Source: Zygnema cylindricum
Lineage: Eukaryota > Streptophyta > Zygnematophyceae > Zygnematales > Zygnemataceae
Assembly (NCBI GenBank): GCA_037447655.1
Contig: JBBHKE010001840.1
Span: forward strand, 52,871 to 116,870
Direction of reading: 5' to 3'
Length of the DNA: 64,000 nucleotides
Shown here: in pieces, positions 1 through 64,000 of the stretch
Layout of the letters: each line of letters starts with the position of its first letter
Numbering within the stretch: the first letter of the stretch is position 1
Program-made: the position numbers and the translations under genes
Notes under the pieces: generated by a model
Told to the model about the DNA's origin: nothing
Databases searched by the model: none
Seen by the model: the letters and a program-made list of their open reading frames with translations, nothing else

Positions 1-419
1 TATATTGATTTGTATATATATATATAGGTATTTAATATATATGTTTAGTTATATTTATGGATATATATATATATGTTTAGTTATATTTATGGATATTTAG
101 TTAATACGTTGTGGTTTGGAAACATCTATACATACTATATCACTATGTATAAAAATAGTAGTGTATAATTTAACTAAAATCAAACTATACATTTGATTAT
201 ACAAGCAAATGTATAGTGTTGGACCGTCTATAGAGTGCATTTTTAGTTTGTTAAAAAACGTTATAACGACAAAAAAAACGACAAAGTAAATAGTATATCA
301 TTCTTCCAAACTGTACTTTTATGCCTCAAGTAATTACTCGTTTGAAAATTGTTTATACATAGATCCGTAGTCTCTTTCCTATGACTCTCTACTGTAACTG
401 TTAATGTTTAGTTTATACT

Positions 420-600
420 TCTTTTATTATTATTATCATCGTTATTATTAATATCATTATTATCGTCGTTATTATTTTCATCCCTATTATTATCATGATT
501 ATTATGATTATTATTATGATTATTATTATTTGTTATTATTATTTGTCATTACTGTTTGTTATTATTATTTGTTATTATTGTTTGTTGTTATTATTAAGTT
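420..600 (+). repeat. (ATT)n-like simple sequence
   Basis: Imperfect ATT/TTG trinucleotide tract. The rest of 1-824 is AT-rich non-coding DNA; a unit of about 33 bp (TATATGTTTAGTTATATT...) is duplicated at about 36-95. No gene is seen before the EF-hand exon. Confidence 0.7.
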
Positions 601-824
601 TGTTTTTTTCTCGAGGAGAACAGGGCGAAGGCTGCATCTCATTTTTTGAACACATGCGAGTGGAATTCTTTCTTCTCTTTTTTCTATTTCATGTTTTTTT
701 GTCTTTCTTAGTATTTCATTTGTCTGTTCATGCACCGATCTTGTGCTTTCCTGATTCTTATTTATTTATATATCATTTTACTTTATATATATTTTTTATT
801 TTTTTATTTTTTTTTGGGGGGCAG

Positions 825-949
825 AACGAGGGCGGGGCAGCATCTCAGTTTTGGACGTAGTGAAAGTGGCCGCCTCACATGAATTAGCGTGGACAGAGGA
901 GGAGGTGGAGGATATGGTCCGATTTTTTGACTCCGATTCAGATGGAAAA
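825..949 (+). CDS. EF-hand protein, penultimate exon (partial gene)
   Basis: Exon inferred from a T-rich stretch ending in GGGGGGCAG before 825 and a GT donor at 950. Read with two leading bases, it encodes about 41 residues that include AWTEEEVEDMVRFF, an EF-hand entering helix, then DSDSDGK, the first seven positions of a calcium-binding loop with acidic residues at 1, 3 and 5. The loop is cut by the intron in phase 0 and completed in the next exon. Upstream exons were not identified; the (ATT)-rich stretch before it shows no convincing coding sequence, so the gene probably starts outside the window. Likely a calcium sensor of the calmodulin/centrin superfamily, but the subfamily cannot be assigned. 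The acceptor position is the least certain part. Confidence 0.6.
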
Positions 950-1182
950 GTACATTTTTTTTTTGTTTTTTTGTGTTTGTTTTTAGTTTGTTTTTTTTTC
1001 TTTTTGTTCTGGTTCAGGTTTTGGTTGGTTTGGTTTGTCTTTTGTTTGTTTTTTTCCGCACTAGTGTTGTATTCTTTCTAGGTTTTTATGTATTTATCTT
1101 AGGTTAACCCTTTTTTATTCGTCGGTTCTTTACTTAAGGGGTTTGGTCACTGTTCGGTTTTGAACATTTGTGCTTTTATTTA

Positions 1183-1185
<3 letters not shown>

Positions 1186-1255
<70 letters not shown>

Positions 1256-1285
1256 TATATTTATATATATATATATTATATATCA
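1186..1285. repeat. (TA)n microsatellite in the EF-hand gene intron
   Basis: A nearly pure TA run of about 65 bp, followed after a short interruption by a second shorter run. Lies inside the intron between 949 and 1365. Confidence 0.9.
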
Positions 1286-1364
1286 TAAATGTGATATCGC
1301 CACTTTGGTTTTATTTCATTTTTTTTCACTTATTTCGAGACATTTGTGTTTTTAATGTGTGCAG

Positions 1365-1421
1365 TTGAATTTTGAAGATTTTCAACAAATTGTGAAGCAA
1401 TCGGGGTTATGTTCGAATTAA
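1365..1421 (+). CDS. EF-hand protein, last exon
   Basis: Follows the acceptor GTGTGCAG. It encodes LNFEDFQQIVKQSGLCSN and a TAA stop at 1419-1421. Joined to the previous exon in phase 0, it completes a 12-residue EF loop of the form DxDxDGxLxFxD followed by F. Loop position 12 is Asp rather than the usual Glu, which in known EF-hands tends to favour magnesium or weaken calcium binding. The exiting helix is short and the protein ends 11 residues after the loop. An AATAAA signal overlaps the stop codon (1420-1425). The 415-bp intron carries a long TA microsatellite. Confidence 0.6.
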   Translation: MNFEDFQQIVKQSGLCSN

Positions 1422-1715
1422 TAAAAAAAAGAACAAAAAATTGAAGAAAAAGATGACGGGGAAATAGCAATATAAGCGATGGCAACTTACAACTCCTTAA
1501 AAGAAAAAAAAAGGAAAGAAAAAGACGTCGGACAATTTTAATTGTGTCGAAAAGGGGAAATCTGTAATAAAATTACTTCCGTTTTTGTACTTAGAAAGTT
1601 ACTTCAAAATTTTCTTTTGGATGAATATGCAGTATATATTGTATCGTATTCACAAAAAGCAACAATTTTTTAGCATCCAATCCCATTTTTTTATCCACAT
1701 TTTTTACCTCAATTA

Positions 1716-1962
1716 TGAATGTGTACGCATAGGAATTGACAATGTGTATGAATATCAATTGACGTGTACGACTATGAGTAAACCAATGTGTACGAATAGC
1801 AATTGACCATTTGTATGACCAAGAATTGAAAAATGTGTACAAATATGAATTGACAATGTCTACGATATGAATTAACTTGTGTGTCTATGAATTAATGTGT
1901 GCAAATAGGAATCGACAACGTGTGCGAACTATAAATTGACAAATGTGTATGATTACAAATTG
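1716..1962. repeat. Degenerate minisatellite, unit about 25-30 bp
   Basis: About nine diverged copies of a unit resembling AATGTGTACGAATATGAATT followed by GAC. Spacing and sequence vary between copies. ORFs on both strands here are products of the repeat and have no recognisable protein. The sequence from 1422 to 1716 holds nothing I can identify. Confidence 0.6.
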
Positions 1963-2457
1963 GGACTATGAAGAAGGTTGTCGGTAAACGATAATGTTGG
2001 AGATGAACTGAACCGATATACTTATGTGAAGCGACGAATATACGAAATACCGGATGTACGGAAATGCACCCAATCAATGTGCGGGCAGTTTGTGGCAGAA
2101 AAAGACAGGTGGAGGACCACGTACAAATAGGCATTTCATTGGACCATAGTTCAAAAGTAGGCATTTTTATGGTAGACCTTTGGTAGGCGCACAAAACTTT
2201 GCACAAAACTCGCGCAACGTAGGCATACTGTATGTGTGTGCGTCGTGCACACTCCTGTACGAACGTCCGAATCTGACGTAAGATCAAAGTACAGCGCACG
2301 CCGCGATCTTAAGTACGAGATTCCAGCTTTATTAGATAGAAAGTTCAAAGAAACATTGTACTCTTATTATTCTACTTATGAATCAATTCTAAAGCTGTAT
2401 TTTTGTTGTTCAATTCTCATCTGTCCATCTATGCCTTCTACCACTCCTAATTTGCTA

Positions 2458-3038
2458 CTTTGATTCCTAAAGGCTACATTCCCTGTGTATAAACTAGGTG
2501 TATACTTAGGACGCCTCTCCCTCTCCCTCTCCTTCTCCCTCTCCCTCTCCCTCTCCCTCTCCCACTCCCTCTCCCTCTCCCTCTACATCTCCCTCTCCCT
2601 CTCCCTCTCCCTCTCCCTCTCCCTCTCCCTCTCCCTCTCCCTCTCCCTCTCCCTCTCCCTCTCCCTCTCCCTCTCCCTCCTCCCTACCTCCTTCTCCCTT
2701 CCCCCCCTGCGTATAACTTAGTGTATAAAGTCGTGTGTACTTAGGACGCGGTCTACGTCCGTCTAAGGTCACGGACTTGCGTGATTGGCCCAGGTTGAGA
2801 AGTTAATGACAATTAACTTGGGAGAAAGGAAATTTTCCCAAGAACTATTAACACTTATTAACTATTAACATTATTAGCGATACACGGTGTAGTTTGACTC
2901 CTAAAGGCTACATTCCCTGTGTATACTTAGGACGTGTCTACGTCCGTCGGAGGCCATTGACTTGCGTGATTTTCCCGGGTTGAGAAATTAATGCAACTTG
3001 GGGAGAAAGGAAATTTTCCCAAGAACTAGTTGACACAC
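2458..3038. repeat. Direct repeat interrupted by a (CTCCCT)n tract
   Basis: The segment beginning CCTAAAGGCTACATTCCCTG and continuing through a TACTTAGGACG motif to CCCAAGAACTA occurs at 2466-2845 and again at 2897-3024. In the first copy a hexanucleotide (CTCCCT)n run (2512-2690) separates two copies of the TACTTAGGACG motif. This looks like a tandem duplication followed by microsatellite expansion. ORFs rich in Leu-Ser or Gly-Glu here are artefacts of the hexamer. Confidence 0.7.
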
Positions 3039-3344
3039 ATATATGCTTCACAAGTGAGACTTTCAAGCAAATGGGACTCAAAACATAATATTATAGAGTT
3101 GAAGAATATAGATTGACAAAAAATTACCATAATGACTTCCACCACTTTATGGTATGACTAACAATGGCTTCTATATCCTTATTTTTATTTATTCCTAAAT
3201 TTTTATGTGTTTATTTATATGTTGATTTGTTAATATTTATATATTAATTTTCATACGGAGTAAATTTTGTATTTTTTTTGTCCTTCTGATTTTTCTATAT
3301 TCTCTCTTTTTTTTTTTTTTTACCATATATGGTTTAAGGTTTTG

Positions 3345-4290
3345 AGGGAGGGGGAGAAAGGGAGAGAAAGGGAACGGGAGGTGGAGGGGGAGAACGAGGG
3401 AGGGCGAGGGGCGGTAGAGGGGGAGAGGGTGAGAGGGCGAGAGAGAGGGAGGGGGAAATAGGGAGAGGGAGGAGAGAAGGGGTAGGAAAAGGGAGTGGGA
3501 GAGAGAGGGGAGAGGGAGGGGCAGGGCAAGAAAGAAGGGGGGGGGGAGCGGCAAAGAGTGGGAGGGTGAGGGAGAAAGAGTAAGAAGGGAGAGAGAGGGA
3601 GCGAAAGGGGGAGAGGGAGGTGGAATGAGAGAGACAGGATGGGGAACGGGAGAGAGGGGGAGCGGGGATTTGACTTGTTTCTAAGGGAAAAAGAAGAAAG
3701 GGAAGGGAGAAGGCAAAGAGGAGGAGAGGGAGGGGGGGGATGGAAGGGAGAAAGAGGAAGAGGAAGAGAGAGGGAGAAAGGGGGAGACAGAGTAAGGGGA
3801 GGGGGAGGGGGAGAGGAAGAGGGGTATCAACGGAAGCGGAAGGTAGAGAGGTAGAGAGAGAGTGTTAAAACGAGGAAGGGGGGGAGAAAGAGGAAGGTGG
3901 AAGGGAAATGGGGTGAACGGAAGAGAGAGAGATGGGGTAAAGTGAGAGTGAAAGGAAAGCAGTGACAGGTGGATTAAAAGAGAGGAGGGGAAGGGCAAGA
4001 GAGGAGGGGGAGGGGAAGAGAGAAGGGAGAGTGGGCGGTGGAGAGAGAGGAATTGGGAGAAGAGGGGGGAGAGGAATGCGGAGGGGGGGGGGAGGGAGAG
4101 GGTGGTGGTGGGGAATGGGAAGAGAGGGAGAGAGAAGGGAAAGGGGAGGGAAAGGGGGGTGGAGTGGAAGGGAGGGGTACCGTGACAGGGAGGGAATGGG
4201 AGGGTGAGAGGGAGGGCACAAAAGTTTAGAGATAGGGCAGAAATGGGTGTAGGGAGGGAGGGAGGGAGGGAGGGAGGGAGGGAGGGAGGG
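3345..4290 (+). repeat. Polypurine tract of about 950 bp ending in (GGGA)n
   Basis: The plus strand is almost entirely A and G for about 950 bases, mixing GGGA, GAGA and GGAA words. It ends in a clean GGGA tetranucleotide run at about 4246-4290. Such mirror-like purine runs can form triplex (H-DNA) or G-quadruplex structures; that is a known property of the sequence class and was not measured here. ORFs over it on either strand are composition artefacts. Confidence 0.9.
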
Positions 4291-4759
4291 TCACTCCTTC
4301 AGCAATATTTTTTGCTAAATTTCTAAAAATGTCATTAGCATCATTTCTGAAAAATAAGGCAGTCTGGAAGTGTAGCCCATGATAGTTTGGAATCTTAAGT
4401 AATTGAAATTTCTCCATTTTCTTTATTTCTTCCATTTTCTCTAGTTTCACCATTTCTTATTCTTTCCTCATTTTTCTCTTTTTTTTTCTTTTTTTCTCTA
4501 TTTTCACCTCTCCATTTTCACCATTCTCTCCATTTTCACCATTTTCTCCATTTTCATTTTCTCTCTCCAATTTCTCAATTTTTTCCAACTAATTTGTTAA
4601 TTAATTTTAATTTAAGTTAAATTGTTAGTATTAATTAAGTTAATGGCCCAAATGACTCGTACCACTTTTTGCAAGATGTTTTGAACTATTTTCATTCTAG
4701 AGAGCAATTGCCGTTGAGCAATTTGGTTAGTTCTTTTCTAAATTAGCGTTTACGCCAAA

Positions 4760-5215
4760 TTTTTTTTAATGCTAATGACGATTAGCGGTGTATACCCTGT
4801 ATCGCTATTAGTGTTAACAGTGTTTTCGTCACTCAATGATACTTTTCTCCGTGCACACTTGTCGGATTTATAAATGAAGACCACCAATCGAAAGGTGAGA
4901 GTCTTAGCTTTCATTCGCAACCGTCAGATCTATAATCAGACAAGCGTGCACGGAGAAACGCTGTTTTTAGTGTCAAAAAAAAACATCAGCACTAATAGCG
5001 ATTCACGGTGGGTACACCGTGTATCGCTATTAGTGTTAATGTTTTTTTTTCCGCTTACAACATCTTTTCTCTGTACACGTTTGCCAGATTATGGATCTTA
5101 CGGTTGCGATTGAAAGCTAAGATTCTCACCTTCCCATCGGCGGTCTATATATGAAAACAGGACAAATGTGTACGGATGAAATCTATTAACACTAATAGCG
5201 ATTCACGATGTGGTG
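4760..5215. repeat. Cluster of MITE terminal repeats (CACTAATAGCGATTCACGGTG family)
   Basis: The words GCTATTAGTGTTAA and ACTAATAGCGATTCACG occur in both orientations around 4770-4825, 4989-5040 and 5190-5215. They match the ends of the MITEs at 8003, 41243, 41759 and 42260, so this stretch is probably several overlapping or truncated copies. No gene is seen in 4291-4760, which is a T/C-rich stretch with repeated CATTTTC words. Confidence 0.55.
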
Positions 5216-5329
5216 TTGAGTATCGGCAAAACTATGATCGCGATGAATTGTCGAACGGTATCTACCTCCGGGCAGAGGTCACAATCTGCTGCCCTGATCA
5301 GAGGTCGCAAACGGTCAACCGAAACCGTG

Positions 5330-6025
5330 ACCGACCGTTAACAGACCGCCCGCGCCGGATCCGGAACGGATTCGGTTGCCAAATTTTGGGGGCCGGGCGG
5401 TCGCGGTCGGTTGATTCACCAAAAAAAAAAGTCGGTTAAGGTCGGTCAAGCAAAAAAACGAAAAAAATTGAAAATTTTGTACCTGTCCATACAATCCAAC
5501 ATTATTGTACATTATTGTACTTTGTACTCTTTGGTATCCTGGAAGTACGTGAATCATGATTAGCGTCGCAAATCTGACACAATGATAACACTATTCATTT
5601 CGCAAATTTTAGGGAACTCGACAAATCGTAATTATTGGCTTATTCATACGTCGTACATTAATTAATTTTGTAGTTTTTTCGGTTACGGGCGGGCACGGTT
5701 AGTCGCGAGAAATCGAGTTTCGGTTAAATTTTATTTTCGTAAACGTCGGGTCGGTTAACGGTTAACAATTTTGGAGCCTGACATAAATCGGTTGGGCGTC
5801 GGTTACTCAAATTTTGAAAAAAAAAAACGGTCGGTTTCGGTTATGTAAAATTTTGACTTTTGCCACCTCTGGCCCTAATCCGTACCCGAACTGTAGTCTA
5901 TCCGTATCTGATCCGTAACCAGCCGGCCGCGTCGGATTCGGAACGGATTCGGGGGCCAAATTTTGGGGGCCGGCCAGATTCGGCCAGGTGTTTCAAAAAC
6001 AGAAAAAAAAAAAAAACCGGCTACG
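5330..6025. repeat. Dispersed repeat, two copies, GC-richer
   Basis: A unit containing GGATTCGGAACGGATTCGG or a near match, then CCAAATTTTGGGGGCCGG, occurs at about 5355-5400 and 5930-5975. The intervening part (GAAATCGAGTTTCGGTTAAA... then GTCGGGTCGG) has a diverged relative at 8640-8720. GC content is locally higher than in the flanks. No protein family is recognised. Confidence 0.5.
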
Positions 6026-6632
6026 ACCAGATTTAGGGACCTTTGCCTCCGGGAACAAAAAAATTTATAGCGATATATGTGGTGGGAGGTGAGGGTTCGT
6101 ACAACTAATAAGGAAACATTGTACGAAAAATAGTACGTTGATTATAACATTTTTTTCCCATGCACACATGTTGGATTGTTCATCCGACAGTTACTATTGA
6201 TAGGTAAGATTCTCACCTTCCGATTGGCGCTCTCCAAAACCGAAATTCATCGAAAATTGGACGTGTGTGCACGAAGAAAAAATGTTTTGATTGGAAAAAA
6301 AACATTAACAACAATATATGGTGTATTTTAAGTGTTACTTTGTGCCGTAAGTGGGGCGGACTAACATTTATTACGTATTTTTATGTGAGTTTAGATGCCT
6401 ATTTGTCAATTGCACACACCTCATTATGTGAACTGTCTTCCTAGTATGAAGTAAAAAATATATTACCAAGTACAATGAATAACAGGTGTATGAATAAAAT
6501 ATTAAAAAATATTGGTTTATGTGTCGTAGAATTGAAGAAGAACTTTGTACTTGCAAAGTGGAACATTGTGCAATATAATGTAACAAGACTAAGGGAATAA
6601 GAAGTAAAATAAATATAAAAGAAGGAGAATAG

Positions 6633-6977
6633 ATGAAACCACATGAATTAGCAATATTATTAATAGAACTGGAACCAAGATTTGAAATAGAAAAAAATGG
6701 TGTATATCAAAACGAAGCATTATGTTGGCTACGAGAAAGTTTAGAACCATCACCTTTAATGGTTGTAAAAGGTATGAGAATATGGAATGCATATTGAGTT
6801 AGGTATGGTACTGAAAAATTGAAAAGACGCGGATTATATGCCGTAATACGTAAATTACTAGAAGAAGAGAAATATCAAAGCGCAGAGCTTCAAAGGTCTG
6901 TTGAAGGGATGGTAGTAACAAACGTAGTAGCAAACAATTATTTAGAAAAAATGAATATTAGCAAACGAAACAAATAA
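6633..6977 (+). pseudogene. Small unknown ORF with one internal TGA
   Basis: An ATG-started frame of 114 codons is open except for one TGA at 6795-6797. The encoded protein begins MKPHELAILLIELEPRFEIE and is rich in Glu, Lys and Leu with several predicted helices, which is not what random AT-rich DNA would give. A purine-rich GAAGGAGAATAG precedes the ATG. I do not recognise a family. It is the first of at least three AT-rich, same-strand small frames here (next at about 6980-7104 and 7267), unlike the flanking repeat-filled DNA in codon use. It could be a decayed viral or organellar insertion, or an old gene. Confidence 0.45.
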
Positions 6978-6979
6978 AA

Positions 6980-7104
6980 AAGGCAAAGACTTCGTGCTAA
7001 ATCTTGCTTTGAATAAAGATATGAGTTACAGTAGATATATACTAAATGAAAGAACTAAAAATAAAGTGTTATATAACGAAATATTAGATTATTATGGAAT
7101 GTAA
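6980..7104 (+). pseudogene. Short unknown frame, AT-rich island
   Basis: The frame reading GKDFVLNLALNKDMSYSRYI then LNERTKNKVLYNEILDYYGM runs to a TAA at about 7102. It has no ATG at its start. Composition matches its neighbours at 6633 and 7267, suggesting one ancestral gene cluster. Family unknown. Confidence 0.3.
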
Positions 7105-7266
7105 TCTTTTGCATTAGAAACAAAAGAAAAAATTCATAATATATAGTAATAGAGAAAATATTAACTAAAACGAACATAAAAAGAAATCATGACAACATGG
7201 AAAATTGGAAGGCCTTGTTAATAGTAAGGAACATAAAAACAAGAAGAAAAGAAAGGAGAAAGAGAA

Positions 7267-7530
7267 ATGGAAGAGACCTTACGATTTATACGTGTGATGC
7301 GTGATACAATAAATACAGTAACAGAGGCATTACCTGAGATTTTGCAGAATGCAGAAGAAGTGTTATTAAAAGTTAATAAAGAGAAACGAAGTGTTTCAAA
7401 AAGAAACATTTTATTATCTTATGGACCCATGTTAGGAAAGGACGGTGTAAATTATGAGAAGCAAAAAGAACTGCTGAAATTAAGATTATCAAGTTTGGTA
7501 ATCGCTCATATTGAAAAACATTCTCATTAA
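7267..7530 (+). CDS. Hypothetical 87-aa protein, AT-rich island
   Basis: ATG to TAA frame encoding a charged helical protein (MEETLRFIRVMRDTINTVTE...) with the pattern of an amphipathic coiled segment over residues 5-45. The purine-rich leader GAAAGGAGAAAGAGAA lies just before the ATG. No signal peptide, membrane segment or known motif is seen. It is followed at about 7680-7795 by a short frame (GWFLVIREIV, stop, LVFGLIPTIIEV...) that looks like a small hydrophobic protein with one stop. Possibly all are remnants of one small-genome insertion. Confidence 0.4.
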   Translation: MEETLRFIRVMRDTINTVTEALPEILQNAEEVLLKVNKEKRSVSKRNILLSYGPMLGKDGVNYEKQKELLKLRLSSLVIAHIEKHSH

Positions 7531-7851
7531 GAGGAATAGTAAGTATTTAGTAAAAAATCAACACAATGATAAAAAAAAAGCAACATGTGATTGTCTTATC
7601 ATACATTTAATATGATAAAAACTGAATTTCAGTTTGGTATCTGTTATAAAATTCTTAGAAAATAAAGAGGCCAGCAAATGGGGTGGTTTCTAGTAATTCG
7701 TGAGATTGTATAATTGGTATTTGGATTAATCCCTACAATTATTGAAGTAACGGAAAAAATCTATGAAGTATGGAAAAAACATAATCAAGATTCCAAAAAT
7801 TATATCACACTCATAACAGGTCGCAATCGGATAACCAAATCGGTACCTGAT

Positions 7852-7995
7852 CTGTACCCAATATTCGGGTAAGCAAAAAACGAGAAATTTTGAAGGTTTC
7901 GTAGGTACGTTCCACCAGAGTCATCTGTACCCGATATTCGGGTAAGCAAAAAACGAGAAATTTTGAAGGTTTCGTAGGTACGTTCCACCAGAGTC
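7852..7995. repeat. Tandem duplication, 72-bp unit x2
   Basis: The unit starting CTGTACCC(A/G)ATATTCGGG occurs at 7852 and again at 7924, almost identical. It abuts the left end of the MITE at 8003. The minus-strand ORF here just reads the repeat twice. Confidence 0.85.
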
Positions 7996-8002
7996 AGTAC
8001 TG

Positions 8003-8528
8003 TACACTGTGAATCGTAATTAGCATTATGTACGCTAATTTCGTCGCCCTAAATTTTGACTTTATCACCCTAAATAGAGTACATAACTCTAAATTATTCT
8101 TTACACTATTTAATGTATTTTTTGAATCAACGTTAACGACTCTAATATAGTGACGTTTTAAATAGTGTGGTATACGGTTGGTGTCTGACCGTGCAAAATT
8201 GTACTTTATTAACTAAAAAAGTAAAAAAAATGAGTTAATACAGGTCGTTATTAGGTAACTCCGTTTTCACAAACCGCGTAGTGCAAACGTCATAATGACG
8301 TGAAACTGTACGTTTTGTCAAATTCTGTACGTGTACCTAATTTACAGTAGAGATATTAAGCGCAGATAATTATCACAGAAAGAAATCCAAATTAGAGTTA
8401 TTGATAAATTAGAGTATTTTTTTTCTTTGAAAGCAATTGATTACCCAAATTATAGTTAAAAACGCTAATTATTTTTTGCATTTTTTTACACTAATTATTT
8501 CTGTACTCTAATTACAATTTGCGGTGTA
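8003..8528. mobile_element. MITE, 526 bp, family M1
   Basis: Terminal inverted repeats TACACTGTGAATCGTAATTA at the left and CTAATTACAATTTGCGGTGTA-like at the right. The body is homologous to the element at 41243-41755; both contain GCAAA(C/T)GTCATA(A/G)TGACG and GTAGAG(G)ATATTA. Non-coding. The TA at the ends may be part of a TA target site as in Tc1/mariner-derived MITEs. Confidence 0.75.
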
Positions 8529-9991
8529 GAGTCCATACTATCCAACATTATTGTATTTTGTACACTTGGTATCGTAGAAGGTATAAGAGAGATGTACCAT
8601 CAATTTTGTACTTATTTGGGTACGGGCTAGTACGGGTAGTTTGTGTGAAATCGAGATCCGGCTAACTTTTTTCATAAACGCTTGTCGGGTACTGGTAACA
8701 CTTTAGGAGCGTCACATAACCCGACCGGATTTCATGTGTTCAGATTTTGGAAAAAAACAAAAATGCATGATTTGGGTAAATTGAAATTTAGACTTTTGCA
8801 ACGTTTGGTATGTCGTTGTCGTTTGTGTGCACTAACTATCCTTTTCCGTTTTCATCCGTACACCATCTATTTACTTGTCTAACGATGTAGATATGCTGCT
8901 TGTAGTGTTGTGTATCGGTAAGGATTTGTTGATAACCGATATGTGCCTTTTTTAGGGTTGCCGATAATCGATGGATTGGTTCGATATATCGTTATTAGTG
9001 TTATCACCGATAATTAACATATAATATCAGTTTATAATCGGCGATAACACCAATATCGATAACTGTACAGACCGTACAAATAAATGTACGGCCAGTACAC
9101 TCAACTGTACATGTTATTCCCTGTACGCGTCGCGGACCCACTTACCCCCGATCTCGGAAATAAATCGCAATATTTCCTTGATTATTTCTAATTTAAGGGT
9201 GTTTTAATTGGGTTCCACGCTCCCATACCTGTCTAGAATGTGTTTTTGACTGTTTTTTTTTTTTGCAAGTTTAGTTACACCTTGATATCACTTCTATGGT
9301 GGCAGTAAATGGCGGCAGTCTGATAGATGTTTGTCTGTTTTTTGAAAAAGATCGATTTACAAATTTACAATGAAATTTAATATTTTTGTTTCGGTACTAT
9401 AGTTTTATAACTATAAAGTGTTGTTTTAAATTTGTCAATGTGTATGTACTGCGCTGCGCGTAGTAAATTTCTGTTAAACAGATATAAAACAGTTTTTTAT
9501 ATGTGGCATGACACGGTATATAAAGTCAATAATATAATATACTATGTTACAAAAGTACTATTGTATGAATGTTATATTTTTTTAAAGTTATCGCCGATAT
9601 GGAATTTATTGGTATTTGACGGATATATCGCGACCTTTAACCGTTCGATAACCGATAACTATAGGTATCAGTGTTGCCGCGATATTTTTTTTTATCGATA
9701 CAGAACACTACGCATGCTTATGTACATCCCGACAACAAGACATGAGATACGTGGCACATATTTCGTACAAATTTTCTTGCGTGTCCATTTATGCTATAAC
9801 CACTATTAAAGTCAAGTCCACAGAAAAGAAATCTAAAGAACGACACAGATTTGTACATCACCGTACACTGAACCTCTCATCGATGCTTTAAACTTGTAAA
9901 ACTATCCAAAATATTTGAAGCAAGAGTTAACTTGCAAAAATTCAATGGTCGTTTCGTACATGACTACGCGAAAACATGATCGGAGCAAAAA

Positions 9992-10260
9992 TGCGTATGG
10001 TCAAATCGTTGTTCATTGACTCAATAAACGACAAGGCGTATAGACTGGCATCTGCAAAAAGTATAAAAGTTTTGTCGTATGATTACTTCGTACATAGGTA
10101 CATGGTACGCAAGTGAAGATTTGAAGTTAAGTTTGATGGTGCTAAAAATCTGAAAGATATTCATTATCGGATCGTAGCTTGCGTGGCGCTAGTCAATTTA
10201 GGAAACGTGGTTTACAGACTCTACATGATGGAACATCGTGTCAATCGACCCGGTCTATAG
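9992..10260 (+). pseudogene. Conserved unknown ORF, copy 1 (one stop)
   Basis: An 89-codon frame from ATG to TAG with a single internal TGA. Its C-terminal part (SYDYFVHRYMVRK, stop, RFEVKFDGAKNLK... to MEHRVNRPGL) aligns over its length with the minus-strand frame at 40046-40300. The first part (ASAKSIKVLSYDYFV) also matches a third fragment at about 38062-38128. Function unknown; conservation at the protein level across diverged repeats suggests it once encoded a transposon protein. The region 8529-9990 holds CGATAACCGATA-type repeats and no other gene. Confidence 0.45.
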
Positions 10261-10493
10261 AGTTGGCTGTACAATTACAGAAACGTCTGATGGAACTTCA
10301 CCCTAACTTTGATTAGCTTGAAGGACGTCAAAAATTTAGCTTAAGTCCCTTCACATTTGCGAACTTTCAGGTCTCAGTAAACACTTCATGTGAATTTGTC
10401 GCGATTCAATTCCATGCTCCAATGCCAAGATATTATTGTCGTATTGTTATCGCACAGAATCTGCGAGCATTTTTTACGAGCGCCCATTTTTTC

Positions 10494-10676
10494 TATAGTT
10501 CAAAAGTAGGCGTTTCTATTGTAGGCCTTTTGTAAGCGCCTTTATCTTAAGTTGTGTTATGGGCTTTTCATGTGATCTTCTTAAATCGCTACTTTGATCA
10601 GCGACAGTCGGATCGGCCAAATTTGACCATAGTCCTATCGTAAGTTGTGTTATGGGCCTTTCATGTGATCTTCTTG
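10494..10676. mobile_element. hAT-like MITE fragment, truncated by copia-B
   Basis: Begins near ATAGTTCAAAAGTAGGCG and contains the AAGTTGTGTTATGGGC(T/C)TTTCATGTGATCTTC unit twice, as in the complete copies at 38499 and 57757. It stops abruptly at about 10676 where copia-B LTR sequence begins, so copia-B inserted into it. Related fragments lie at 2145-2192 and 24773-24910. The stretch 10261-10494 shows nothing else. Confidence 0.6.
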
Positions 10677-10677
10677 G

Positions 10678-10821
10678 TGAATTATTAAAGTTATAAAGTA
10701 TTTTCTAGGTCCAAATAGCTTAGTGGAAATAGAAAAGAAAACCATAAGCAGTCTGCCTCCACCTCTCCCCTCTATCCCCCATAGTTGTCGTAATCACTGA
10801 AGGAGAGAGAGGGTGGTGGAG
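10678..10821 (+). mobile_element. Copia-B 5' LTR, first part
   Basis: The motif AAGTATTTTCTAGG, found near the start of the copia LTRs at 45845 and 35714 (minus), appears at 10694. It is followed by a block ending in a GTGGTGGAG that abuts copia-A. The LTR continues at 17046 after copia-A; TGGAG at the join is the copia-A target duplication. The left boundary is approximate. Confidence 0.6.
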
Positions 10822-11512
10822 TGAAATTTTGTGGTCTCCATTAACCCACAAAATTAGCAGCTTATGTAAAGCCTGTAGAATAATATTTGCCCCTTTCACT
10901 TTCTCACTCAATGAGTGCCGCCCAGGCACAAAAATATTTTGTCCACCCTTACCTCTATGAGGACAAGACTCCCCTGAGTCAAACGCAAAATGAATCACTG
11001 AATTTGCTCCCCTGAGCAGTAAGTTATGGCAGGTCAAAGATGGCATTTAAATACAAAAGATCACCTGGAGAGAGGCGCCTCAAATACGCTAAGTCCCTTG
11101 ACTCCTACTCATAACTACCTACTACTCTACCCTATGCCAATCAAAAGAGTGTATAGTACAAGAAGGTACAGTGGCGGATTGTACTTCTTGTACGGCCATT
11201 GTACAACATGGCCTTTTGGTTGACACTTGTCAACTTGGGAGCCATCGTTCCTCCTCCCATCTTTCTCGACGTCCAATGATGTGTCGCCACGTGGCAAAGC
11301 GGGCCGCGTTGTCTGAAAGGCGCCGAAGATTCATTCGGGTTTGGCAGGGGCGACGAAGGCCGTCCGATCATATATTTTACACGGTTAGATTCGCGTCCTC
11401 GAGCTTTGTTTGACTATAGATGTCGTTTCGTCAATTTTGGTCTGTTTAAGTCAAAGTGACGTTGTGATAACACTTTAATTAATAACCGAACCATATATGT
11501 GTATCGTTTTGT

Positions 11513-11585
11513 TAACGCCTAAGTGGATAAAGCATACGTCTATATATTACTCCGTAGACCCAGGTTCAAATCTTGGTAAAGGCAG
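11513..11585 (+). other. tRNA-like module in copia-A 3' LTR (antisense)
   Basis: The plus strand has CGCCTAAGTGGATAAAGCAT, close to an A box and tRNA-Arg-like D arm, and 40-50 bases later AGGTTCAAATCTTGG, a B box/T arm. The element runs on the minus strand, so the module is antisense. The second copia-A LTR has it at 16830-16901. The cloverleaf is imperfect; a polymerase III promoter or a decayed tRNA are both possible. Confidence 0.55.
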
Positions 11586-11740
11586 CATTTTGGTAAGTTC
11601 AATCTGTCCGATTGCCTGCCAGTCTGCCTGTTTCTTTCTGACTATGGCGACAGCTATGGTGACTCTCTCCCTCTCTTTACTATAGAGTTTAAATTAAGAA
11701 TTGAATATTAACTTCTTCTTTTCAACACTCCCCTCAATTC

Positions 11741-12847
11741 TTAGTCAACTTTTAACTTAAGTCCACAATTTTCTCTGTAGAATTTTAACTTAGGAGAAGG
11801 CATCGGTTTTGTCATCATGTCTGCAATCATCTCTTTATCAATTTTATGAACCGGTTTAATTATTTTATGCTCAACCCTCTCTCTGACAAAGCTTAGTCTT
11901 ATATCCATATGTTTAGCTTTGAAATGGTGTTTTGGATTAGCTGCAATAGAAATAACAGCTTCATTATCACAAAAGACATTCTGAGTCCCACATTTCATGA
12001 ACCCAAGTTCTTTGAGTAGAGATTTTACCCACATTAATTCTTTAGTGGCAGCAAAGGAAGCCATGTACTTAGCCTCTATAGTGGATTGAGCAACTACTTT
12101 CTTTTGTTTGCTACTCCAACAGCATGCACCAGATCCAATTTGCAACACATATCCAGTTGTACATCGTGTGCAAGGCGCATCCCCATAACTGGCATCACTC
12201 CAAGTGGTGATGTCAGTGTGCTCCCCTCCCAAATTCAACCATAATTCCCTTTTTCCCACCAAATATCTCATCACTCTTTTGGCTGCTTCCCAGCCTCTTT
12301 TCCTAGGTTCATTTAGACTTCTACTGAGAACACCTACAGCTGCAGCAATGTCCGGACGTGTACAATTCATAAAGTAAATTAAACTGCCTACGATTTGCCG
12401 ATAAGGAATTCGTTCCATAAACCTCTTTTCTTCCTCATCCATCTCATCATTCAAAATCAATATCCCTCTTTCTTCAATCCCCTCCGATACTTTCTTTAGA
12501 TCCATGGGAGTGGTACACCCATTTGCTTTCTCTATCTGAAACTTTTCTAGCATATTACCGATAGCTTCTTTCTGACTGAGTCTTATAATTCTATTCCCTC
12601 TATCTCTCGCCATTTGAATCCCCAAAATGCATTTTGCTTCGCCGAGATCTTTCATGTCAAACCGACTTCTTAGATCGTGTTTGAGTTTGTTAATCAAATC
12701 TATAGACTTGCTTAAGACTAACAAATCATCAACATTAATAGCAATAAATATCACTCCATTTTCATCATCAAATATATATATGATGTGATCTGAACTTATT
12801 CTAATGTATCCCAAACCTCTCAAAAATTCATCTAATTTATGTTTCAC
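11741..12847 (-). pseudogene. Copia-A RT C-terminal part and RNase H
   Basis: A 368-aa open frame. RT: INVDDLLVLSKS contains the catalytic VDD pair (Y-V-D-D in active copia; here N precedes VDD). RNase H: TWSDASYGDAPC, then STIEAKYMAS, then VFCDNEAVISIAANPKHHFK and HMDIRLSFVRE, giving D, E and D active-site positions. The stop lies next to the polypurine tract. Internally intact, so decay has been uneven along the element. Confidence 0.88.
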
Positions 12848-12891
12848 TGTCGCGAGGCTTGCTTAAGGCCATAAAGTGATTTTATCAGTAT

Positions 12892-13512
12892 TCACACTTT
12901 GCTTTTTTCTCCACTTTCCACGAATCCTTCCGGTTGCCTCATGTAGATTTCTTCTTCTAACTCTCTGTGTAAGAAGGCGATTTTAATATCCATCTGATGT
13001 ATCTCCATATCCTCTGTTGCGGCTAAACTTAAGAGGATTCTGACAAAGGGAAATGTGACTATCGGTGCAAAGGTTTCTTCATAGTCTATTCCTTCTTTCT
13101 GAGTATAACCTTTAGCAACCAACCTAGCTTTATATCTTTCAATGGAATTATCTGGGTTTAGTTTAAGCTTAAAAACCCACTTACATCCAATCGGTTTTCG
13201 ATCTGGTGGACAATCTACTAACTCCCATGTATTGGCTTCCATGATGGAAGCCATTTCTTCATTGATGGCAGTGATCCATCGGCTGCTCTCTGGTGAATTT
13301 ATGGCCTCTAAGTATGTCTGAGGTTCATCTGGGTGAGACATCTTTGTAAGTTGGTTATCTACTTGTCTTTCTTGAAGCCGTTTACTACTTCTTCTTCCTC
13401 CTTCAAAATCTGAAGTCGGTATAGAAGGCATCCTCGGATTTCGTTTAGGAAGATTTTCAACTCCCCTGTTTTCCAATTCCAGTATTTGATCAAGTTCCTC
13501 GTCGGTTTCCAC
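12892..13512 (-). pseudogene. Copia-A reverse transcriptase, N-terminal part
   Basis: Open frame of 206 aa with hallmark copia RT sequence: WELVDCPPDRKPIGCKWVFK, RYKARLVAKGYTQKEGIDY, ETFAPIV, MDIKIAFLHRELEEEIYM. The frame stops at a TGA replacing the Cys codon in the segment that in relatives reads KVCRLIKSLYGLKQ. RT continues in another frame from 12847. Acts on element RNA inside virus-like particles in active relatives. Confidence 0.85.
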
Positions 13513-13575
13513 TTCGAATTGTGGCTTATCTTCGGATATTGTCTTTTCGTCCTTCTCTTTTGGTATATCTGCAAA

Positions 13576-14600
13576 TTATTCCTTCTCCTCGTCTTCCTTC
13601 TCTTCATTTCCAAAGTCAAAGTCAGAAAACTGACCCGGTTCAAATCTGATTTTTACTTCTTTGTTATATTTGAATGGATCGATAGACTTTACTTCATTCA
13701 TCACAACTATGTGTTTTACCAAAACGATATCTCTCTTTTTCAAGTCATACACTCGATATCTTTTTGTGCTCTCATCATATCCTACAAGATATCCCGGTTT
13801 CCCTCTTCCCTCTAACTTCCATTTAGTCTTATCGGTATCCAAACTGTAGACTTGACTTCCGAACACTCTCAAACTAGACAAATCTGGTTTTCTTCTTGTC
13901 CACCTTTCATACGCAGTTTCCTCCTTATTTGCTGAAGTTAGCACTCTATTTTTGATGAAGTTAGCATAGTTCATAGACTCAGCCCAAAACTGCAATCCTA
14001 TTTTTTTATCAGTTAGCATACTTCTGGACATGTCTCCTAAAGTTCTATTCACTCTTTTTGCTACTCCATTTTGTTCCGGATTATAAAGAACAATTTTCTC
14101 ATGATTGATTCCTTCTTCATTAAGAAATTCTTAAATTCTTTTGAGGTGTATTCTTGCCCATTATCACTTCTTATCTCTTTTATTGAGGTTTCATGTAATT
14201 TTTCACTCCACACTTTGTATTCTTTGAAACATCTTAGTACCTCTGACTTATGTCTAAGAAAATATACCTAAATATACCTTAGTGTATCTAGACCAATCAT
14301 CTGTAATGGTTAGCATCCATCTCTTCCCCCCATGTGAAGCATTCCTAGCTGGTCCCCAAACATAGTGTGAACTAGATCTAATACTTTCTCTCTTCTAAAT
14401 GTGGATGGCTTTGGAAATGGGAGACTATGAATCTTCCCTTAGGCATATCCACTACAATCATCTGAGGTCTAATCATCTCTAAACTCAATCCCATCCACTA
14501 TTCTTTTTTTCTTCATTTTCTTTAATATGTCCAGATTCACATGCCCCAACCTCTTGTGCCAAAGCATCATATCACTTCCACATGAGTGGAGAACACCCTT
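13576..14600 (-). pseudogene. Copia-A integrase region
   Basis: The upstream part (14100-14600) is fragmented but reads the HHCC and first catalytic Asp segments in different frames. The open part (13576-14052) starts MNRTLGDMSRSMLTDKKIGL and includes RWTRRKPDLSSLRVFGSQVY, the conserved core just after the last catalytic Glu of copia integrases. It runs on into an acidic Glu-rich linker. Disabled by frame breaks. Confidence 0.75.
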
Positions 14601-14765
14601 TTCATTGCAAAGTACAATTCTCAACATTCCTTGACTACCCTTTTCAGCTATGAAATAAACCTCATTATCAAAGCTAGCTGTAAAGATTCCTTTCTTGGTT
14701 CCTGTTTCGAACTCTTTTTCATCTAGAACAGCTGTAGAGACTAGATTCTTGTTAAGCTATGGAAT

Positions 14766-16141
14766 CTAAAGAACATCTGAGAGTGTTACAATTGAAGCCT
14801 TTCCATCAACTAGAACTTTTAAATCAACTGATCCAACAAGACTTGTGGTTTCTACTCTACCATCTCCATACTCTATCTCAACTGTTGGAATCTTTCTTAA
14901 TTTAGTAAACCACCTCTTTTCCTTGCACATATGCATCGAGGCCCCTGAGTCTATGATCCACCCATCCTCAAGTGGATCCCTCTTACCTCCGAAAGCACAC
15001 TTTTGTCTCCGTAGAATTTTTGCATGCTTCTCAGTGGTTTTTGGTTTAAGAAGAAGCTCCTCGAGCTCCTCTTCCGGTTCCGTTACTTCATCTTGTCCCT
15101 CGTCATGAACTTGAGTTAGAAAAGCCTTTTTCTTTCCTCCATCTCTTGAGGAACCTTGTTCATCTTTCAGTCGGAGATCTGCAAGCTTGACACACTCTGC
15201 CATATAATGTCCCGGTTTCTTGCAGAAGTGACATAGTCCACCTCGAGGAGCTCCTCTCCCTTGTCGATCAAATCTGCCACCTCCTTGTCCTCTTCCTCCA
15301 AAGTTTTGATAGGGATTCTTTCCCTTTTCCTCATCACCCTTCCGCCAATCTGATCCTGCAGCCAATGCTTAAACAATCGGATTTCCTCTCCTAAGTTCTA
15401 TGGTACTCTCTTTCACTAAAATCATCCCTACTGTATCATCCTAATTCTAATTGCTATCACCTACATCCTGCAACCGATTAATGATATTCTCATACTCTTC
15501 AGGTAGTTTCATTATCAGTGTATTTACTCTTTTTCTCTCAGACCATGAGAAACTTGCACTCTCTAGTTCTCAAAATAATGCTCCTAAATCATTGCAATAA
15601 TCATTCATACTTCCTCTTTTGTAAGTATAAGCTGAAATCTTGTATTCTGCCAGCTGTTGTTGCTGCAATGACCCACTTTTATATTTGTTTACAAGAGATA
15701 CCCAAATCTGAGTGGAAGATCTAACATGCATAGAAGGAATGGCAATACCCTTCACTACACTTTTGAGAATTAGTAGCTTAGCCACCTTCACCTTATAGTT
15801 CCAATTTTCATATTTTGATTGTTCGGTTTAACTCTTTGTCACCATTGCTGGTGGTGTTGCTGTCGATATCGTCTTTGATAATGGAATCCCTTGGGAAGCA
15901 ACTCCTCCCTTTTCTCCTTCTATGATTATCTCCTCCTCTTCCTCGTCATGGTTCGTGATGGTGGCTGTGGTGGCGGAGGCGCCAGAAAAACGTGTTCCTC
16001 CAAACCCAGGTGGAGGTGGACATCGAATTTGCCCGAACACTATGCCCCATAGGAGCTTCTCAAACAGTTCTCCCTACATCATCATCTCCCAATAAAGAAT
16101 GTCAGATCCATTAAATATGGGCACCCTAGAGGGTGGGCCCA
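14766..16141 (-). pseudogene. Copia-A gag and protease region
   Basis: Starts at the ATG inside the primer site (MGPPSRVPIFNG...) and is broken by an early TAG and later stops. The best-preserved frame (14766-15365) contains a zinc knuckle CHFCKKPGHYMAEC (CX2CX4HX4C) typical of nucleocapsid. The protease motif WIIDSGASMHMC follows, with the catalytic Asp in DSG intact, then the start of the GAG-pre-integrase segment. A separate gag piece with AYTYKRGSMNDYCNDL lies at 15570-15791. The architecture matches copia-C, which is less damaged. Confidence 0.8.
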
Positions 16142-16146
16142 TAACC
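16134..16146 (-). promoter_or_regulatory. Copia-A primer binding site (initiator tRNA anticodon type)
   Basis: Directly inside the LTR end, the minus strand reads GGTTATGGGCCCA, the exact complement of the anticodon stem-loop of eukaryotic initiator tRNA-Met (UGGGCCCAUAACC). Drosophila copia primes from this internal part of a cleaved tRNA instead of the 3' CCA end. The ATG in the site is also the first codon of the MGPPSRVP gag frame. Confidence 0.75.
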
Positions 16147-16480
16147 TGAAATTCTGTGGTATCCATTAACCCACAAAATTAGCCGCCTATGTAAAGCCTC
16201 TAGGATAATATTTTCCCCTTTCACTTTCTCACTCAATAAGTGCCGCCCAGGCACACAAATTTTCTGACCACCCTCACCCCTGTGAGGGCAAGACTCCTCT
16301 GAGTAAAACGCAAAAAGAATCACTGAATTTGCTCCCCTGAGTAGTAAGTTATGGCGGGCCAAAGATGGCTTATAAATACAAAAGGTCACCTGGAGAGAGG
16401 CGCCTCAAATACGCTAAGTCCCTTAACTCCTACTCATAACTACCTACTACTCTACCCTAGGTCAATCAAAAGAGTGTATA

Positions 16481-16610
16481 GTACAAGAAGGTACAGTGGC
16501 CGATTGTACTTCTTGTACGACCATTGTACTACATGGCCTTCTGGTTGTCAACTGGGAGCCATCGTTCCTCCTCCCATCTTTCTCGGCGTCCAATGATACG
16601 TTGCCACGTG
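16481..16610. promoter_or_regulatory. Copia-A LTR palindrome and G-box
   Basis: GTACAAGAAGGTAC, an 11-base spacer and GTACTTCTTGTAC form a hairpin-capable palindrome (16481-16518). CACGTG lies at 16605-16610. In element orientation the order is G-box, palindrome, then a TATA-like TATTTATA near 16370-16380. The other copia-A LTR has the same set (palindrome 11156-11193, G-box 11288-11293). Likely U3 enhancer and promoter. Confidence 0.6.
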
Positions 16611-16829
16611 GCAAATTGCACCGCGCTGTCCGGAAGCCGCCAAAGATTCATTCGGGTTTGGCGGGGGCGACGAAGGCCGTCCGATCATATATTTTACACA
16701 ATTAGAATTGCGTCCGCGAGCGCCGTTTGACTATAGATGCCGTTTCGTCAATTTTGGTCTTTTTAAGTCAAAGTAACGTTTTGATAACACTTTAATTAAT
16801 AACCGAACCATATACGTGTATCGTTTCGC

Positions 16830-16901
16830 TAACATCTAAGTGGATAAGGCATATGCTATATAGTACTCCGTAGACCCAAGTTCAAATCTTGCTAAAGGCA
16901 A
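16830..16901 (+). other. tRNA-like module in copia-A 5' LTR (antisense)
   Basis: Same module as at 11513: ACATCTAAGTGGATAAGGCA for the A-box/D-arm region, and AAGTTCAAATCTTG for the B box. Present in both LTRs, so it was part of the element when it inserted. Confidence 0.55.
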
Positions 16902-17045
16902 CATTTTGGTAAGTTATCAATCTGTTTGATTGCCTGCCTGTCTGCCTGTTTCTTTGTGACTATGGCGGCAGCTATGGTGACTCTCTCCCTCTCTTTACTA
17001 TAGAGTCTAAAATAAGAATTGAATATTAATTACTTTTTTTCAACA

Positions 17046-17907
17046 TGGAGCCATGGCTGCATTGGCATCATAGGCAGGTTAAAAGAAGTGACATAAGTCA
17101 CTTCTACCAAAAGGTTGAGTCTAGCAGGACTCGACCTTCGACTGGTAGGGCGAGGCGTAGCCGTAAGCCTTAGCTGGTCTGTCATTGAAGTCCGTTAGAG
17201 TACATGGGGTATGATAAGTTTTTAAATATGTTAATGTTTACTAATTTGATTTAAGGAACTATGGATAAGTAACATAGAAACAAATCGGATTATAGTGCGA
17301 ACGTGAAACTGCACGAAACAAATGTACCGGACATTGATTTTCAATGGCTACCATTCAAAGCCGTTTTGGATCTGACGACGCGCATCATCGCCGAGATCCC
17401 AGAATGGGCGCTTTGGCGGTTTTTGGGCGTGACATGACCTGGCGCCACGTGGCAAGATAACATTGGAAAGCGGGAATCCCAGAGAGCATGAGGGCGGGTC
17501 CGGAAGAGACAGGCGTCCACTCAATGGCCGAGTCGTACACAGACCGTACAAAAAGTATACCGACCACAGTACCTTTTTATACTTTACTGTTCGCTGATTC
17601 GTTCGTACATAGTAGATAGGAGTTTTGAGGGGGGTTTAGCACTTAGGAGATTTAGGAGGTAGCCGCCTCTCTCCCAATGAGCTTGTGTATATTTTGACTT
17701 TTTGCCACTTGATAACTAATCGCATGGTTTGCTGTTTTAAGTGATTTCTTTTGCTACTGACTCAAGGGAGTCCAAAATGCACACGGGTGCGTTCAGATTG
17801 CTTGTTTGCATACTTGGGTATCTGTGATTCTACCTGAAGAAGGGTTAGCCAAAAACAGTATAGAGGCTTCCTGAATTCTGTAGTCCAATGGGGGACACAG
17901 AATTGCA
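17046..17907 (+). mobile_element. Copia-B 5' LTR, second part
   Basis: Continues the LTR interrupted by copia-A and ends in GAATTGCA just before the primer site. It contains a tRNA-like module on the minus strand (about 17121-17185, with AAGGTCGAGTCCTG as B box), a G-box CACGTG at 17446-17451, and an imperfect GTAC palindrome near 17537-17575. Apart from the interruption it has the same layout as the other copia LTRs. Confidence 0.65.
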
Positions 17908-17913
17908 GGTTAT

Positions 17914-19030
17914 GGGCCCACCCTCTAGGGTGCCCATCTTCAACGGATTTGGGTTCATTTATTCGGAAGCCATGATGGTAAGGGTTTTGTGAGAAAAACG
18001 ATACTGGGGTATCGTCAGTGGACAAGTGAAACGTCCATCTCAAGGAATTCCACCAGGGTTTAGTGGAGTGAGCTTTTCTACAACAGTATTTTCTCCAACG
18101 GAGGAGGCAGACAGTGGGGACACCAATGTGTCCAAAAAAGGGAAGGGGAAGGAGACACCTCTTACTCGTATTGCCACTGCATCTGAAGGGGCGGCCATGA
18201 AGACCGAAGAAAACGATATTCAAATGTGGGAGTACACAAACATAGCTGCCAGGCACTTCATTCTAAGCATCTTACTCAAGCCTTGGCATCCTCCTATCTC
18301 CACATCTTTAAGGTCGATGAGTTGTGGGAGACCTTAGTGGAGATCTATAGAGCCGGTACAATTTAGGAGATCCAGTTGGCTGACCAACGGTTAAAGGAGT
18401 ATAATTACAAAGGGGGGAAAATGCTAGACTATTGTAATGACCTCTTTTGTTTGTATATGGAGATGGAGAGTGCCGAGTGGACCGGTACAATGAAGATGAA
18501 AGTCAGCACGCTCATCATTAAACTACCTAATGAGTTTGAGAATATAGTGTACCGAGTGCAAGAAATGGATGACAACTTGTGGAAGTGGAACACAGTAGTC
18601 CGTATGATACTTGTGTAGGAGAACACTATCGAGATTCTGAGAGGAGGAAAGAGCGTTCAAGCTCTAACTGCCGGAACGACCAAAACGACCTGCAAGCAAC
18701 ACTCCCCGGGAGATTAAGATAACGGAACCGTACGCCCTGCCAATTCGGCAAAGCCGGACACTTCATAGCCGATCGCACTAAGCAGTCTGCTGAGGCTCAA
18801 GAAAATCGCGGAGGAGGTTCTTCCGCGCAATGCACTGGCACGCCGTTACGGCACCGAGGAATGAACCTCCCAGGAGGAGACGGAGAGCTTCGTTGACGAA
18901 CTGGCGGAAATACATCCTTTAAAACGGCGCCCTCGGAGTTATTCAAGAACTCCATGAAGGATGCATCATGACCGCGCATCCATGCATATGTGCGTGTACT
19001 TTTTACCATGCTAAGAAAGATCGCCACAAT
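17914..19030 (+). pseudogene. Copia-B gag remnant
   Basis: Begins ATGGGCCCACCCTCTAGG (MGPPSR) inside the primer site. Open pieces read MKRPSQGIPPGFSGVSF-like sequence after 18020 and NYKGGKMLDYCNDLFCLYME, then MKLP-type sequence, after 18370, all matching copia-C gag. TAG replaces CAG at about 18364. The zinc-knuckle region near 18740 survives only as QFGKAGHFIAD, without the pattern intact. The protease segment is not recognisable in one frame. Confidence 0.7.
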
Positions 19031-19139
19031 TTGAGAGGAGCAGAGTTATTGCCTCTGCATCTAGTTGGATTAGGGATCCGAAAGTCTTGTGCGGGTAGAC
19101 TTCCCTCACGTTCTCAGATGTATTTTACATTCCTCAGCT

Positions 19140-20421
19140 GAGCAAAAATCTTGTCTTCACTTCTGTATTAGATGATAACGAGTTTGATACCTTCACTAGA
19201 AAGGGAGTCTTTACAACTAAGTATGGGAATGAAGTCTACTTCACAACAGATAAGGATAGCCAAGGAATGTTTAGGCTTAACCTGAGTAATGAAAAGAAGC
19301 ATGCTTATTATGTTGGTGTCCCAAACTTGATGATCTGGCACAAGCGGTTGGGGCATCTGCACTTTGATAGGCTGAGGGAAATGAAGAAGCTTGGTGTAGT
19401 AGAAGGTATTCAATTTGGGGAAAATGAAATGATAGATGATTGTAGTGGCTGTGCCCAAGGTAAGGCTCACAGACTTTCATTTCCCAAAACTGCCACATAC
19501 AAAAGTGAGAAAGTACTAGATCTGGTCCACACAGATATCTGGGGACCAGCAAAAGTACCTTCGATAGGAGGTAAGTGGTTTGTGATGAAAATTACTAATG
19601 ACTCGTCCAGATACTCTAGAGTTTACTTCCTAAAAGCAAAGTCTGAAGCTACAACTTACTTCAAAGAATATAAAGCCTGGAGTGAGAAGTTCCACGGAAC
19701 CCCCATTTAGAGAATAAGAAGTGAGAATGGGGGAGAATATACCTCTAACCAGTTTGAGGAACATCTGAGAGAGGAGGGAGTTCAACCTCAAAAAAATGTA
19801 CCTTTTAATCCAGAATAAAATGGGGTAGCTGAGAGGTTGAACCGAACTCTAGGAGATAGTGTATCTAGTATGTTGGCCGACAAAAGGATAGGAAAAAGGT
19901 TTTGGGCTGAGGCCATGAACTGTGCTAACTACATCAAGAATAGAGTCCTTACCTCAGCTGTGAAAGGAATGACACCTTATAAGAGATGGGTTGGAAGGAA
20001 ACCAAATGTTTCGCTCCTCAAAGTATTCGGTAGTCAAGTTGAAAGTCTTGACACAGATAGGAAGAACTCAAAATTAGATGCTAAAGGGAAAACGGGATAT
20101 TTTGTGGGATATGATGAGGATGTCAAGGGATATACAGTCTATGACCTAGCTAAACAAGATATCATTCTGGTAAAGCATCTAGTTGTCATGGATGAAGGGA
20201 AGTCATTTGACCCTTTCAAATACACTAAGAAGATAAGAGTCAGTTTTGGGTCCGAGAGTGAGGAGGACTCAGATCTTCCCCGAATAGACACAAGTGAAAA
20301 CGTGATTGGAGATTCAGGGGAGATCCAAGATGGGGAAGATACACTGGGATCTCCTCATATCTCTATACACTCTGAGGAGACAGAGGAGGAGGAGCCGGTA
20401 CATGGATGGGGGAACCGATGA
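19140..20421 (+). pseudogene. Copia-B integrase
   Basis: The piece 19267-19710 has the HHCC domain (WHKRLGHLHFDRLREMKKLG, then DDCSGCAQGKAH) and the first catalytic Asp in LVHTDIWGPAKV. After a TAG in place of Gln, RSENGGEYTSNQFEEHLREE holds the second catalytic residue, with Glu where relatives have Asp in SDNG. The E-containing NGVAERLNRTLGD follows a TAA replacing Gln. The second open piece (19837-20421) is the C-terminal part with an acidic linker. Confidence 0.8.
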
Positions 20422-20572
20422 GATAGTAAGGAGGAACAAGAGAGGTCCCTCCATTCCAGCTTCTGAATTTGAGGGCGGGTGAAAGAGCAGCAAAAGGCTA
20501 TAAGAAAAAGAGGCTGCTCACAAGGTATCAAAGCTATCTCACGCAGATGAGCCTCAATCATACTCGGAGACA

Positions 20573-21538
20573 ATGGACAGTCCGAAGAAAGACCGATGGG
20601 TCAGAGCCAAAAATGATGAGATGGCTTCCATCATGGAAGCTTATACTTGGGAGCTGGTTGACAATGCTCCAAACATAAAACCTATTGGGTGCAAGTGGGT
20701 ATTTAAATTGAAACTGAACCCAGATAATACCATTGAAAGATATAAGGCTCGGCTGGTAGCAAAGGGGTTCATCCAAAAGGAGGGGAAAGATTATTAGGAG
20801 ACTTTTGCTCCGGTGGTTCGGTTCCCATCTGTAAGGATTCCCCATAGTCTAGCTGCAGCAGAAGACATGGAAATACACCAGATGGATATCAAGACCGCTT
20901 TCCTCAACGGTGAACTAGGGGATGAAATCTTCATGCGACAACCAGAGGGATTTATAGAGGAAGGAGAAGAGAGCAAAGTCTGCAGGCTCATAAAGTCCTT
21001 ATATGGATTGAAGTAGGATCCCAGACAATGGAACAAGAAACTAGATGAGTTTCTCACCGGTCTGGGATATATTCGTATCAGTTTTGACCATTCTATTTAT
21101 ATGTTTGAGGATGAGAATGGTGTAATTTTTATTTCAATTTATGTGGATGATTTGCTGGTGTTAAGTAACTCTATTGAAAAGATCAATAAGTTAAAGAAAG
21201 ATCTTAGAAGCAGATTTGACATGAAAGATTTAGGGGAGGCTAAATATATTTTGGGGATTCAAATGGAAAGAGATAGAGGGAAGAGAACAATCAGACTTAC
21301 TCAGAAGGAAGCTATCATAAATATGCTTGAGAAATTTCCGATGGAAAAGGCAAACAGTTGTACCACTCTCATGGACTTGAAGAAAGTAAGTGATGGGAGT
21401 GTAGAAAGAGGAGTGATAATACTAGATGATCAGATGAGTCCGGAAGAGAGACAGTTTATGAAGTCAATTCCTTATGTAGAAATTAATGGTCCTTTAAAGT
21501 ATTTTCTAGGTCTAAATAGAAATATAGAAAGAAGCTGA
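20573..21538 (+). pseudogene. Copia-B reverse transcriptase, truncated
   Basis: RT segments WELVDNAPNIKPIGCKWVFK, RYKARLVAKGFIQKEGKDY, MDIKTAFLNGELGDEIFM and IYVDDLLVLSNS (catalytic YVDD intact) are broken by TAG codons at the Glu of DYEETFAP and the Gln of GLKQAPRQ. The last piece ends SIPYVEINGPLKYF, where the final residues are already LTR sequence. RNase H is absent. Confidence 0.85.
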
Positions 21539-21780
21539 GGCAGTCTACCTCTAACTTCTCTCTCCAACTCTCAAACTTGTCGCAGTCACTGAGAAAATGG
21601 AGAGGAAGCTAGAGCCATGGCTACCTAGGCTATCCTGAGGTTTACGGGAAATATATATTAGGGGTTTTTTTAGTAAATAGATATGTGCCGGCCACAGGTA
21701 TTGAACTTGGCACCTGCCGGACGGCAAGTTGCCGGTAGACGGAAACCTTAGCCGTTAAGTCTTGATGTAGTGTTACGTAC
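21490..21780 (+). mobile_element. Copia-B 3' LTR-like segment, diverged or truncated
   Basis: Contains AAGTATTTTCTAGGTCTAAATAG and the GCCATGGCT block seen in other copia LTR starts, then a minus-strand tRNA-like module (21690-21763; A box in TTAACGGCTAAGG, B box AAGTTCAATACC). It does not align well with the copia-B 5' LTR beyond these landmarks, so it may come from a different subfamily by recombination. The right boundary is uncertain. Confidence 0.45.
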
Positions 21781-24470
21781 TATATGGTTTGATAATTAAT
21801 TAAACATTAAAACGTAGGATAATTCATTTAACTAAAATTGTTTACGGGATACATAGAACCGGTAGTGTAAAAGTACGGATTACAGTACGGATAAGAAATC
21901 AATATCGCGCATTAATATCTTAAGCGAAACAAATACCGCGCATGTATTTATTACGGCTACGATTAAATGTGAATTTAATCGGGCGGCCAGAAGTAACGCC
22001 GAGATCGCGGAAGAGGATTTCGGCGGTTTGTGGTCATCGCCTACACAGTCGACGGAGACAAAAAAACCCTAAAACACGCACTTTTACTCAGGCCTTTACT
22101 CAAATTGTCCAACTGTAAACGTAGTCCACTGTTCACAGTTGGAAAATTAAACCGTTGGTCCTACAACTTATAACCCGACATTCAAGCGACGACAAAATGT
22201 CGTCGAGCGTTCGATTGTATTGAAGTTTCCCAATAGTGAATGAACGAAACAACGTCGTCGTCCACGAATTACATTCGAGAACAACAACGTTGGAATGTCT
22301 AAACTGAAGTTCTCGGTGGTTTAGTCGAAACGACGAACCACTCTCATCCGTCATTCGCACTTTCGACCTAACGCGCTATCATTTTCCATTCAATTATTTT
22401 GTCGTACCCATCATTGAAGCGACAACATGATGTCGTCGCATACACCGCGACAAAGACCTGTCATCGCTAGTACGCTGTCGCTATAAAGAAATCGCAAGAC
22501 ACGTGGAAAATAAGACTAAAAAACAACAAAACAATGCATACTAGTCGACAACATAGAAAAACATGCACTAATGGAGAGTTAGTGAGAAGTCAGTGTATAG
22601 TTATAGAGAGAAAGGCGACGTTCCAAAATATTACTGTACAAATAATTTAAAAGCACAACAAAATTAAAATATAACAACGAAATGTGACTGGGAATAATAA
22701 CAAAAAAGAAGGATGAAACGAAATCATTTAATTAATGCGAGAACATTTGGTTGAAATGGCTTACTTGTACCGTACACTCCGGTAAAATGCTCGGGAAACT
22801 TCTTTATGGTCCTTCGAATGAGTTCAGATGAGCCGTTAATTTCGCAGTCCATCAGCACCCAATTTATTACTCATATTCGAGTTGCCTTAGTCGACACGTG
22901 TTGAACTTTAAGGTGGGAGACACGTCCTCTCCTGGTGGCCGAGGACGAAAAAAACCCTTCCACAATGGTCGTCTGGTCTACCGAGGTTTCGACTTCCGCC
23001 TCATTTTCTTCCTCGTTCGAAATTGCGTTTTCCTCGTCATTACTCTCATTTTCCTCATCTTGTTCAACCTTAGTGTTATTGGGATTGTTGTTTTTATTTC
23101 CAGGGTTGGCGCCCCAAATTCTATTAAGGGTCCACATACTTTTAAACACTTAATATCACTTAAAAAATAAGAAATAGGAGTAGCCAAAAAGGAAGAAAGT
23201 GGCTCCCCAAGCAAATGAGGAAGAAGTAGAGATATTGTCGTTGCCATTATCAAAAATACATTTATATAATACACGAGCTGCAAGTGAAAGTGAATTTGCG
23301 CGGTAATAATGGAGGGATTTGGCATTTTGAATTTTTCGTTAAAAATTCAAATATTGAACTTTAACATGCCTTTGAATTTAAAAATATTTCAAAACGCGGG
23401 AATATAAGCGGGATCACGTAAAAGTTGGTTCAAATTGCTAGAATATTTCAAAACTTACGTTATAGATGTAATGTTGATAGCGCCATAGAAACGTCTCCAG
23501 CTTAGTGTTGTACGGCAAAAAGATGATGGGAAATAATGCGGCGTCGTAACCCTGGGAATCGGTTGTTCTAACGTCATCGATGAAACGCGACCAACTTTAG
23601 AAATACGTGGATGGTAAACATGCCACCTGTTTTTGGCAATAGCCAATGATAATGTTACGGCGGCGTCTGATCAGCTTTCGTCGCTGAATTACCGCCAATT
23701 AGAATTAACATGTATCATAATAAGTGGTTTTTTTTTGTTTTACGTTCAATTAGAATTAACAATGATACTAATAAGAGGTTTGTTTGACATTTGATCTAAG
23801 TAAACGCATCCTTATTAGACTTATGTCCCAATATTACAATTCATTAATTCTAATAAAGCATCCCACCAGGCACCTTATTAAGGTTAAGGGTCCTTATTTA
23901 ACGTCACACAACGTTCGTTCACCCCGCGAACGACAAAGAAATTAAAATCAATCATAGAGTTAAATATACGTTATGTGAAACGAAACGTAAAGATAGAATA
24001 CCTTCCGTTATAGTTTTGTTGATTATACAACACATATTTGAACTGAATAAACATATTAAAATTGTACGGTTACGTAGCATTATAACGTAACTGCGTTTAA
24101 CAACTTGATGCATGGAATCGACTGTATGACGTGACAATGAATGTTTCGCCCTATGTTGTCCTCGCACTTTTTTTAATGTTATCAATTCACCGCGTGTGAA
24201 ACATTCGCTTATTAGAATCATGAATGAACTTAAATGAAAGTACATTAACCCATATGTTTCGACGGTTTTTATCCGTACCTATTTTAGTGTATAATTATGA
24301 ACGACATAATTATTGTATATCTGCAAACCCAAAATATTATTATTTTTTACACTGGAAGGACTCGAAGTCGTACGGTTGTCCAATTTGTGCTACCTATTTT
24401 AACGTATATGTTATGGCGGATCATGCATACCTAAATCATGTTATGGAGAAATTCAATTAAACATTTTTTT
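21781..24470. other. No confident gene; short inverted repeats with GTCGTCGC words
   Basis: AT-rich with clusters of GTCGTCG/CGACGAC words at 22190-22470 (for example AGCGACAACATGATGTCGTCG). A minus-strand frame at 22871-23149 encodes an acidic Asn/Glu-rich protein, but I see no domain or splice support. At 23694-23790 a block starting CAATTAGAATTAACA is repeated about 60 bp apart. Possibly subterminal repeats of a DNA transposon. Confidence 0.4.
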
Positions 24471-24479
24471 GAAAATGGA

Positions 24480-24562
24480 TTGATACACAATTTAGCGTAA
24501 ATGACACTAATTCTTTATTCACACTAATAATATCTATACGCTAATAACGATTCATGGTGTAG
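24480..24562. repeat. MITE right end (family of 42260)
   Basis: The block ending CTAATAACGATTCATGGTGTA matches the right end of the MITE at 42260-42462. The matching left end (ACAGCGTGAATCGTTATTAG, then CCTTATGCACGCTATATCGG) is at about 25646-25720 in the wrong order for one element, so two truncated copies are likely. Between them, 24773-24910 is a hAT-like MITE fragment. Confidence 0.55.
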
Positions 24563-25645
24563 TTTACTCCGTGCTTTTTATGCGAATAGGACATCTATGT
24601 CGAGACCCCTGCAATTTTTTTTCAGTACGTGTTTGTCATTTTCTTATGTGCATGCGGGTGAGAAGCAGTGAAAAAAATAGCGTGTACTTTCCTTCGCGCA
24701 AAAATTTCGAAAACGTTTGACGCGTGCAATACAGGTTCTCTATTCGTCAATATGGTGTTATTTTGATTAAAACATAGTTCAAAAATAGGCGTTTTATGGT
24801 AGGCCTTTTGTCGGCGACTTAAGCGTAAGTTGTGTTATGGGTTTTTCATGTGATCTTCATAGATCGCTACTTTGATCAGCGACCGTCCGATCGTCCGAAT
24901 CTGGCGGTTTAAATAAATATTTTTGGTCGAATGTTTTAATTGGTTGAATTTTTGTCCGATTGTTTAATTGGTCGAATAGTCCGAATACAATATAGGTCCA
25001 AGGTCATATTGTATGTTTTATACAATAGGCATATTGGCGGGGCTGCTGTAAAATATGGATTAAAATCAAGTCCGTTTGATTCCAGTGCAAGAAGTGAGGT
25101 GAAGTGGATCCCGATATTAAATGAAATTGTTGTATTTTCCAAGTTCAAATGTGCAAAATGTACTTGTGTTTTTGCCCATTTTTGTACGGCGTAATATTTT
25201 ATCGTTGCAAGTCCCATTTTTTGTAAAAACGACGGAAAAAACCTTTACTTGAACACATGGGCACACACCGTATGTCGTTGTTTCACATAGGGACACCTAA
25301 AATCTTGATCCGTCTCATTTGCGCTAAAATACAAAGTAATTTTGCTATGTTTCAAGTACATGGAGACGCACCCTAACTCAGTTAGATTGGAGTGTATGCT
25401 TCAGTTCAATTATTTTGCGGGTCAGACAGCTGAGATGTACGGCCTCAATCGTTTTACGCTTAAACTGGGCGATCAAAATGCCATTTTCATCCTCCGGAGT
25501 CCGACCACGCAGCCTTCAAAGTCTTTGTTTGAAAATTTCAAATATCTGGAAATCCCCTCGTCACTTAAAAGTACCAGAGAAAATCTTTATTACAGAAAAA
25601 GTACATGAGTTTGAAGGAATTCCACGCGTGTTAACTTGGCAGGTA

Positions 25646-26110
25646 AGCTACAGCGTGAATCGTTATTAGCCTTATGCACGCTATATCGGCACCCCAAAAT
25701 TTTGACATTGATACCCGAAATACAGTGATTAAATCTAATTTATCTTTGACATTAATTACGGTTCTAGTAAAATAACGTCAATGGTATGACCGTACTTTAT
25801 TCATTAATAGTGTTTCGTTACCGGAAATCGTACGAAAATTGTAGTGAACTTATGTCGATTCCATACGGAGTTGCGCTTAGAAAATTAGCGGAGTCCAGTT
25901 TCCAAAATAGGCGTTCGCATACATTCAGACGTTCGTTTTTGTATGTGTCAGTGTGAGCTGATAACATGTGCACATGCTAAAAACTGTCCATGTTACATAA
26001 ACGTAGTGTTGCACACTTACACATGTCGATAGTTGAGGAAAGCTAAGTCTAATACGCTGCACTTTTAACTCTATTTCAGATCCTGCGAGATTAATAGTAT
26101 ATACGTTTAC
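25646..26110. repeat. MITE left end and uncertain body
   Basis: Left terminal repeat and first 80 bp align with the MITE at 42260 (CGGCACCCCAAAATTTTGAC). No matching right end was found; the limit given is a guess. ORFs nearby (25342-25669, 26199-26393) have no recognisable protein features. Confidence 0.4.
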
Positions 26111-27446
26111 ACTATTATAACGTTTTTTAGGGTAAATGATGGTAATACCAGACCTTTAAACAAACAAGACGCATACTAGAGTTAAGTTTTATTCTAAAAT
26201 GGGTTATGTTTCACAAAATAACAACAAATTAGTGTCATATTGTGTACATATTAGAGTGAAGTTACAAAATTTAGAATTGAAAAAACGAGGCGCCTTGAAG
26301 CGAGAATTGGTAACAAACCAACGGCAAATGCAAACAGAACACATAAAGAGATTTTGTGGTCAAACAAATCTCAACCATATCCTCATTTTCTGATTGCAGG
26401 CTTTTGAAACTCGCATATCCATTTTTACACGACGTCGCCATTTTTTGGGTAGGAAGCGTGTCATCTCCCTGCCGCCTCGCTAATTCTAGCGACATCTAGT
26501 ATTCTATGCCTCTTTTTATGGTTTGCAGCAGCAGTTGGTTAGATTGTAATATGGAGGAACAACAATAAAGGTCGCGCCAACTTCGTCGCTATATATTTTC
26601 GGGATTTTTATGAAATCATTGGTAAGTGCGTGAAATTCTATGGGCTCCATTGCCCACAGAATTCGCAGATCCAAAAGAAGCTAATCTAGATAGTGCCGAC
26701 TCCAAGTTGATATAAACCCAAATGAATGATCCCTTAACAATTAGAACCCAAATAAACCTTCACCCCTATGAAGAGAAGACCTTCTGTGTGCTCAGTTCCA
26801 CCACAGAATGCAAAGCTTGAATATGTGTTTTGGACAATATTCCCCACTTTGAATTTCCCACTGAATATGTGCCACCCTGGCACGCAAAGACTCTGACCGA
26901 CTACACCCCTGTGTAGCTTGGACTCCCCTGAGTCCGGAGCAAAAAAAATCACTGAATTTGCTCATCCGAGCATTAAGTTATGGCTGGTCAAAGATGACCT
27001 TTATAGTTACAAGCTCTCTTAGAGAGAGGTACCTAAATATCACTAAGTCTTGGTCTGCCTACTCACGACTACCTACTACTAAACCCTAGTCCAATAGGAA
27101 CATTATATAGTACAATAAGGTACAATGGGCGATGTACTTATTGTACGACCATTGTACGACAAGGTCTACAAGGTGACACCTGTCAAATCGGAAGCCATGG
27201 TTCCTCCTCCCATCTTCTCCGGTATCAAATAATGTGGCGCCACGTGGCACCGCGTGACGCTATCTCGGTATGCCGCCAAAAGCTCACTTCGCGTGGCGGC
27301 TATAATGCCGGTCGTCCGATCAAAACATATTTTACACGGTTCAGATTCGCGTAGATGCATGAATTGCTCCTTTTGGTTAGTCTGCTGTTAATTAGCTGTT
27401 GCGGTAATGTTTATTAATCTTTGAAGCCAGTCACGTGTATCGTTTC

Positions 27447-27515
27447 GTTAATGCCTTATTGGATAAGGCATACCACTATACGTATTTCCATAGACCCTGG
27501 TTCAAATCTGGTCTA
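27447..27515 (+). other. tRNA-like module 1 in copia-D solo LTR
   Basis: AATGCCTTATTGGATAAGGC gives a paired D-arm resembling tRNA-Arg, followed by TGGTTCAAATCTGG as T arm/B box (27499-27509). Antisense to the element. This is the best D-arm match among the modules. Confidence 0.6.
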
Positions 27516-27602
27516 AAGCAGCTTTTGGTTATTTGTTAGTTGTTTAGAATTTTTTACTTGTATCTTTATAAATAGCTATTGTACCCTATGTATTCCAACG
27601 TG

Positions 27603-27675
27603 GACTCTAAGCTATTGGCTTAAGCCAACGGCTATTAAGGATTGTAGGTACTAGGATCAAATCCTGATTTTGGCT
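27603..27675 (+). other. tRNA-like module 2 in copia-D solo LTR
   Basis: CTTAAGCCAACGGCTATTAA, then TAGGATCAAATCCTGA with B box GGATCAAATCC at 27654-27664. Same type as the single module in the copia-C LTRs (30134 and 35490). Lies about 100 bp from module 1, so this LTR family carries two in tandem. Confidence 0.55.
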
Positions 27676-27866
27676 GTCCTCTTTTGGTACAAACTACGAA
27701 TCAGCCTATCCCCTTTAGACAGCCATGGCTCTAGCTCTTTCTCTGGTCTTCAGTGACTGCAACAAGTATGGGGACCGGAGAGAGTTGAGCGAGAAGCAGG
27801 CTGCCTTTGATGACTTACTCTATTTATTTTTCCAATACAGACCTAGAAAATACATACATTTCAACA

Positions 27867-28618
27867 GTGCGCAACTCAACATGTTTATTCATCTCTCTTG
27901 CGCTCTCTATCTCGTTGTCTTCCCCCTTCATTTTCTCTTCCTTTTTATCCCTTAACCTCTCCCTCTACGAATTGTCCATCTCCCACATTTTTTCCCATTC
28001 ACTCTCCCTACCCTTCTCTCTTGCTCTCTTCTTCCCATCTTCTCTCTCTCCCTCTTTCTGTCTCATATCCTTTCTCTGTTTTTCTTTCAGACTGGTTTTT
28101 TTCCTATTTTACTCTCAGTTACGTTCTGTGTCCCTCTCTGTTCTTCTTCTTTTTCACGTTATATTTTTCAAGCCCATCTACCCCGTACTAATCTGTTTTT
28201 TTTTTATGTTTTATGAACTCTCATCGATGATGAGGGTATATCCGACGGCCTGTTGTATAGGAGAGCACCCCACGGAAACATACGATATAGGGAAAAACAA
28301 AATATCATGTTGAAGGTATTGGTCCGTATGAAAACGCATGGAGTATACCGTCAAGAGCTTTCCATGGATCTATACTTCTTATCACGGATGGTGGATACTT
28401 AGTTAGTGTGTGTAAAAGATTTTTAAAATTATTTTAAAACGATTTCCGAGTTAGAAGCACAAACGTTAATTATTAAGTACTATTTATAGCTCTGCTGACT
28501 ATTGCGGATTAATAGGCCTTTGTTTTAGTTTAACGTTTTAAACAAAGTTTATCATAAAATATAAAAAATTTGTACTTCTTTTCCCATTGTTGTTAATGAA
28601 TGATATTATTTGTGTCAA
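27867..28618. other. Intergenic, CT-rich, no gene seen
   Basis: 27885-28170 is a pyrimidine-rich (CTCT/CCCT) stretch giving Ser/Leu-rich ORFs that are composition artefacts. The remainder is AT-rich without recognised features. Confidence 0.6.
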
Positions 28619-28825
28619 CTTTTTGCAACTCTGAGACCTCCATTGGTACTCAGAGTAGGCAGCTTACTAGAAGCCTCTAGGATAACCTCAGTTCTCTAAC
28701 CTTTGTGTGAAAAATGCAGACACCCTGACAGAATACATACTGACCGAGCTGCACCCCTTAGAAGGGCTGACTCCCCTGAGTCTGCCACAAAAAGAATCCT
28801 TGAATTTGCTCCCCTGAGCAGTTAA

Positions 28826-29563
28826 TGTTGTTCTGACACAACTGCTGGCACTGAAGATGAAGAAGATGTAGCAGTAGTCATCGTAGAACAAATCAAGAGA
28901 GGAAGCTTCCACAAATACCGATGGCTGAACAGAAACTTTGACAGACTATAACTTTCAGAAAAACGCTTTAAACGTCCTGAAAATTTGCCACAATTTAGAT
29001 AACATACAAAGGAACACATACACAAAATTTCAATCAATTCCGCTAACAAATCTGTGAGATATGTAGAAATGAAATTACATAAAACTGAGTGTACAGTTTT
29101 CATATCATTTGTTCCTAAAAATCAGATTCACTAAGTCCTACTTTTATACACCGAAACTACACTAAGCTGTACGGAGGCATTCCAGCCGTACATCTAACAT
29201 TCTATCACAAATATTTACACCGAAGTTCAGACAACGTAAAGTGATAATGATCTAGTCACGCCTCGTCACTATTTGTTGGCGGCGGCTCTCAGCGGTCCGA
29301 TTAGAGGATTTGGCACCGTAGAATTGACTTTACGAAGTCCAGTGGTCCTGCCGAATTTCCGTACGTCCACGGAGGACATACTCACGCATTCTCCCAAGTG
29401 ACGACACGTGTCCCAAGTGTGAATGAACCGTGAACTCCCAACTTCACTGTCACACTAATTTCGGTAAGTACTGAACCGAACTCAACCAAAAATAGCTTAA
29501 GTCCTGAACAGCTCTCTCTCACAACCGAGGCATAAAGAGGACTAAAGCTTTCTAAAAACAACA
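28826..29563. mobile_element. Solo LTR of another family nested in copia-C left LTR
   Basis: 738 bp starting TGTTGTTCTGAC and ending AAAAACAACA, so TG...CA with inverted ends TGTTGTT/AACAACA. It is flanked by a 5-bp duplication GTTAA (28821-28825, 29564-29568). The empty site is visible in the other copia-C LTR at about 34917-34926. No coding region, so a solo LTR or non-autonomous element. Family unknown; orientation not determined. It contains a CACGTG at 29405-29410. Confidence 0.9.
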
Positions 29564-30490
29564 GTTAATTATCAATGGTCAAAGATGACCCTTTTATACA
29601 GGAGCTCCTTGAGAGAGAGGCGGCTACCTCTAGTCTTTCTAAGTCCTAAACCCCTCTCTAAACCCTCTTCTACTGATGTACGGAGCCAATCAATTGAGTC
29701 TACCGTACAGAAAGGTACTTGGTCCGGAGTACTTTCTGTACGGCCATTGTACGATATGGCCAAGAAGACGACGCTTGCTATATCCGGGTTCGCCATAGTA
29801 TGTCCCGGAGATGCCGTCATCCAATGTCATTCTGCCACGTGTCATCTGTTGTGGCTATGACCGCAAACCGCCAAATCGACCATTCCGCGATGACGGCTTC
29901 TTCCTCCGTCGTTAGATTGATGTCGCCCTTAATTTATAGCTGTTAAAATACAAGTATTACATTTCCGGTGTAATTCTATTTTAACTGTGTCTGTGTGATT
30001 GGGGTCCGTTTGTCAGTAAATCAAACTTCTCTATTTTGTCATGTTTAAGTAGCTATCGTACCATATATACTTCAGCATTGGTCTTAGACTACAGGGTAAG
30101 ACTAACGGCTACTTTGACAGATGGTAGGTACCAGGATCAAATCCTTGGTCCGTCAATCATTTTGGTAAGTTTACCAAGGATCTGCCTTCTAACTCTAGAA
30201 GGAGCATAAGCAGCCATGGCTCTAGCTATCTCTCTAGCCTTTAGTGACTATGACAAGTTTGGGGGCTAGAGAGAGAAGCTAGAAGCAGGCTGCCTCTACT
30301 TTTTCCTGCTTCTACTAAAATCATTTAAATAACCTAGAAAATACCTTTAATTTCAACACTCCCCTTATTTTCTAGTCACTTTTAGTTTTAAGTCCACATC
30401 TCTCTCAGTAAAAAATTAATTTAGGAGAAGGTACACGCTTAGTCATCATGTCTACCACCATCTCACTGTCTGGTCTGTATTCTAGACTAA

Positions 30491-31420
30491 TTATTTTGTT
30501 CTCCACCTTTTCCCTAACAAAGCTAAGTCTGATGTCCATGTGTTTTGCTTTAAAATGATGTTTGGGATTAGCAGCAATTGCAATTGCTGCTTGATTATCA
30601 CAGAATATTTTCTGAATTCCACTCTTAAGATGCCCAATTCACCAAGCAAGGATTTGACCCACATTAATTCCTTCACAGCAGAGCAAGATGCCATATACTC
30701 TGCCTCTATGGTAGATTGAGCAATGACCTTTTGCTGCTTACTGTTCCAGCAACAAGCACCATTCCCCACATACAACACATATCCAGATGTACATCTTCTC
30801 ATCGGAGCATCCCCATAGCTGGCATCACTCCAAGTGGTGATGTCAGTGTTTTCCCCACCCAGATGCAGCCATAGATCCCTAGTTCCTATGAGATATTTGA
30901 GGACCCTTTTTGCTGCTACCCAATCTCTTTTGGTAGGAGCATTTAGACTCCTACTTAGCACTCCTACAGCTGGTGCTAAATCCGGTCTCGTACAATTCAT
31001 AAATTATATCAGACTGCCCACTACCTGCTTGTATGGAATAGTCTGCATAAACTTCTTTTCTTCTGGACCTAGTTCATCATGTGGAATTAGGATGTCTCCT
31101 TCCTCACTCCCCTCACTTCCCTTCTTTAAATCCATGGGAGTCGTGCAACTGTTGGCCTTGTTCATCTGAAATTTTTCCTGCATGTTTCCAATTGTTTCTT
31201 TCTGAGTTAGTCTAATTATCCTCTTTTTCCTATCTCTCTCTACTTGTATTCCCAGAATATATCTAGCTTCCCCCTTGTCCTTCATTTCGAATCTTCCCTT
31301 TAGATTTGTTTTTAGTTTGTTAATTTTCTTTAATGACTTACTTAGAACAAGAAGATCATCAACGTAAATTGCAATAAAGATGATACCTTCCTCATCTTCA
31401 AAAACATAAATTGAATGATC
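30491..31420 (-). pseudogene. Copia-C RT C-terminal part and RNase H
   Basis: Beyond the TAA, the minus strand reads IYVDDLLVLSKSLKKINKLK (catalytic YVDD) and MKDKGEARYILGIQVERDRK. A second TAA replaces Tyr in SLIYFMNCTRPD, splitting 31004-31285 from 30491-31000. RNase H includes TWSDASYGDAPM and STIEAEYMASC, then a frameshift before the CDN motif, so VFCDNEA is lost from the frame. RNase H would be inactive. Confidence 0.88.
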
Positions 31421-32820
31421 TTAACTGATGCGAAAGTATCCCTGACTGGTAAGGAACTCATCAAGTTTCTTGTTCCACTGTCTGGGCGCCTGTTTCAAAC
31501 CATAGAGAGATTTGATCAGCTGGCATACCTTGCTTTCCTCTCCTTGTTCCACGAATCCTTCCGGCTGTCGCATGAAGATCTCCTCCTCTAGTTCTCCATG
31601 TAGGAACGTTGTCTTTATGTCCATCTGGTGTACTTCCATGTCTTCTATAGCTGCCAGACTGAGAAGTATTCGGACTGAGGGAAATCTGACGACCGGAGCG
31701 AAGGTTTCTTCGTAGTCTATTCCCTCTTTCTGAGTAAAACCTTTTGCCACTAACTGAGCCTTGTATCGCTCAATTGTATTGTCCGGATTTAGTTTTAGTT
31801 TGAAAACCCACTTAAATCTAATTGGTTTTCTATCAGGTGGACAGTCGACCAGCTCCCATGTATCAGCCGCCATGATTGAAGCCATCTCTTCATTGATGGT
31901 CGTCTTCCACCGGTTTCTTTCCGAACAGTTCATTGCCTCTTCATATGTTTGAGGTTCGTCCGGGTGAGATAGTTTAGTTACCTTGTTATTAACTTGTTTC
32001 TCTTGAAGCCTTTTGCTGCTTCTTCTCCCTCCCTCAAAATCTGCGGCTGGAATAGATGGTTCTCGTGGATTCTTTCGATTCACCACGGCTTCTCCCCTAT
32101 CCCTTGGATCCATATCCGTTTCCACCACGTCTTCCGCTTGTGTCATTGGTGTTTCCAAGTTCAAGTCTTTCTCTGTCTGTTTTGAATCTGCAAGGATATC
32201 GTCCGAACCTGCAAAAGTATCGTCTTTTTGAAAACCCGAATAGTTAGGGAGATGAAATTCATCAGAATTGTTTGACTCTACTCTGATTCTGACTGATTTT
32301 GAGGATTTAAAGGGATCTATTGACTTCCCTTCATCCTTAACTACCATATGTTTTACTAAAATTTTATCTTCTCTCTTTAGATCATACACTCTATACCCTT
32401 TTACATCCTCATCATATCCTAGCAAGTATCCGGGTTTCCCTTTAGGATCTAGTTTCCAGTTTGATTTATCTATATCTAAACTGAAGACTTTACTACCGAA
32501 AACCTTTAAGTGAGATAGATCTGGTTTTCGACCGGTCCATTTCTCATATGGAGTTTGGCCTTTCACCGCCGAAGTTATAACTCTGTTTCTCAAATAATTA
32601 GCAAAATTCATAGCTTCGGCCCAAAATCTTTTTCCTATCCTTTTATCTGACAACATACTCCGGGCACTATCACTTAGTGTCCTATTCAATCTCTCGGCAA
32701 CACCATTCTGTTCCGGGTTTTCTGGAACTGTCTTTTGATGTTGAACACCATCCTCCCTTAAGAACTCTTCAAACTGATTGGAGGTATATTCCCCTCCATT
32801 GTCACTTCTTACTTTCTTTA
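31421..32820 (-). pseudogene. Copia-C integrase C-terminal part and RT
   Basis: After the frameshift the frame is open and reads VRSDNGGEYTSNQFEEFL (second catalytic Asp), PEQNGVAERLNRTLSD (catalytic Glu) and RKPDLSHLKVFGSKVFSLD. RT follows: WELVDCPPDRKPI, RYKAQLVAKGFTQKEGIDY, ETFAPVVRFPSVRILLSLAA, MDIKTTFLHGELEEEIFM, KVCQLIKSLYGLKQAPRQW. It ends at a TAA where relatives have Ser in RISSDHIIY. Confidence 0.9.
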
Positions 32821-34742
32821 TTGAGGTGAAGTTTCTCGACCCATGCCTTATATTGTTTGAAATACTCCGGAGTTTCTGATTTATTTTTCAGAAAGTATAC
32901 CCGGGAGTACCGAGACAAATCATCAGTAATGGTTAGCATAAATCTTTTGCCTCCGGGTGATGGCACTCTCGTCGGTCCCCAAATGTCTGTGTGTACCAAA
33001 TCAAGATCTTTTTCTCCTTTATAGGTTGCTTCCTTTGGCAATGGAAATCTGTGTGCTTTACTTTGAGCACACCCATTGCAATCACTCACATTATCATATT
33101 CCCCAAAGCGTATTCCTTCAACTACTCCCAACTTTTTCATTTCTCTTAATTTTTCTAGATTCACATGCCCAAGTCTCTTATGCCACAACATAATATCTTT
33201 GACACTAGCATAGTAAAGTTTGAGTTTTTCATTACTTAAAGCAAGCCTGAACATTCCTTGGCTACCTTTCTCAACAGTGAAATACACATCTTCGTCAAAG
33301 CTAGCTGTAAAGACTCCTTTTCTGGTGCTAGTTTCAAATCCTTTATCATCTAATACAGACGTAGAGATAAGATTTTTGTTTAACTCCGGAATAAACAATA
33401 CATCGGAGAACGTAACTATTGAGGTTTTTCCCTCCACTACAACTTTCAGATCTACCGATCCTACATAAGTAGTGGTCACTACCCTCCTATCCCCATATTC
33501 AATCTCTACTGTAGGGATCTTTCTCAGCTTAGTAAGCATATGCTTATCTTTGCACATGTGCATGGATGCACCTGAATCCACAATCCAACCTCCTTCACCT
33601 TTGAGTCCACCGAAAGCACATTTCTGCTTTCGTGGAATTTTGACTTCTGTTTTTGCCTCCAACTCCTCATCCAAAAGAAGTTCGTCGTCCTCTTTATCGG
33701 ATTCCTCCTCGAGTACCTGTGTGACAAGTGCCTTTTTCTTCCCTCGTGTTTGACCCCAGGTTCGCCCCTCCTTTATCCGAAGCTCGGTCAGTTTGGTACA
33801 TTCTGCCATGTAATGCCCGGGTTTCTTACAGAAATGACAAAGCCCCTTTGGTCCCCTTGTTACGGATTCATCGGATTGATTTTTCACGTCTTCCCCTCCA
33901 TGACTTCCAAGGGGTTTCCGTGAATCGTTGTTTCTCCAACTTGCTCCAGCCGCCAAGGCTTGTCCATTCTTAACTCCCCTCCGGATTTTGATTGTATTCT
34001 CTCGGACAAGAATCATACCAAGTACTAAATTCCATATCCACCTGGAGTCCGGTAGATCCTGTACCCGGTTTACAATGTTCTCATATTCATCGGGTAGTTT
34101 CATGAGTAAGCAGTGTACCTTTGCCTTCTCGGTTTCTACTTTTCCGGCACACTCTAACTCCATAAAGAGTATAGCAAGCTCATTGCAAAAATCGAGCATC
34201 TTCTCTCCTTTGTGAAAGTATCCATTGATCCTCTGGTCTGCTAGCTTCTGTTCCTGAATAGTACCGCTACGGTACATCTCTATAAGCACATCCCACAGAT
34301 CGGATGCCCTTTCCACCTGCAAATGAGGGCCTACGAGTCCTTGTGTGAGATGACGGAGAACAAAATGCTTGGCTGCCATGTTGTTGTAATCCCAGGTATC
34401 GATATCATTCTCCTCATTCCTCGGAATAGGAGACATGAAAGCAGATCCAGTTGCTATAGGTGTGGTTTTTTCTTTTTCTTTCCCTTTTTCCATCACGATG
34501 CTTTCTCCGTCTTCTGATTCCTCTGATGACGGTGGATCTGGTTTCCTACCAAATCTGCTTCCTCCAAACCCTGGAGGAATAGCAGGACCGGATGGGCGCT
34601 TTACTCGCCCACTCACTATTCCCCAAATTCTTTTCTCACATAGGGCTCCCATCATCATACTCTCCCAGTAGATGAACCCAATCCCATTGAAAATGGGCAC
34701 CCTAGAGGGTGGGCCCATAACTTGCAACTCTGAGACCTCCAT
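32802..34742 (-). pseudogene. Copia-C gag, protease and integrase N-terminal part
   Basis: A 646-aa open frame. Residues 1-250 are Gag (UBN2/retrotran-gag type, with MAAKHFVLRHL and FHKGEKMLDFCNELAILFME). The CCHC knuckle CHFCKKPGHYMAEC comes next, then the protease motif WIVDSGASMHMC. The GAG-pre-integrase and HHCC domain reads LWHKRLGHVNLEKLREMKKL then DCNGCAQSKAH, and the first catalytic Asp is in DLVHTDIWGPT. The frame ends after LHLNKESKK because of a one-base shift near 32824. The annotated ATG lies 20 bases inside the LTR; a second ATG (MGPPSRVP) lies in the primer site and is shared with copia-A and B, so it is the likelier ancestral start. Confidence 0.9.
34710..34722 (-). promoter_or_regulatory. 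Copia-C primer binding site
   Basis: Minus strand AGTTATGGGCCCA abuts the LTR end (TTGCA). It matches the initiator tRNA-Met anticodon arm complement at 12 of 13 positions. The ATG is in frame with gag. Confidence 0.72.
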
Positions 34743-34945
34743 TGGTACTCAGAGTAGGCAGCTTACTAGAAGCCTCTAGGATAACCTCAGTTCACTAACC
34801 TTTGTCTGAAAAATGCTGACACCCTGACAAAATACATACTTATCGAGCTACGCCCCTTGGAAGGGCTGACTCCCTTGAGTCCGCCACAAAAAGAATCCTT
34901 GAATTTGCTCCCCTGAGCAATTAATTATCAATGGTCAAAGATGAC

Positions 34946-35197
34946 CCTTTTATACAGGAGCTCCTTGAGAGAGAGGCGGCTACCTCTAGTCTTTCTAAGT
35001 CCTAAACCCCTCTCTAAACCCTCTTCTACTGATGTACGGAGCCAATCAATTGAGTCTACCGTACAGAAAGGTACTTGGTCCGGAGTACTTTCTGTACGGC
35101 CATTGTACGATATGGCCAAGAAGACGACGCTTGCTATATCCGGGTTCGCCATAGTATGTCCCGGAGATGCCGTCATCCAATGTCATTCTGCCACGTG
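34946..35197 (-). promoter_or_regulatory. Copia-C 5' LTR promoter elements
   Basis: In sense order (minus strand): G-box CACGTG at 35192-35197, palindrome CCGTACAGAAAGGTAC...GTACTTTCTGTACGG at 35059-35099, and TATAAAAGG at 34946-34954, about 105 bases from the palindrome. Transcription would start roughly 30 bases beyond the TATA box, leaving about 190 bases of R-U5. The left LTR has the same elements (palindrome 29703-29743, G-box 29836-29841). Confidence 0.65.
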
Positions 35198-35433
35198 TCA
35201 TCTGTTGTGGCTATGACCGCAAACCGCCAAATCGACCATTCCGCGATGACGGCTTCTTCCTCCGTCGTTAGATTGATGTCGCCCTTAATTTATAGCTGTT
35301 AAAATACAAGTATTACATTTCCGGTGTAATTCTATTTTAACTGTGTCTGTGTGATTGGGGTCCGTTTGTCAGTAAATCGAACTTCTCTATTTCGTCATGT
35401 TTAAGTAGTTATCGTACCCTATATACTTCAGCA

Positions 35434-35505
35434 CTGGTCTTAGACTACAAGGTTAGACTAACGGCTACTTTGACGGATGGTAGGTACCAGGATCAAATCC
35501 TGGGT
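35434..35505 (+). other. tRNA-like module in copia-C 5' LTR (antisense)
   Basis: TTAGACTAACGGCTACTTTG then CCAGGATCAAATCCTGGG, a perfectly paired T arm around the B box GGATCAAATCC (35490-35500). The left LTR copy is at 30080-30152, where the T stem reads CCAGG/CCTTGG. Lies 210-280 bases into the LTR in sense orientation. Confidence 0.55.
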
Positions 35506-35719
35506 TTGTCAATCATTTTGGTAAGTTTACCAAGGATTTGCCTTCTAACTCTAGAAGGAGCATAGGCAGCCATGGCTCTAGCTATCTCTCCAGCCTTCAG
35601 TGACTACGACAAGTATGGGGGCTAGAGAGAGAAGCTAGAAGCAGGGTGCCTCTGCTTTTTCCTGCTTCTACTAAAATCATTTAAATAACCTAGAAAATAC
35701 CTTTAATTTCAACACTTTT

Positions 35720-36090
35720 TATATATTTTGTATTCATTATTTGTTTTTCTAATTGCTTTCATGTTGTTTCGATGATATTATCGCATTTAACTATGTTTCA
35801 TGTACTTTGCATTTTCTCGTTTGTGAATCATCTGTATATGCTGCAAATATGATTTTTTTTATTTTACTTCTCACCGCGTATCTTTCTTGATCTTTGCTTT
35901 TCCTACCCGGAATACTTTGGTTCATTTTCACTAATGTATTAATCGTTTCAGTCTAGTCAAAATGAATTTTTTAACATAGAATTAAGGTTGTTCTTTGGTC
36001 ACAATATAATAATATCCATGAAATTTGAAAACTGAAACTTTATGAACCAGCGACGAAACAACCTCGGCGTAGAAAGGTTTCCACAAAGGC
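35720..36090. other. AT-rich intergenic DNA, nothing recognised
   Basis: T-rich sequence between copia-C and the hairpin satellite. No ORF, repeat or motif could be assigned. Confidence 0.5.
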
Positions 36091-36094
36091 TTCC

Positions 36095-36400
36095 ATGATT
36101 GAATTTAGCGACGACAAACTCTTCTTTGTCACAGATGGTGAAAACATTGTTTTGTCGTTGAATTTCCTTCTAGCGACGAAACATAATTTGTTTTCTCAAA
36201 TATGATGATGAAGTTGTTTCGTCGCTGAATTTCCTTCTAGCGACGAAACATACTTTGTTTTCTCAGATATGATGATGAAGTTGTTTCGTCGCTGAATTTC
36301 CTTCTAGCGACGAAATATACTTTGTTTTCTCAGATATGATGATGAAGTTATTTCGTCGCTATTTTCCATTTAGCGACGACACAGCCTCTGCTTTGTCAGA
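36095..36400. repeat. 67-bp hairpin satellite
   Basis: At least three tandem copies with a 67-bp period; TTTTCTCA(A/G)ATATGATGAT recurs at 36191, 36258 and 36325. Each contains TGTTTCGTCGCT, a spacer, and AGCGACGAAACA, a 12-bp perfect inverted repeat. Flanking partial copies extend to about 36095 and 36400, and single AGCGACG/CGTCGCT words recur to 36570. In plant genomes AGCGACGAAA/TTTCGTCGCT runs are often subterminal repeats of CACTA transposons; whether that holds here is unknown. Confidence 0.8.
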
Positions 36401-36928
36401 TATTATAATCAAGTTTTTTTCGCCGGTAAATTACTGTCCAGCGACGACAAATTCTCGTCACTGCAAGAGCAACCATTACTCAATGCGATGAATATGCTGT
36501 TTAGGAAACTAACGACTTATCAATTTCTGATAAGGATGATCAACAAATGACGAAGCATAATCGTCGCTGATTAGTGTAGGATGTAAATGGCAACAAAATA
36601 TATAATTCCATACTACAAGCACACTGGAATTTTCAACACCACATTAACAACATCTGAAAGGTAAATACATAAGAATTTTGTAAAATATATCCAATTCCAC
36701 GAAATACAACGGTTTTTTACTTCCTAAAAAACGGAATCATATTTTCCCATATAAAAAACCATACACACATACGAAATCTGCTCTATCCAATGAAGTGAAT
36801 TAATACTGGACTCCATGAACTGTCTACATTAATATGGCACCAGGTTAATTGCTATTCCCTCTCTATAATTAAACTAACATTCCCAAACTAATATATATAA
36901 AACATAAATACGCAATCATGTAATATGT

Positions 36929-37611
36929 TTAAAACTCGTTCCCGCTCATCCCTCCCTCATTAAAAATGTTGTCTTGTTGACTGTTGGATTCTTCAATATT
37001 TTGGAGGAATTCCCTTGCCCTCGGGCAAGGAGGTTCCATAGCTTCGCTTTCGAAGTGGTTGCGATATTTGCTGATTATACATCGTAGTTGTTGTGTGAGC
37101 ATGTCTTCTTCCCACTTTCCGTCGCGTAGAGACAAACCACATTGAATCATTGCTTTTCTCGCGTAACTCTTTCCGTTTTTGTCTCTCATCGCATTGACCT
37201 CTCGGATAGAGTCCCTCGCCAATTTAAAAAAAAACGCTTTGCCCGATCCAACCAATTTACTGGACCATCCACGCCTAGAAGGTTTAGCCATTAATCGTTC
37301 TCAATTCCTTTCGCCTTCCAACTGTCCCAAATGGGACTCCACACGTCCTTGATTTTGGAAATGACGAACGAGCCTGCCGGTTGAACAAGATGCGTTGCAT
37401 TAGGTGGAAAATAGTGTAACACGGTGTTTTTGGCCTCTAGAACTCGCTCCAACACATCGGGCGTATTGTGACCACCGTAGTTGTCCAGGAAGATAATTTT
37501 TTGACGTCCATCACGATCCCCTTGGTAAGACCTTGCCTCTTCGACCCATTATAGGAACACCGTTTTATCATTCCATCCCTTCGGACCGGTCCGGTAACAA
37601 ACACCTGAAAA
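36929..37611 (-). pseudogene. pogo-like DDE transposase, 3' part
   Basis: On the minus strand, after an acceptor TTTTCAG at about 37611, the frame reads YRTGPKGWNDKTVFL, a TAA, WVEEARSYQ..., IIFLDNYGGHNTPDVLE, then HYFPPNATHLVQPAGSFVIS with KIKDVW. These are the second catalytic Asp block (LDNxxGH) and the third-Asp block (NxTHxxQPxDxxV) of the DDE_1/pogo superfamily. The third Asp is replaced by Gly. After a frame break the open 120-aa C-terminal piece (36929-37291) continues with KLVGSGKAFFFKLARDSIRE. An upstream exon (GLPDNVAG...) probably ends near 37938. A dead transposase. Confidence 0.7.
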
Positions 37612-38061
37612 GATATATAACAGAAAAAAAAGGAAAAAAAAATAACATTTTGTAATGCTTGTTTACTTATACATTAGCGGTAAAGTAAGGTACGTGTACC
37701 ATAGAAAGATTATAATATGAGTATTTATTTAAGATAAGAGAAATCAAAGTGTTAAAGAAAGAAAAACCATATTTTGTAGTAGGAGAAGGGGGAAGGAGGT
37801 ATACGAGGAAAAGGTAAAGAGATATACATAAAAAAATGAAACACAAAAACATGTTTGGAGAAAAATAGATAAAAATCCATCAAAGTCAATAAGACATCAA
37901 AAATAAAATAAAAACATTAGATGAGGGAGAAAAAACACACCCGCGACGTTGTCCGGTAAACCTTTTATCGGGTAACTTCTGGCACGATTTGCAAAAAATA
38001 TCATTGGATATTGTAAATCGTTAACGATTTTCACAAGACCAATTTTAACTTAAAAGATCCA

Positions 38062-38128
38062 TTTGCGTACCATGTTTGTGAGTATCAAGTCATCGTGGAA
38101 CATAAATTTTGTACTGTTTGCAGACGCT
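38062..38128 (-). pseudogene. Conserved unknown ORF, fragment copy 3
   Basis: The minus-strand frame reads ASANSTKFMFHDDLILTNMV, then RKW, aligning with ASAKSIKVLSYDYFVRKYMVRK of the copy at 40046-40300 and the copy at 9992. Short and partial. Confidence 0.35.
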
Positions 38129-38498
38129 TGTCAAATTAGTAATTTACATATCATTTTTTTAGGGTTCCTATTTTTTGACATTTTTCGCGTGACAAATGAT
38201 CGTTGCCAAAAATAGTGTGACGAAAGTGCGTTACGAATATGAAAGTATATATAGAGTCTTTGAAAATTGCAATCTTTGCGATCACTTGTCAAAAATTGAA
38301 AGGTTCAACCGATGGCGTATCCGATTCTGTGAAGTAGATTATCGACGGTCAAGGTCTTGCGCCCATAACCCTATAGAATCAAATCGGTCAAAAATGTTAT
38401 TTTGACAAAGAAAAAAATGGTTATGGCACTGTACGAACCAATACCGCCGTCAGCAAACAGCCCCATATTTTCGTCAATGGAACTTACACCCTTAGCAT

Positions 38499-38941
38499 CA
38501 TAGTTTAAAAGTACGTGAAAGTATGCATATTGTGCGCAAAACATACAATATGACCTTAAGACCCAAATTGTATTGGTTGCAAAATGAAAAAAAATAGTAA
38601 TAGGGTTGAGTTGCACATCGATCGATAGAGAATTAAACATCATGCCTAAATTTTGAAAAACATTCGGACAAAAAAATATTTTTTGTGAGTTTTGAGGTAT
38701 TTTTTATTTAAACTGTCAGATTTGGGCAATCGAACGGTCGCTGATCAATGTAGCGATCTAAGAATATCACATGAAAAGCCCATAACACAACTTACGATAT
38801 GACTATTGTCAGATTAGGATGATCGGACGGTCGATGATCAAAGTAGCGATTTAAAAAGATCACATGAAAAGCCCATGACACAACTTACGATAAAGGCGCC
38901 TACAAAAGGCCTAGAATAGAAACGCCTACTTTTAAACTATG
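38499..38941. mobile_element. hAT-like MITE, copy 1
   Basis: 443 bp bounded by CATAGTTTAAAAGTACG and CGCCTACTTTTAAACTATG. It is homologous along its length to 57757-58190. The flanking 8-mers CTTAGCAT and CTTAGCAA differ at one base. The body has two tandem copies of a block ending in AGATCACATGAAAAGCCCAT. The terminal pattern CANNG and 8-bp duplication are typical of hAT elements. Non-coding. Confidence 0.75.
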
Positions 38942-40045
38942 CTTAGCAAACTGTGAGGAAATTGTTTAAACGGTCATTTGTACGATCAAACGTCATAATG
39001 ACAAAGCTCGACGGCAAAAAACGCCCAAGCCTACATGGCGGTTTGGATATAGATGGCGGAGTTCCCTCATTTCACGCGCGTCACAAAAATTAGTGCCGAG
39101 CGACTCGAATGAGGCGTCAGTATTTCTATGCGCGTCATATCGAACTCATTTCCGTTGTCTTTGAGGCTCCGGTACTATAGCCACCGTACGGAAAGGTCGG
39201 TCTCATCTGGGCGTCTTATGAAAGACACATTTTTTTTACGGGATTTGATCATGGCAGTGACTGGACTTATGAAATACACATTTTTTTAAGGAAATTATCA
39301 TGGCATTGTTTGTTTTGGTTGCGTATAGTCATTTACGCCATTTTGTCAAAAAATATACTTTTGAAGTACACATTGTTACAAGTAAAGTATCGTTCAGTCT
39401 AAATTTGACGGTCAGTTGGTTGGACAGCATTGACTTTCAAAATATTGTTTCAACCGCCTAAACTTTTGCCACGCTTGCGAACATCGACCGTCATTATATA
39501 ATGAGCAATTCACACGGCCGACGAATGTTCGCGGTAACAAAACTGCGGCAACCACATGTTAATAAAAGTGCGGCAACCACATGTTAATAAAGGTGTTGCA
39601 GACAATCATTTTTTGTTGTTACGTGAGATTCATGGTGAGAGCACGTTGGATATTTATTACCCGCAAAATTGAAATTTAGTCGTCTAAGCGTTACATTGAA
39701 TTTAGACACAAATTGAAACGAAACCTCTTTAAACTAAAGTACTGTAAGTCTCGTACGGAAATGTTAAAACGCACGTAACGAAATTTCGCTGTCAATGTAA
39801 GAATGTTGATTCGTAGAAAGTGTGGCTCGATTTCGTCGCGCGTGACGATGCACATTTTTTCATTTAATTTCGATTGATATTTTAAAGTTGGTTCGTTTTA
39901 TTTGTAGCGTACAAAGTTTATTTCATTTCGTGCGTTTTAATATTTCGGTACAAGACCTTCTATACTTCAGTTTAAAGGGGTTTCGTTTCAATTTGTGTAT
40001 AAGCGTGAAGTTCCATCATACGATTCTGTAATCGTACTGCAAACT

Positions 40046-40300
40046 CTAGAGACCGGGTCGATTGAGTCGATGTTCCATCACGTAGAGTCTGTAAGCCAAG
40101 TGTTCTAAATTGATTGGCGCCACGCAAGCTACGTTCCGATATTGAATATTTTTCAGATTTTTAGCACCGACAGACTTTTCTTCAAATCTTGATTTGCGTA
40201 CCATGTACTTGCGTACGAAGTAATCATACGACAAAACTTTTATGCTTTTTGCAGACGCCAGTTTGTACGCCAGCTCAATTTTTAGGGTTTCAGTTTTCGA
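40046..40300 (-). CDS. Conserved unknown ORF, copy 2 (open)
   Basis: Open from about 40300 to the TAG, with an in-frame ATG only at 40234. It reads AYKLASAKSIKVLSYDYFVR at the start and MEHRLNRPGL at the end. It aligns with the plus-strand copy at 9992-10260 through its whole length with mostly conservative changes. No known motif; a Cys and several basic residues are conserved. It sits inside the foldback element, so it is probably part of a transposon protein, perhaps one exon of a larger one. Confidence 0.45.
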   Translation of the reverse strand, partial: SKTETLKIELAYKLASAKSIKVLSYDYFVRKYMVRKSRFEEKSVGAKNLKNIQYRNVACVAPINLEHLAYRLYVMEHRLNRPGL

Positions 40301-40513
40301 ACATAACGAAAGTCCTTTGAGAGAAATATTGTGAAGAACAAAAGTTACCGAAAATAGCGTGACGAATGAATGTTACGAAATTTCGTTTTTATTTTCGGTT
40401 GTATTTTGGAAAGTGCGTGTCATGTGCAAGTCTTAAGATTTTTCGTTGGTTTTCCATTATGACACGTAACTTAATCGTCCATCGTGTCACGATTTTTTTT
40501 TTTTTGTATTTGC

Positions 40514-40538
40514 CAACCCACCTCCTCGAGGTGGGTTG
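40514..40538. other. Palindrome CAACCCACCTC / GAGGTGGGTTG
   Basis: 11-bp perfect arms with a 3-base centre. Similar in form to hairpins at 43733-43774 and 57169-57192 (CAANNCNCCTC...GAGGNGNNTTG). Confidence 0.7.
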
Positions 40539-41242
40539 ACGTCACAGAAAAAAATGAAGCAAACTCCTCGCAGATGAACATCGGACGACCAGTATTACCT
40601 CCAAGAACTCCGAAGAGTTTCAATAAGATTCTCTGTAATGTTGTTTTTTGTATAAAAACAAAATATGCGGTACGATTTTGTACGGAGGGTCGCGGGATTG
40701 TCTATAAACTACGCCACTTTTCGCCTGATGGAACCTCACCCTAAGTTCAATGTAACGCTTATACAACTAAATTTTAATTTTGCGGTTAACTGAATATCTA
40801 ACGTGCTCTCACCGTGGAGCTCTCGTAACGACAAAAAATAACTGTCTGCAACACTTTTATTTACATGTGGTTGCCGCAGTTTTGTTACTGTAAACGTTCG
40901 TCGGCGTGTGAATTGCTAATTTTATTATGACGGCGAACGTTCGCAAGCGCGGCAAAAGTTTAAGCGGTTGAAACAATATTTTGAAAGTTAAAGTTGTCTA
41001 ACCGATAGACCGTCAAATTTAGACTGAACGGTATTTTATTTGTACCAATGTATACTTTAAACGTACAATTTTTGACAAAATGACGTAAGTGACAGTGCGC
41101 AACCAAAACAGTCACTGCCATGATTAATTCTTTTTTTTTACACATTCCTCTTGCCCATCCGTGTGGTCCCAAATTTGTCAAGTACGGAGAGACGTCAAAT
41201 TATTTCATTATGACATCGAATGGTGTCTATTTGTTTTGAAAG

Positions 41243-41755
41243 TACAATGTGAATCGTAATTAGAGTTAATTACTCTAATTTGGTCGCTCGAAATTTCGAC
41301 TCTATCATATGAAATAGAGTAAATGATTTTAATTTTTTAATTATTTTATCGAAGGTAACGTTTAATTAGCGTTTTTAATTTTAATATAGGTTCGTTTTAA
41401 ATAGTGTGGAGTACGGACGACCTCCGACTGTGCAAAATTGTACTTTATTAAGTAAAAAAGTACAAATAATAATGTAATACAGGCTGTTATCATGTAACTA
41501 CGTTTTAACAAAACACGTAGTGCAAATGTCATAGTGACGGTAAACTGTACGTTTTGCCAAATTCTGTACAAATACGTTATTTACAGTAGAGGATATTAGC
41601 GTGCCAAATTACTGAAATTAGAGTACTTAAATAAATTAGAGTAAACTTCATAGTTGAAACAGCTCTATCACATAAATTAGCGTTCATTACTCTAATTTGT
41701 TTTTTTAGTTTTTGTACTCAATTTTTTCATTACTCTAATTACGATTCGCGGTGTA
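41243..41755. mobile_element. MITE, family M1, copy 2
   Basis: TACAATGTGAATCGTAATTA at the left and CTAATTACGATTCGCGGTGT at the right. The body is homologous to 8003-8528. It is followed within four bases by another MITE. Confidence 0.75.
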
Positions 41756-41758
41756 TTG

Positions 41759-42253
41759 TGCACTGCCAATCGTTATTAGTGTCAAAGCCACTAATTTGGG
41801 TTCTTAAAATTTTGATATTTTTCCTCAAATTGGATACATTATATTTATTTTTCGTTGACGTTAGTTAAGGTAATGTACAAAAATAGCGTAAAGAACGAAA
41901 GTACAATAAGATCTAAATAGTGTGATGTACGGTCTATGTAAGAACGTACATAAATGTACCTACAAAAAATGAATTAAATCAGACGCGCGCGCATAAGAAC
42001 GTGCGCTCAAAAAACGGTATTAATCTGACACGTAAATCAGTCTGACATGTACGGATATTTAAATTTCACGACGGCGTACCATTTCTAATATCTTGTACGG
42101 GTACATCATTTTTGCTGTTCCCAAATTAGCATAATGCCGAAATTAGAATACACCTTTTAAAAAAAAAAAAATCAAATTCTTAATTAGCATCAATTACGGT
42201 AAATTTTCTTCAACACTATTTAAACTTCGACACTAATAGCGATTCGCGGTGTA
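41759..42253. mobile_element. MITE, related family M2
   Basis: Ends TGCACTGCCAATCGTTATTA and CTAATAGCGATTCGCGGTGTA. The termini resemble M1 but the body does not align. Confidence 0.65.
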
Positions 42254-42259
42254 CTGTAC

Positions 42260-42462
42260 TACACCGTGAATCGTAATTAGCCTTATGTACGCTATATCGG
42301 CACCCCAAAATTTTGACATTGATACCTTAAATATAATAAATTATACTATTTAAGGAGGTGGACCATAATCTGCCACGTCTCCTAGCACTAAATTAGAATG
42401 AATGATGCTAATTTTTTCTTTACACTATTAATTTCTATACCCTAATAAAGATTCAAGGTGTA
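42260..42462. mobile_element. Short MITE, family M3
   Basis: 203 bp with ends TACACCGTGAATCGTAATTA and CTAATAAAGATTCAAGGTGTA. Relatives of its ends occur at 25646 and 24562. Third in a head-to-tail row of three MITEs. Confidence 0.7.
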
Positions 42463-43984
42463 GTCACCAACATAACTGTTTATCAAGTCATGTCTTTTCT
42501 GACACTCCTTTATGCATTTTCCGTCACGTGGCGTGTTGCGGCCGTCGCTTTTGCGTCTTTCAAAGGATGGGGTGTCATTTGGACGGGATTTTCCCATCGG
42601 AACATATTTGAAAATTCTCTGCTCTCGTTATTTATTAACTTTTAAGGAAAGCGAAACAAAAAACGTTAAAAACGCTAAACGTTTCCCGAAGGACGCTTGC
42701 CTTTAAGCGTCCGAAAGCGCAACACATTCAAATATTACCTGACGCATATTTTCGCTGAAATTCTTGGTCCTAAGGTTCATTTGGCTGTACAGAATTGCGA
42801 ATCTAAGTGACGCGAGTGAAGACAAAATACTCGCTCATAGCTTGTACAATATAACCAATGAAATTGGTCTTGACTCTCTTTTTGAAGGCGACAATTAACT
42901 ATTTGATGTACAGAAGCGTACCAATATTAATGCGTAAAAAAATGTTGCAACTGTCAATAACTATTTCCTGAAAAGTACACTAAATAGTTTTGAGAAAAGG
43001 TCAATTTAAAAAAAAAGCCAAAACAAGTGGTTTGCATGGACGAAATTTTTTGGCGTCAGCCGTCAGTAAACGCGGCTCAAGTAAAAAGAAACGGTTTCGG
43101 TTACATTTCACTAGACAGGGTGGATTCATACGGAAGGTACAGCTCATTGGTTTGTACATGTTTCTGTTATTATTTTTTTTTCTCTTCGTTGCTATTTTTC
43201 GTGTACTTAGGGTGACCCTCCATCAAACGTTCCCAGTAATCGTACGGACACGTTTACTGGCAGTAAGATTTGTATCACTTCTCCATCAGGTTGTGCCAGC
43301 GAGGCACCAATTGTTGACGTGCTGGATTCCGATTGGAACAACACCGGATCTTGTTCATCCGGTCGGGAATATTGAAAGATTCGAAAAGTACAAAATATGA
43401 ATGGCGCATGTAGGGAAAAATACAAATTTAAATATCTAGCAACGCTATGCGAATGTACAAATTGTACGATCTTGTCATTTCTTTGTACCAAACCGTTTCA
43501 AAATCCTTTTCAAAATGCAAATTTTGTACCTTTATCGTTTGCCATTATGTTTTGTAGGCAGAGTCCTTTCCACGAAAAGAAAGGGTCGTCAGAGAGATAC
43601 CCTGCAACAAAGACTTTTTCGTCGCTTTCGAATCCGCCCTGTACAAAGGCACGTGGAATTTGCTAATTGTGAGCACGTCCGCCGTGGAGGATACCTTTTG
43701 TTTCCAAGTGGACCAATAAACACGTCCTGTACCTGGCAAGTCTCCTCTCGTGGACAGTTGAGGAGACTTGCCAGAAACTAGATAGAAGGGGCGTTTGCGT
43801 CAAAAATTAAAAATCGGACGGTGGAAAATTTCGCCAAAAAGCTTGGATAATCTCAACAAATCTACAGTAAACTTGTTTTATATATATAAAAAAAATTTAC
43901 AATACGGCCAGGTACGAAAATAAGCTGGACCTGTACGAAAATACACTTTTTCCAGTAATGAACCTCACTTTTCGCATGATGGAG
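42463..43984. other. Intergenic, no gene seen; one strong hairpin
   Basis: Several ORFs of 60-136 codons overlap on both strands with no family features, so none is called. CTGGCAAGTCTCCTC at 43733-43747 and GAGGAGACTTGCCAG at 43760-43774 form a perfect 15-bp inverted repeat with a 12-base loop. Confidence 0.5.
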
Positions 43985-44471
43985 TGTCATGCCGTAAGAC
44001 GTCAGCGGGTATTATGATTTAATTGTGTTTTAATTGATGTTTCGGTGACGTGAAAGGTTCATATCCGAGAGTACTACTAGAGATTCGTACGAGACAAAGG
44101 TCGAAATATACTCTCGTATGGCACCACGGGAACACGATATGAAATCAGCGTGAAACTGGACCACGGTACGGCATCAGACGTCAGGAAGTCAAACGGCTAC
44201 GAACCTGATTGGTGTCTGAAGTCATGAACCCTTCGAGGATCATGAATCATTTTTGCTTAGCTTAGGGAGGGTTTTCATCCTCGAGGTGTAGATGTAAGGC
44301 AGTCCGAGGCGGCCACGCAGCAGTCGTCTGTTGAAACTGGCAGCGTTTTAACATAGAAACTTGCCTCCTCAGAGACATGTAGGATTTAGTGTAGCCATAC
44401 GGATTAGTGAAAGCATAAGATAAATGCCATTTGGCGAGATACTAACTTTTGCAAATTAAGTATGAGAATCA
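43985..44471. mobile_element. LTR-like repeat, copy 1 (487 bp)
   Basis: Starts TGTCATGCCGTAAGACG and ends GAGAATCA. Homologous along its whole length to 55183-55671 (489 bp). Both begin TG and end CA with unrelated flanks, so they are probably solo LTRs or LTR fragments of one family. No matching target duplication found. Abuts copia-E. Confidence 0.6.
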
Positions 44472-45844
44472 GAGAAGAGAAAGATTTATACATTACTCAT
44501 GAAACTCCCAGTTGAGTACGAAAACATCATTTATCGTATGCAAAAAATATATGGCTCCTTATGGACTTGGAGCTTTACCATGGGGATAATTATTGTGAGG
44601 GAAAGCACTTTGGAGCTTCGTAGGGGAAGTGACAGGGTGAATGTATTTATAGCTGGTGGTGATTGGCTGAAGCGTGATGAGAGGAACGGCAGTGGCGAGC
44701 GGAAGCGTGATGAGAGGAAGAAAGACGAAGGTAAACCTTATCGGAACTTTGGTGGAAAGAGAGGGAGAGGAAAAGAAAGGGGGGCTTTGAAAAAGGGTGT
44801 TTGCTTCTTTTGTAGAGAACCGGGTCACTATATGGAGGAGTGTCCTTGTTGGAAGAACTTAGAAGTTGGAATGTGAAAGAGGAGGAAGAAGGGGAAGAGG
44901 AGAAAGAGGATGAAGAAATCTTGGAGCTTCTTCACATCGGTAGAATGGAGAAGAGAGAGAAGTACACAAAAATTACACAAAAGCAACGATGTGCTTTTGG
45001 AGGCATAAGGGAAGTAAAGGGAAGGGAGGTACTTAAGGGAGTTAGATAGGATAAGGATGTCAAGGAGTGTAGAAGTATGACTTAGAAATGAGGAAGTCAG
45101 ATCTAGGATACATAAATGAAAAAGGGAAAAATAAAAATAATGAGGATAATTCTATAAATATTTGGGAAACAGAAAACTGGTTGGAAAGGGAGACTTCAAC
45201 GGATTTGGAGGAAAGGGGAGAAGTAAAACTAGAGGGGGTTTTAAAGGATAGGGGAGAAAAGAAATATTTAATGAAAAGTTTAGGGGAGGAGAAATACTCT
45301 TTGAGAATCATTATAGAAAGTGATAGCGGAAAGAATTCCATGGGAGAGAGTGAGGAAAGTTCAGAAAATTGGGTGAGTATCATGGATAAAAATATGAGCT
45401 CGGAAGATGTAGATTTTATGAGGAACTTAGTGGGGACTCTTGATATAACGATAAATTTGGGGGGTATCGGTTTTGACATCACTAATGGGAGTGATGCCAT
45501 TTATCAAGGTGTGCCTGTAAAATGGTTAGCATCTGGGTGTGTGTTGACGATTGGAGATGGGGCACGTTTTTTGAATTGCAAGAGGGAAATAGGATTCTGT
45601 GTGGATGGAAAAGAGATGAGTGGGACAAAATCTTTGCTTGGATTTATGGAAAATGATATGCTTAATAAAATGTGTGATCAGCAAGATGGAATGTTTATTT
45701 CAGCTCATCTAATAGACCTTTTAAAATACGAGAGTATTCACTTAAAAATTTATGAGGAGAAAAAAAAAATAAAAAAAAATTTATTATATATATATATATA
45801 TTTAGTGGGAGTTGAAAAGAAAGTAGACTACAAAATAAGAGAAG
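44472..45844 (+). mobile_element. Copia-E internal region, 5' truncated and shrunken
   Basis: Begins mid-gag, has no 5' LTR or primer site, and reaches the 3' LTR at 45845. It keeps gag and a compressed set of RT/RNase H landmarks but lacks protease, integrase and most of RT. A decayed or non-autonomous derivative. Confidence 0.75.
44499..45049 (+). pseudogene. Copia-E gag remnant
   Basis: MKLPVEYENIIYRMQKIYGS matches copia-C gag (MKLPDEYENIVNRVQDLPDS). A zinc knuckle CFFCREPGHYMEEC (CX2CX4HX4C) follows at about residue 105. A frame change then leads into the acidic segment ending QKRCAFGGIREVKG, homologous to the residues just before the protease in copia-C (RKQKCAFGG). The protease DSG motif is missing. 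Confidence 0.75.
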
Positions 45845-45879
45845 TGTTGAAATTTATGTATTTTCTAGGTCTGTATTGA
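45088..45879 (+). CDS. Copia-E 263-aa ORF derived from compressed pol
   Basis: Open frame without a stop, but not a normal copia protein. Landmarks in order resemble condensed pol: SLGEEKYSLRI (cf. DLGEAKYILGI), DFMRNLVGTL, INLGGIGFDITNGSDAIYQG (cf. LGGEHTDITTWSDASYGD), SGCVLTIGDGARFLNCKRE, then a CDQQDG segment in place of the CDN motif. The YVDD RT core and integrase are absent and RNase H active-site spacing is altered. The last residues read into the LTR. Could be chance survival of an open frame, or a domesticated or non-autonomous product. Confidence 0.5.
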   Translation: MRKSDLGYINEKGKNKNNEDNSINIWETENWLERETSTDLEERGEVKLEGVLKDRGEKKYLMKSLGEEKYSLRIIIESDSGKNSMGESEESSENWVSIMDKNMSSEDVDFMRNLVGTLDITINLGGIGFDITNGSDAIYQGVPVKWLASGCVLTIGDGARFLNCKREIGFCVDGKEMSGTKSLLGFMENDMLNKMCDQQDGMFISAHLIDLLKYESIHLKIYEEKKKIKKNLLYIYIYLVGVEKKVDYKIREVLKFMYFLGLY

Positions 45880-47086
45880 AAAAATAAATAGAGTTAGTCA
45901 GCAAAGGCAGCCTGCTTCTCGCTCAAATCTCTCCGGTCCCCATACTTGTTGCAGTCACTGAAGACCACAGAGAGAGATAGAGCCATGGCTGTCTAAAGAG
46001 GATAGGCTAATCGCAGTTTGTACCAAAAAGGATATGCCAGAATTAGGATTTGATCCTGGTACCTACCATCCTATAATAGCCATTAGTTTTAGCCTATAGC
46101 TTAAAGTCAACGATGGCATGTGTAGAGTACAATAGGTATTTATAAGTGTAGAAGTAGAGAATTCTAACAAACTAACAAATAACCAAAAACTCCTCTAGAC
46201 CAGATTTGAACCAAGGTCTATGGTTATATTTGTAGAGGTAAGCCTTAACTAATAAGGCCTTACTGAAACGATAGACATATCAGGTTTCAAAGGTATATAA
46301 ACCTTAACGCAAAGGCTAGTTAACACCAGACTAACGAAGAGGAACAATTCATGCATCTACGCGAATCTGAACCGTGTAAAATATGTTTTGATCTAGCGGC
46401 CGACATTGTAGCCGCCACACGAAGTGAGCTTTTGGCGGCATTCGGAGATAGCGTCACGCGGTGCCACGTGTCGCCACCTTATTTGATACTAGAGAAGTTG
46501 GGAGGAGGAACCATGGCTCCTGATTTGACAGGTGTCACCTGTAGACCATGTCGTACAATATCCGTACAATAAGTACATCGCCCATTGTACCTTCTTGTAC
46601 TATAAAGTGTTCCTATTAGACTAGGGTTTAGTAGTAGGTAGTCGTGAGTAGGCAGACCAAGACTTAGTGATGTTTAGGTACCTCTCTCTTAGAGAGCTTG
46701 TAACTATAAAGGTCATCTTTGACCAGCCATAATTTAATGCTCGGGTGAGCAAATTCAGTGATTCTTTTTGCTGCTGACTCAAGGGAGTCCAAGCTACACA
46801 ACGGTGTAGTTGATCAGAGACTTTGCTTGCCACGGTGGCACTTATTTAGTGGGAAAGTCAAAGTGGGGAATATTGTCTAAAACACATATTTAAGCTTTGC
46901 ATTCTGTGGTGGAACTGAGCACACAGCACACAGAAGGTCTTCTCTTCACAAGGGTGAAGGTGTATTGGGGTTTTGATTGTCAAGGGATCATTCATTTAGG
47001 TTTATATAAACTTGGAGTCAGCACTATGTAGATTAGCTTCTTTTGGATCTGCGAATTCTGTGGGCAATGGAGCCTATAGAATTTCA
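45845..47086 (+). mobile_element. Copia-E 3' LTR
   Basis: 1242 bp, TGTTGAAATTTATG to GAATTTCA, same family as the copia-D solo LTR in the opposite orientation. It carries two minus-strand tRNA-like modules (46035-46105 and 46193-46263), G-box CACGTG at 46465-46470, a GTAC palindrome with one mismatch (46564-46600) and a TATAAAG-type box near 46706. Confidence 0.85.
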
Positions 47087-48285
47087 CTTTCTTCCTACCT
47101 AATTAACTCACTCAGAAAACCTAGACAACTTAAGAACTTCTAACAAAAAAAAAAAAAAAAAAATATATAAATATTAGGTTGCACGAATTATCACGAAAAT
47201 TATCATTGCTTTATAGACAGGCATAGCGTGGCATTGTGCTGATACGCGTGCCCTCACAGGCTAATAAATACGTTGGTATTTTAAGCTATGATCTCTTTTC
47301 GATGATTCGGAATTGGAAGGAGGTTAGAGCTTTGTTGGGAGACCTTAGCGATCCCTCCAAGTGAGTTATCGCGTCCTTGTGGTTGCAGGCGCGTAATAGG
47401 TTGTTAAGCTTGATAACCTAAAGGGGTTAGGATCCGACTGAAGGATGTGCCTTTCTTTCTGCATAGGCATTGTGGTTGCATTTTCTTTAGATCTGACCGT
47501 GATGGGTCTTGGATAACGACTTCTTGTCGATTACATCTGGCCATGTTAGGCTGGAATAATTTCCTGTTTTATTACATCTGGCCTTGTGGGCCTGAGATAG
47601 TTTCCTGTTTTCTACATCTGGCCTTGTGGGACTTGAATAGTTTCCTGTTTTATTAAATCTGGCCACAAGTGGCTTTGCATAGGTGACATGTTTCTTCTTG
47701 GAGTGGCTTGAAATGACTTATTCTGGTATTGCTTAGATCTGACTGTGACAGCCTTGTTAGGGGTGTTCACGATTAAACTAACCCGGTGATACAGAATAGA
47801 TCAAATCGTTCAGGGGTGCTTAGTTGGGTGGGTTATTGTTTGTGTGAATTTAATGACCTCTTGTGTGACTTGATCAATAGATCTGGCAGTGGGCATATGC
47901 CCACTGACCCTGAGTAGGGTCCGGCATCTAGTTCCATCCGTATAGGACAACCGGACTACTGTCTGTTTACATGCCAACAGACTGGAACAATTTACCGTTT
48001 CCAACTGGTACAACTAGGAGCTCCAGTCTTTACCGTGGACCGGATCGGGATTTGATTCTCACGCGCTCACCTCTTGTCCAGTGTTTAGGTCATATTAGTC
48101 AGTATGCTCAGTCTCAGCTTACGCGTTAACCCGACTCTAAATCTGGTATTACCAGCACGTATAGATCTACTTCATCTGTCTCCTCATCCTCTGTCTCCGC
48201 ATCCTGTTCCCATAGCTGGCGGGAAGATTCAGACATAGACTCCTTTGATATCCGGGATCTAAATCTACCACTTTCGCTTTTTCCT
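47087..48285 (+). other. Gypsy-F leader region with 41-bp tandem repeats
   Basis: No gene. 47533-47700 holds four copies of a unit of about 41 bp starting ATCTGGCC(T/A)TG and containing AGTTTCCTGTTTT. No 5' LTR or primer site could be recognised. From about 48130 the gag frame is open without an ATG and encodes a Ser-rich stretch. Confidence 0.5.
47533..47700 (+). repeat. 41-bp tandem repeat, four copies
   Basis: ATCTGGCC recurs at 47535, 47576, 47616 and about 47657. Located upstream of the gypsy gag, in its probable untranslated leader. Confidence 0.7.
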
Positions 48286-49674
48286 TTGGGCGGAAATATA
48301 CACACTAAGTCTAATTCCTATTTTGTGGATATAGCGTCGTCCATAGACACCGGAGGAGGTAGAAATCAGTTTTGTTTTTCGGGTCTCAAGGACACTATGT
48401 CCTTCTCACATTTTCGAATGCTCTTTGATACCGAGATGCGCGATCTTGCATTCCGGTATCAAGACAGCTATGATTTACGGGTTGCTTTTCCGTTACTTGG
48501 GCGATACCTTAGGGGATCTGCCCTATCTCTATATACACGAAAATATGCGGCAACTTGTGCTATGACAGAAATGGCACCCGCATATTCTGGATCTTTAGCT
48601 ATAACAGGCAGTCCAGAAATTCTTTTCCAAGTTGTTGGATCTTTAGCTATAACAGGCAGTCCAGAAATTCTTTTCCAAGTTGTTGTACCTGCAGTTTATG
48701 ACTCTGCAAGCAACGAAATTTCACCTGAAATACTTGAGGTCCCTCATCAGTTCGTCGTTGCGGCTCGAGCTGGAACTTCAGCCCGCCCTGCAATGTTGGT
48801 CCCTTTAAGGGAACCAGTATTATTTGTTTTCAGTTTATTACAAGAAGAATACCGAATGCAGAACCCCGAGCAGGTTAAAGAACTAATGAATTTCAAACTT
48901 CGCCCAGGCGAAACTGCCCCGACATTGCGGGCGCGTATGGAAACATTACGCGAAGCACTACCAGATCTCATGTCAGACGCAGAGGCAGTTCAGAAATTTG
49001 TGGGGCAATTTCCCACCCAATCTCGAAGTTTCATTCAAAGCTATTTGACTGAGGCATATCGCCTCAAATTTACGTTCGAGCAAGCTGTAGAGTATGCTCT
49101 ACGGTATAAAATGCAGACCAGCTGGTGGGACGCTCATGAGCGACCCAAATCTTCACCTAATATAAACCCGAATTCTAATCCTAATCCACGCAACCCATGG
49201 CCCAATATGAGACCCCTAAGGGCTCCAACCAAGGAAACATTACCAACAACCCCTGGTGTTCGTATATGCTTTCGATGTGGTAACAGCGGTCACGACGCAC
49301 GCGACTGTCCAGATAAGACTGCCAGGTGTACTCATTGTAATCAAACAGGTGATTATGTACATCGATGTCACATTAAGAATCCCGATTTCAGTTATCAAAG
49401 TCAAATAAAAAACAACGGTATACCTGCTTGCTCGGCAAAATTGGTCACTCCACCCAAGGGGGTAGAGAAAGATAACCCTCCAAAAATCAATAGGAGAAAC
49501 AAAGAGAAAGCCGAGATGCAGGCTATCGTGGCGGCCATGATGAAGGAGCAGTTTGCCGCGCTTATGGCGCAAGTCAAACCGCAATTAACCGGAATTGCTC
49601 GAACCGTGGTTCATATGCCCTCTTTTGTTGGGCGACCTCTTCGCGAGTCCACTGTTCAACAGCGGGCAGCTTAG
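48286..49674 (+). CDS. Gypsy-F Gag
   Basis: A 462-aa open frame from a TTG; the frame is open upstream to about 48130 but without ATG, so the start is unresolved. The capsid-like part (about residues 180-290) contains FSLLQEEYRMQNPEQVKELM and ARMETLREALPDLMSDAEAV, of retrotransposon-gag type. The first zinc knuckle CFRCGNSGHDARDC is canonical CX2CX4HX4C. The second, CTHCNQTGDYVHRC, has Asp where His belongs. A 48-nt tandem duplication (48589-48636, 48637-48684) repeats GSLAITGSPEILFQVV. The C-terminus is basic and Lys-rich. Confidence 0.85.
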   Translation: MGGNIHTKSNSYFVDIASSIDTGGGRNQFCFSGLKDTMSFSHFRMLFDTEMRDLAFRYQDSYDLRVAFPLLGRYLRGSALSLYTRKYAATCAMTEMAPAYSGSLAITGSPEILFQVVGSLAITGSPEILFQVVVPAVYDSASNEISPEILEVPHQFVVAARAGTSARPAMLVPLREPVLFVFSLLQEEYRMQNPEQVKELMNFKLRPGETAPTLRARMETLREALPDLMSDAEAVQKFVGQFPTQSRSFIQSYLTEAYRLKFTFEQAVEYALRYKMQTSWWDAHERPKSSPNINPNSNPNPRNPWPNMRPLRAPTKETLPTTPGVRICFRCGNSGHDARDCPDKTARCTHCNQTGDYVHRCHIKNPDFSYQSQIKNNGIPACSAKLVTPPKGVEKDNPPKINRRNKEKAEMQAIVAAMMKEQFAALMAQVKPQLTGIARTVVHMPSFVGRPLRESTVQQRAA

Positions 49675-49770
49675 TTTAAATGGACTCCCGATCATAATCG
49701 CGAGTCAAAATCCATTAACACACGAATCCCATTATCATTTGCCAAAGAACCTCGCTCACCTATTCCAGAA

Positions 49771-50466
49771 ATGGCCTCAAGCATCACTGCTGAGGCATTA
49801 ACTATTTTAGAGAGGAGCATACAAGACACATATAAGGTCAAAGAACGTTTGTCCATCTTGTCCACCATGCTTCAAGAGTTGGATAGCAACGAAAAAACTA
49901 TAGATCTAACTCCTTCAGTAGTTGCGTTACAAGCATTACAAAACCATCGTAATGCTCTCTCCCTTCAAGCTATTACTATTGAAGAGCGGACTAGCCTCAC
50001 TCCTCACATCAGTTTTCTAGATAACAAATTGGGCGTGTTCACTGTTAATGGGTTTGCTCCGACACTTCCTCTCATGGATATAGGCGCAAAGCCAACTATC
50101 GTCGGTTCTGATTTTGCCATCAAAATAGGTCTTAGAGCAGATAAGTTACAACCCACATCCACACGTCTACTGACTTCCGCTGGTACCACAGAGCCAGTCC
50201 TCGGTATTACGATAGAACCACCTATTTTCAGTTTCAAAGTCAATCAACGACAGATTTTGCAGAAATTTATGCTCATGCCTAGGTCACCAAGTGTAGTGAC
50301 TATGAATGCTTGGTTGGTCAAGACGTTTTTTTTTCGAGTTGGGGGGTGGTTGATATGCACGATTAAACATTTTCGTACAGACCTAAAAACTTATCAGAAT
50401 GTAAAATTTGCTTACCTCTTATCTCGGCCCGGCAACCCATGCCTACCACGGCCCATTCGGCGCTGA
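49771..50466 (+). pseudogene. Gypsy-F aspartic protease region
   Basis: A 231-aa frame with a Leu/Glu-rich N-terminal linker, then the retropepsin-like core GFAPTLPLMDIGAKPTIVGSD and later TEPVLGITIEP. The active-site triplet D-T/S-G is DIG here, so catalysis is doubtful. After VTMN, a shifted frame reads CLVGQDVFFSSWGVVDMHD, the conserved end of this protease family, showing a frameshift at about 50305. The remainder of the annotated frame is out of phase. Confidence 0.7.
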
Positions 50467-50699
50467 TCTTGCCAGCCTATGTCGCAGTTGGCATAGGTGC
50501 AGACATCCTTGAATCCCTAACAGCGGATGAAATCTCACCAGATTCCCGAGTTTACCAGAATTATTTAGTACACCCGGATTTACCATTGACTCTTCAAATT
50601 TTGACCGACTATATAAATTTACTATACCAATTCCTTTATTTAGTATTCCAGATCCACCCTCCATTACGATAAATCTTTCCGGGTTCTTGCCCATTAAAT

Positions 50700-51350
50700 G
50701 GACACCGGTCAATTTACAACCTCACCAAAACGGTCTCGTCATCTTAGACCTTTTTGCAGGAATAGGGACTTCACTTCTCTCTTGCCTTCGGAACACTCTT
50801 CTAATAAAGCATTACTATTTCCGTAGATATTGACCCCTTGGCTAGACGCGCTCAGTTGCACCAGTGTCAAGTCTTGCACGAACATTATCTTCATCTCTTA
50901 CCCCAGTCTGTGTTTCATGATATGCATTCGGCATTGCCAGAAGATATCTGGATAATACGAAATAATCATTTAATAGAATTGGAACCAATTGATCTCCTCT
51001 TTGCCGGGTGGGAATGTAAAGGTATATCTAGGGCCGAGAAAAGTTTAGGTCTCGCAGATCCGCGTTCTAAGATGTTTTTCGAGGTGGTTCGTCTCATCCA
51101 CTTCTTCCAAAAACTATATCGTCCTTTCGGATACATCCTAGAAAATATCGCAGCTTATAACGATCCCCGACCCACGGTTCTCGCAGATTACAAGCGCATC
51201 AAATCATTAATTGGACCGCCGTTGATTATCGATGCCGCATGCCACAGTTCGCTGGCCCATCGTGTTCGTTCCAAGTGGACTAACCTGGTGGACATGGGTC
51301 GGCTACGAGAGGCTAACCTCGCTACCCGACCACCTAACCTTTCTATTTAG
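50700..51350 (+). pseudogene. Gypsy-F DNMT3-like cytosine-C5 methyltransferase
   Basis: Would transfer a methyl group from S-adenosylmethionine to cytosine. Motif I is VILDLFAGIGTSLL (DLFAGIG at 50747-50767). A frameshift then occurs at about 50822, and motif II reads VDIDPLARRAQ. Motif IV reads DLLFAGWECKGIS with the catalytic Cys at 51015-51017; Glu precedes it where most families have Pro. DPRSKMFFEVVRLIHFF and FGYILENIAAY (motif VI, ENI) follow. Motif VIII is SSLAHRVRSKWTNLVDM. The FFE..RLIH and AHRxRxxWxNL patterns are closest to DNMT3. Downstream pieces to about 51790, including LSFVLGMGFAAGRYAQN, probably continue the C-terminal part in other frames. Confidence 0.8.
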
Positions 51351-51446
51351 GATGCACTTCTTCCATTTCATAAAGTCCACACGTGTATACAGACAGACTA
51401 TCCTCCTGCATTTGGTCTTAACATCTCGGGCCAACCACTACGTGCA

Positions 51447-52010
51447 GTGCCTACACTAGTTGCATATCCACTCTCTCAGGCATACTCACATAATGGACCA
51501 AGCATGCTTCAGAATACTCATACAAGCAGCTTAGAAGAACCTACTACTGCAAACGAGAACATCTTTTACATTTCATTCCAAGCACTACTGCCGCTCCAGG
51601 ACTCACCAAGCCGCAGCGTTCCATCTTACTTTGTCAAGTCATGGACCCCCAATCATTGTCATTCGTCTTGGGCATGGGGTTTGCAGCTGGCCGATACGCA
51701 CAGAACAATCCTTCTCAATCAGCTGGGGGGGGGGCATACACCATTTAAAAATACAACATGCAAGTCCTCACCTTCTGTTCGGGGTACAACTTTTAAGCTC
51801 GATCTTTTTCCTTTTCCCGCTAAGTCTGACACAGATCACGCAGTAAATTGTTTGCACCAGCTTCCTGTCGAGTATGAGTTGGGCCACTCCTTGATAGCAT
51901 ATGAACAGCTTGCATTTGCACAAGCCATGGAAGCCATGACCATTAACACGCCTGAAAAACCGACATGGAAATTCGGAACTGGACTAAAGAAACTGAACAC
52001 GAACTGTTAA
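51447..52010 (+). pseudogene. Gypsy-F linker between methyltransferase and RT
   Basis: A 187-aa frame of mixed origin. The last third (LPVEYELGHSLIAYEQLAFA...) is a plausible pre-RT linker and leads, after a stop, into NRNVDAFAFSMKDLG, the usual gypsy entry to RT. The earlier part is out of phase with the methyltransferase tail. A run of nine or more G at about 51726 may mark a frame slip. Confidence 0.5.
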
Positions 52011-52084
52011 ATGAAGTCATAAACCGAAACGTAGACGCATTTGCTTTCTCCATGAAAGACTTAGGCTGACACACCACTTACAAA

Positions 52085-52840
52085 ATGTCTATTGACCTGG
52101 AAGATGACAGACCAATATTTAAGCCCAACCATCGTCTATCCGAAACTGAATGGGAATCTTTAGATAAACAATGCGCAGAGTTAGAAGAGACAGGTTTGAT
52201 TTATAGGTCCGATTCAACCTTTGCGGCGCCCACCGTCATGCCTCGTAAAAAAGACGCGGATGGGAATTTTACAGAACGTCGCATGTGTGGGGACTATAGA
52301 GAACTGAATGCACGCACAATCCAAGACCGACATCCAATGCCGTTGGCTAAGGACATTTTTGATCATGTTGGAGGAGCTATATATTTCAGCATCCTAGATA
52401 CGCGACAAGGATTTAATCAGATCGAAATAGAGGAGAAAGATTGACACAAGACTGCATTTTGGGGTAGTGACGGACGTTGGGAATGGGCGGTTCTGCCATT
52501 TGGACTGAAAAATGCACTGGCAGTATTCCAGAAAGTCATGGACTCGGTCTTGGGGGGATGTAAGTTTGCCCGACGCTATATCGACGATCTAATCATCGCT
52601 TCAGCCTCTATAGAGGAACATGCGGTGCATATAGAGTGGGTATTGAAGGAATTAAAAAAGGTAGGACTCAAATGTCATCCTACCAAATGCACTTTCAGGG
52701 TCGAAAGTGTACCCTATCTTGGGCACTTTATTTCATCCGAGGGAATTACTCCGTTAGAAGTCAAAGTGGAGGCAATCAGTAAACTCCCGGCCCCAACAGA
52801 TTTGACTAGCCTACGTGCATTCCTGGGCGAGCAAATTATT
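52085..52840 (+). pseudogene. Gypsy-F reverse transcriptase
   Basis: Two open pieces (52085-52444, 52538-52885) joined by readable sequence. Motifs: IFKPNHRLSETEWESLDKQ, FAAPTVMPRKKDADG, RMCGDYRELNARTIQDRHPM, SILDTRQGFNQIEIEEKD (catalytic Asp in LD), a TGA where Arg is expected (CGA to TGA), then WAVLPFGLKNALAVFQKVMD, FARRYIDDLIIAS (catalytic YIDD) and VPYLGHFISSEGI. All RT blocks are present with one in-frame stop at 52442. Confidence 0.9.
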
Positions 52841-53400
52841 ACCGACGGTTTGTTCCTAGTTTCAGCACACTTGCATCTCTATTGAATGAACTCTTGAAGA
52901 AGTCGGTTCCGTTCACGTGGGGACCCTCCTATATCAAGGCCTTTCAGGGATTAAAGGACGCACTGTCCACCGCTCCTATTTTTTGTCCCCCAAATCATAA
53001 GTTGCCATTTTGCCTACAAACGGACTTTGGTAAGCCCGGTATTGCAGCCATCTTAACTCAGCGTGAACTCACAGGTGAGGAATATGTGGTGGCTTATGCC
53101 TGTCGGAGCAACAATCAAGCGAAGTCAAATTACAGTAGTTATGAAGGGGGAATGCCTTGCCGTAGTTTGGGTTATTGTGCATTTCAGACATTATCTATAT
53201 GGCAAGCCTTTTACCCTTCTTACTGACCATCAACCACTGCATTGGCTCATGACCAATGACAAGCTATCCGGCAAATTAGCCCGTAGGGCTCTTATTTTAC
53301 AGGAATATGACATGGAAATAATCCATCGACCCGAGCTCCTCAGTTTCAATGTCGACAACCTCTCCAGGAACCCTTTGCCCCACTTCAATGATAACGGTGT
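52841..53400 (+). pseudogene. Gypsy-F RNase H
   Basis: After a frameshift in the FLG(x)ANYYRRFV segment (about 52830), the frame 52882-53226 reads FTWGPSYIKAFQGLKDALST and LPFCLQTDFGKPGIAAILTQ, with the first RNase H Asp in TD. The next frame, from 53063, continues with VMKGECLAVVWVIVHFRHYL (catalytic Glu), LLTDHQPLHWLM (Asp) and HRPELLSFNVDNLSR. Intact in motif content, broken by frame. Confidence 0.85.
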
Positions 53401-54500
53401 ACGACAGGATTTTAATGACGTATCAGTTGCCTCCTTATCAGCCGGAGCACATTTGATTTACAGTTTTGCCGCACCGACAAACCACAAAACCGAACACGAT
53501 CCATGGCGGGACAGTGCTTTAATTCTTTTTCTATCTACTCAGTCTTTTCGGGCGGGCACCCCACCAATGGAAGAGGAGCGTGTTCGTAAGAGAGTCCAAA
53601 GTTATTTATGGATAGGGGGCTCACTTATTCGTCTTCTCTCAGATGGAAGTCACCGGCATGTCCCACGACCGACGGAACGACTATCACTTATAAACCAAAT
53701 TCATACTGACCTTGGACACAATGGCACCAAACGGACTTTGAGTTTGGTACAGGTACGGTATTGGTGGTCCGGCATGCAGGTTGATGTGGCGGCTGTGTTG
53801 CAGGAATGCAACACATGTGACCGACTACGAACTTCATTTTCTAACCGACATACCTCCCTTCAGCCCTTGCCAATTTGAGGTTTCTTTTATAGGTGGTCGT
53901 GTGATCTTGCAGGTCCCTCCATTTCGGAAAACAAAGATCATGCGTAATGATCGAAATTTCAGTAATGGGTGGAAGTTGTGACCTGAAAACCGCCAGACTT
54001 ACAATCGTCTCTTCAGCAGAACACGTGTTCCGCCGCTCCCAATTAAGTTCCGTGAAGAATTTCAGGAGATGCATGACGTGGTGTTAATCGATCACCGGGG
54101 GACGAGTTGGGATCATCCTCAAGCAGAAGGTTTGGCAGAGAGAGCTGTACAAACCTTTAAGCGTGCTTTGCGTAAACATTGCTTAAAAAAACAGATTACG
54201 GTGTGGGATGAATCATTGGGATATATCGTCATGGGTTATCGCATGTCTGTACAAGCCAGTGTGGCAAATTTCAGCCCCTATTATGTGTTGTTTGGCCGAA
54301 AACCACTACTAGGTAGGAATGTACAAAAAGCCGCGAGCTTACCTCTACCTCTTATGTCTGATTCTTTGTTTTTGGAAGAACTAACTAACCGAGCATTTCT
54401 TTTCGCTAGAGAAATGCCCATGGCTTTTGAAAACTTGCAGATTGCCCAACATCACGACTCTTTACGGTTTGCAACAACTCGCAGTGGCAGTTATCGGCCA
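53400..54500 (+). pseudogene. Gypsy-F integrase, damaged core
   Basis: The zinc-binding HHCC domain is clear: HTDLGHNGTKRTLSLVQVRY then LQECNTCDRLRTSF. The core is decayed. YRWSCDLAGP, carrying the first catalytic Asp, is readable around 53895-53925 in a shifted frame. The second Asp block is largely lost around 54000, and the Glu block HPQAEGLAERAVQTFKRALR is intact in the frame from 54069. Integration by this copy is not possible. Confidence 0.75.
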
Positions 54501-54923
54501 AAACAAAAACCCTTCCAAGTGGAGGACTATGATTATTTGCGACGACAAACTTTTGATACACCCGACACGGATGTTTCAGCTCACATCTTGAGGATAACAA
54601 AAATCGACCCGAATGGATTATTAAGCCTACAAGGGGCCGACATGCGAACTTTGCGAGAGCATTCGAAAAATTGTGCCCCCTGCTATCTTCCCGATCTTTC
54701 CCACAGCTTAGACCCGTGGCGGATGCCGATTACCGAGGCCACTGAGTGCCACTTATGCCGGCGATCTAATGAAGAAACAACAATGCTCCTCTGTGACTAT
54801 TGCAATCTAGGATTCCATATAGAGTGTTTGGTTCCACCTCTACACACTATCCCGGCTGGACAGTGGTTTTGCCACGGGTGTCACTACCTACCGGCTGTCC
54901 TTACCAGCTCCCGCGCAGGCTAA
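54069..54923 (+). CDS. Gypsy-F integrase C-terminal part with PHD finger
   Basis: A 284-aa open frame. It begins within the catalytic Glu region and continues through a C-terminal segment (KQKPFQVEDYDYLRRQTFDT...). It ends in a C4-H-C3 PHD finger: CHLC, CDYC, HIEC, and WFCHGC, with the usual Trp two residues before the last Cys pair. Known PHD fingers bind histone H3 tails, often by K4 methylation state; an aromatic cage cannot be judged here. The finger probably guides integration or docks the complex on chromatin. TAA follows near a G-rich polypurine tract (about 54925-54938). Confidence 0.85.
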   Translation: MHDVVLIDHRGTSWDHPQAEGLAERAVQTFKRALRKHCLKKQITVWDESLGYIVMGYRMSVQASVANFSPYYVLFGRKPLLGRNVQKAASLPLPLMSDSLFLEELTNRAFLFAREMPMAFENLQIAQHHDSLRFATTRSGSYRPKQKPFQVEDYDYLRRQTFDTPDTDVSAHILRITKIDPNGLLSLQGADMRTLREHSKNCAPCYLPDLSHSLDPWRMPITEATECHLCRRSNEETTMLLCDYCNLGFHIECLVPPLHTIPAGQWFCHGCHYLPAVLTSSRAG

Positions 54924-54937
54924 GGAACTAGGGGGGG

Positions 54938-55176
54938 GAATTCCATCCTTACTTACTTCATCTTGATTTTACTTTTATTTTCTTGCTAGGTCCATGTGAT
55001 TGGAATAATTTGTTTTTCTGGGCAGATTCATTTATTATTTCTTGCGTTATATGTGCTTTGTACTCCGATAGTGGTCAAAAATACTGTACATATGTAATGG
55101 TCATTCAATTGCTTGTGTTTATCGGCGACCCACACTGGACATGATGCATGCCATTCACGGTTGTACTTCCATGCAC
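54938..55176 (+). repeat. Gypsy-F 3' flank repeat, copy a (possible LTR start)
   Basis: Starts GAATTCCATCCTTACTTAC just after GGAACTAGGGGGGG, a good polypurine tract, so this may be the 3' LTR start. A homologous block occurs at 56127-56362. If so, the LTR would be about 1190 bp with a second LTR start behind it. Confidence 0.55.
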
Positions 55177-55182
55177 GACAGT

Positions 55183-55671
55183 TGTCATGCCGTAAGACGT
55201 CAGCAGGTATTATGATTTAATTGTGTACTAATTGATTTTTTCGTGACGTGACTGGTTCATATCCGAGAGTACAACTAGAGATTCGTACGGGACTAAGGTC
55301 GCAATATACTCTCGTACGGCACCACGGGAACAGGATGTGAAATCAGCGTGGAACTAGACCATAGTACGGCAACCAACGTCAAGAATTCAAACGGCTACAA
55401 ACTTGACAGGTGTCTGAAGTCATAAACCCTTCGAGGTTCATGCATCATATTTGCTTAGCTCAAGGAGGGTTTTCATCCTCGAGGTGTTGATGTAAGGCAG
55501 TCCGAGGCGGCCATGCAGCGGTCGTCTCTTAAAACTGGCAGCGTTTTAACATAGAAACCTGCCTGCTCAGAGACATGTAGGAATTAGTGTAGCCATACGG
55601 ATTAGTGAAAGCATAGGATAAATGCCATTTGGCGAGATAGTAACATTTGCAAATTAATTACGGGAATCCAA
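55183..55671. mobile_element. LTR-like repeat, copy 2 (489 bp)
   Basis: Same family as 43985-44471, beginning TGTCATGCCGTAAGACG and ending GGGAATCCA. It lies inside the presumed gypsy-F LTR. The following 55672-56126 holds no gene. Confidence 0.6.
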
Positions 55672-56126
55672 TATTGGAAGGTTGTCGTGTTCTGACAAGC
55701 ATTATTTATCGGGATTTGTCAAACCCCTATCGTTAGGGTTTCATCTAAATATTTAGCGACCAACTAGTTTTTGAGTTAGGGTTTTTCCTTTTTCAGACCC
55801 ATAGTTTCATGCTAGTAATTGTCTCTAAGTTTTTCCTTCTCTTTGTACTAAGACCTTACCTAATCTACCGGCGCAAGCCAACCTGCAAGGTTTCCCTCCA
55901 AACTATCTTCTACATGATGTGATTTGTGAATTATGTATGTGGACTTGGTGTTTTCTTGCTGTCTGGACGCTGATCGTACGGGCCGGTACTCACCTTGTCT
56001 GGCCTTGGAGGAATACTAGTTATCTCGGCTCTTTCATCCGGCTAAGGAAGGGTTTTTACTAGCTGATTGGACTGTTGTAGGGAATATTGATGACTTCAGG
56101 GCCTAGTGGTTACTGTCGCAAATGAA

Positions 56127-56362
56127 TTCCATCCTTACTTACCTGATCTTGCTTTGTCTTTTATTTTCTTGCTAGGTCCATGTGTTTGGAAAAATTTGTT
56201 TTTCGGGCGGATTCATTTATTGTTTCTTGCGTTATATATGCTTTGTACTCCGATTGTGGTCACAAATACTGTACATATGTAATGGTCATTCATTTTCCTT
56301 GTGTTTATCGGCGACCCAAATTGGACGTGATGCATGCCATTCACGGTTGTACTGCCATGCAC
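56127..56362 (+). repeat. Gypsy-F 3' flank repeat, copy b
   Basis: Direct repeat of 54938-55176, from GAATTCCATCCTTACTTAC to CTGCCATGCAC. It ends where unrelated sequence begins. Confidence 0.75.
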
Positions 56363-56572
56363 CTTAAATGGTTCACCCTATGGGCGAACTTCCATTAGGC
56401 ATTCCAGTAATTGTATGAATACGTTTACCGAAGGGCGTGCCTTCCATTGGGTCGCGTCAATAAACCACTTTTTATTTGCGTGGCTCATTCGGGTTGGTAA
56501 CACATAGGTTAATATTCGATGCTTAAAATCTTGAAAGAATCTTCGAATGCAAAGTCCAAACTCCAAACGCAA

Positions 56573-56702
56573 TATCAGTACCAGGCGGAGGTAATATCTG
56601 TACCAGAAGGTTGTAATATCTGTACCAGCGGAGGTAATATCTGTACTAGGAGGTGGTAATATCTGTACTAGCGGAGGTAATATCTGTACCACCGAAGGTA
56701 AT
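56573..56702. repeat. 23-24-bp minisatellite, six copies
   Basis: The unit GTAATATCTGTACCAGCGGAG and variants is repeated about six times. The surrounding 56400-57756 has no recognisable gene; a palindrome CAAATCACCTC/GAGGTGATTTG lies at 57169-57192. Confidence 0.85.
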
Positions 56703-57756
56703 TAATGACTCGTACAGAGGGCATTATAATGTACTATCCAAAATTACTTAATTTATGTCTCACTAAAGTACAATACAGTAATGTACTGTACTGTTGTTTC
56801 TAATGTGTAATAAATATAGCTTATTCGTACTAAACGGAATATATTTGTACTGCATGTGTACTTTAGATGTACTCCCTGGTCACATGCCTAGATATTGTTC
56901 AAATGACAAGAAATTTATTTTTCGCTTTGTTCAGGGTCTTTTTGCATGTGCTAAAGTTACAGTTATTTTATGTCGTTTTCCTCCATAACTTAGAAAAAAA
57001 CGAGAAAATCGGCAGTCGTACACAAAAATAGAAATTACCACCGTACAAGTTGCATTACCTTGGAACTTTTAATGTACAGTAGTTTGTCGTCTAGCGTGAT
57101 ACAATTTGTCATTTAGCGCATTTGGACCCACTTTCGCGTCCTTTCAACACATCCTCAAACTTTACATCAAATCACCTCGTGAGGTGATTTGAAATAAAGT
57201 CCAATAAGGTGAGCGAATAGGCAGACACTGTCGCACGTGTCTGAAGTTTTTTACAATTTTTGTGCACGGAGAGCCAATAAAAAAATACCCCACGTTTCCA
57301 GCGTGTGCGTAATGTTTTGCGTGCGCTGATCCGTACAGTGGCCGCCTTTCTCAAAAACACGTGTCTTCACATATACGACGTATGAAAAATATTGGTGACC
57401 TGTCGGCAAGTGGGAAGACGATAAACGAAACCGCAAATTCTATGCGACAGGGAAAGGTATTTTAGGGTTTCGACATGTCGACAATGTGGTGTACGGACAT
57501 TACGAAGTCACAAAAATTGTACAGGGTGCGGAGAAACGCCTCAAATTGAAGGCGAGTGGAAGTTTCGCCCTCATTTTATGTACCACTTCATCTGTCATAA
57601 TTTTTCGTACACGTCTTTTTTAAGTGACAAGTTATTTGCGTTTACATTCGAATGCTCTGAAAGTTGTACGGAGAATCTTCGCAAAAAAACAAAGTAACAA
57701 GACTAAGTTTCGGTTACATGCGAAAATACCCTGAAATTTATTTTTTCGCTTTGTTC

Positions 57757-58190
57757 CATAGTTCAAAAGTAGGTGACCGTACGCCCATACAATATGCCTA
57801 TTGTATGCAAAACATACAATATGGCCTTAAGACCCATATTGTATTGGCCGAAAAATGAAATAAAATAGTAACAAGGTTGAGTTGCACATGGATTGATAGA
57901 GAATTAAACGTCATGTCTAAATTTGAAAAAAAAATCGGATAAAAAAATCTTTTTCTGTGAGTTTTGAGCGACTTTTTATTTAAACCGTCAGATTCGGATG
58001 ATCTGACGCTCGTTGATGAAAGTAACGATCTAAGAAGATCACATGAAAAGCCCATAGCACAACTTACGATAGGACTATCGTCAAATTCGGACGATCGGAC
58101 GCTCGCTGATGAAAGTAGCGATCTAAGAAGATCACATGGAAAACCCGTAACACAACTTACGCTAAAGGCAACGCCTACATTTGAACTATG
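57757..58190. mobile_element. hAT-like MITE, copy 2
   Basis: 434 bp with ends CATAGTTCAAAAGTAGG and CCTACATTTGAACTATG. The flanking 8-mers CTTTGTTC (57749-57756) and CTATGTTC (58191-58198) match at seven of eight positions. Body homologous to 38499-38941. ORFs here are not real. Confidence 0.8.
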
Positions 58191-58622
58191 CTATGTTCAG
58201 TACTTCAGTTCGTCAAAATATAATTGGCACTTTGCTCAAATAACCGGGCAGGAGGAAATGTTTATGAACCGCCATCTGCGGTTCAAATACTGTAATTGTT
58301 ACGGTACCGTACGGCAGCTAGACTGATTTTGTCCCTCTGGACCTTTACGGTTAATCTATAAATACATGTGTAAAACGACAAAACGGCAAATTTGAGCACA
58401 TGGAGAGACCCTGTGAAACGACAAAATGAAGTTGCGTATTTTCAGGCGACGTGGACAATTCTAAGGAAGTCCTGCGCTTACGACAACGAAAAAACGACCT
58501 GCATATTCTCAAGCCACGTGGACCATTGTCAGGAACTGCCGTAGTCCCGTGTGGATAATACCTCCCCTTCATGAAAGCTTACATTTGAGCCGTCGAGCAT
58601 TTTTTTTTTTAAGTTTACTGCA

Positions 58623-58689
58623 ATGATGGCCATGCGATGGTTGCAAATCACTCTATTTTTCGCCCTTTTATACAAAATTTCAGCTGCAG
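58623..58689 (+). CDS. Secreted Cys-rich repeat protein, exon 1 (signal peptide)
   Basis: ATG at 58623 (a second at 58626) opens MMAMRWLQITLFFALLYKIS, then AA. This is a classic signal peptide: basic n-region, hydrophobic core, small residues at -3 and -1. The exon ends one base into a codon at GCTGCAG followed by donor GTGAGT (58690), phase 1. Every downstream exon found is also phase 1, and joining to 60851 gives ISAAACLVKP, placing the cleavage site directly before the first Cys-rich domain. The link across a 2.16-kb intron is inferred. Confidence 0.6.
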
Positions 58690-60337
58690 GTGAGTGAAGA
58701 TGGCGGCTTTTTTGGCTAAAAGCTTTCACTGCTTTGATTTTTCTTTTAATCTTTGACCCCGCTTTATTTTATTTCGCGTTTTCTGCTTCAGTCGAAAATG
58801 CTGTTTTTTTTGTTTTTTTTTGTTTGGTTCACGTAACATTCTTTTTTTTCATCGGCATGCTCCTTTCTTTTTATCTGAAAGGGAAACTGCTGTTTTTTCT
58901 TTTGCATAATCATCAATATCCGTACAATATGCTGTACGGTCGTATGCCCGCCAGTTCCAAGTAAGATCTGCTACTTCTTCATTTTTTATTTATCTTGTTT
59001 CTTTTTATTTTTAATTATCATATTTGCAATATTGCATTGTACAAACACGATAAAGAATGTGAATGTGCAATTTTCTGGCCAATGTCCATATTATAAATTA
59101 ATATTGTTATATTAATATTTAATATTTCCAATGCGCAATGTGCAATATGCAACATGCCATGCGCAGCGTGACAAGATGTCCCGCTTTACGGAGTCCTACA
59201 TGGAAATGGCGATTTTTCATCGGACAATGTTCAATGTCTGTGCGATGTTTCTGTTAGGGTTTCAATGTGTAAATCTAGGTCCACTTACGTTTGGGTTCAG
59301 TTAATGGTTTAGATATTATTTCATTCAGTTACTGATTTCGTTCCAGTTTCATTCTCTATTGTTACATCTACGGTCCTGTACGGTCATGTACGGTCCTGTA
59401 CGGTCCCTGAAGTTATTTAGTGCGTCGCACTTTTGCATCACGCACATTCCATGTGCACTACAGTTCTATGACGATTTTTCATTGGACAATGTTCAATGGC
59501 GGTGCGAGTTTTTGACGCTGTTCACATTTCCAAGCGCCCCGTCGATCCAAATTCATACTCGCACTTTTCCAATGGACAATGTTCGATCATTTGATGCATT
59601 TTTTAAAACCCTCTTTGTTTGAATCTTTTCATTGCCGTCTTTTTTCCTGCGATGTTTGATATTTAGGTTGGAGTTTGACAATTTTGCAATAGTAATACCC
59701 TGATTCTATATTTCTGCATTGTACTCTATGACGTCGAATGTCTATGTTGCATTTCTATGCTTCCTAGAATTTTCATGTTTGCTACTTCACGTTATCATTT
59801 AACAACTTACTTTGGTTAATGCGAGCTTCGCATTGTGAAATATTTTTATCTATTGTTTACTTTCACATATCTATGCTTCATACTATATGGTGTTTAAACT
59901 TTTGGGCGGTGGATCAGTTTCATAAGATACAAATGGAAGGCATAAACCAATATTGAGTCCAATATCTAATTTCCCAATGTATGATGCTTAAAAAATCCAT
60001 GGTTGAAAAATGTCCAACATTAATGTCATTCCACACTAAATTTGGTGAATTACCTTTTTGTGCAAAGCATAAGGTAAAACACAACTTTTTCGAAGTAAGG
60101 TTTTACCAAAAATCATGCAATTTTGCATAATAAACAGCTACTATGTTTCCCTTCATTCGTCACTTACCTTAACAATTCTTTTGACTTTTTATGTGCTAAC
60201 CGGAAAAGTTTTTTATTTTTTTGTTTTCTTGATTGTTTTTCACTACCAATCTGATCTACTGGAAGCTGTTTCTTGTCATCAAAATTGTAACAGCGTTCTA
60301 TTGACAAGTTCAAAAACTGAATTTTTAGTCACTTTGA

Positions 60338-60393
<56 letters not shown>

Positions 60394-60663
60394 TGAAAAC
60401 CCTTCTCTTATGATCTCTTATAATAATCTAATTGTGATCGCTACTAGGGTAAAAAGAATAAACAGGTGGGGGTTTGATTTGATGTTTTGAATTCTTATTG
60501 AAGTACGTGTGACCTGGACACTCCGATTTCTTACGTAATTAGTGTTAACAAAAAAATTTACTATTAAATTTTACTATTATTGATGCTATTTCTGTGCCAA
60601 AGTGCTGTACTGCTGTCAACACTTGAAGCAATTCGAGGTGTACACTTTTTCATGTTCGAAAAC

Positions 60664-60703
<40 letters not shown>

Positions 60704-60850
60704 ATAAAAAAAAAGTCATCATCAAAAAAAAAAAGTCGTAAAAAAAAAAAAAATCATCATCATCATCCTCATTTTTTTTTATGCTCTCAATAAAAATTCC
60801 AGTCCATATTGACATAGTATTGTACTCTCTTTCTCCACTTGATTTTGCAG
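58690..60850 (+). other. Long intron 1 with short repeats
   Basis: No coding exon recognised. Contains three copies of a block with GGACAATGTTC (59222, 59481, 59571), a run of four TGTACGGTC words at 59376-59407, a (TA)n run at 60340-60387, a 38-base poly-A at 60665-60702 and ATC repeats. An undetected small exon remains possible. Confidence 0.45.
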
Positions 60851-61150
60851 CCTGTCTAGTAAAACCCAACAGCACCAATATTCCCGGTTATTATCAATTT
60901 GACGCGTGGTTTCTCTCACCAACTCCGGCAAAACTCGTTGGGAGAATTGATCTTTGGAGGGATGAGAATGCGGCGAGTGCGATTTGCGCCAAACTTTGCA
61001 ACAATACTGAATATGGGTTCTATGTTCACATTCTTCCTGTTTATGTCGGCGGCACAAAATGCTTCTGTCTAACAAGCGCCCCAGATTACTCCGTGGCATA
61101 CAAACAAGAGGCTGCGGGGATGTTCAGCAAAATATGTCCTAAATATGCAG
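60851..61150 (+). CDS. Secreted Cys-rich repeat protein, exon 2 (domain 1)
   Basis: Exactly 300 nt between acceptor TTTTGCAG and donor GTATGG, phase 1 at both ends. It encodes a domain with Cys pattern C-x(~43)-CxxxC-x(~21)-CxC-x(~25)-C, including AICAKLCNNTEYGFYV and TKCFCLTS. The CxxxC...(F/Y)...CxC core resembles a WSC-type carbohydrate-binding domain, but the match is partial and the family is not certain. It is homologous to exon 6. As a secreted protein it probably acts in the cell wall or extracellular matrix. Confidence 0.75.
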
Positions 61151-61212
61151 GTATGGACATATATGGGTATTAAAGGTATGTGGGATTTTAAAACATTTAG
61201 GCATTCTAGTGA

Positions 61213-61410
61213 AAGACCAATGTTAAAATTGTATAAGTATAGTGATAAATCTGACGCTTGAGATTAGTTACTGATAAAAAGTTAGTGGGCTTTTGTCTTG
61301 TATATGGTCTTTTTTCTTTGAAAGACCAATATTAAAACAGTGATAAATCTGGCGTTAGAGATTAGTTACTAAGAAAAAAATAGTGGGCATTTGTCCTGTA
61401 GATGGTTTTT
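61213..61410 (+). repeat. Tandem duplication in intron 2
   Basis: A block with AAAGACCAAT(G/A)TTAAAA and GAGATTAGTTACT occurs twice, about 110 bp apart. Non-coding. Confidence 0.65.
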
Positions 61411-61529
61411 TTTTTTTTTTTGAAGCTTGCTCTTTCAATCTAGTTTTTGATTTACAACCTGGTTTCTTCCATTGGTAAATTAGGGTAATATTTCAATTTT
61501 AGGATGGAATGCAACGGTAAGAGGCATTG

Positions 61530-61690
61530 AGATGTAGGAGTTGTATAAGAGAGAGGGAGAAAGTGAGAGGGAGAAGGAGAGGAAAAGGAGGAGTGGAGGA
61601 GAGAGGTAGGTTGGAATCTGCAGACTTGGGGAGAGGAAAAGATGGGAGAGGCCGAGGGAGAGGGGGAGATTGGAAGAGGGAGAGGATATA
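61530..61690 (+). repeat. Purine-rich GAGAGG tract in intron 2
   Basis: GA/GGA-rich plus strand. A complementary-type pyrimidine tract (CCCTCT-rich, 62535-62780) lies in the intron before exon 5. ORFs in both are artefacts. Confidence 0.75.
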
Positions 61691-61847
61691 TTAAATTTGT
61701 TTTTAAATTGTTGTGTACTTTTTATATTCAAATTTGATTTACTTTTGTGATGGGTATATTAAATGTTTGTAAACTTTGAATGCGAAAAAAATAACTGATG
61801 TACTTGTGTGATGGGTATATTTTGGGTTTCGGGTTTTGAAATTGCAG

Positions 61848-61862
61848 TTCCGCCTGCCGAAG
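61848..61862 (+). CDS. Micro-exon encoding a Pro linker (exon 3)
   Basis: 15 nt, TTCCGCCTGCCGAAG, between TTGCAG and GTACGT, phase 1 to phase 1. Adds V/G-P-P-A-E. Predicted from splice signals and phase only. Confidence 0.5.
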
Positions 61863-62193
61863 GTACGTTTTACGGAAAAAACGCTAACTGTCAGAAATAT
61901 TTTCAGTTCAAATACCCTCTGTTGTTTTTGGAAATTGATGAAATTTGCAAGAAAGAGTTGTTTTTTAGTTGTCGAACACTTGTTTGTACTTTTTTCAGTT
62001 TTGACGTAACAGAGCACAAGAATGATGGCTTTCAGTTTTCACCAAATTCATCTCTTAAAGTAAATGGCTTTGTCCTCAAAATTTCCTCTATAACGCAATT
62101 ATTTGTGTTTCAAATACTAATGGGTTGTTAAACTGGTGTTTTTTTTTTTTTTGTCATCTTTTTGGTTTTCCGTAAATGATTTTGGAATTCCAG

Positions 62194-62208
62194 TACCTCC
62201 TCCAGCAC
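62194..62208 (+). CDS. Micro-exon encoding a Pro linker (exon 4)
   Basis: 15 nt, TACCTCCTCCAGCAC, between TTCCAG and GTGAGT, phase 1 to phase 1. Encodes V/G-P-P-P-A. Same size and kind as exon 3. Confidence 0.5.
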
Positions 62209-63075
62209 GTGAGTCGCAATTCTTCACCCTATAGAAAAAGGAAAAAAGTGGATAATAATTATAATGTGGGAATTAATTATAATGCTCTATGTTGCGAGTT
62301 GGTTGGATCATTTTAGTGTAGACTTTTTTTTGTTTTTCCTGTTCTTTACAAAAACACCTTACTTAACATTACCCATCTGTCAAATTTTCTGTTTCGTATA
62401 ATAAATATTTGTTAGACTTGATAGAAAGTGTCAACTCTTGTTATTTTCATTTGCTCTAACCCAACATAGAAGTCGTAAAACTAAAAAACCGTTATTTATG
62501 ATGCCATTTTAGTTATAAATGACGGACTTAAAACACTCCACCCCCTTTTTCGTCTTCTTCTCTCTCCTTCTCCCCCTCTACAAAGCCAGCCTTCACCCAA
62601 CCTTACCTCAACCTTTCCCTTCCACACCCTCTCCCCCTCTCACTCCTTGCACCCCCATATCCTCTTCCCCTCCCTCTGCCCTCCTCTCACACTCTTCCCC
62701 CGTCCTTCCCACTGCCTCTCTCTCACTCCTCCAATCGTCCTCTCGCCTTAACCCCTGCCCCCTCCCCTCTCGACCTTTACCCTTTAAAATAGAGATGGAT
62801 TATTTTTTTCCAATTTTTTCAGGTTTGTTGTTAAATTTTCATTTTTCTGTTTGCATAACTCTAAAAGTGTCTTAAACGGTAAATTTAGTGCGGCTAGTAA
62901 AGACTACAATTTCGATTTCTTGTCAAGACAATTTCATCAATACAGTTGACAAAAAATTAAAAAAATTAGTAGTCAATTGGGAATTTTACCATCAATAATG
63001 CTCTCTAAGAGAAAAAAAAAAGAATTGAGAAAATTAATTACTGACCCTCGGAAGTCTGGGGATTTTGATGTCCAG

Positions 63076-63102
63076 GTCCACCTCCACCGGCCAAACCTGC
63101 CG
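63076..63102 (+). CDS. Small exon encoding a Pro linker (exon 5)
   Basis: 27 nt between GTCCAG and GTTAGT, phase 1 to phase 1. Encodes PPPPAKPA plus the split codons. Extends the proline linker before domain 2. Confidence 0.5.
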
Positions 63103-63302
63103 GTTAGTAATTTTTGCGATTATGCTTACCGATGAAAAGAAAAAAATAGAAAAAATCTTCTGTTCTCTTACCCAGAAATCATAATGTGTTTACATCTCTG
63201 TTGTCTTGAATTGTAACGTAGAAATTTGGGGTTAGACTAAAATAATTAAACTCTCTCTCCCTCTCTTTAACTCTAATTGTTTTTCTCTGTTTTGGTTTTC
63301 TA

Positions 63303-63333
<31 letters not shown>

Positions 63334-63568
63334 GTATATTTGGGGTTTTTACTCTATATAAACCGTGAAGCTTTATAGCGGCGAAAATTTGAGCATCAGT
63401 TTCATTGCATCGTTATTGCATCATCCGAAAATTATCATCATAATATGTCAAAAACAATTATGTTTTTTTTTCATTGGCCTAATGTCTGTATTAAAATGAT
63501 TCATTTTTTTTTCGGATACAAGTCAAGCACCACCCCATCATTGTAACCTTTTTTTTTAACTTTTTCAG

Positions 63569-63868
63569 GTTGTCCACTTGCATTTAACAGCTCAAATCCG
63601 AGTGGATACTTTTATTTTTTTACAAATTTAGGCAATAGTGATATAGTCCTTAACACGACAGACGTGGTTGATGCTTGGCCCGTGGGCGCGATTTTTTGCG
63701 AAAAAGTTTGCAAAGAATATCCGGAAGGATTTGTTATTGGTGACAACAAATATGAACTCAACAAAGACTGTTATTGTTTGAAATCACCTTTAAATTACGA
63801 CCGCTTGGAGGAGACCAGAGTTGACTTCTATAGCTACTTCTATACTAAATCTTGTCCCGTGAAATCAG
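63569..63868 (+). CDS. Secreted Cys-rich repeat protein, exon 6 (domain 2)
   Basis: Also exactly 300 nt, acceptor TTTTTCAG, donor GTATGT, phase 1-1. It encodes GCPLAFNSSNPSGYFYFFTN at the start, aligning with domain 1 (ACLVKPNSTNIPGYYQFDAW). It keeps all six Cys, including IFCEKVCKEYPEGFVI and KDCYCLKS. The two domains are well diverged, so the duplication is old. Two NSS/NTT-type sequons occur. Confidence 0.75.
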
Positions 63869-63967
63869 GTATGTAGATGATGACGATACACCAAATTAAT
63901 TTCTTTTCATGTTTCTTTTAGAATTTTGTGGGGATGAATTGTCAGATGAATGTTTGTTCTCTTCCAG

Positions 63968-64000
63968 GCACTCTGGTAAAAGACAAGTCGGTTTTTTTTC
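63968..64000 (+). CDS. Secreted Cys-rich repeat protein, next exon (partial)
   Basis: Follows acceptor CTTCCAG. The phase-1 frame reads GTLVKDKSVFF and leaves the window. Its donor could already be at GGTAAAA (63975), so the extent is uncertain. Confidence 0.35.

What the first reader, a model, noticed from the sequence alone, without database searches (positions are those of the whole stretch)
50700..51350. A DNMT3-like cytosine methyltransferase inside a Ty3/gypsy polyprotein
Between the protease and RT the sequence reads DLFAGIG (motif I), VDIDPLAR (II), an E-C-K catalytic Cys block (IV), ENI (VI) and AHRVRSKWTNL (VIII). The FFE..RLIH and AHRxRxxWxNL spacing recalls DNMT3. DNMT-carrying retrotransposons have been reported in a charophyte alga and in dinoflagellates (de Mendoza et al. 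2018, from memory). This copy may be a new lineage: the position between protease and RT and the Glu before the catalytic Cys are distinctive. An element that methylates DNA could silence or hide its own copies, or mark target sites.
Basis: partly seen in the sequence, partly recalled or inferred. Interest (0 to 1): 0.92.

Follow-up and report, generated by a model that had tools for sequence, protein, structure and literature searches.

The report
Jumping genes carrying a DNA methyltransferase
A family of virus-like jumping genes in a probable plant-lineage genome carries a gene for a DNA-methylating enzyme, of a type previously reported in a related alga, but with an unusual change next to the catalytic cysteine that has evolved more than once in its relatives.

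Summary

The glutamate before the catalytic cysteine belongs to the family: 22 of 23 family-A loci examined have E there; in the 23rd that part was not found. A second DNMT-gypsy family in the same genome has the usual P (9 of 9 loci). In a 103-row alignment the residue is only P (69) or E (34). A single origin of E is rejected (AU p 2.4e-6).

Both families have DIRS-like split repeats. Three family-A copies have 4-bp target duplications, which points to integrase.

DNMT3-bearing Gypsy elements with DIRS-like repeats are known from Klebsormidium (PMC5890265). Not seen in the text I read: the recurrent E-C-Q state, the PHD finger, two domain positions, and relatives in chlorophytes, Closterium and Marchantia. 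Methylation activity was not tested.

The parts
43985..44470 (+). left repeat A1 (its right part is missing here), begins TGTCATGCC
   Evidence: 90% identical over 486 bp to 55183-55668; K2P 0.106
48130..49674 (+). gag with CCHC zinc knuckle
   Evidence: open frame 514 aa; PF00098 4.3e-4, 20.7 bits, just under its cut-off of 20.8
49675..50466 (+). protease region (weak aspartyl protease match)
   Evidence: PF13650 E 0.033, under its cut-off; relatives have MDTGA at this place
50693..51697 (+). DNMT3-like cytosine methyltransferase domain, broken into three frames; Glu codon 51012-51014 and catalytic Cys codon 51015-51017
52070..53226 (+). reverse transcriptase and start of RNase H, broken frames
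   Evidence: RVT_1 0.0025 in 52070-52444, 8.7e-19 in 52445-52885; RT_RNaseH_2 7.2e-17 in 52810-53226
53057..53878 (+). RNase H end and integrase zinc-binding domain
   Evidence: PF17917 9.9e-18, PF17921 8e-15
53982..54923 (+). integrase C-terminal part (by position and comparison with L009) and PHD finger (about 54747-54881)
   Evidence: PF00628 2.6e-10; no rve match in this broken copy
54931..54938 (+). G-run, putative polypurine tract; in three other family-A copies a small inverted repeat precedes it
   Evidence: sequence; role inferred
54938..55176 (+). repeat B1
   Evidence: 92% identical to 56124-56362
55177..55186 (+). B1/A2 junction GACA-GT-TGTC, a degenerate form of the palindrome GACAGCTGTC of young copies
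55183..56123 (+). repeat A2
   Evidence: right limit set by the start of B2
56124..56362 (+). repeat B2; the terminal GACA of young copies is missing here

Best explanation
This is a decayed copy of a high-copy, recently active Ty3/gypsy-type retrotransposon family. Its single polyprotein carries a DNMT3-like C5-cytosine methyltransferase between protease and reverse transcriptase, and a PHD finger after the integrase. Shown by sequence: the domain order, purifying selection on the domain, a predicted DNMT3 fold, a conserved catalytic Cys with ENV/ENI and RxR, a fixed Glu in place of Pro before that Cys, split repeats A1-ORF-B1-A2-B2, termini TGTC...GACA and 4-bp target duplications. Inferred: reverse transcription makes ordinary B-A long terminal repeats. 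The ends of the cDNA join, and integrase inserts the molecule cut at the GACA|TGTC palindrome, which gives the split layout. The methyltransferase acts on the element's own new DNA before or at integration, so that the insert enters the genome with cytosine methylation already in place. The PHD finger steers integration towards a histone mark.
Against: No activity data. In the published yeast test the KnitGypsy-Dnmt3 domain gave no methylation, which the authors call inconclusive. Pro before the Cys is replaced by Glu in family A, which could alter or abolish methyl transfer. CpG decay is only slightly faster than other C-to-T changes (ratios 0.69-2.55 in 11 family-A pairs), and CpG o/e in family A is 0.85-0.94, so there is no clear footprint of heavy self-methylation. 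The one family-B copy with both ends read has no target duplication. The window copy itself has lost its right terminus, so no duplication can be read there. Circle or end-joined intermediates and PHD steering rest on no data here.
Confidence: 0.6

Rival explanations
1. The Glu form is catalytically dead or weak as a methyltransferase and is kept for another role, such as binding DNA or nucleic-acid hybrids in the particle or assembling other polyprotein parts, as DNMT3L does without catalysis.
For: An otherwise near-universal Pro is replaced in 22 of 22 family-A loci where it could be read; family A keeps CpG o/e near 0.9 while two family-B stretches are 0.66-0.67 and three Copia stretches in the window 0.32-0.55.
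Against: Cys, ENV/ENI and RxR remain conserved in most copies; in M.HhaI the contact between motifs IV and VI uses the main-chain carbonyl of that Pro (PMC4802922 passages), so a Glu can in principle keep it; the CpG decay test does not separate the families.
Confidence: 0.25
2. The domain methylates RNA, or RNA:DNA hybrids, of the element rather than double-stranded DNA.
For: It sits next to reverse transcriptase in the polyprotein; RNA methylation was suggested for SymbioLINE-Dnmt by PMC5890265 (discussion).
Against: The nearest solved relatives are DNA enzymes of the DNMT3 group, with DNMT2 far below; no direct data.
Confidence: 0.1
3. Methylation by the element serves the host or limits spread (self-restraint) rather than helping the element.
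For: Discussed as possible in PMC5890265.
Against: Family A is abundant and has recent insertions.
Confidence: 0.08
4. A host methyltransferase gene captured only in this damaged copy, or an assembly or read-through artefact.
For: The window copy itself is broken.
Against: One open frame from gag through DNMT in the C1344 and C1407 relatives; 23 of 23 family-A loci examined carry DNMT sequence; 41 and 111 database hits including named green-lineage species.
Confidence: 0.01

Closest known systems
KnitGypsy-Dnmt3 of Klebsormidium nitens (de Mendoza et al. 2018, PMC5890265)
   Same: Dnmt3-type domain in the Pol polyprotein of an LTR Gypsy element; repeats arranged as in DIRS; purifying selection (section 9 with figure legend)
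   Different: No sequence was available here for a tree; a PHD finger is not mentioned in that paper's main text (0 occurrences); whether its motif IV has Pro or Glu could not be seen; here two families coexist, one with E-C-Q
SymbioDIRS-Dnmt3 of Symbiodinium (same paper)
   Same: Dnmt3 domain in the Pol ORF, A-coding-B-A-B repeats
   Different: Those use a tyrosine recombinase; here the integrase is the DDE type (PF00665) with 4-bp target duplications
DNMT3A/DNMT3B catalytic domain
   Same: Best sequence and fold match; unpermuted motif order
   Different: PCN in DNMT3A against E-C-Q in family A and P-C-Q in family B; no PWWP or ADD match in the scanned polyprotein at E 0.01
Gypsy-type polyproteins with the DNMT between RNase H and integrase (unnamed metagenome proteins such as P0021 and P0016; the same clade of the 103-row tree holds Chlamydomonas eustigma P0112)
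   Same: Same DNMT group, integrase and PHD finger
   Different: The domain sits elsewhere in Pol; a separate clade (98/96 support)

Membership tests
KnitGypsy-Dnmt3 type retrotransposon | Dnmt3-type domain within a Gypsy Pol polyprotein | tested here: met
KnitGypsy-Dnmt3 type retrotransposon | DIRS-like split repeats (A-coding-B-A-B) | tested here: met
   window; C1344, C829, C1915; family B C1374
[quoted passage not shown]
   5 of 10 copies tried were stop-free over 90% of the domain; dN 0.11-0.19 with saturated dS in 8 of 10 pairs; the two unsaturated pairs gave 0.24 and 0.30; the published Ka/Ks < 0.2 could not be reproduced as a number
KnitGypsy-Dnmt3 type retrotransposon | DNMT domain groups with K. 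nitens element sequences in a tree | not tested
   no row named Klebsormidium; supplements not readable
DNMT3 family | closest solved relatives are DNMT3 proteins, same fold, unpermuted motifs | tested here: met
DNMT3 family | Pro-Cys in catalytic motif IV | tested here: not met
   family A has Glu-Cys in 22 of 22 readable loci; family B has Pro-Cys in 9 of 9; so family A is called DNMT3-like only
DNMT3 family | clusters with DNMT3 in a tree holding DNMT1, 2, 5, 6 and DRM | not tested
Ty3/gypsy (Metaviridae) | order protease-RT-RNase H-integrase with DDE integrase | tested here: met
   the protease match is weak (0.0057)
Ty3/gypsy (Metaviridae) | TG...CA termini and short target duplications | tested here: met
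   TGTC...GACA, 4-bp duplications in three family-A copies; no duplication in one family-B copy
Ty3/gypsy (Metaviridae) | two identical flanking LTRs | tested here: not met
   split repeats instead
DIRS | tyrosine recombinase | tested here: not met
   no PF00589 match in the 2,395-aa polyprotein scanned in two parts at E 0.01, rve PF00665 instead
DIRS | no target site duplication | tested here: not met
   4-bp duplications; that DIRS lack them is recalled
active methyltransferase | transfers methyl groups to DNA | not testable with these tools
   needs an assay

The most novel reading that the evidence does not exclude
The exchange of the catalytic-loop proline for glutamate is a repeatedly selected switch that gives these retrotransposon enzymes a changed reaction or substrate (for example action on newly made cDNA or RNA:DNA hybrid, or a chemistry other than plain methyl transfer). 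They would then form a functional class of the C5-methyltransferase fold found only in green-lineage retroelements.
Probability: 0.3. Interest if true: 0.86.

Novelty: new variant of a known kind. Interest (0 to 1): 0.66.

Why it matters
DNA methylation is a main way in which plants and algae silence transposons, so a transposon that encodes a de novo methyltransferase reverses the usual roles. This genome holds two such families side by side, one with the standard catalytic motif and one with Glu. It therefore offers a natural comparison of what the enzyme does for the element. The P/E alternation, with no third residue in 103 aligned rows and more than one origin, is a direct lead for methyltransferase enzymology. 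Relatives in chlorophytes, Closterium and Marchantia suggest that the kind is wider than the single alga from which the paper I read reports a Gypsy case.

Tried and rejected
Family-A protein search returned nothing at E 0.001 from 4034 candidates. This is a limit of the word filter, since a Closterium protein aligns to it at 142 bits, so it is not evidence of uniqueness.

The idea that RID/Masc1 share the motif IV change was dropped: their change is in motif VI (passages of PMC6709928).

CpG depletion as a footprint of self-methylation: o/e differs between families, but the directional decay test does not support it. The Copia pairs meant as a control did not align, and neither did two family-B pairs.

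Single-base breaks in young copies as evidence that the domain is dispensable: six copies each have a different 1-base deletion, which may be assembly error, so nothing is concluded.

A looser motif scan over 147 proteins gave 64 Pro, 31 Glu and one Cys (P0132, which looks like a false match at another place); 51 had no readable pair of motifs. The alignment was used instead.

A viral-contig scan gave 6 confirmed loci of 35 pattern matches, 6 of 6 with Pro-Cys and looking like bacterial or phage enzymes; the pattern used allowed Pro or Glu.

Host identity: the rRNA search did not complete. A chromomethylase-like exon (best PDB entries 9mvy, 7ubu, 4fsx, E 3.4e-29; that 4fsx is maize ZMET2 is recalled) suggests a streptophyte.

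DNMT-free close relatives: looked for only in 5 RT-selected copies. REM1 of Chlamydomonas as a possible kin was only seen cited; the paper is not held. The Troyka paper searched for terms holds no mention of a methyltransferase or PHD.

Full report
What is there. The window is contig C1381:52871-116870 of a 353-Mb genome in 2,689 contigs. Between 43,985 and 56,362 lies one damaged Ty3/gypsy-type element. Its gag, RT, RNase H, integrase zinc finger and PHD finger are in broken frames, with a weak protease match. The DNMT piece 50808-51350 matches PF00145 at 1e-7. Motif I lies upstream in another frame and motifs IX-X downstream in a third, so the domain covers about 50,693-51,697. The A repeats differ by K2P 0.106 and the B repeats by 0.080, so this is an old copy.

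Relatives in the genome. I fetched 10 stretches around chosen PF00145 matches, picked mostly for long open frames, plus two of the window's own contig, and 11 around the low-scoring tail. C1344 (L009) encodes one 2,395-aa frame and C1407 one of 1,757 aa. Pfam on the C1344 protein gives DNA_methylase 8.2e-12, RT 5.6e-30, RNase H 1e-34, integrase H2C2 2.7e-15, rve 7.1e-12 and PHD 2.5e-10; the zinc knuckle (0.0029) and protease (0.0057) are under their cut-offs. A second family, B (L001, L002, L003, L006/L013, L008, L012, L025, L029, L031), was scanned in one copy (L013): DNMT, RT, RNase H and integrase in the same order, and a PHD match under its cut-off (0.0044). The A and B DNMT domains are 38% identical. 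A search with the family-A RT gave 112 matches, 78-100% identical, with 111 of 4,264 candidates scored, so copy number is a lower bound.

The glutamate. Across family A the residue before the catalytic Cys is Glu in 22 of 23 loci examined; in the 23rd (L048) that part was not found in the 1.9 kb fetched. L005 and L019 duplicate L020 and the window and were left out. Both GAA and GAG occur, so the amino acid rather than the codon is kept. In family B it is Pro in 9 of 9 loci (with L006 and L013 counted once). For a wider view I took the proteins and nine own copies: 156 sequences with a domain hit, 104 of them covering at least 70%, two duplicates removed, DNMT3A added. In these 103 aligned rows the residue is P in 69, E in 34 and nothing else; the Cys is present in 102 of 103. 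On the 103-row quick tree, built without that column, P/E needs 6 changes and starred branches force at least 3. On a 51-row careful tree, a subset I chose plus two partial Closterium proteins, it needs 6, starred branches force 4, and 0% of bootstrap trees have one change. Holding all E rows together is rejected (lnL 146 lower, p-AU 2.4e-6); holding family A with the Closterium E rows is not (p 0.44). The E group was defined by residue, but I had already seen the first tree, and the tool's note asks for groups named beforehand. So E arose or was lost more than once. Pro to Glu needs two base changes (genetic code). The paper on Dnmt3a motifs says that the conserved contact between motifs IV and VI in M.HhaI uses the carbonyl of the Pro (PMC4802922 passages), so a Glu need not break it (inference). 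A full-text search for ECQ, PCQ and 'cytosine methyltransferase' (two of three) listed 11 papers, and none of the methyltransferase papers among them holds ECQ; supplements were not searched.

Distribution and domain position. Named relatives are Marchantia polymorpha (P0004, P0009, P0014, P0020) and Closterium sp. NIES-53/54 (P0038, P0042), and Chlamydomonas eustigma, Haematococcus lacustris, Monoraphidium neglectum and Scenedesmus. Most other rows are unnamed metagenome proteins. By simple patterns, 42 of 102 rows have the domain between RNase H and integrase, 14 between protease and RT (nine of these are own copies that I set by hand), and 46 could not be assigned. The assigned rows of the two kinds fall on two sides of a 98/96 branch; the protease-RT side holds Marchantia and Closterium. 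Of the named chlorophytes only P0112 covers enough to be in a tree, where it lies on the other side. The shared PHD finger and DNMT group suggest one capture with later relocation, but two captures are not excluded. A 2019 opinion (PMC6338049 passages) says that transposon-encoded methylases are absent from land plants such as tracheophytes; the Marchantia proteins show that a liverwort has them.

Repeats and integration. In C1344, A1 (85514-86444) equals A2 (94981-95911) and B1 (94737-94978) equals B2 (95912-96154), giving A1-ORF-B1-A2-B2. C829 and C1915 show the same layout, as do the window and family B on C1374. In the three young family-A copies left ends read TGTC and right ends GACA, and the internal B1/A2 junction is GACAGCTGTC; target duplications are TTGG, AAGG and CCCT. 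Family-B C1374 has the same junction but no duplication. A G-run sits at the start of B1. My inference is that reverse transcription makes B-A long terminal repeats and that a circular or end-joined form is inserted after cleavage at the palindrome. De Mendoza et al. give a DIRS-like repeat structure for KnitGypsy-Dnmt3 (legend), which argues for one kind of element.

Selection and methylation footprint. Among pairs with saturated dS, dN is 0.11-0.19 for DNMT, 0.03-0.07 for RT-RNase H, 0.06-0.08 for integrase and 0.19-0.29 for protease. The DNMT domain is therefore under purifying selection, looser than RT. Close pairs with few changes gave 0.24 and 0.30 for DNMT, 0.28 for RT, 0.23-0.82 for protease and 0.61-0.75 for integrase, which are noisy. 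CpG o/e is 0.85-0.94 in nine family-A coding stretches, 0.66-0.67 in two family-B ones and 0.32-0.55 in three Copia stretches of the window. Directional decay ratios are 0.69-2.55 in 11 A pairs and 1.33-2.20 in 5 B pairs; two B pairs and both Copia pairs did not align. These do not separate the families and give no strong sign of methylation-driven decay.

Host. An exon on C514 (L007) matches PDB entries 9mvy, 7ubu and 4fsx at 3.4e-29 to 3.7e-29, against 1e-12 for the next DNMT1 entries. I recall 4fsx as maize chromomethylase. Chromomethylases are a plant-lineage class (passage of PMC12344493), so the host is probably a streptophyte. The rRNA search did not complete.

Verdict. The element is a new variant of a known kind: a DNMT3-like Gypsy retrotransposon with split repeats, in which the catalytic motif reads E-C-Q in place of P-C-Q, a state that recurs elsewhere in the group. 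Activity and biological role remain inferred.

Noticed in passing
window 38522-38897 and 57793-58169: Direct repeats 83-87% identical and 19.27 kb apart flank the whole element; possibly the ends of an older element into which this one inserted.
   Followed up: no
window 39288-39516 and 40905-41133: Inverted repeat pair with 229-nt arms, 84% complementary, 1.4 kb apart.
   Followed up: no
window 11741-15368, 19099-21538, 30491-34748, 45073-45879: Copia-type retrotransposon fragments, judged by eye from the translations; the last lies inside the 5' part of the DNMT element.
   Followed up: no
L007 1498-1797 (C514): Exon of a host chromomethylase-like DNMT with the usual PPCQ motif.
   Followed up: partly
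P0016, P0021 C-termini: Downstream of the PHD finger these proteins have a further stretch that looks like a chromatin-reader-type domain (by eye only).
   Followed up: no
L014, L015, L017, L046, L047, L049: Copies about 98-99.8% identical to stop-free relatives each carry a different single-base deletion in the DNMT domain, which may reflect assembly errors.
   Followed up: partly
C1374 31308-35679 (L013, L045): Family-B copy has a duplicated ORF end plus B repeat about 4 kb apart, suggesting a nested insertion or rearrangement.
   Followed up: no
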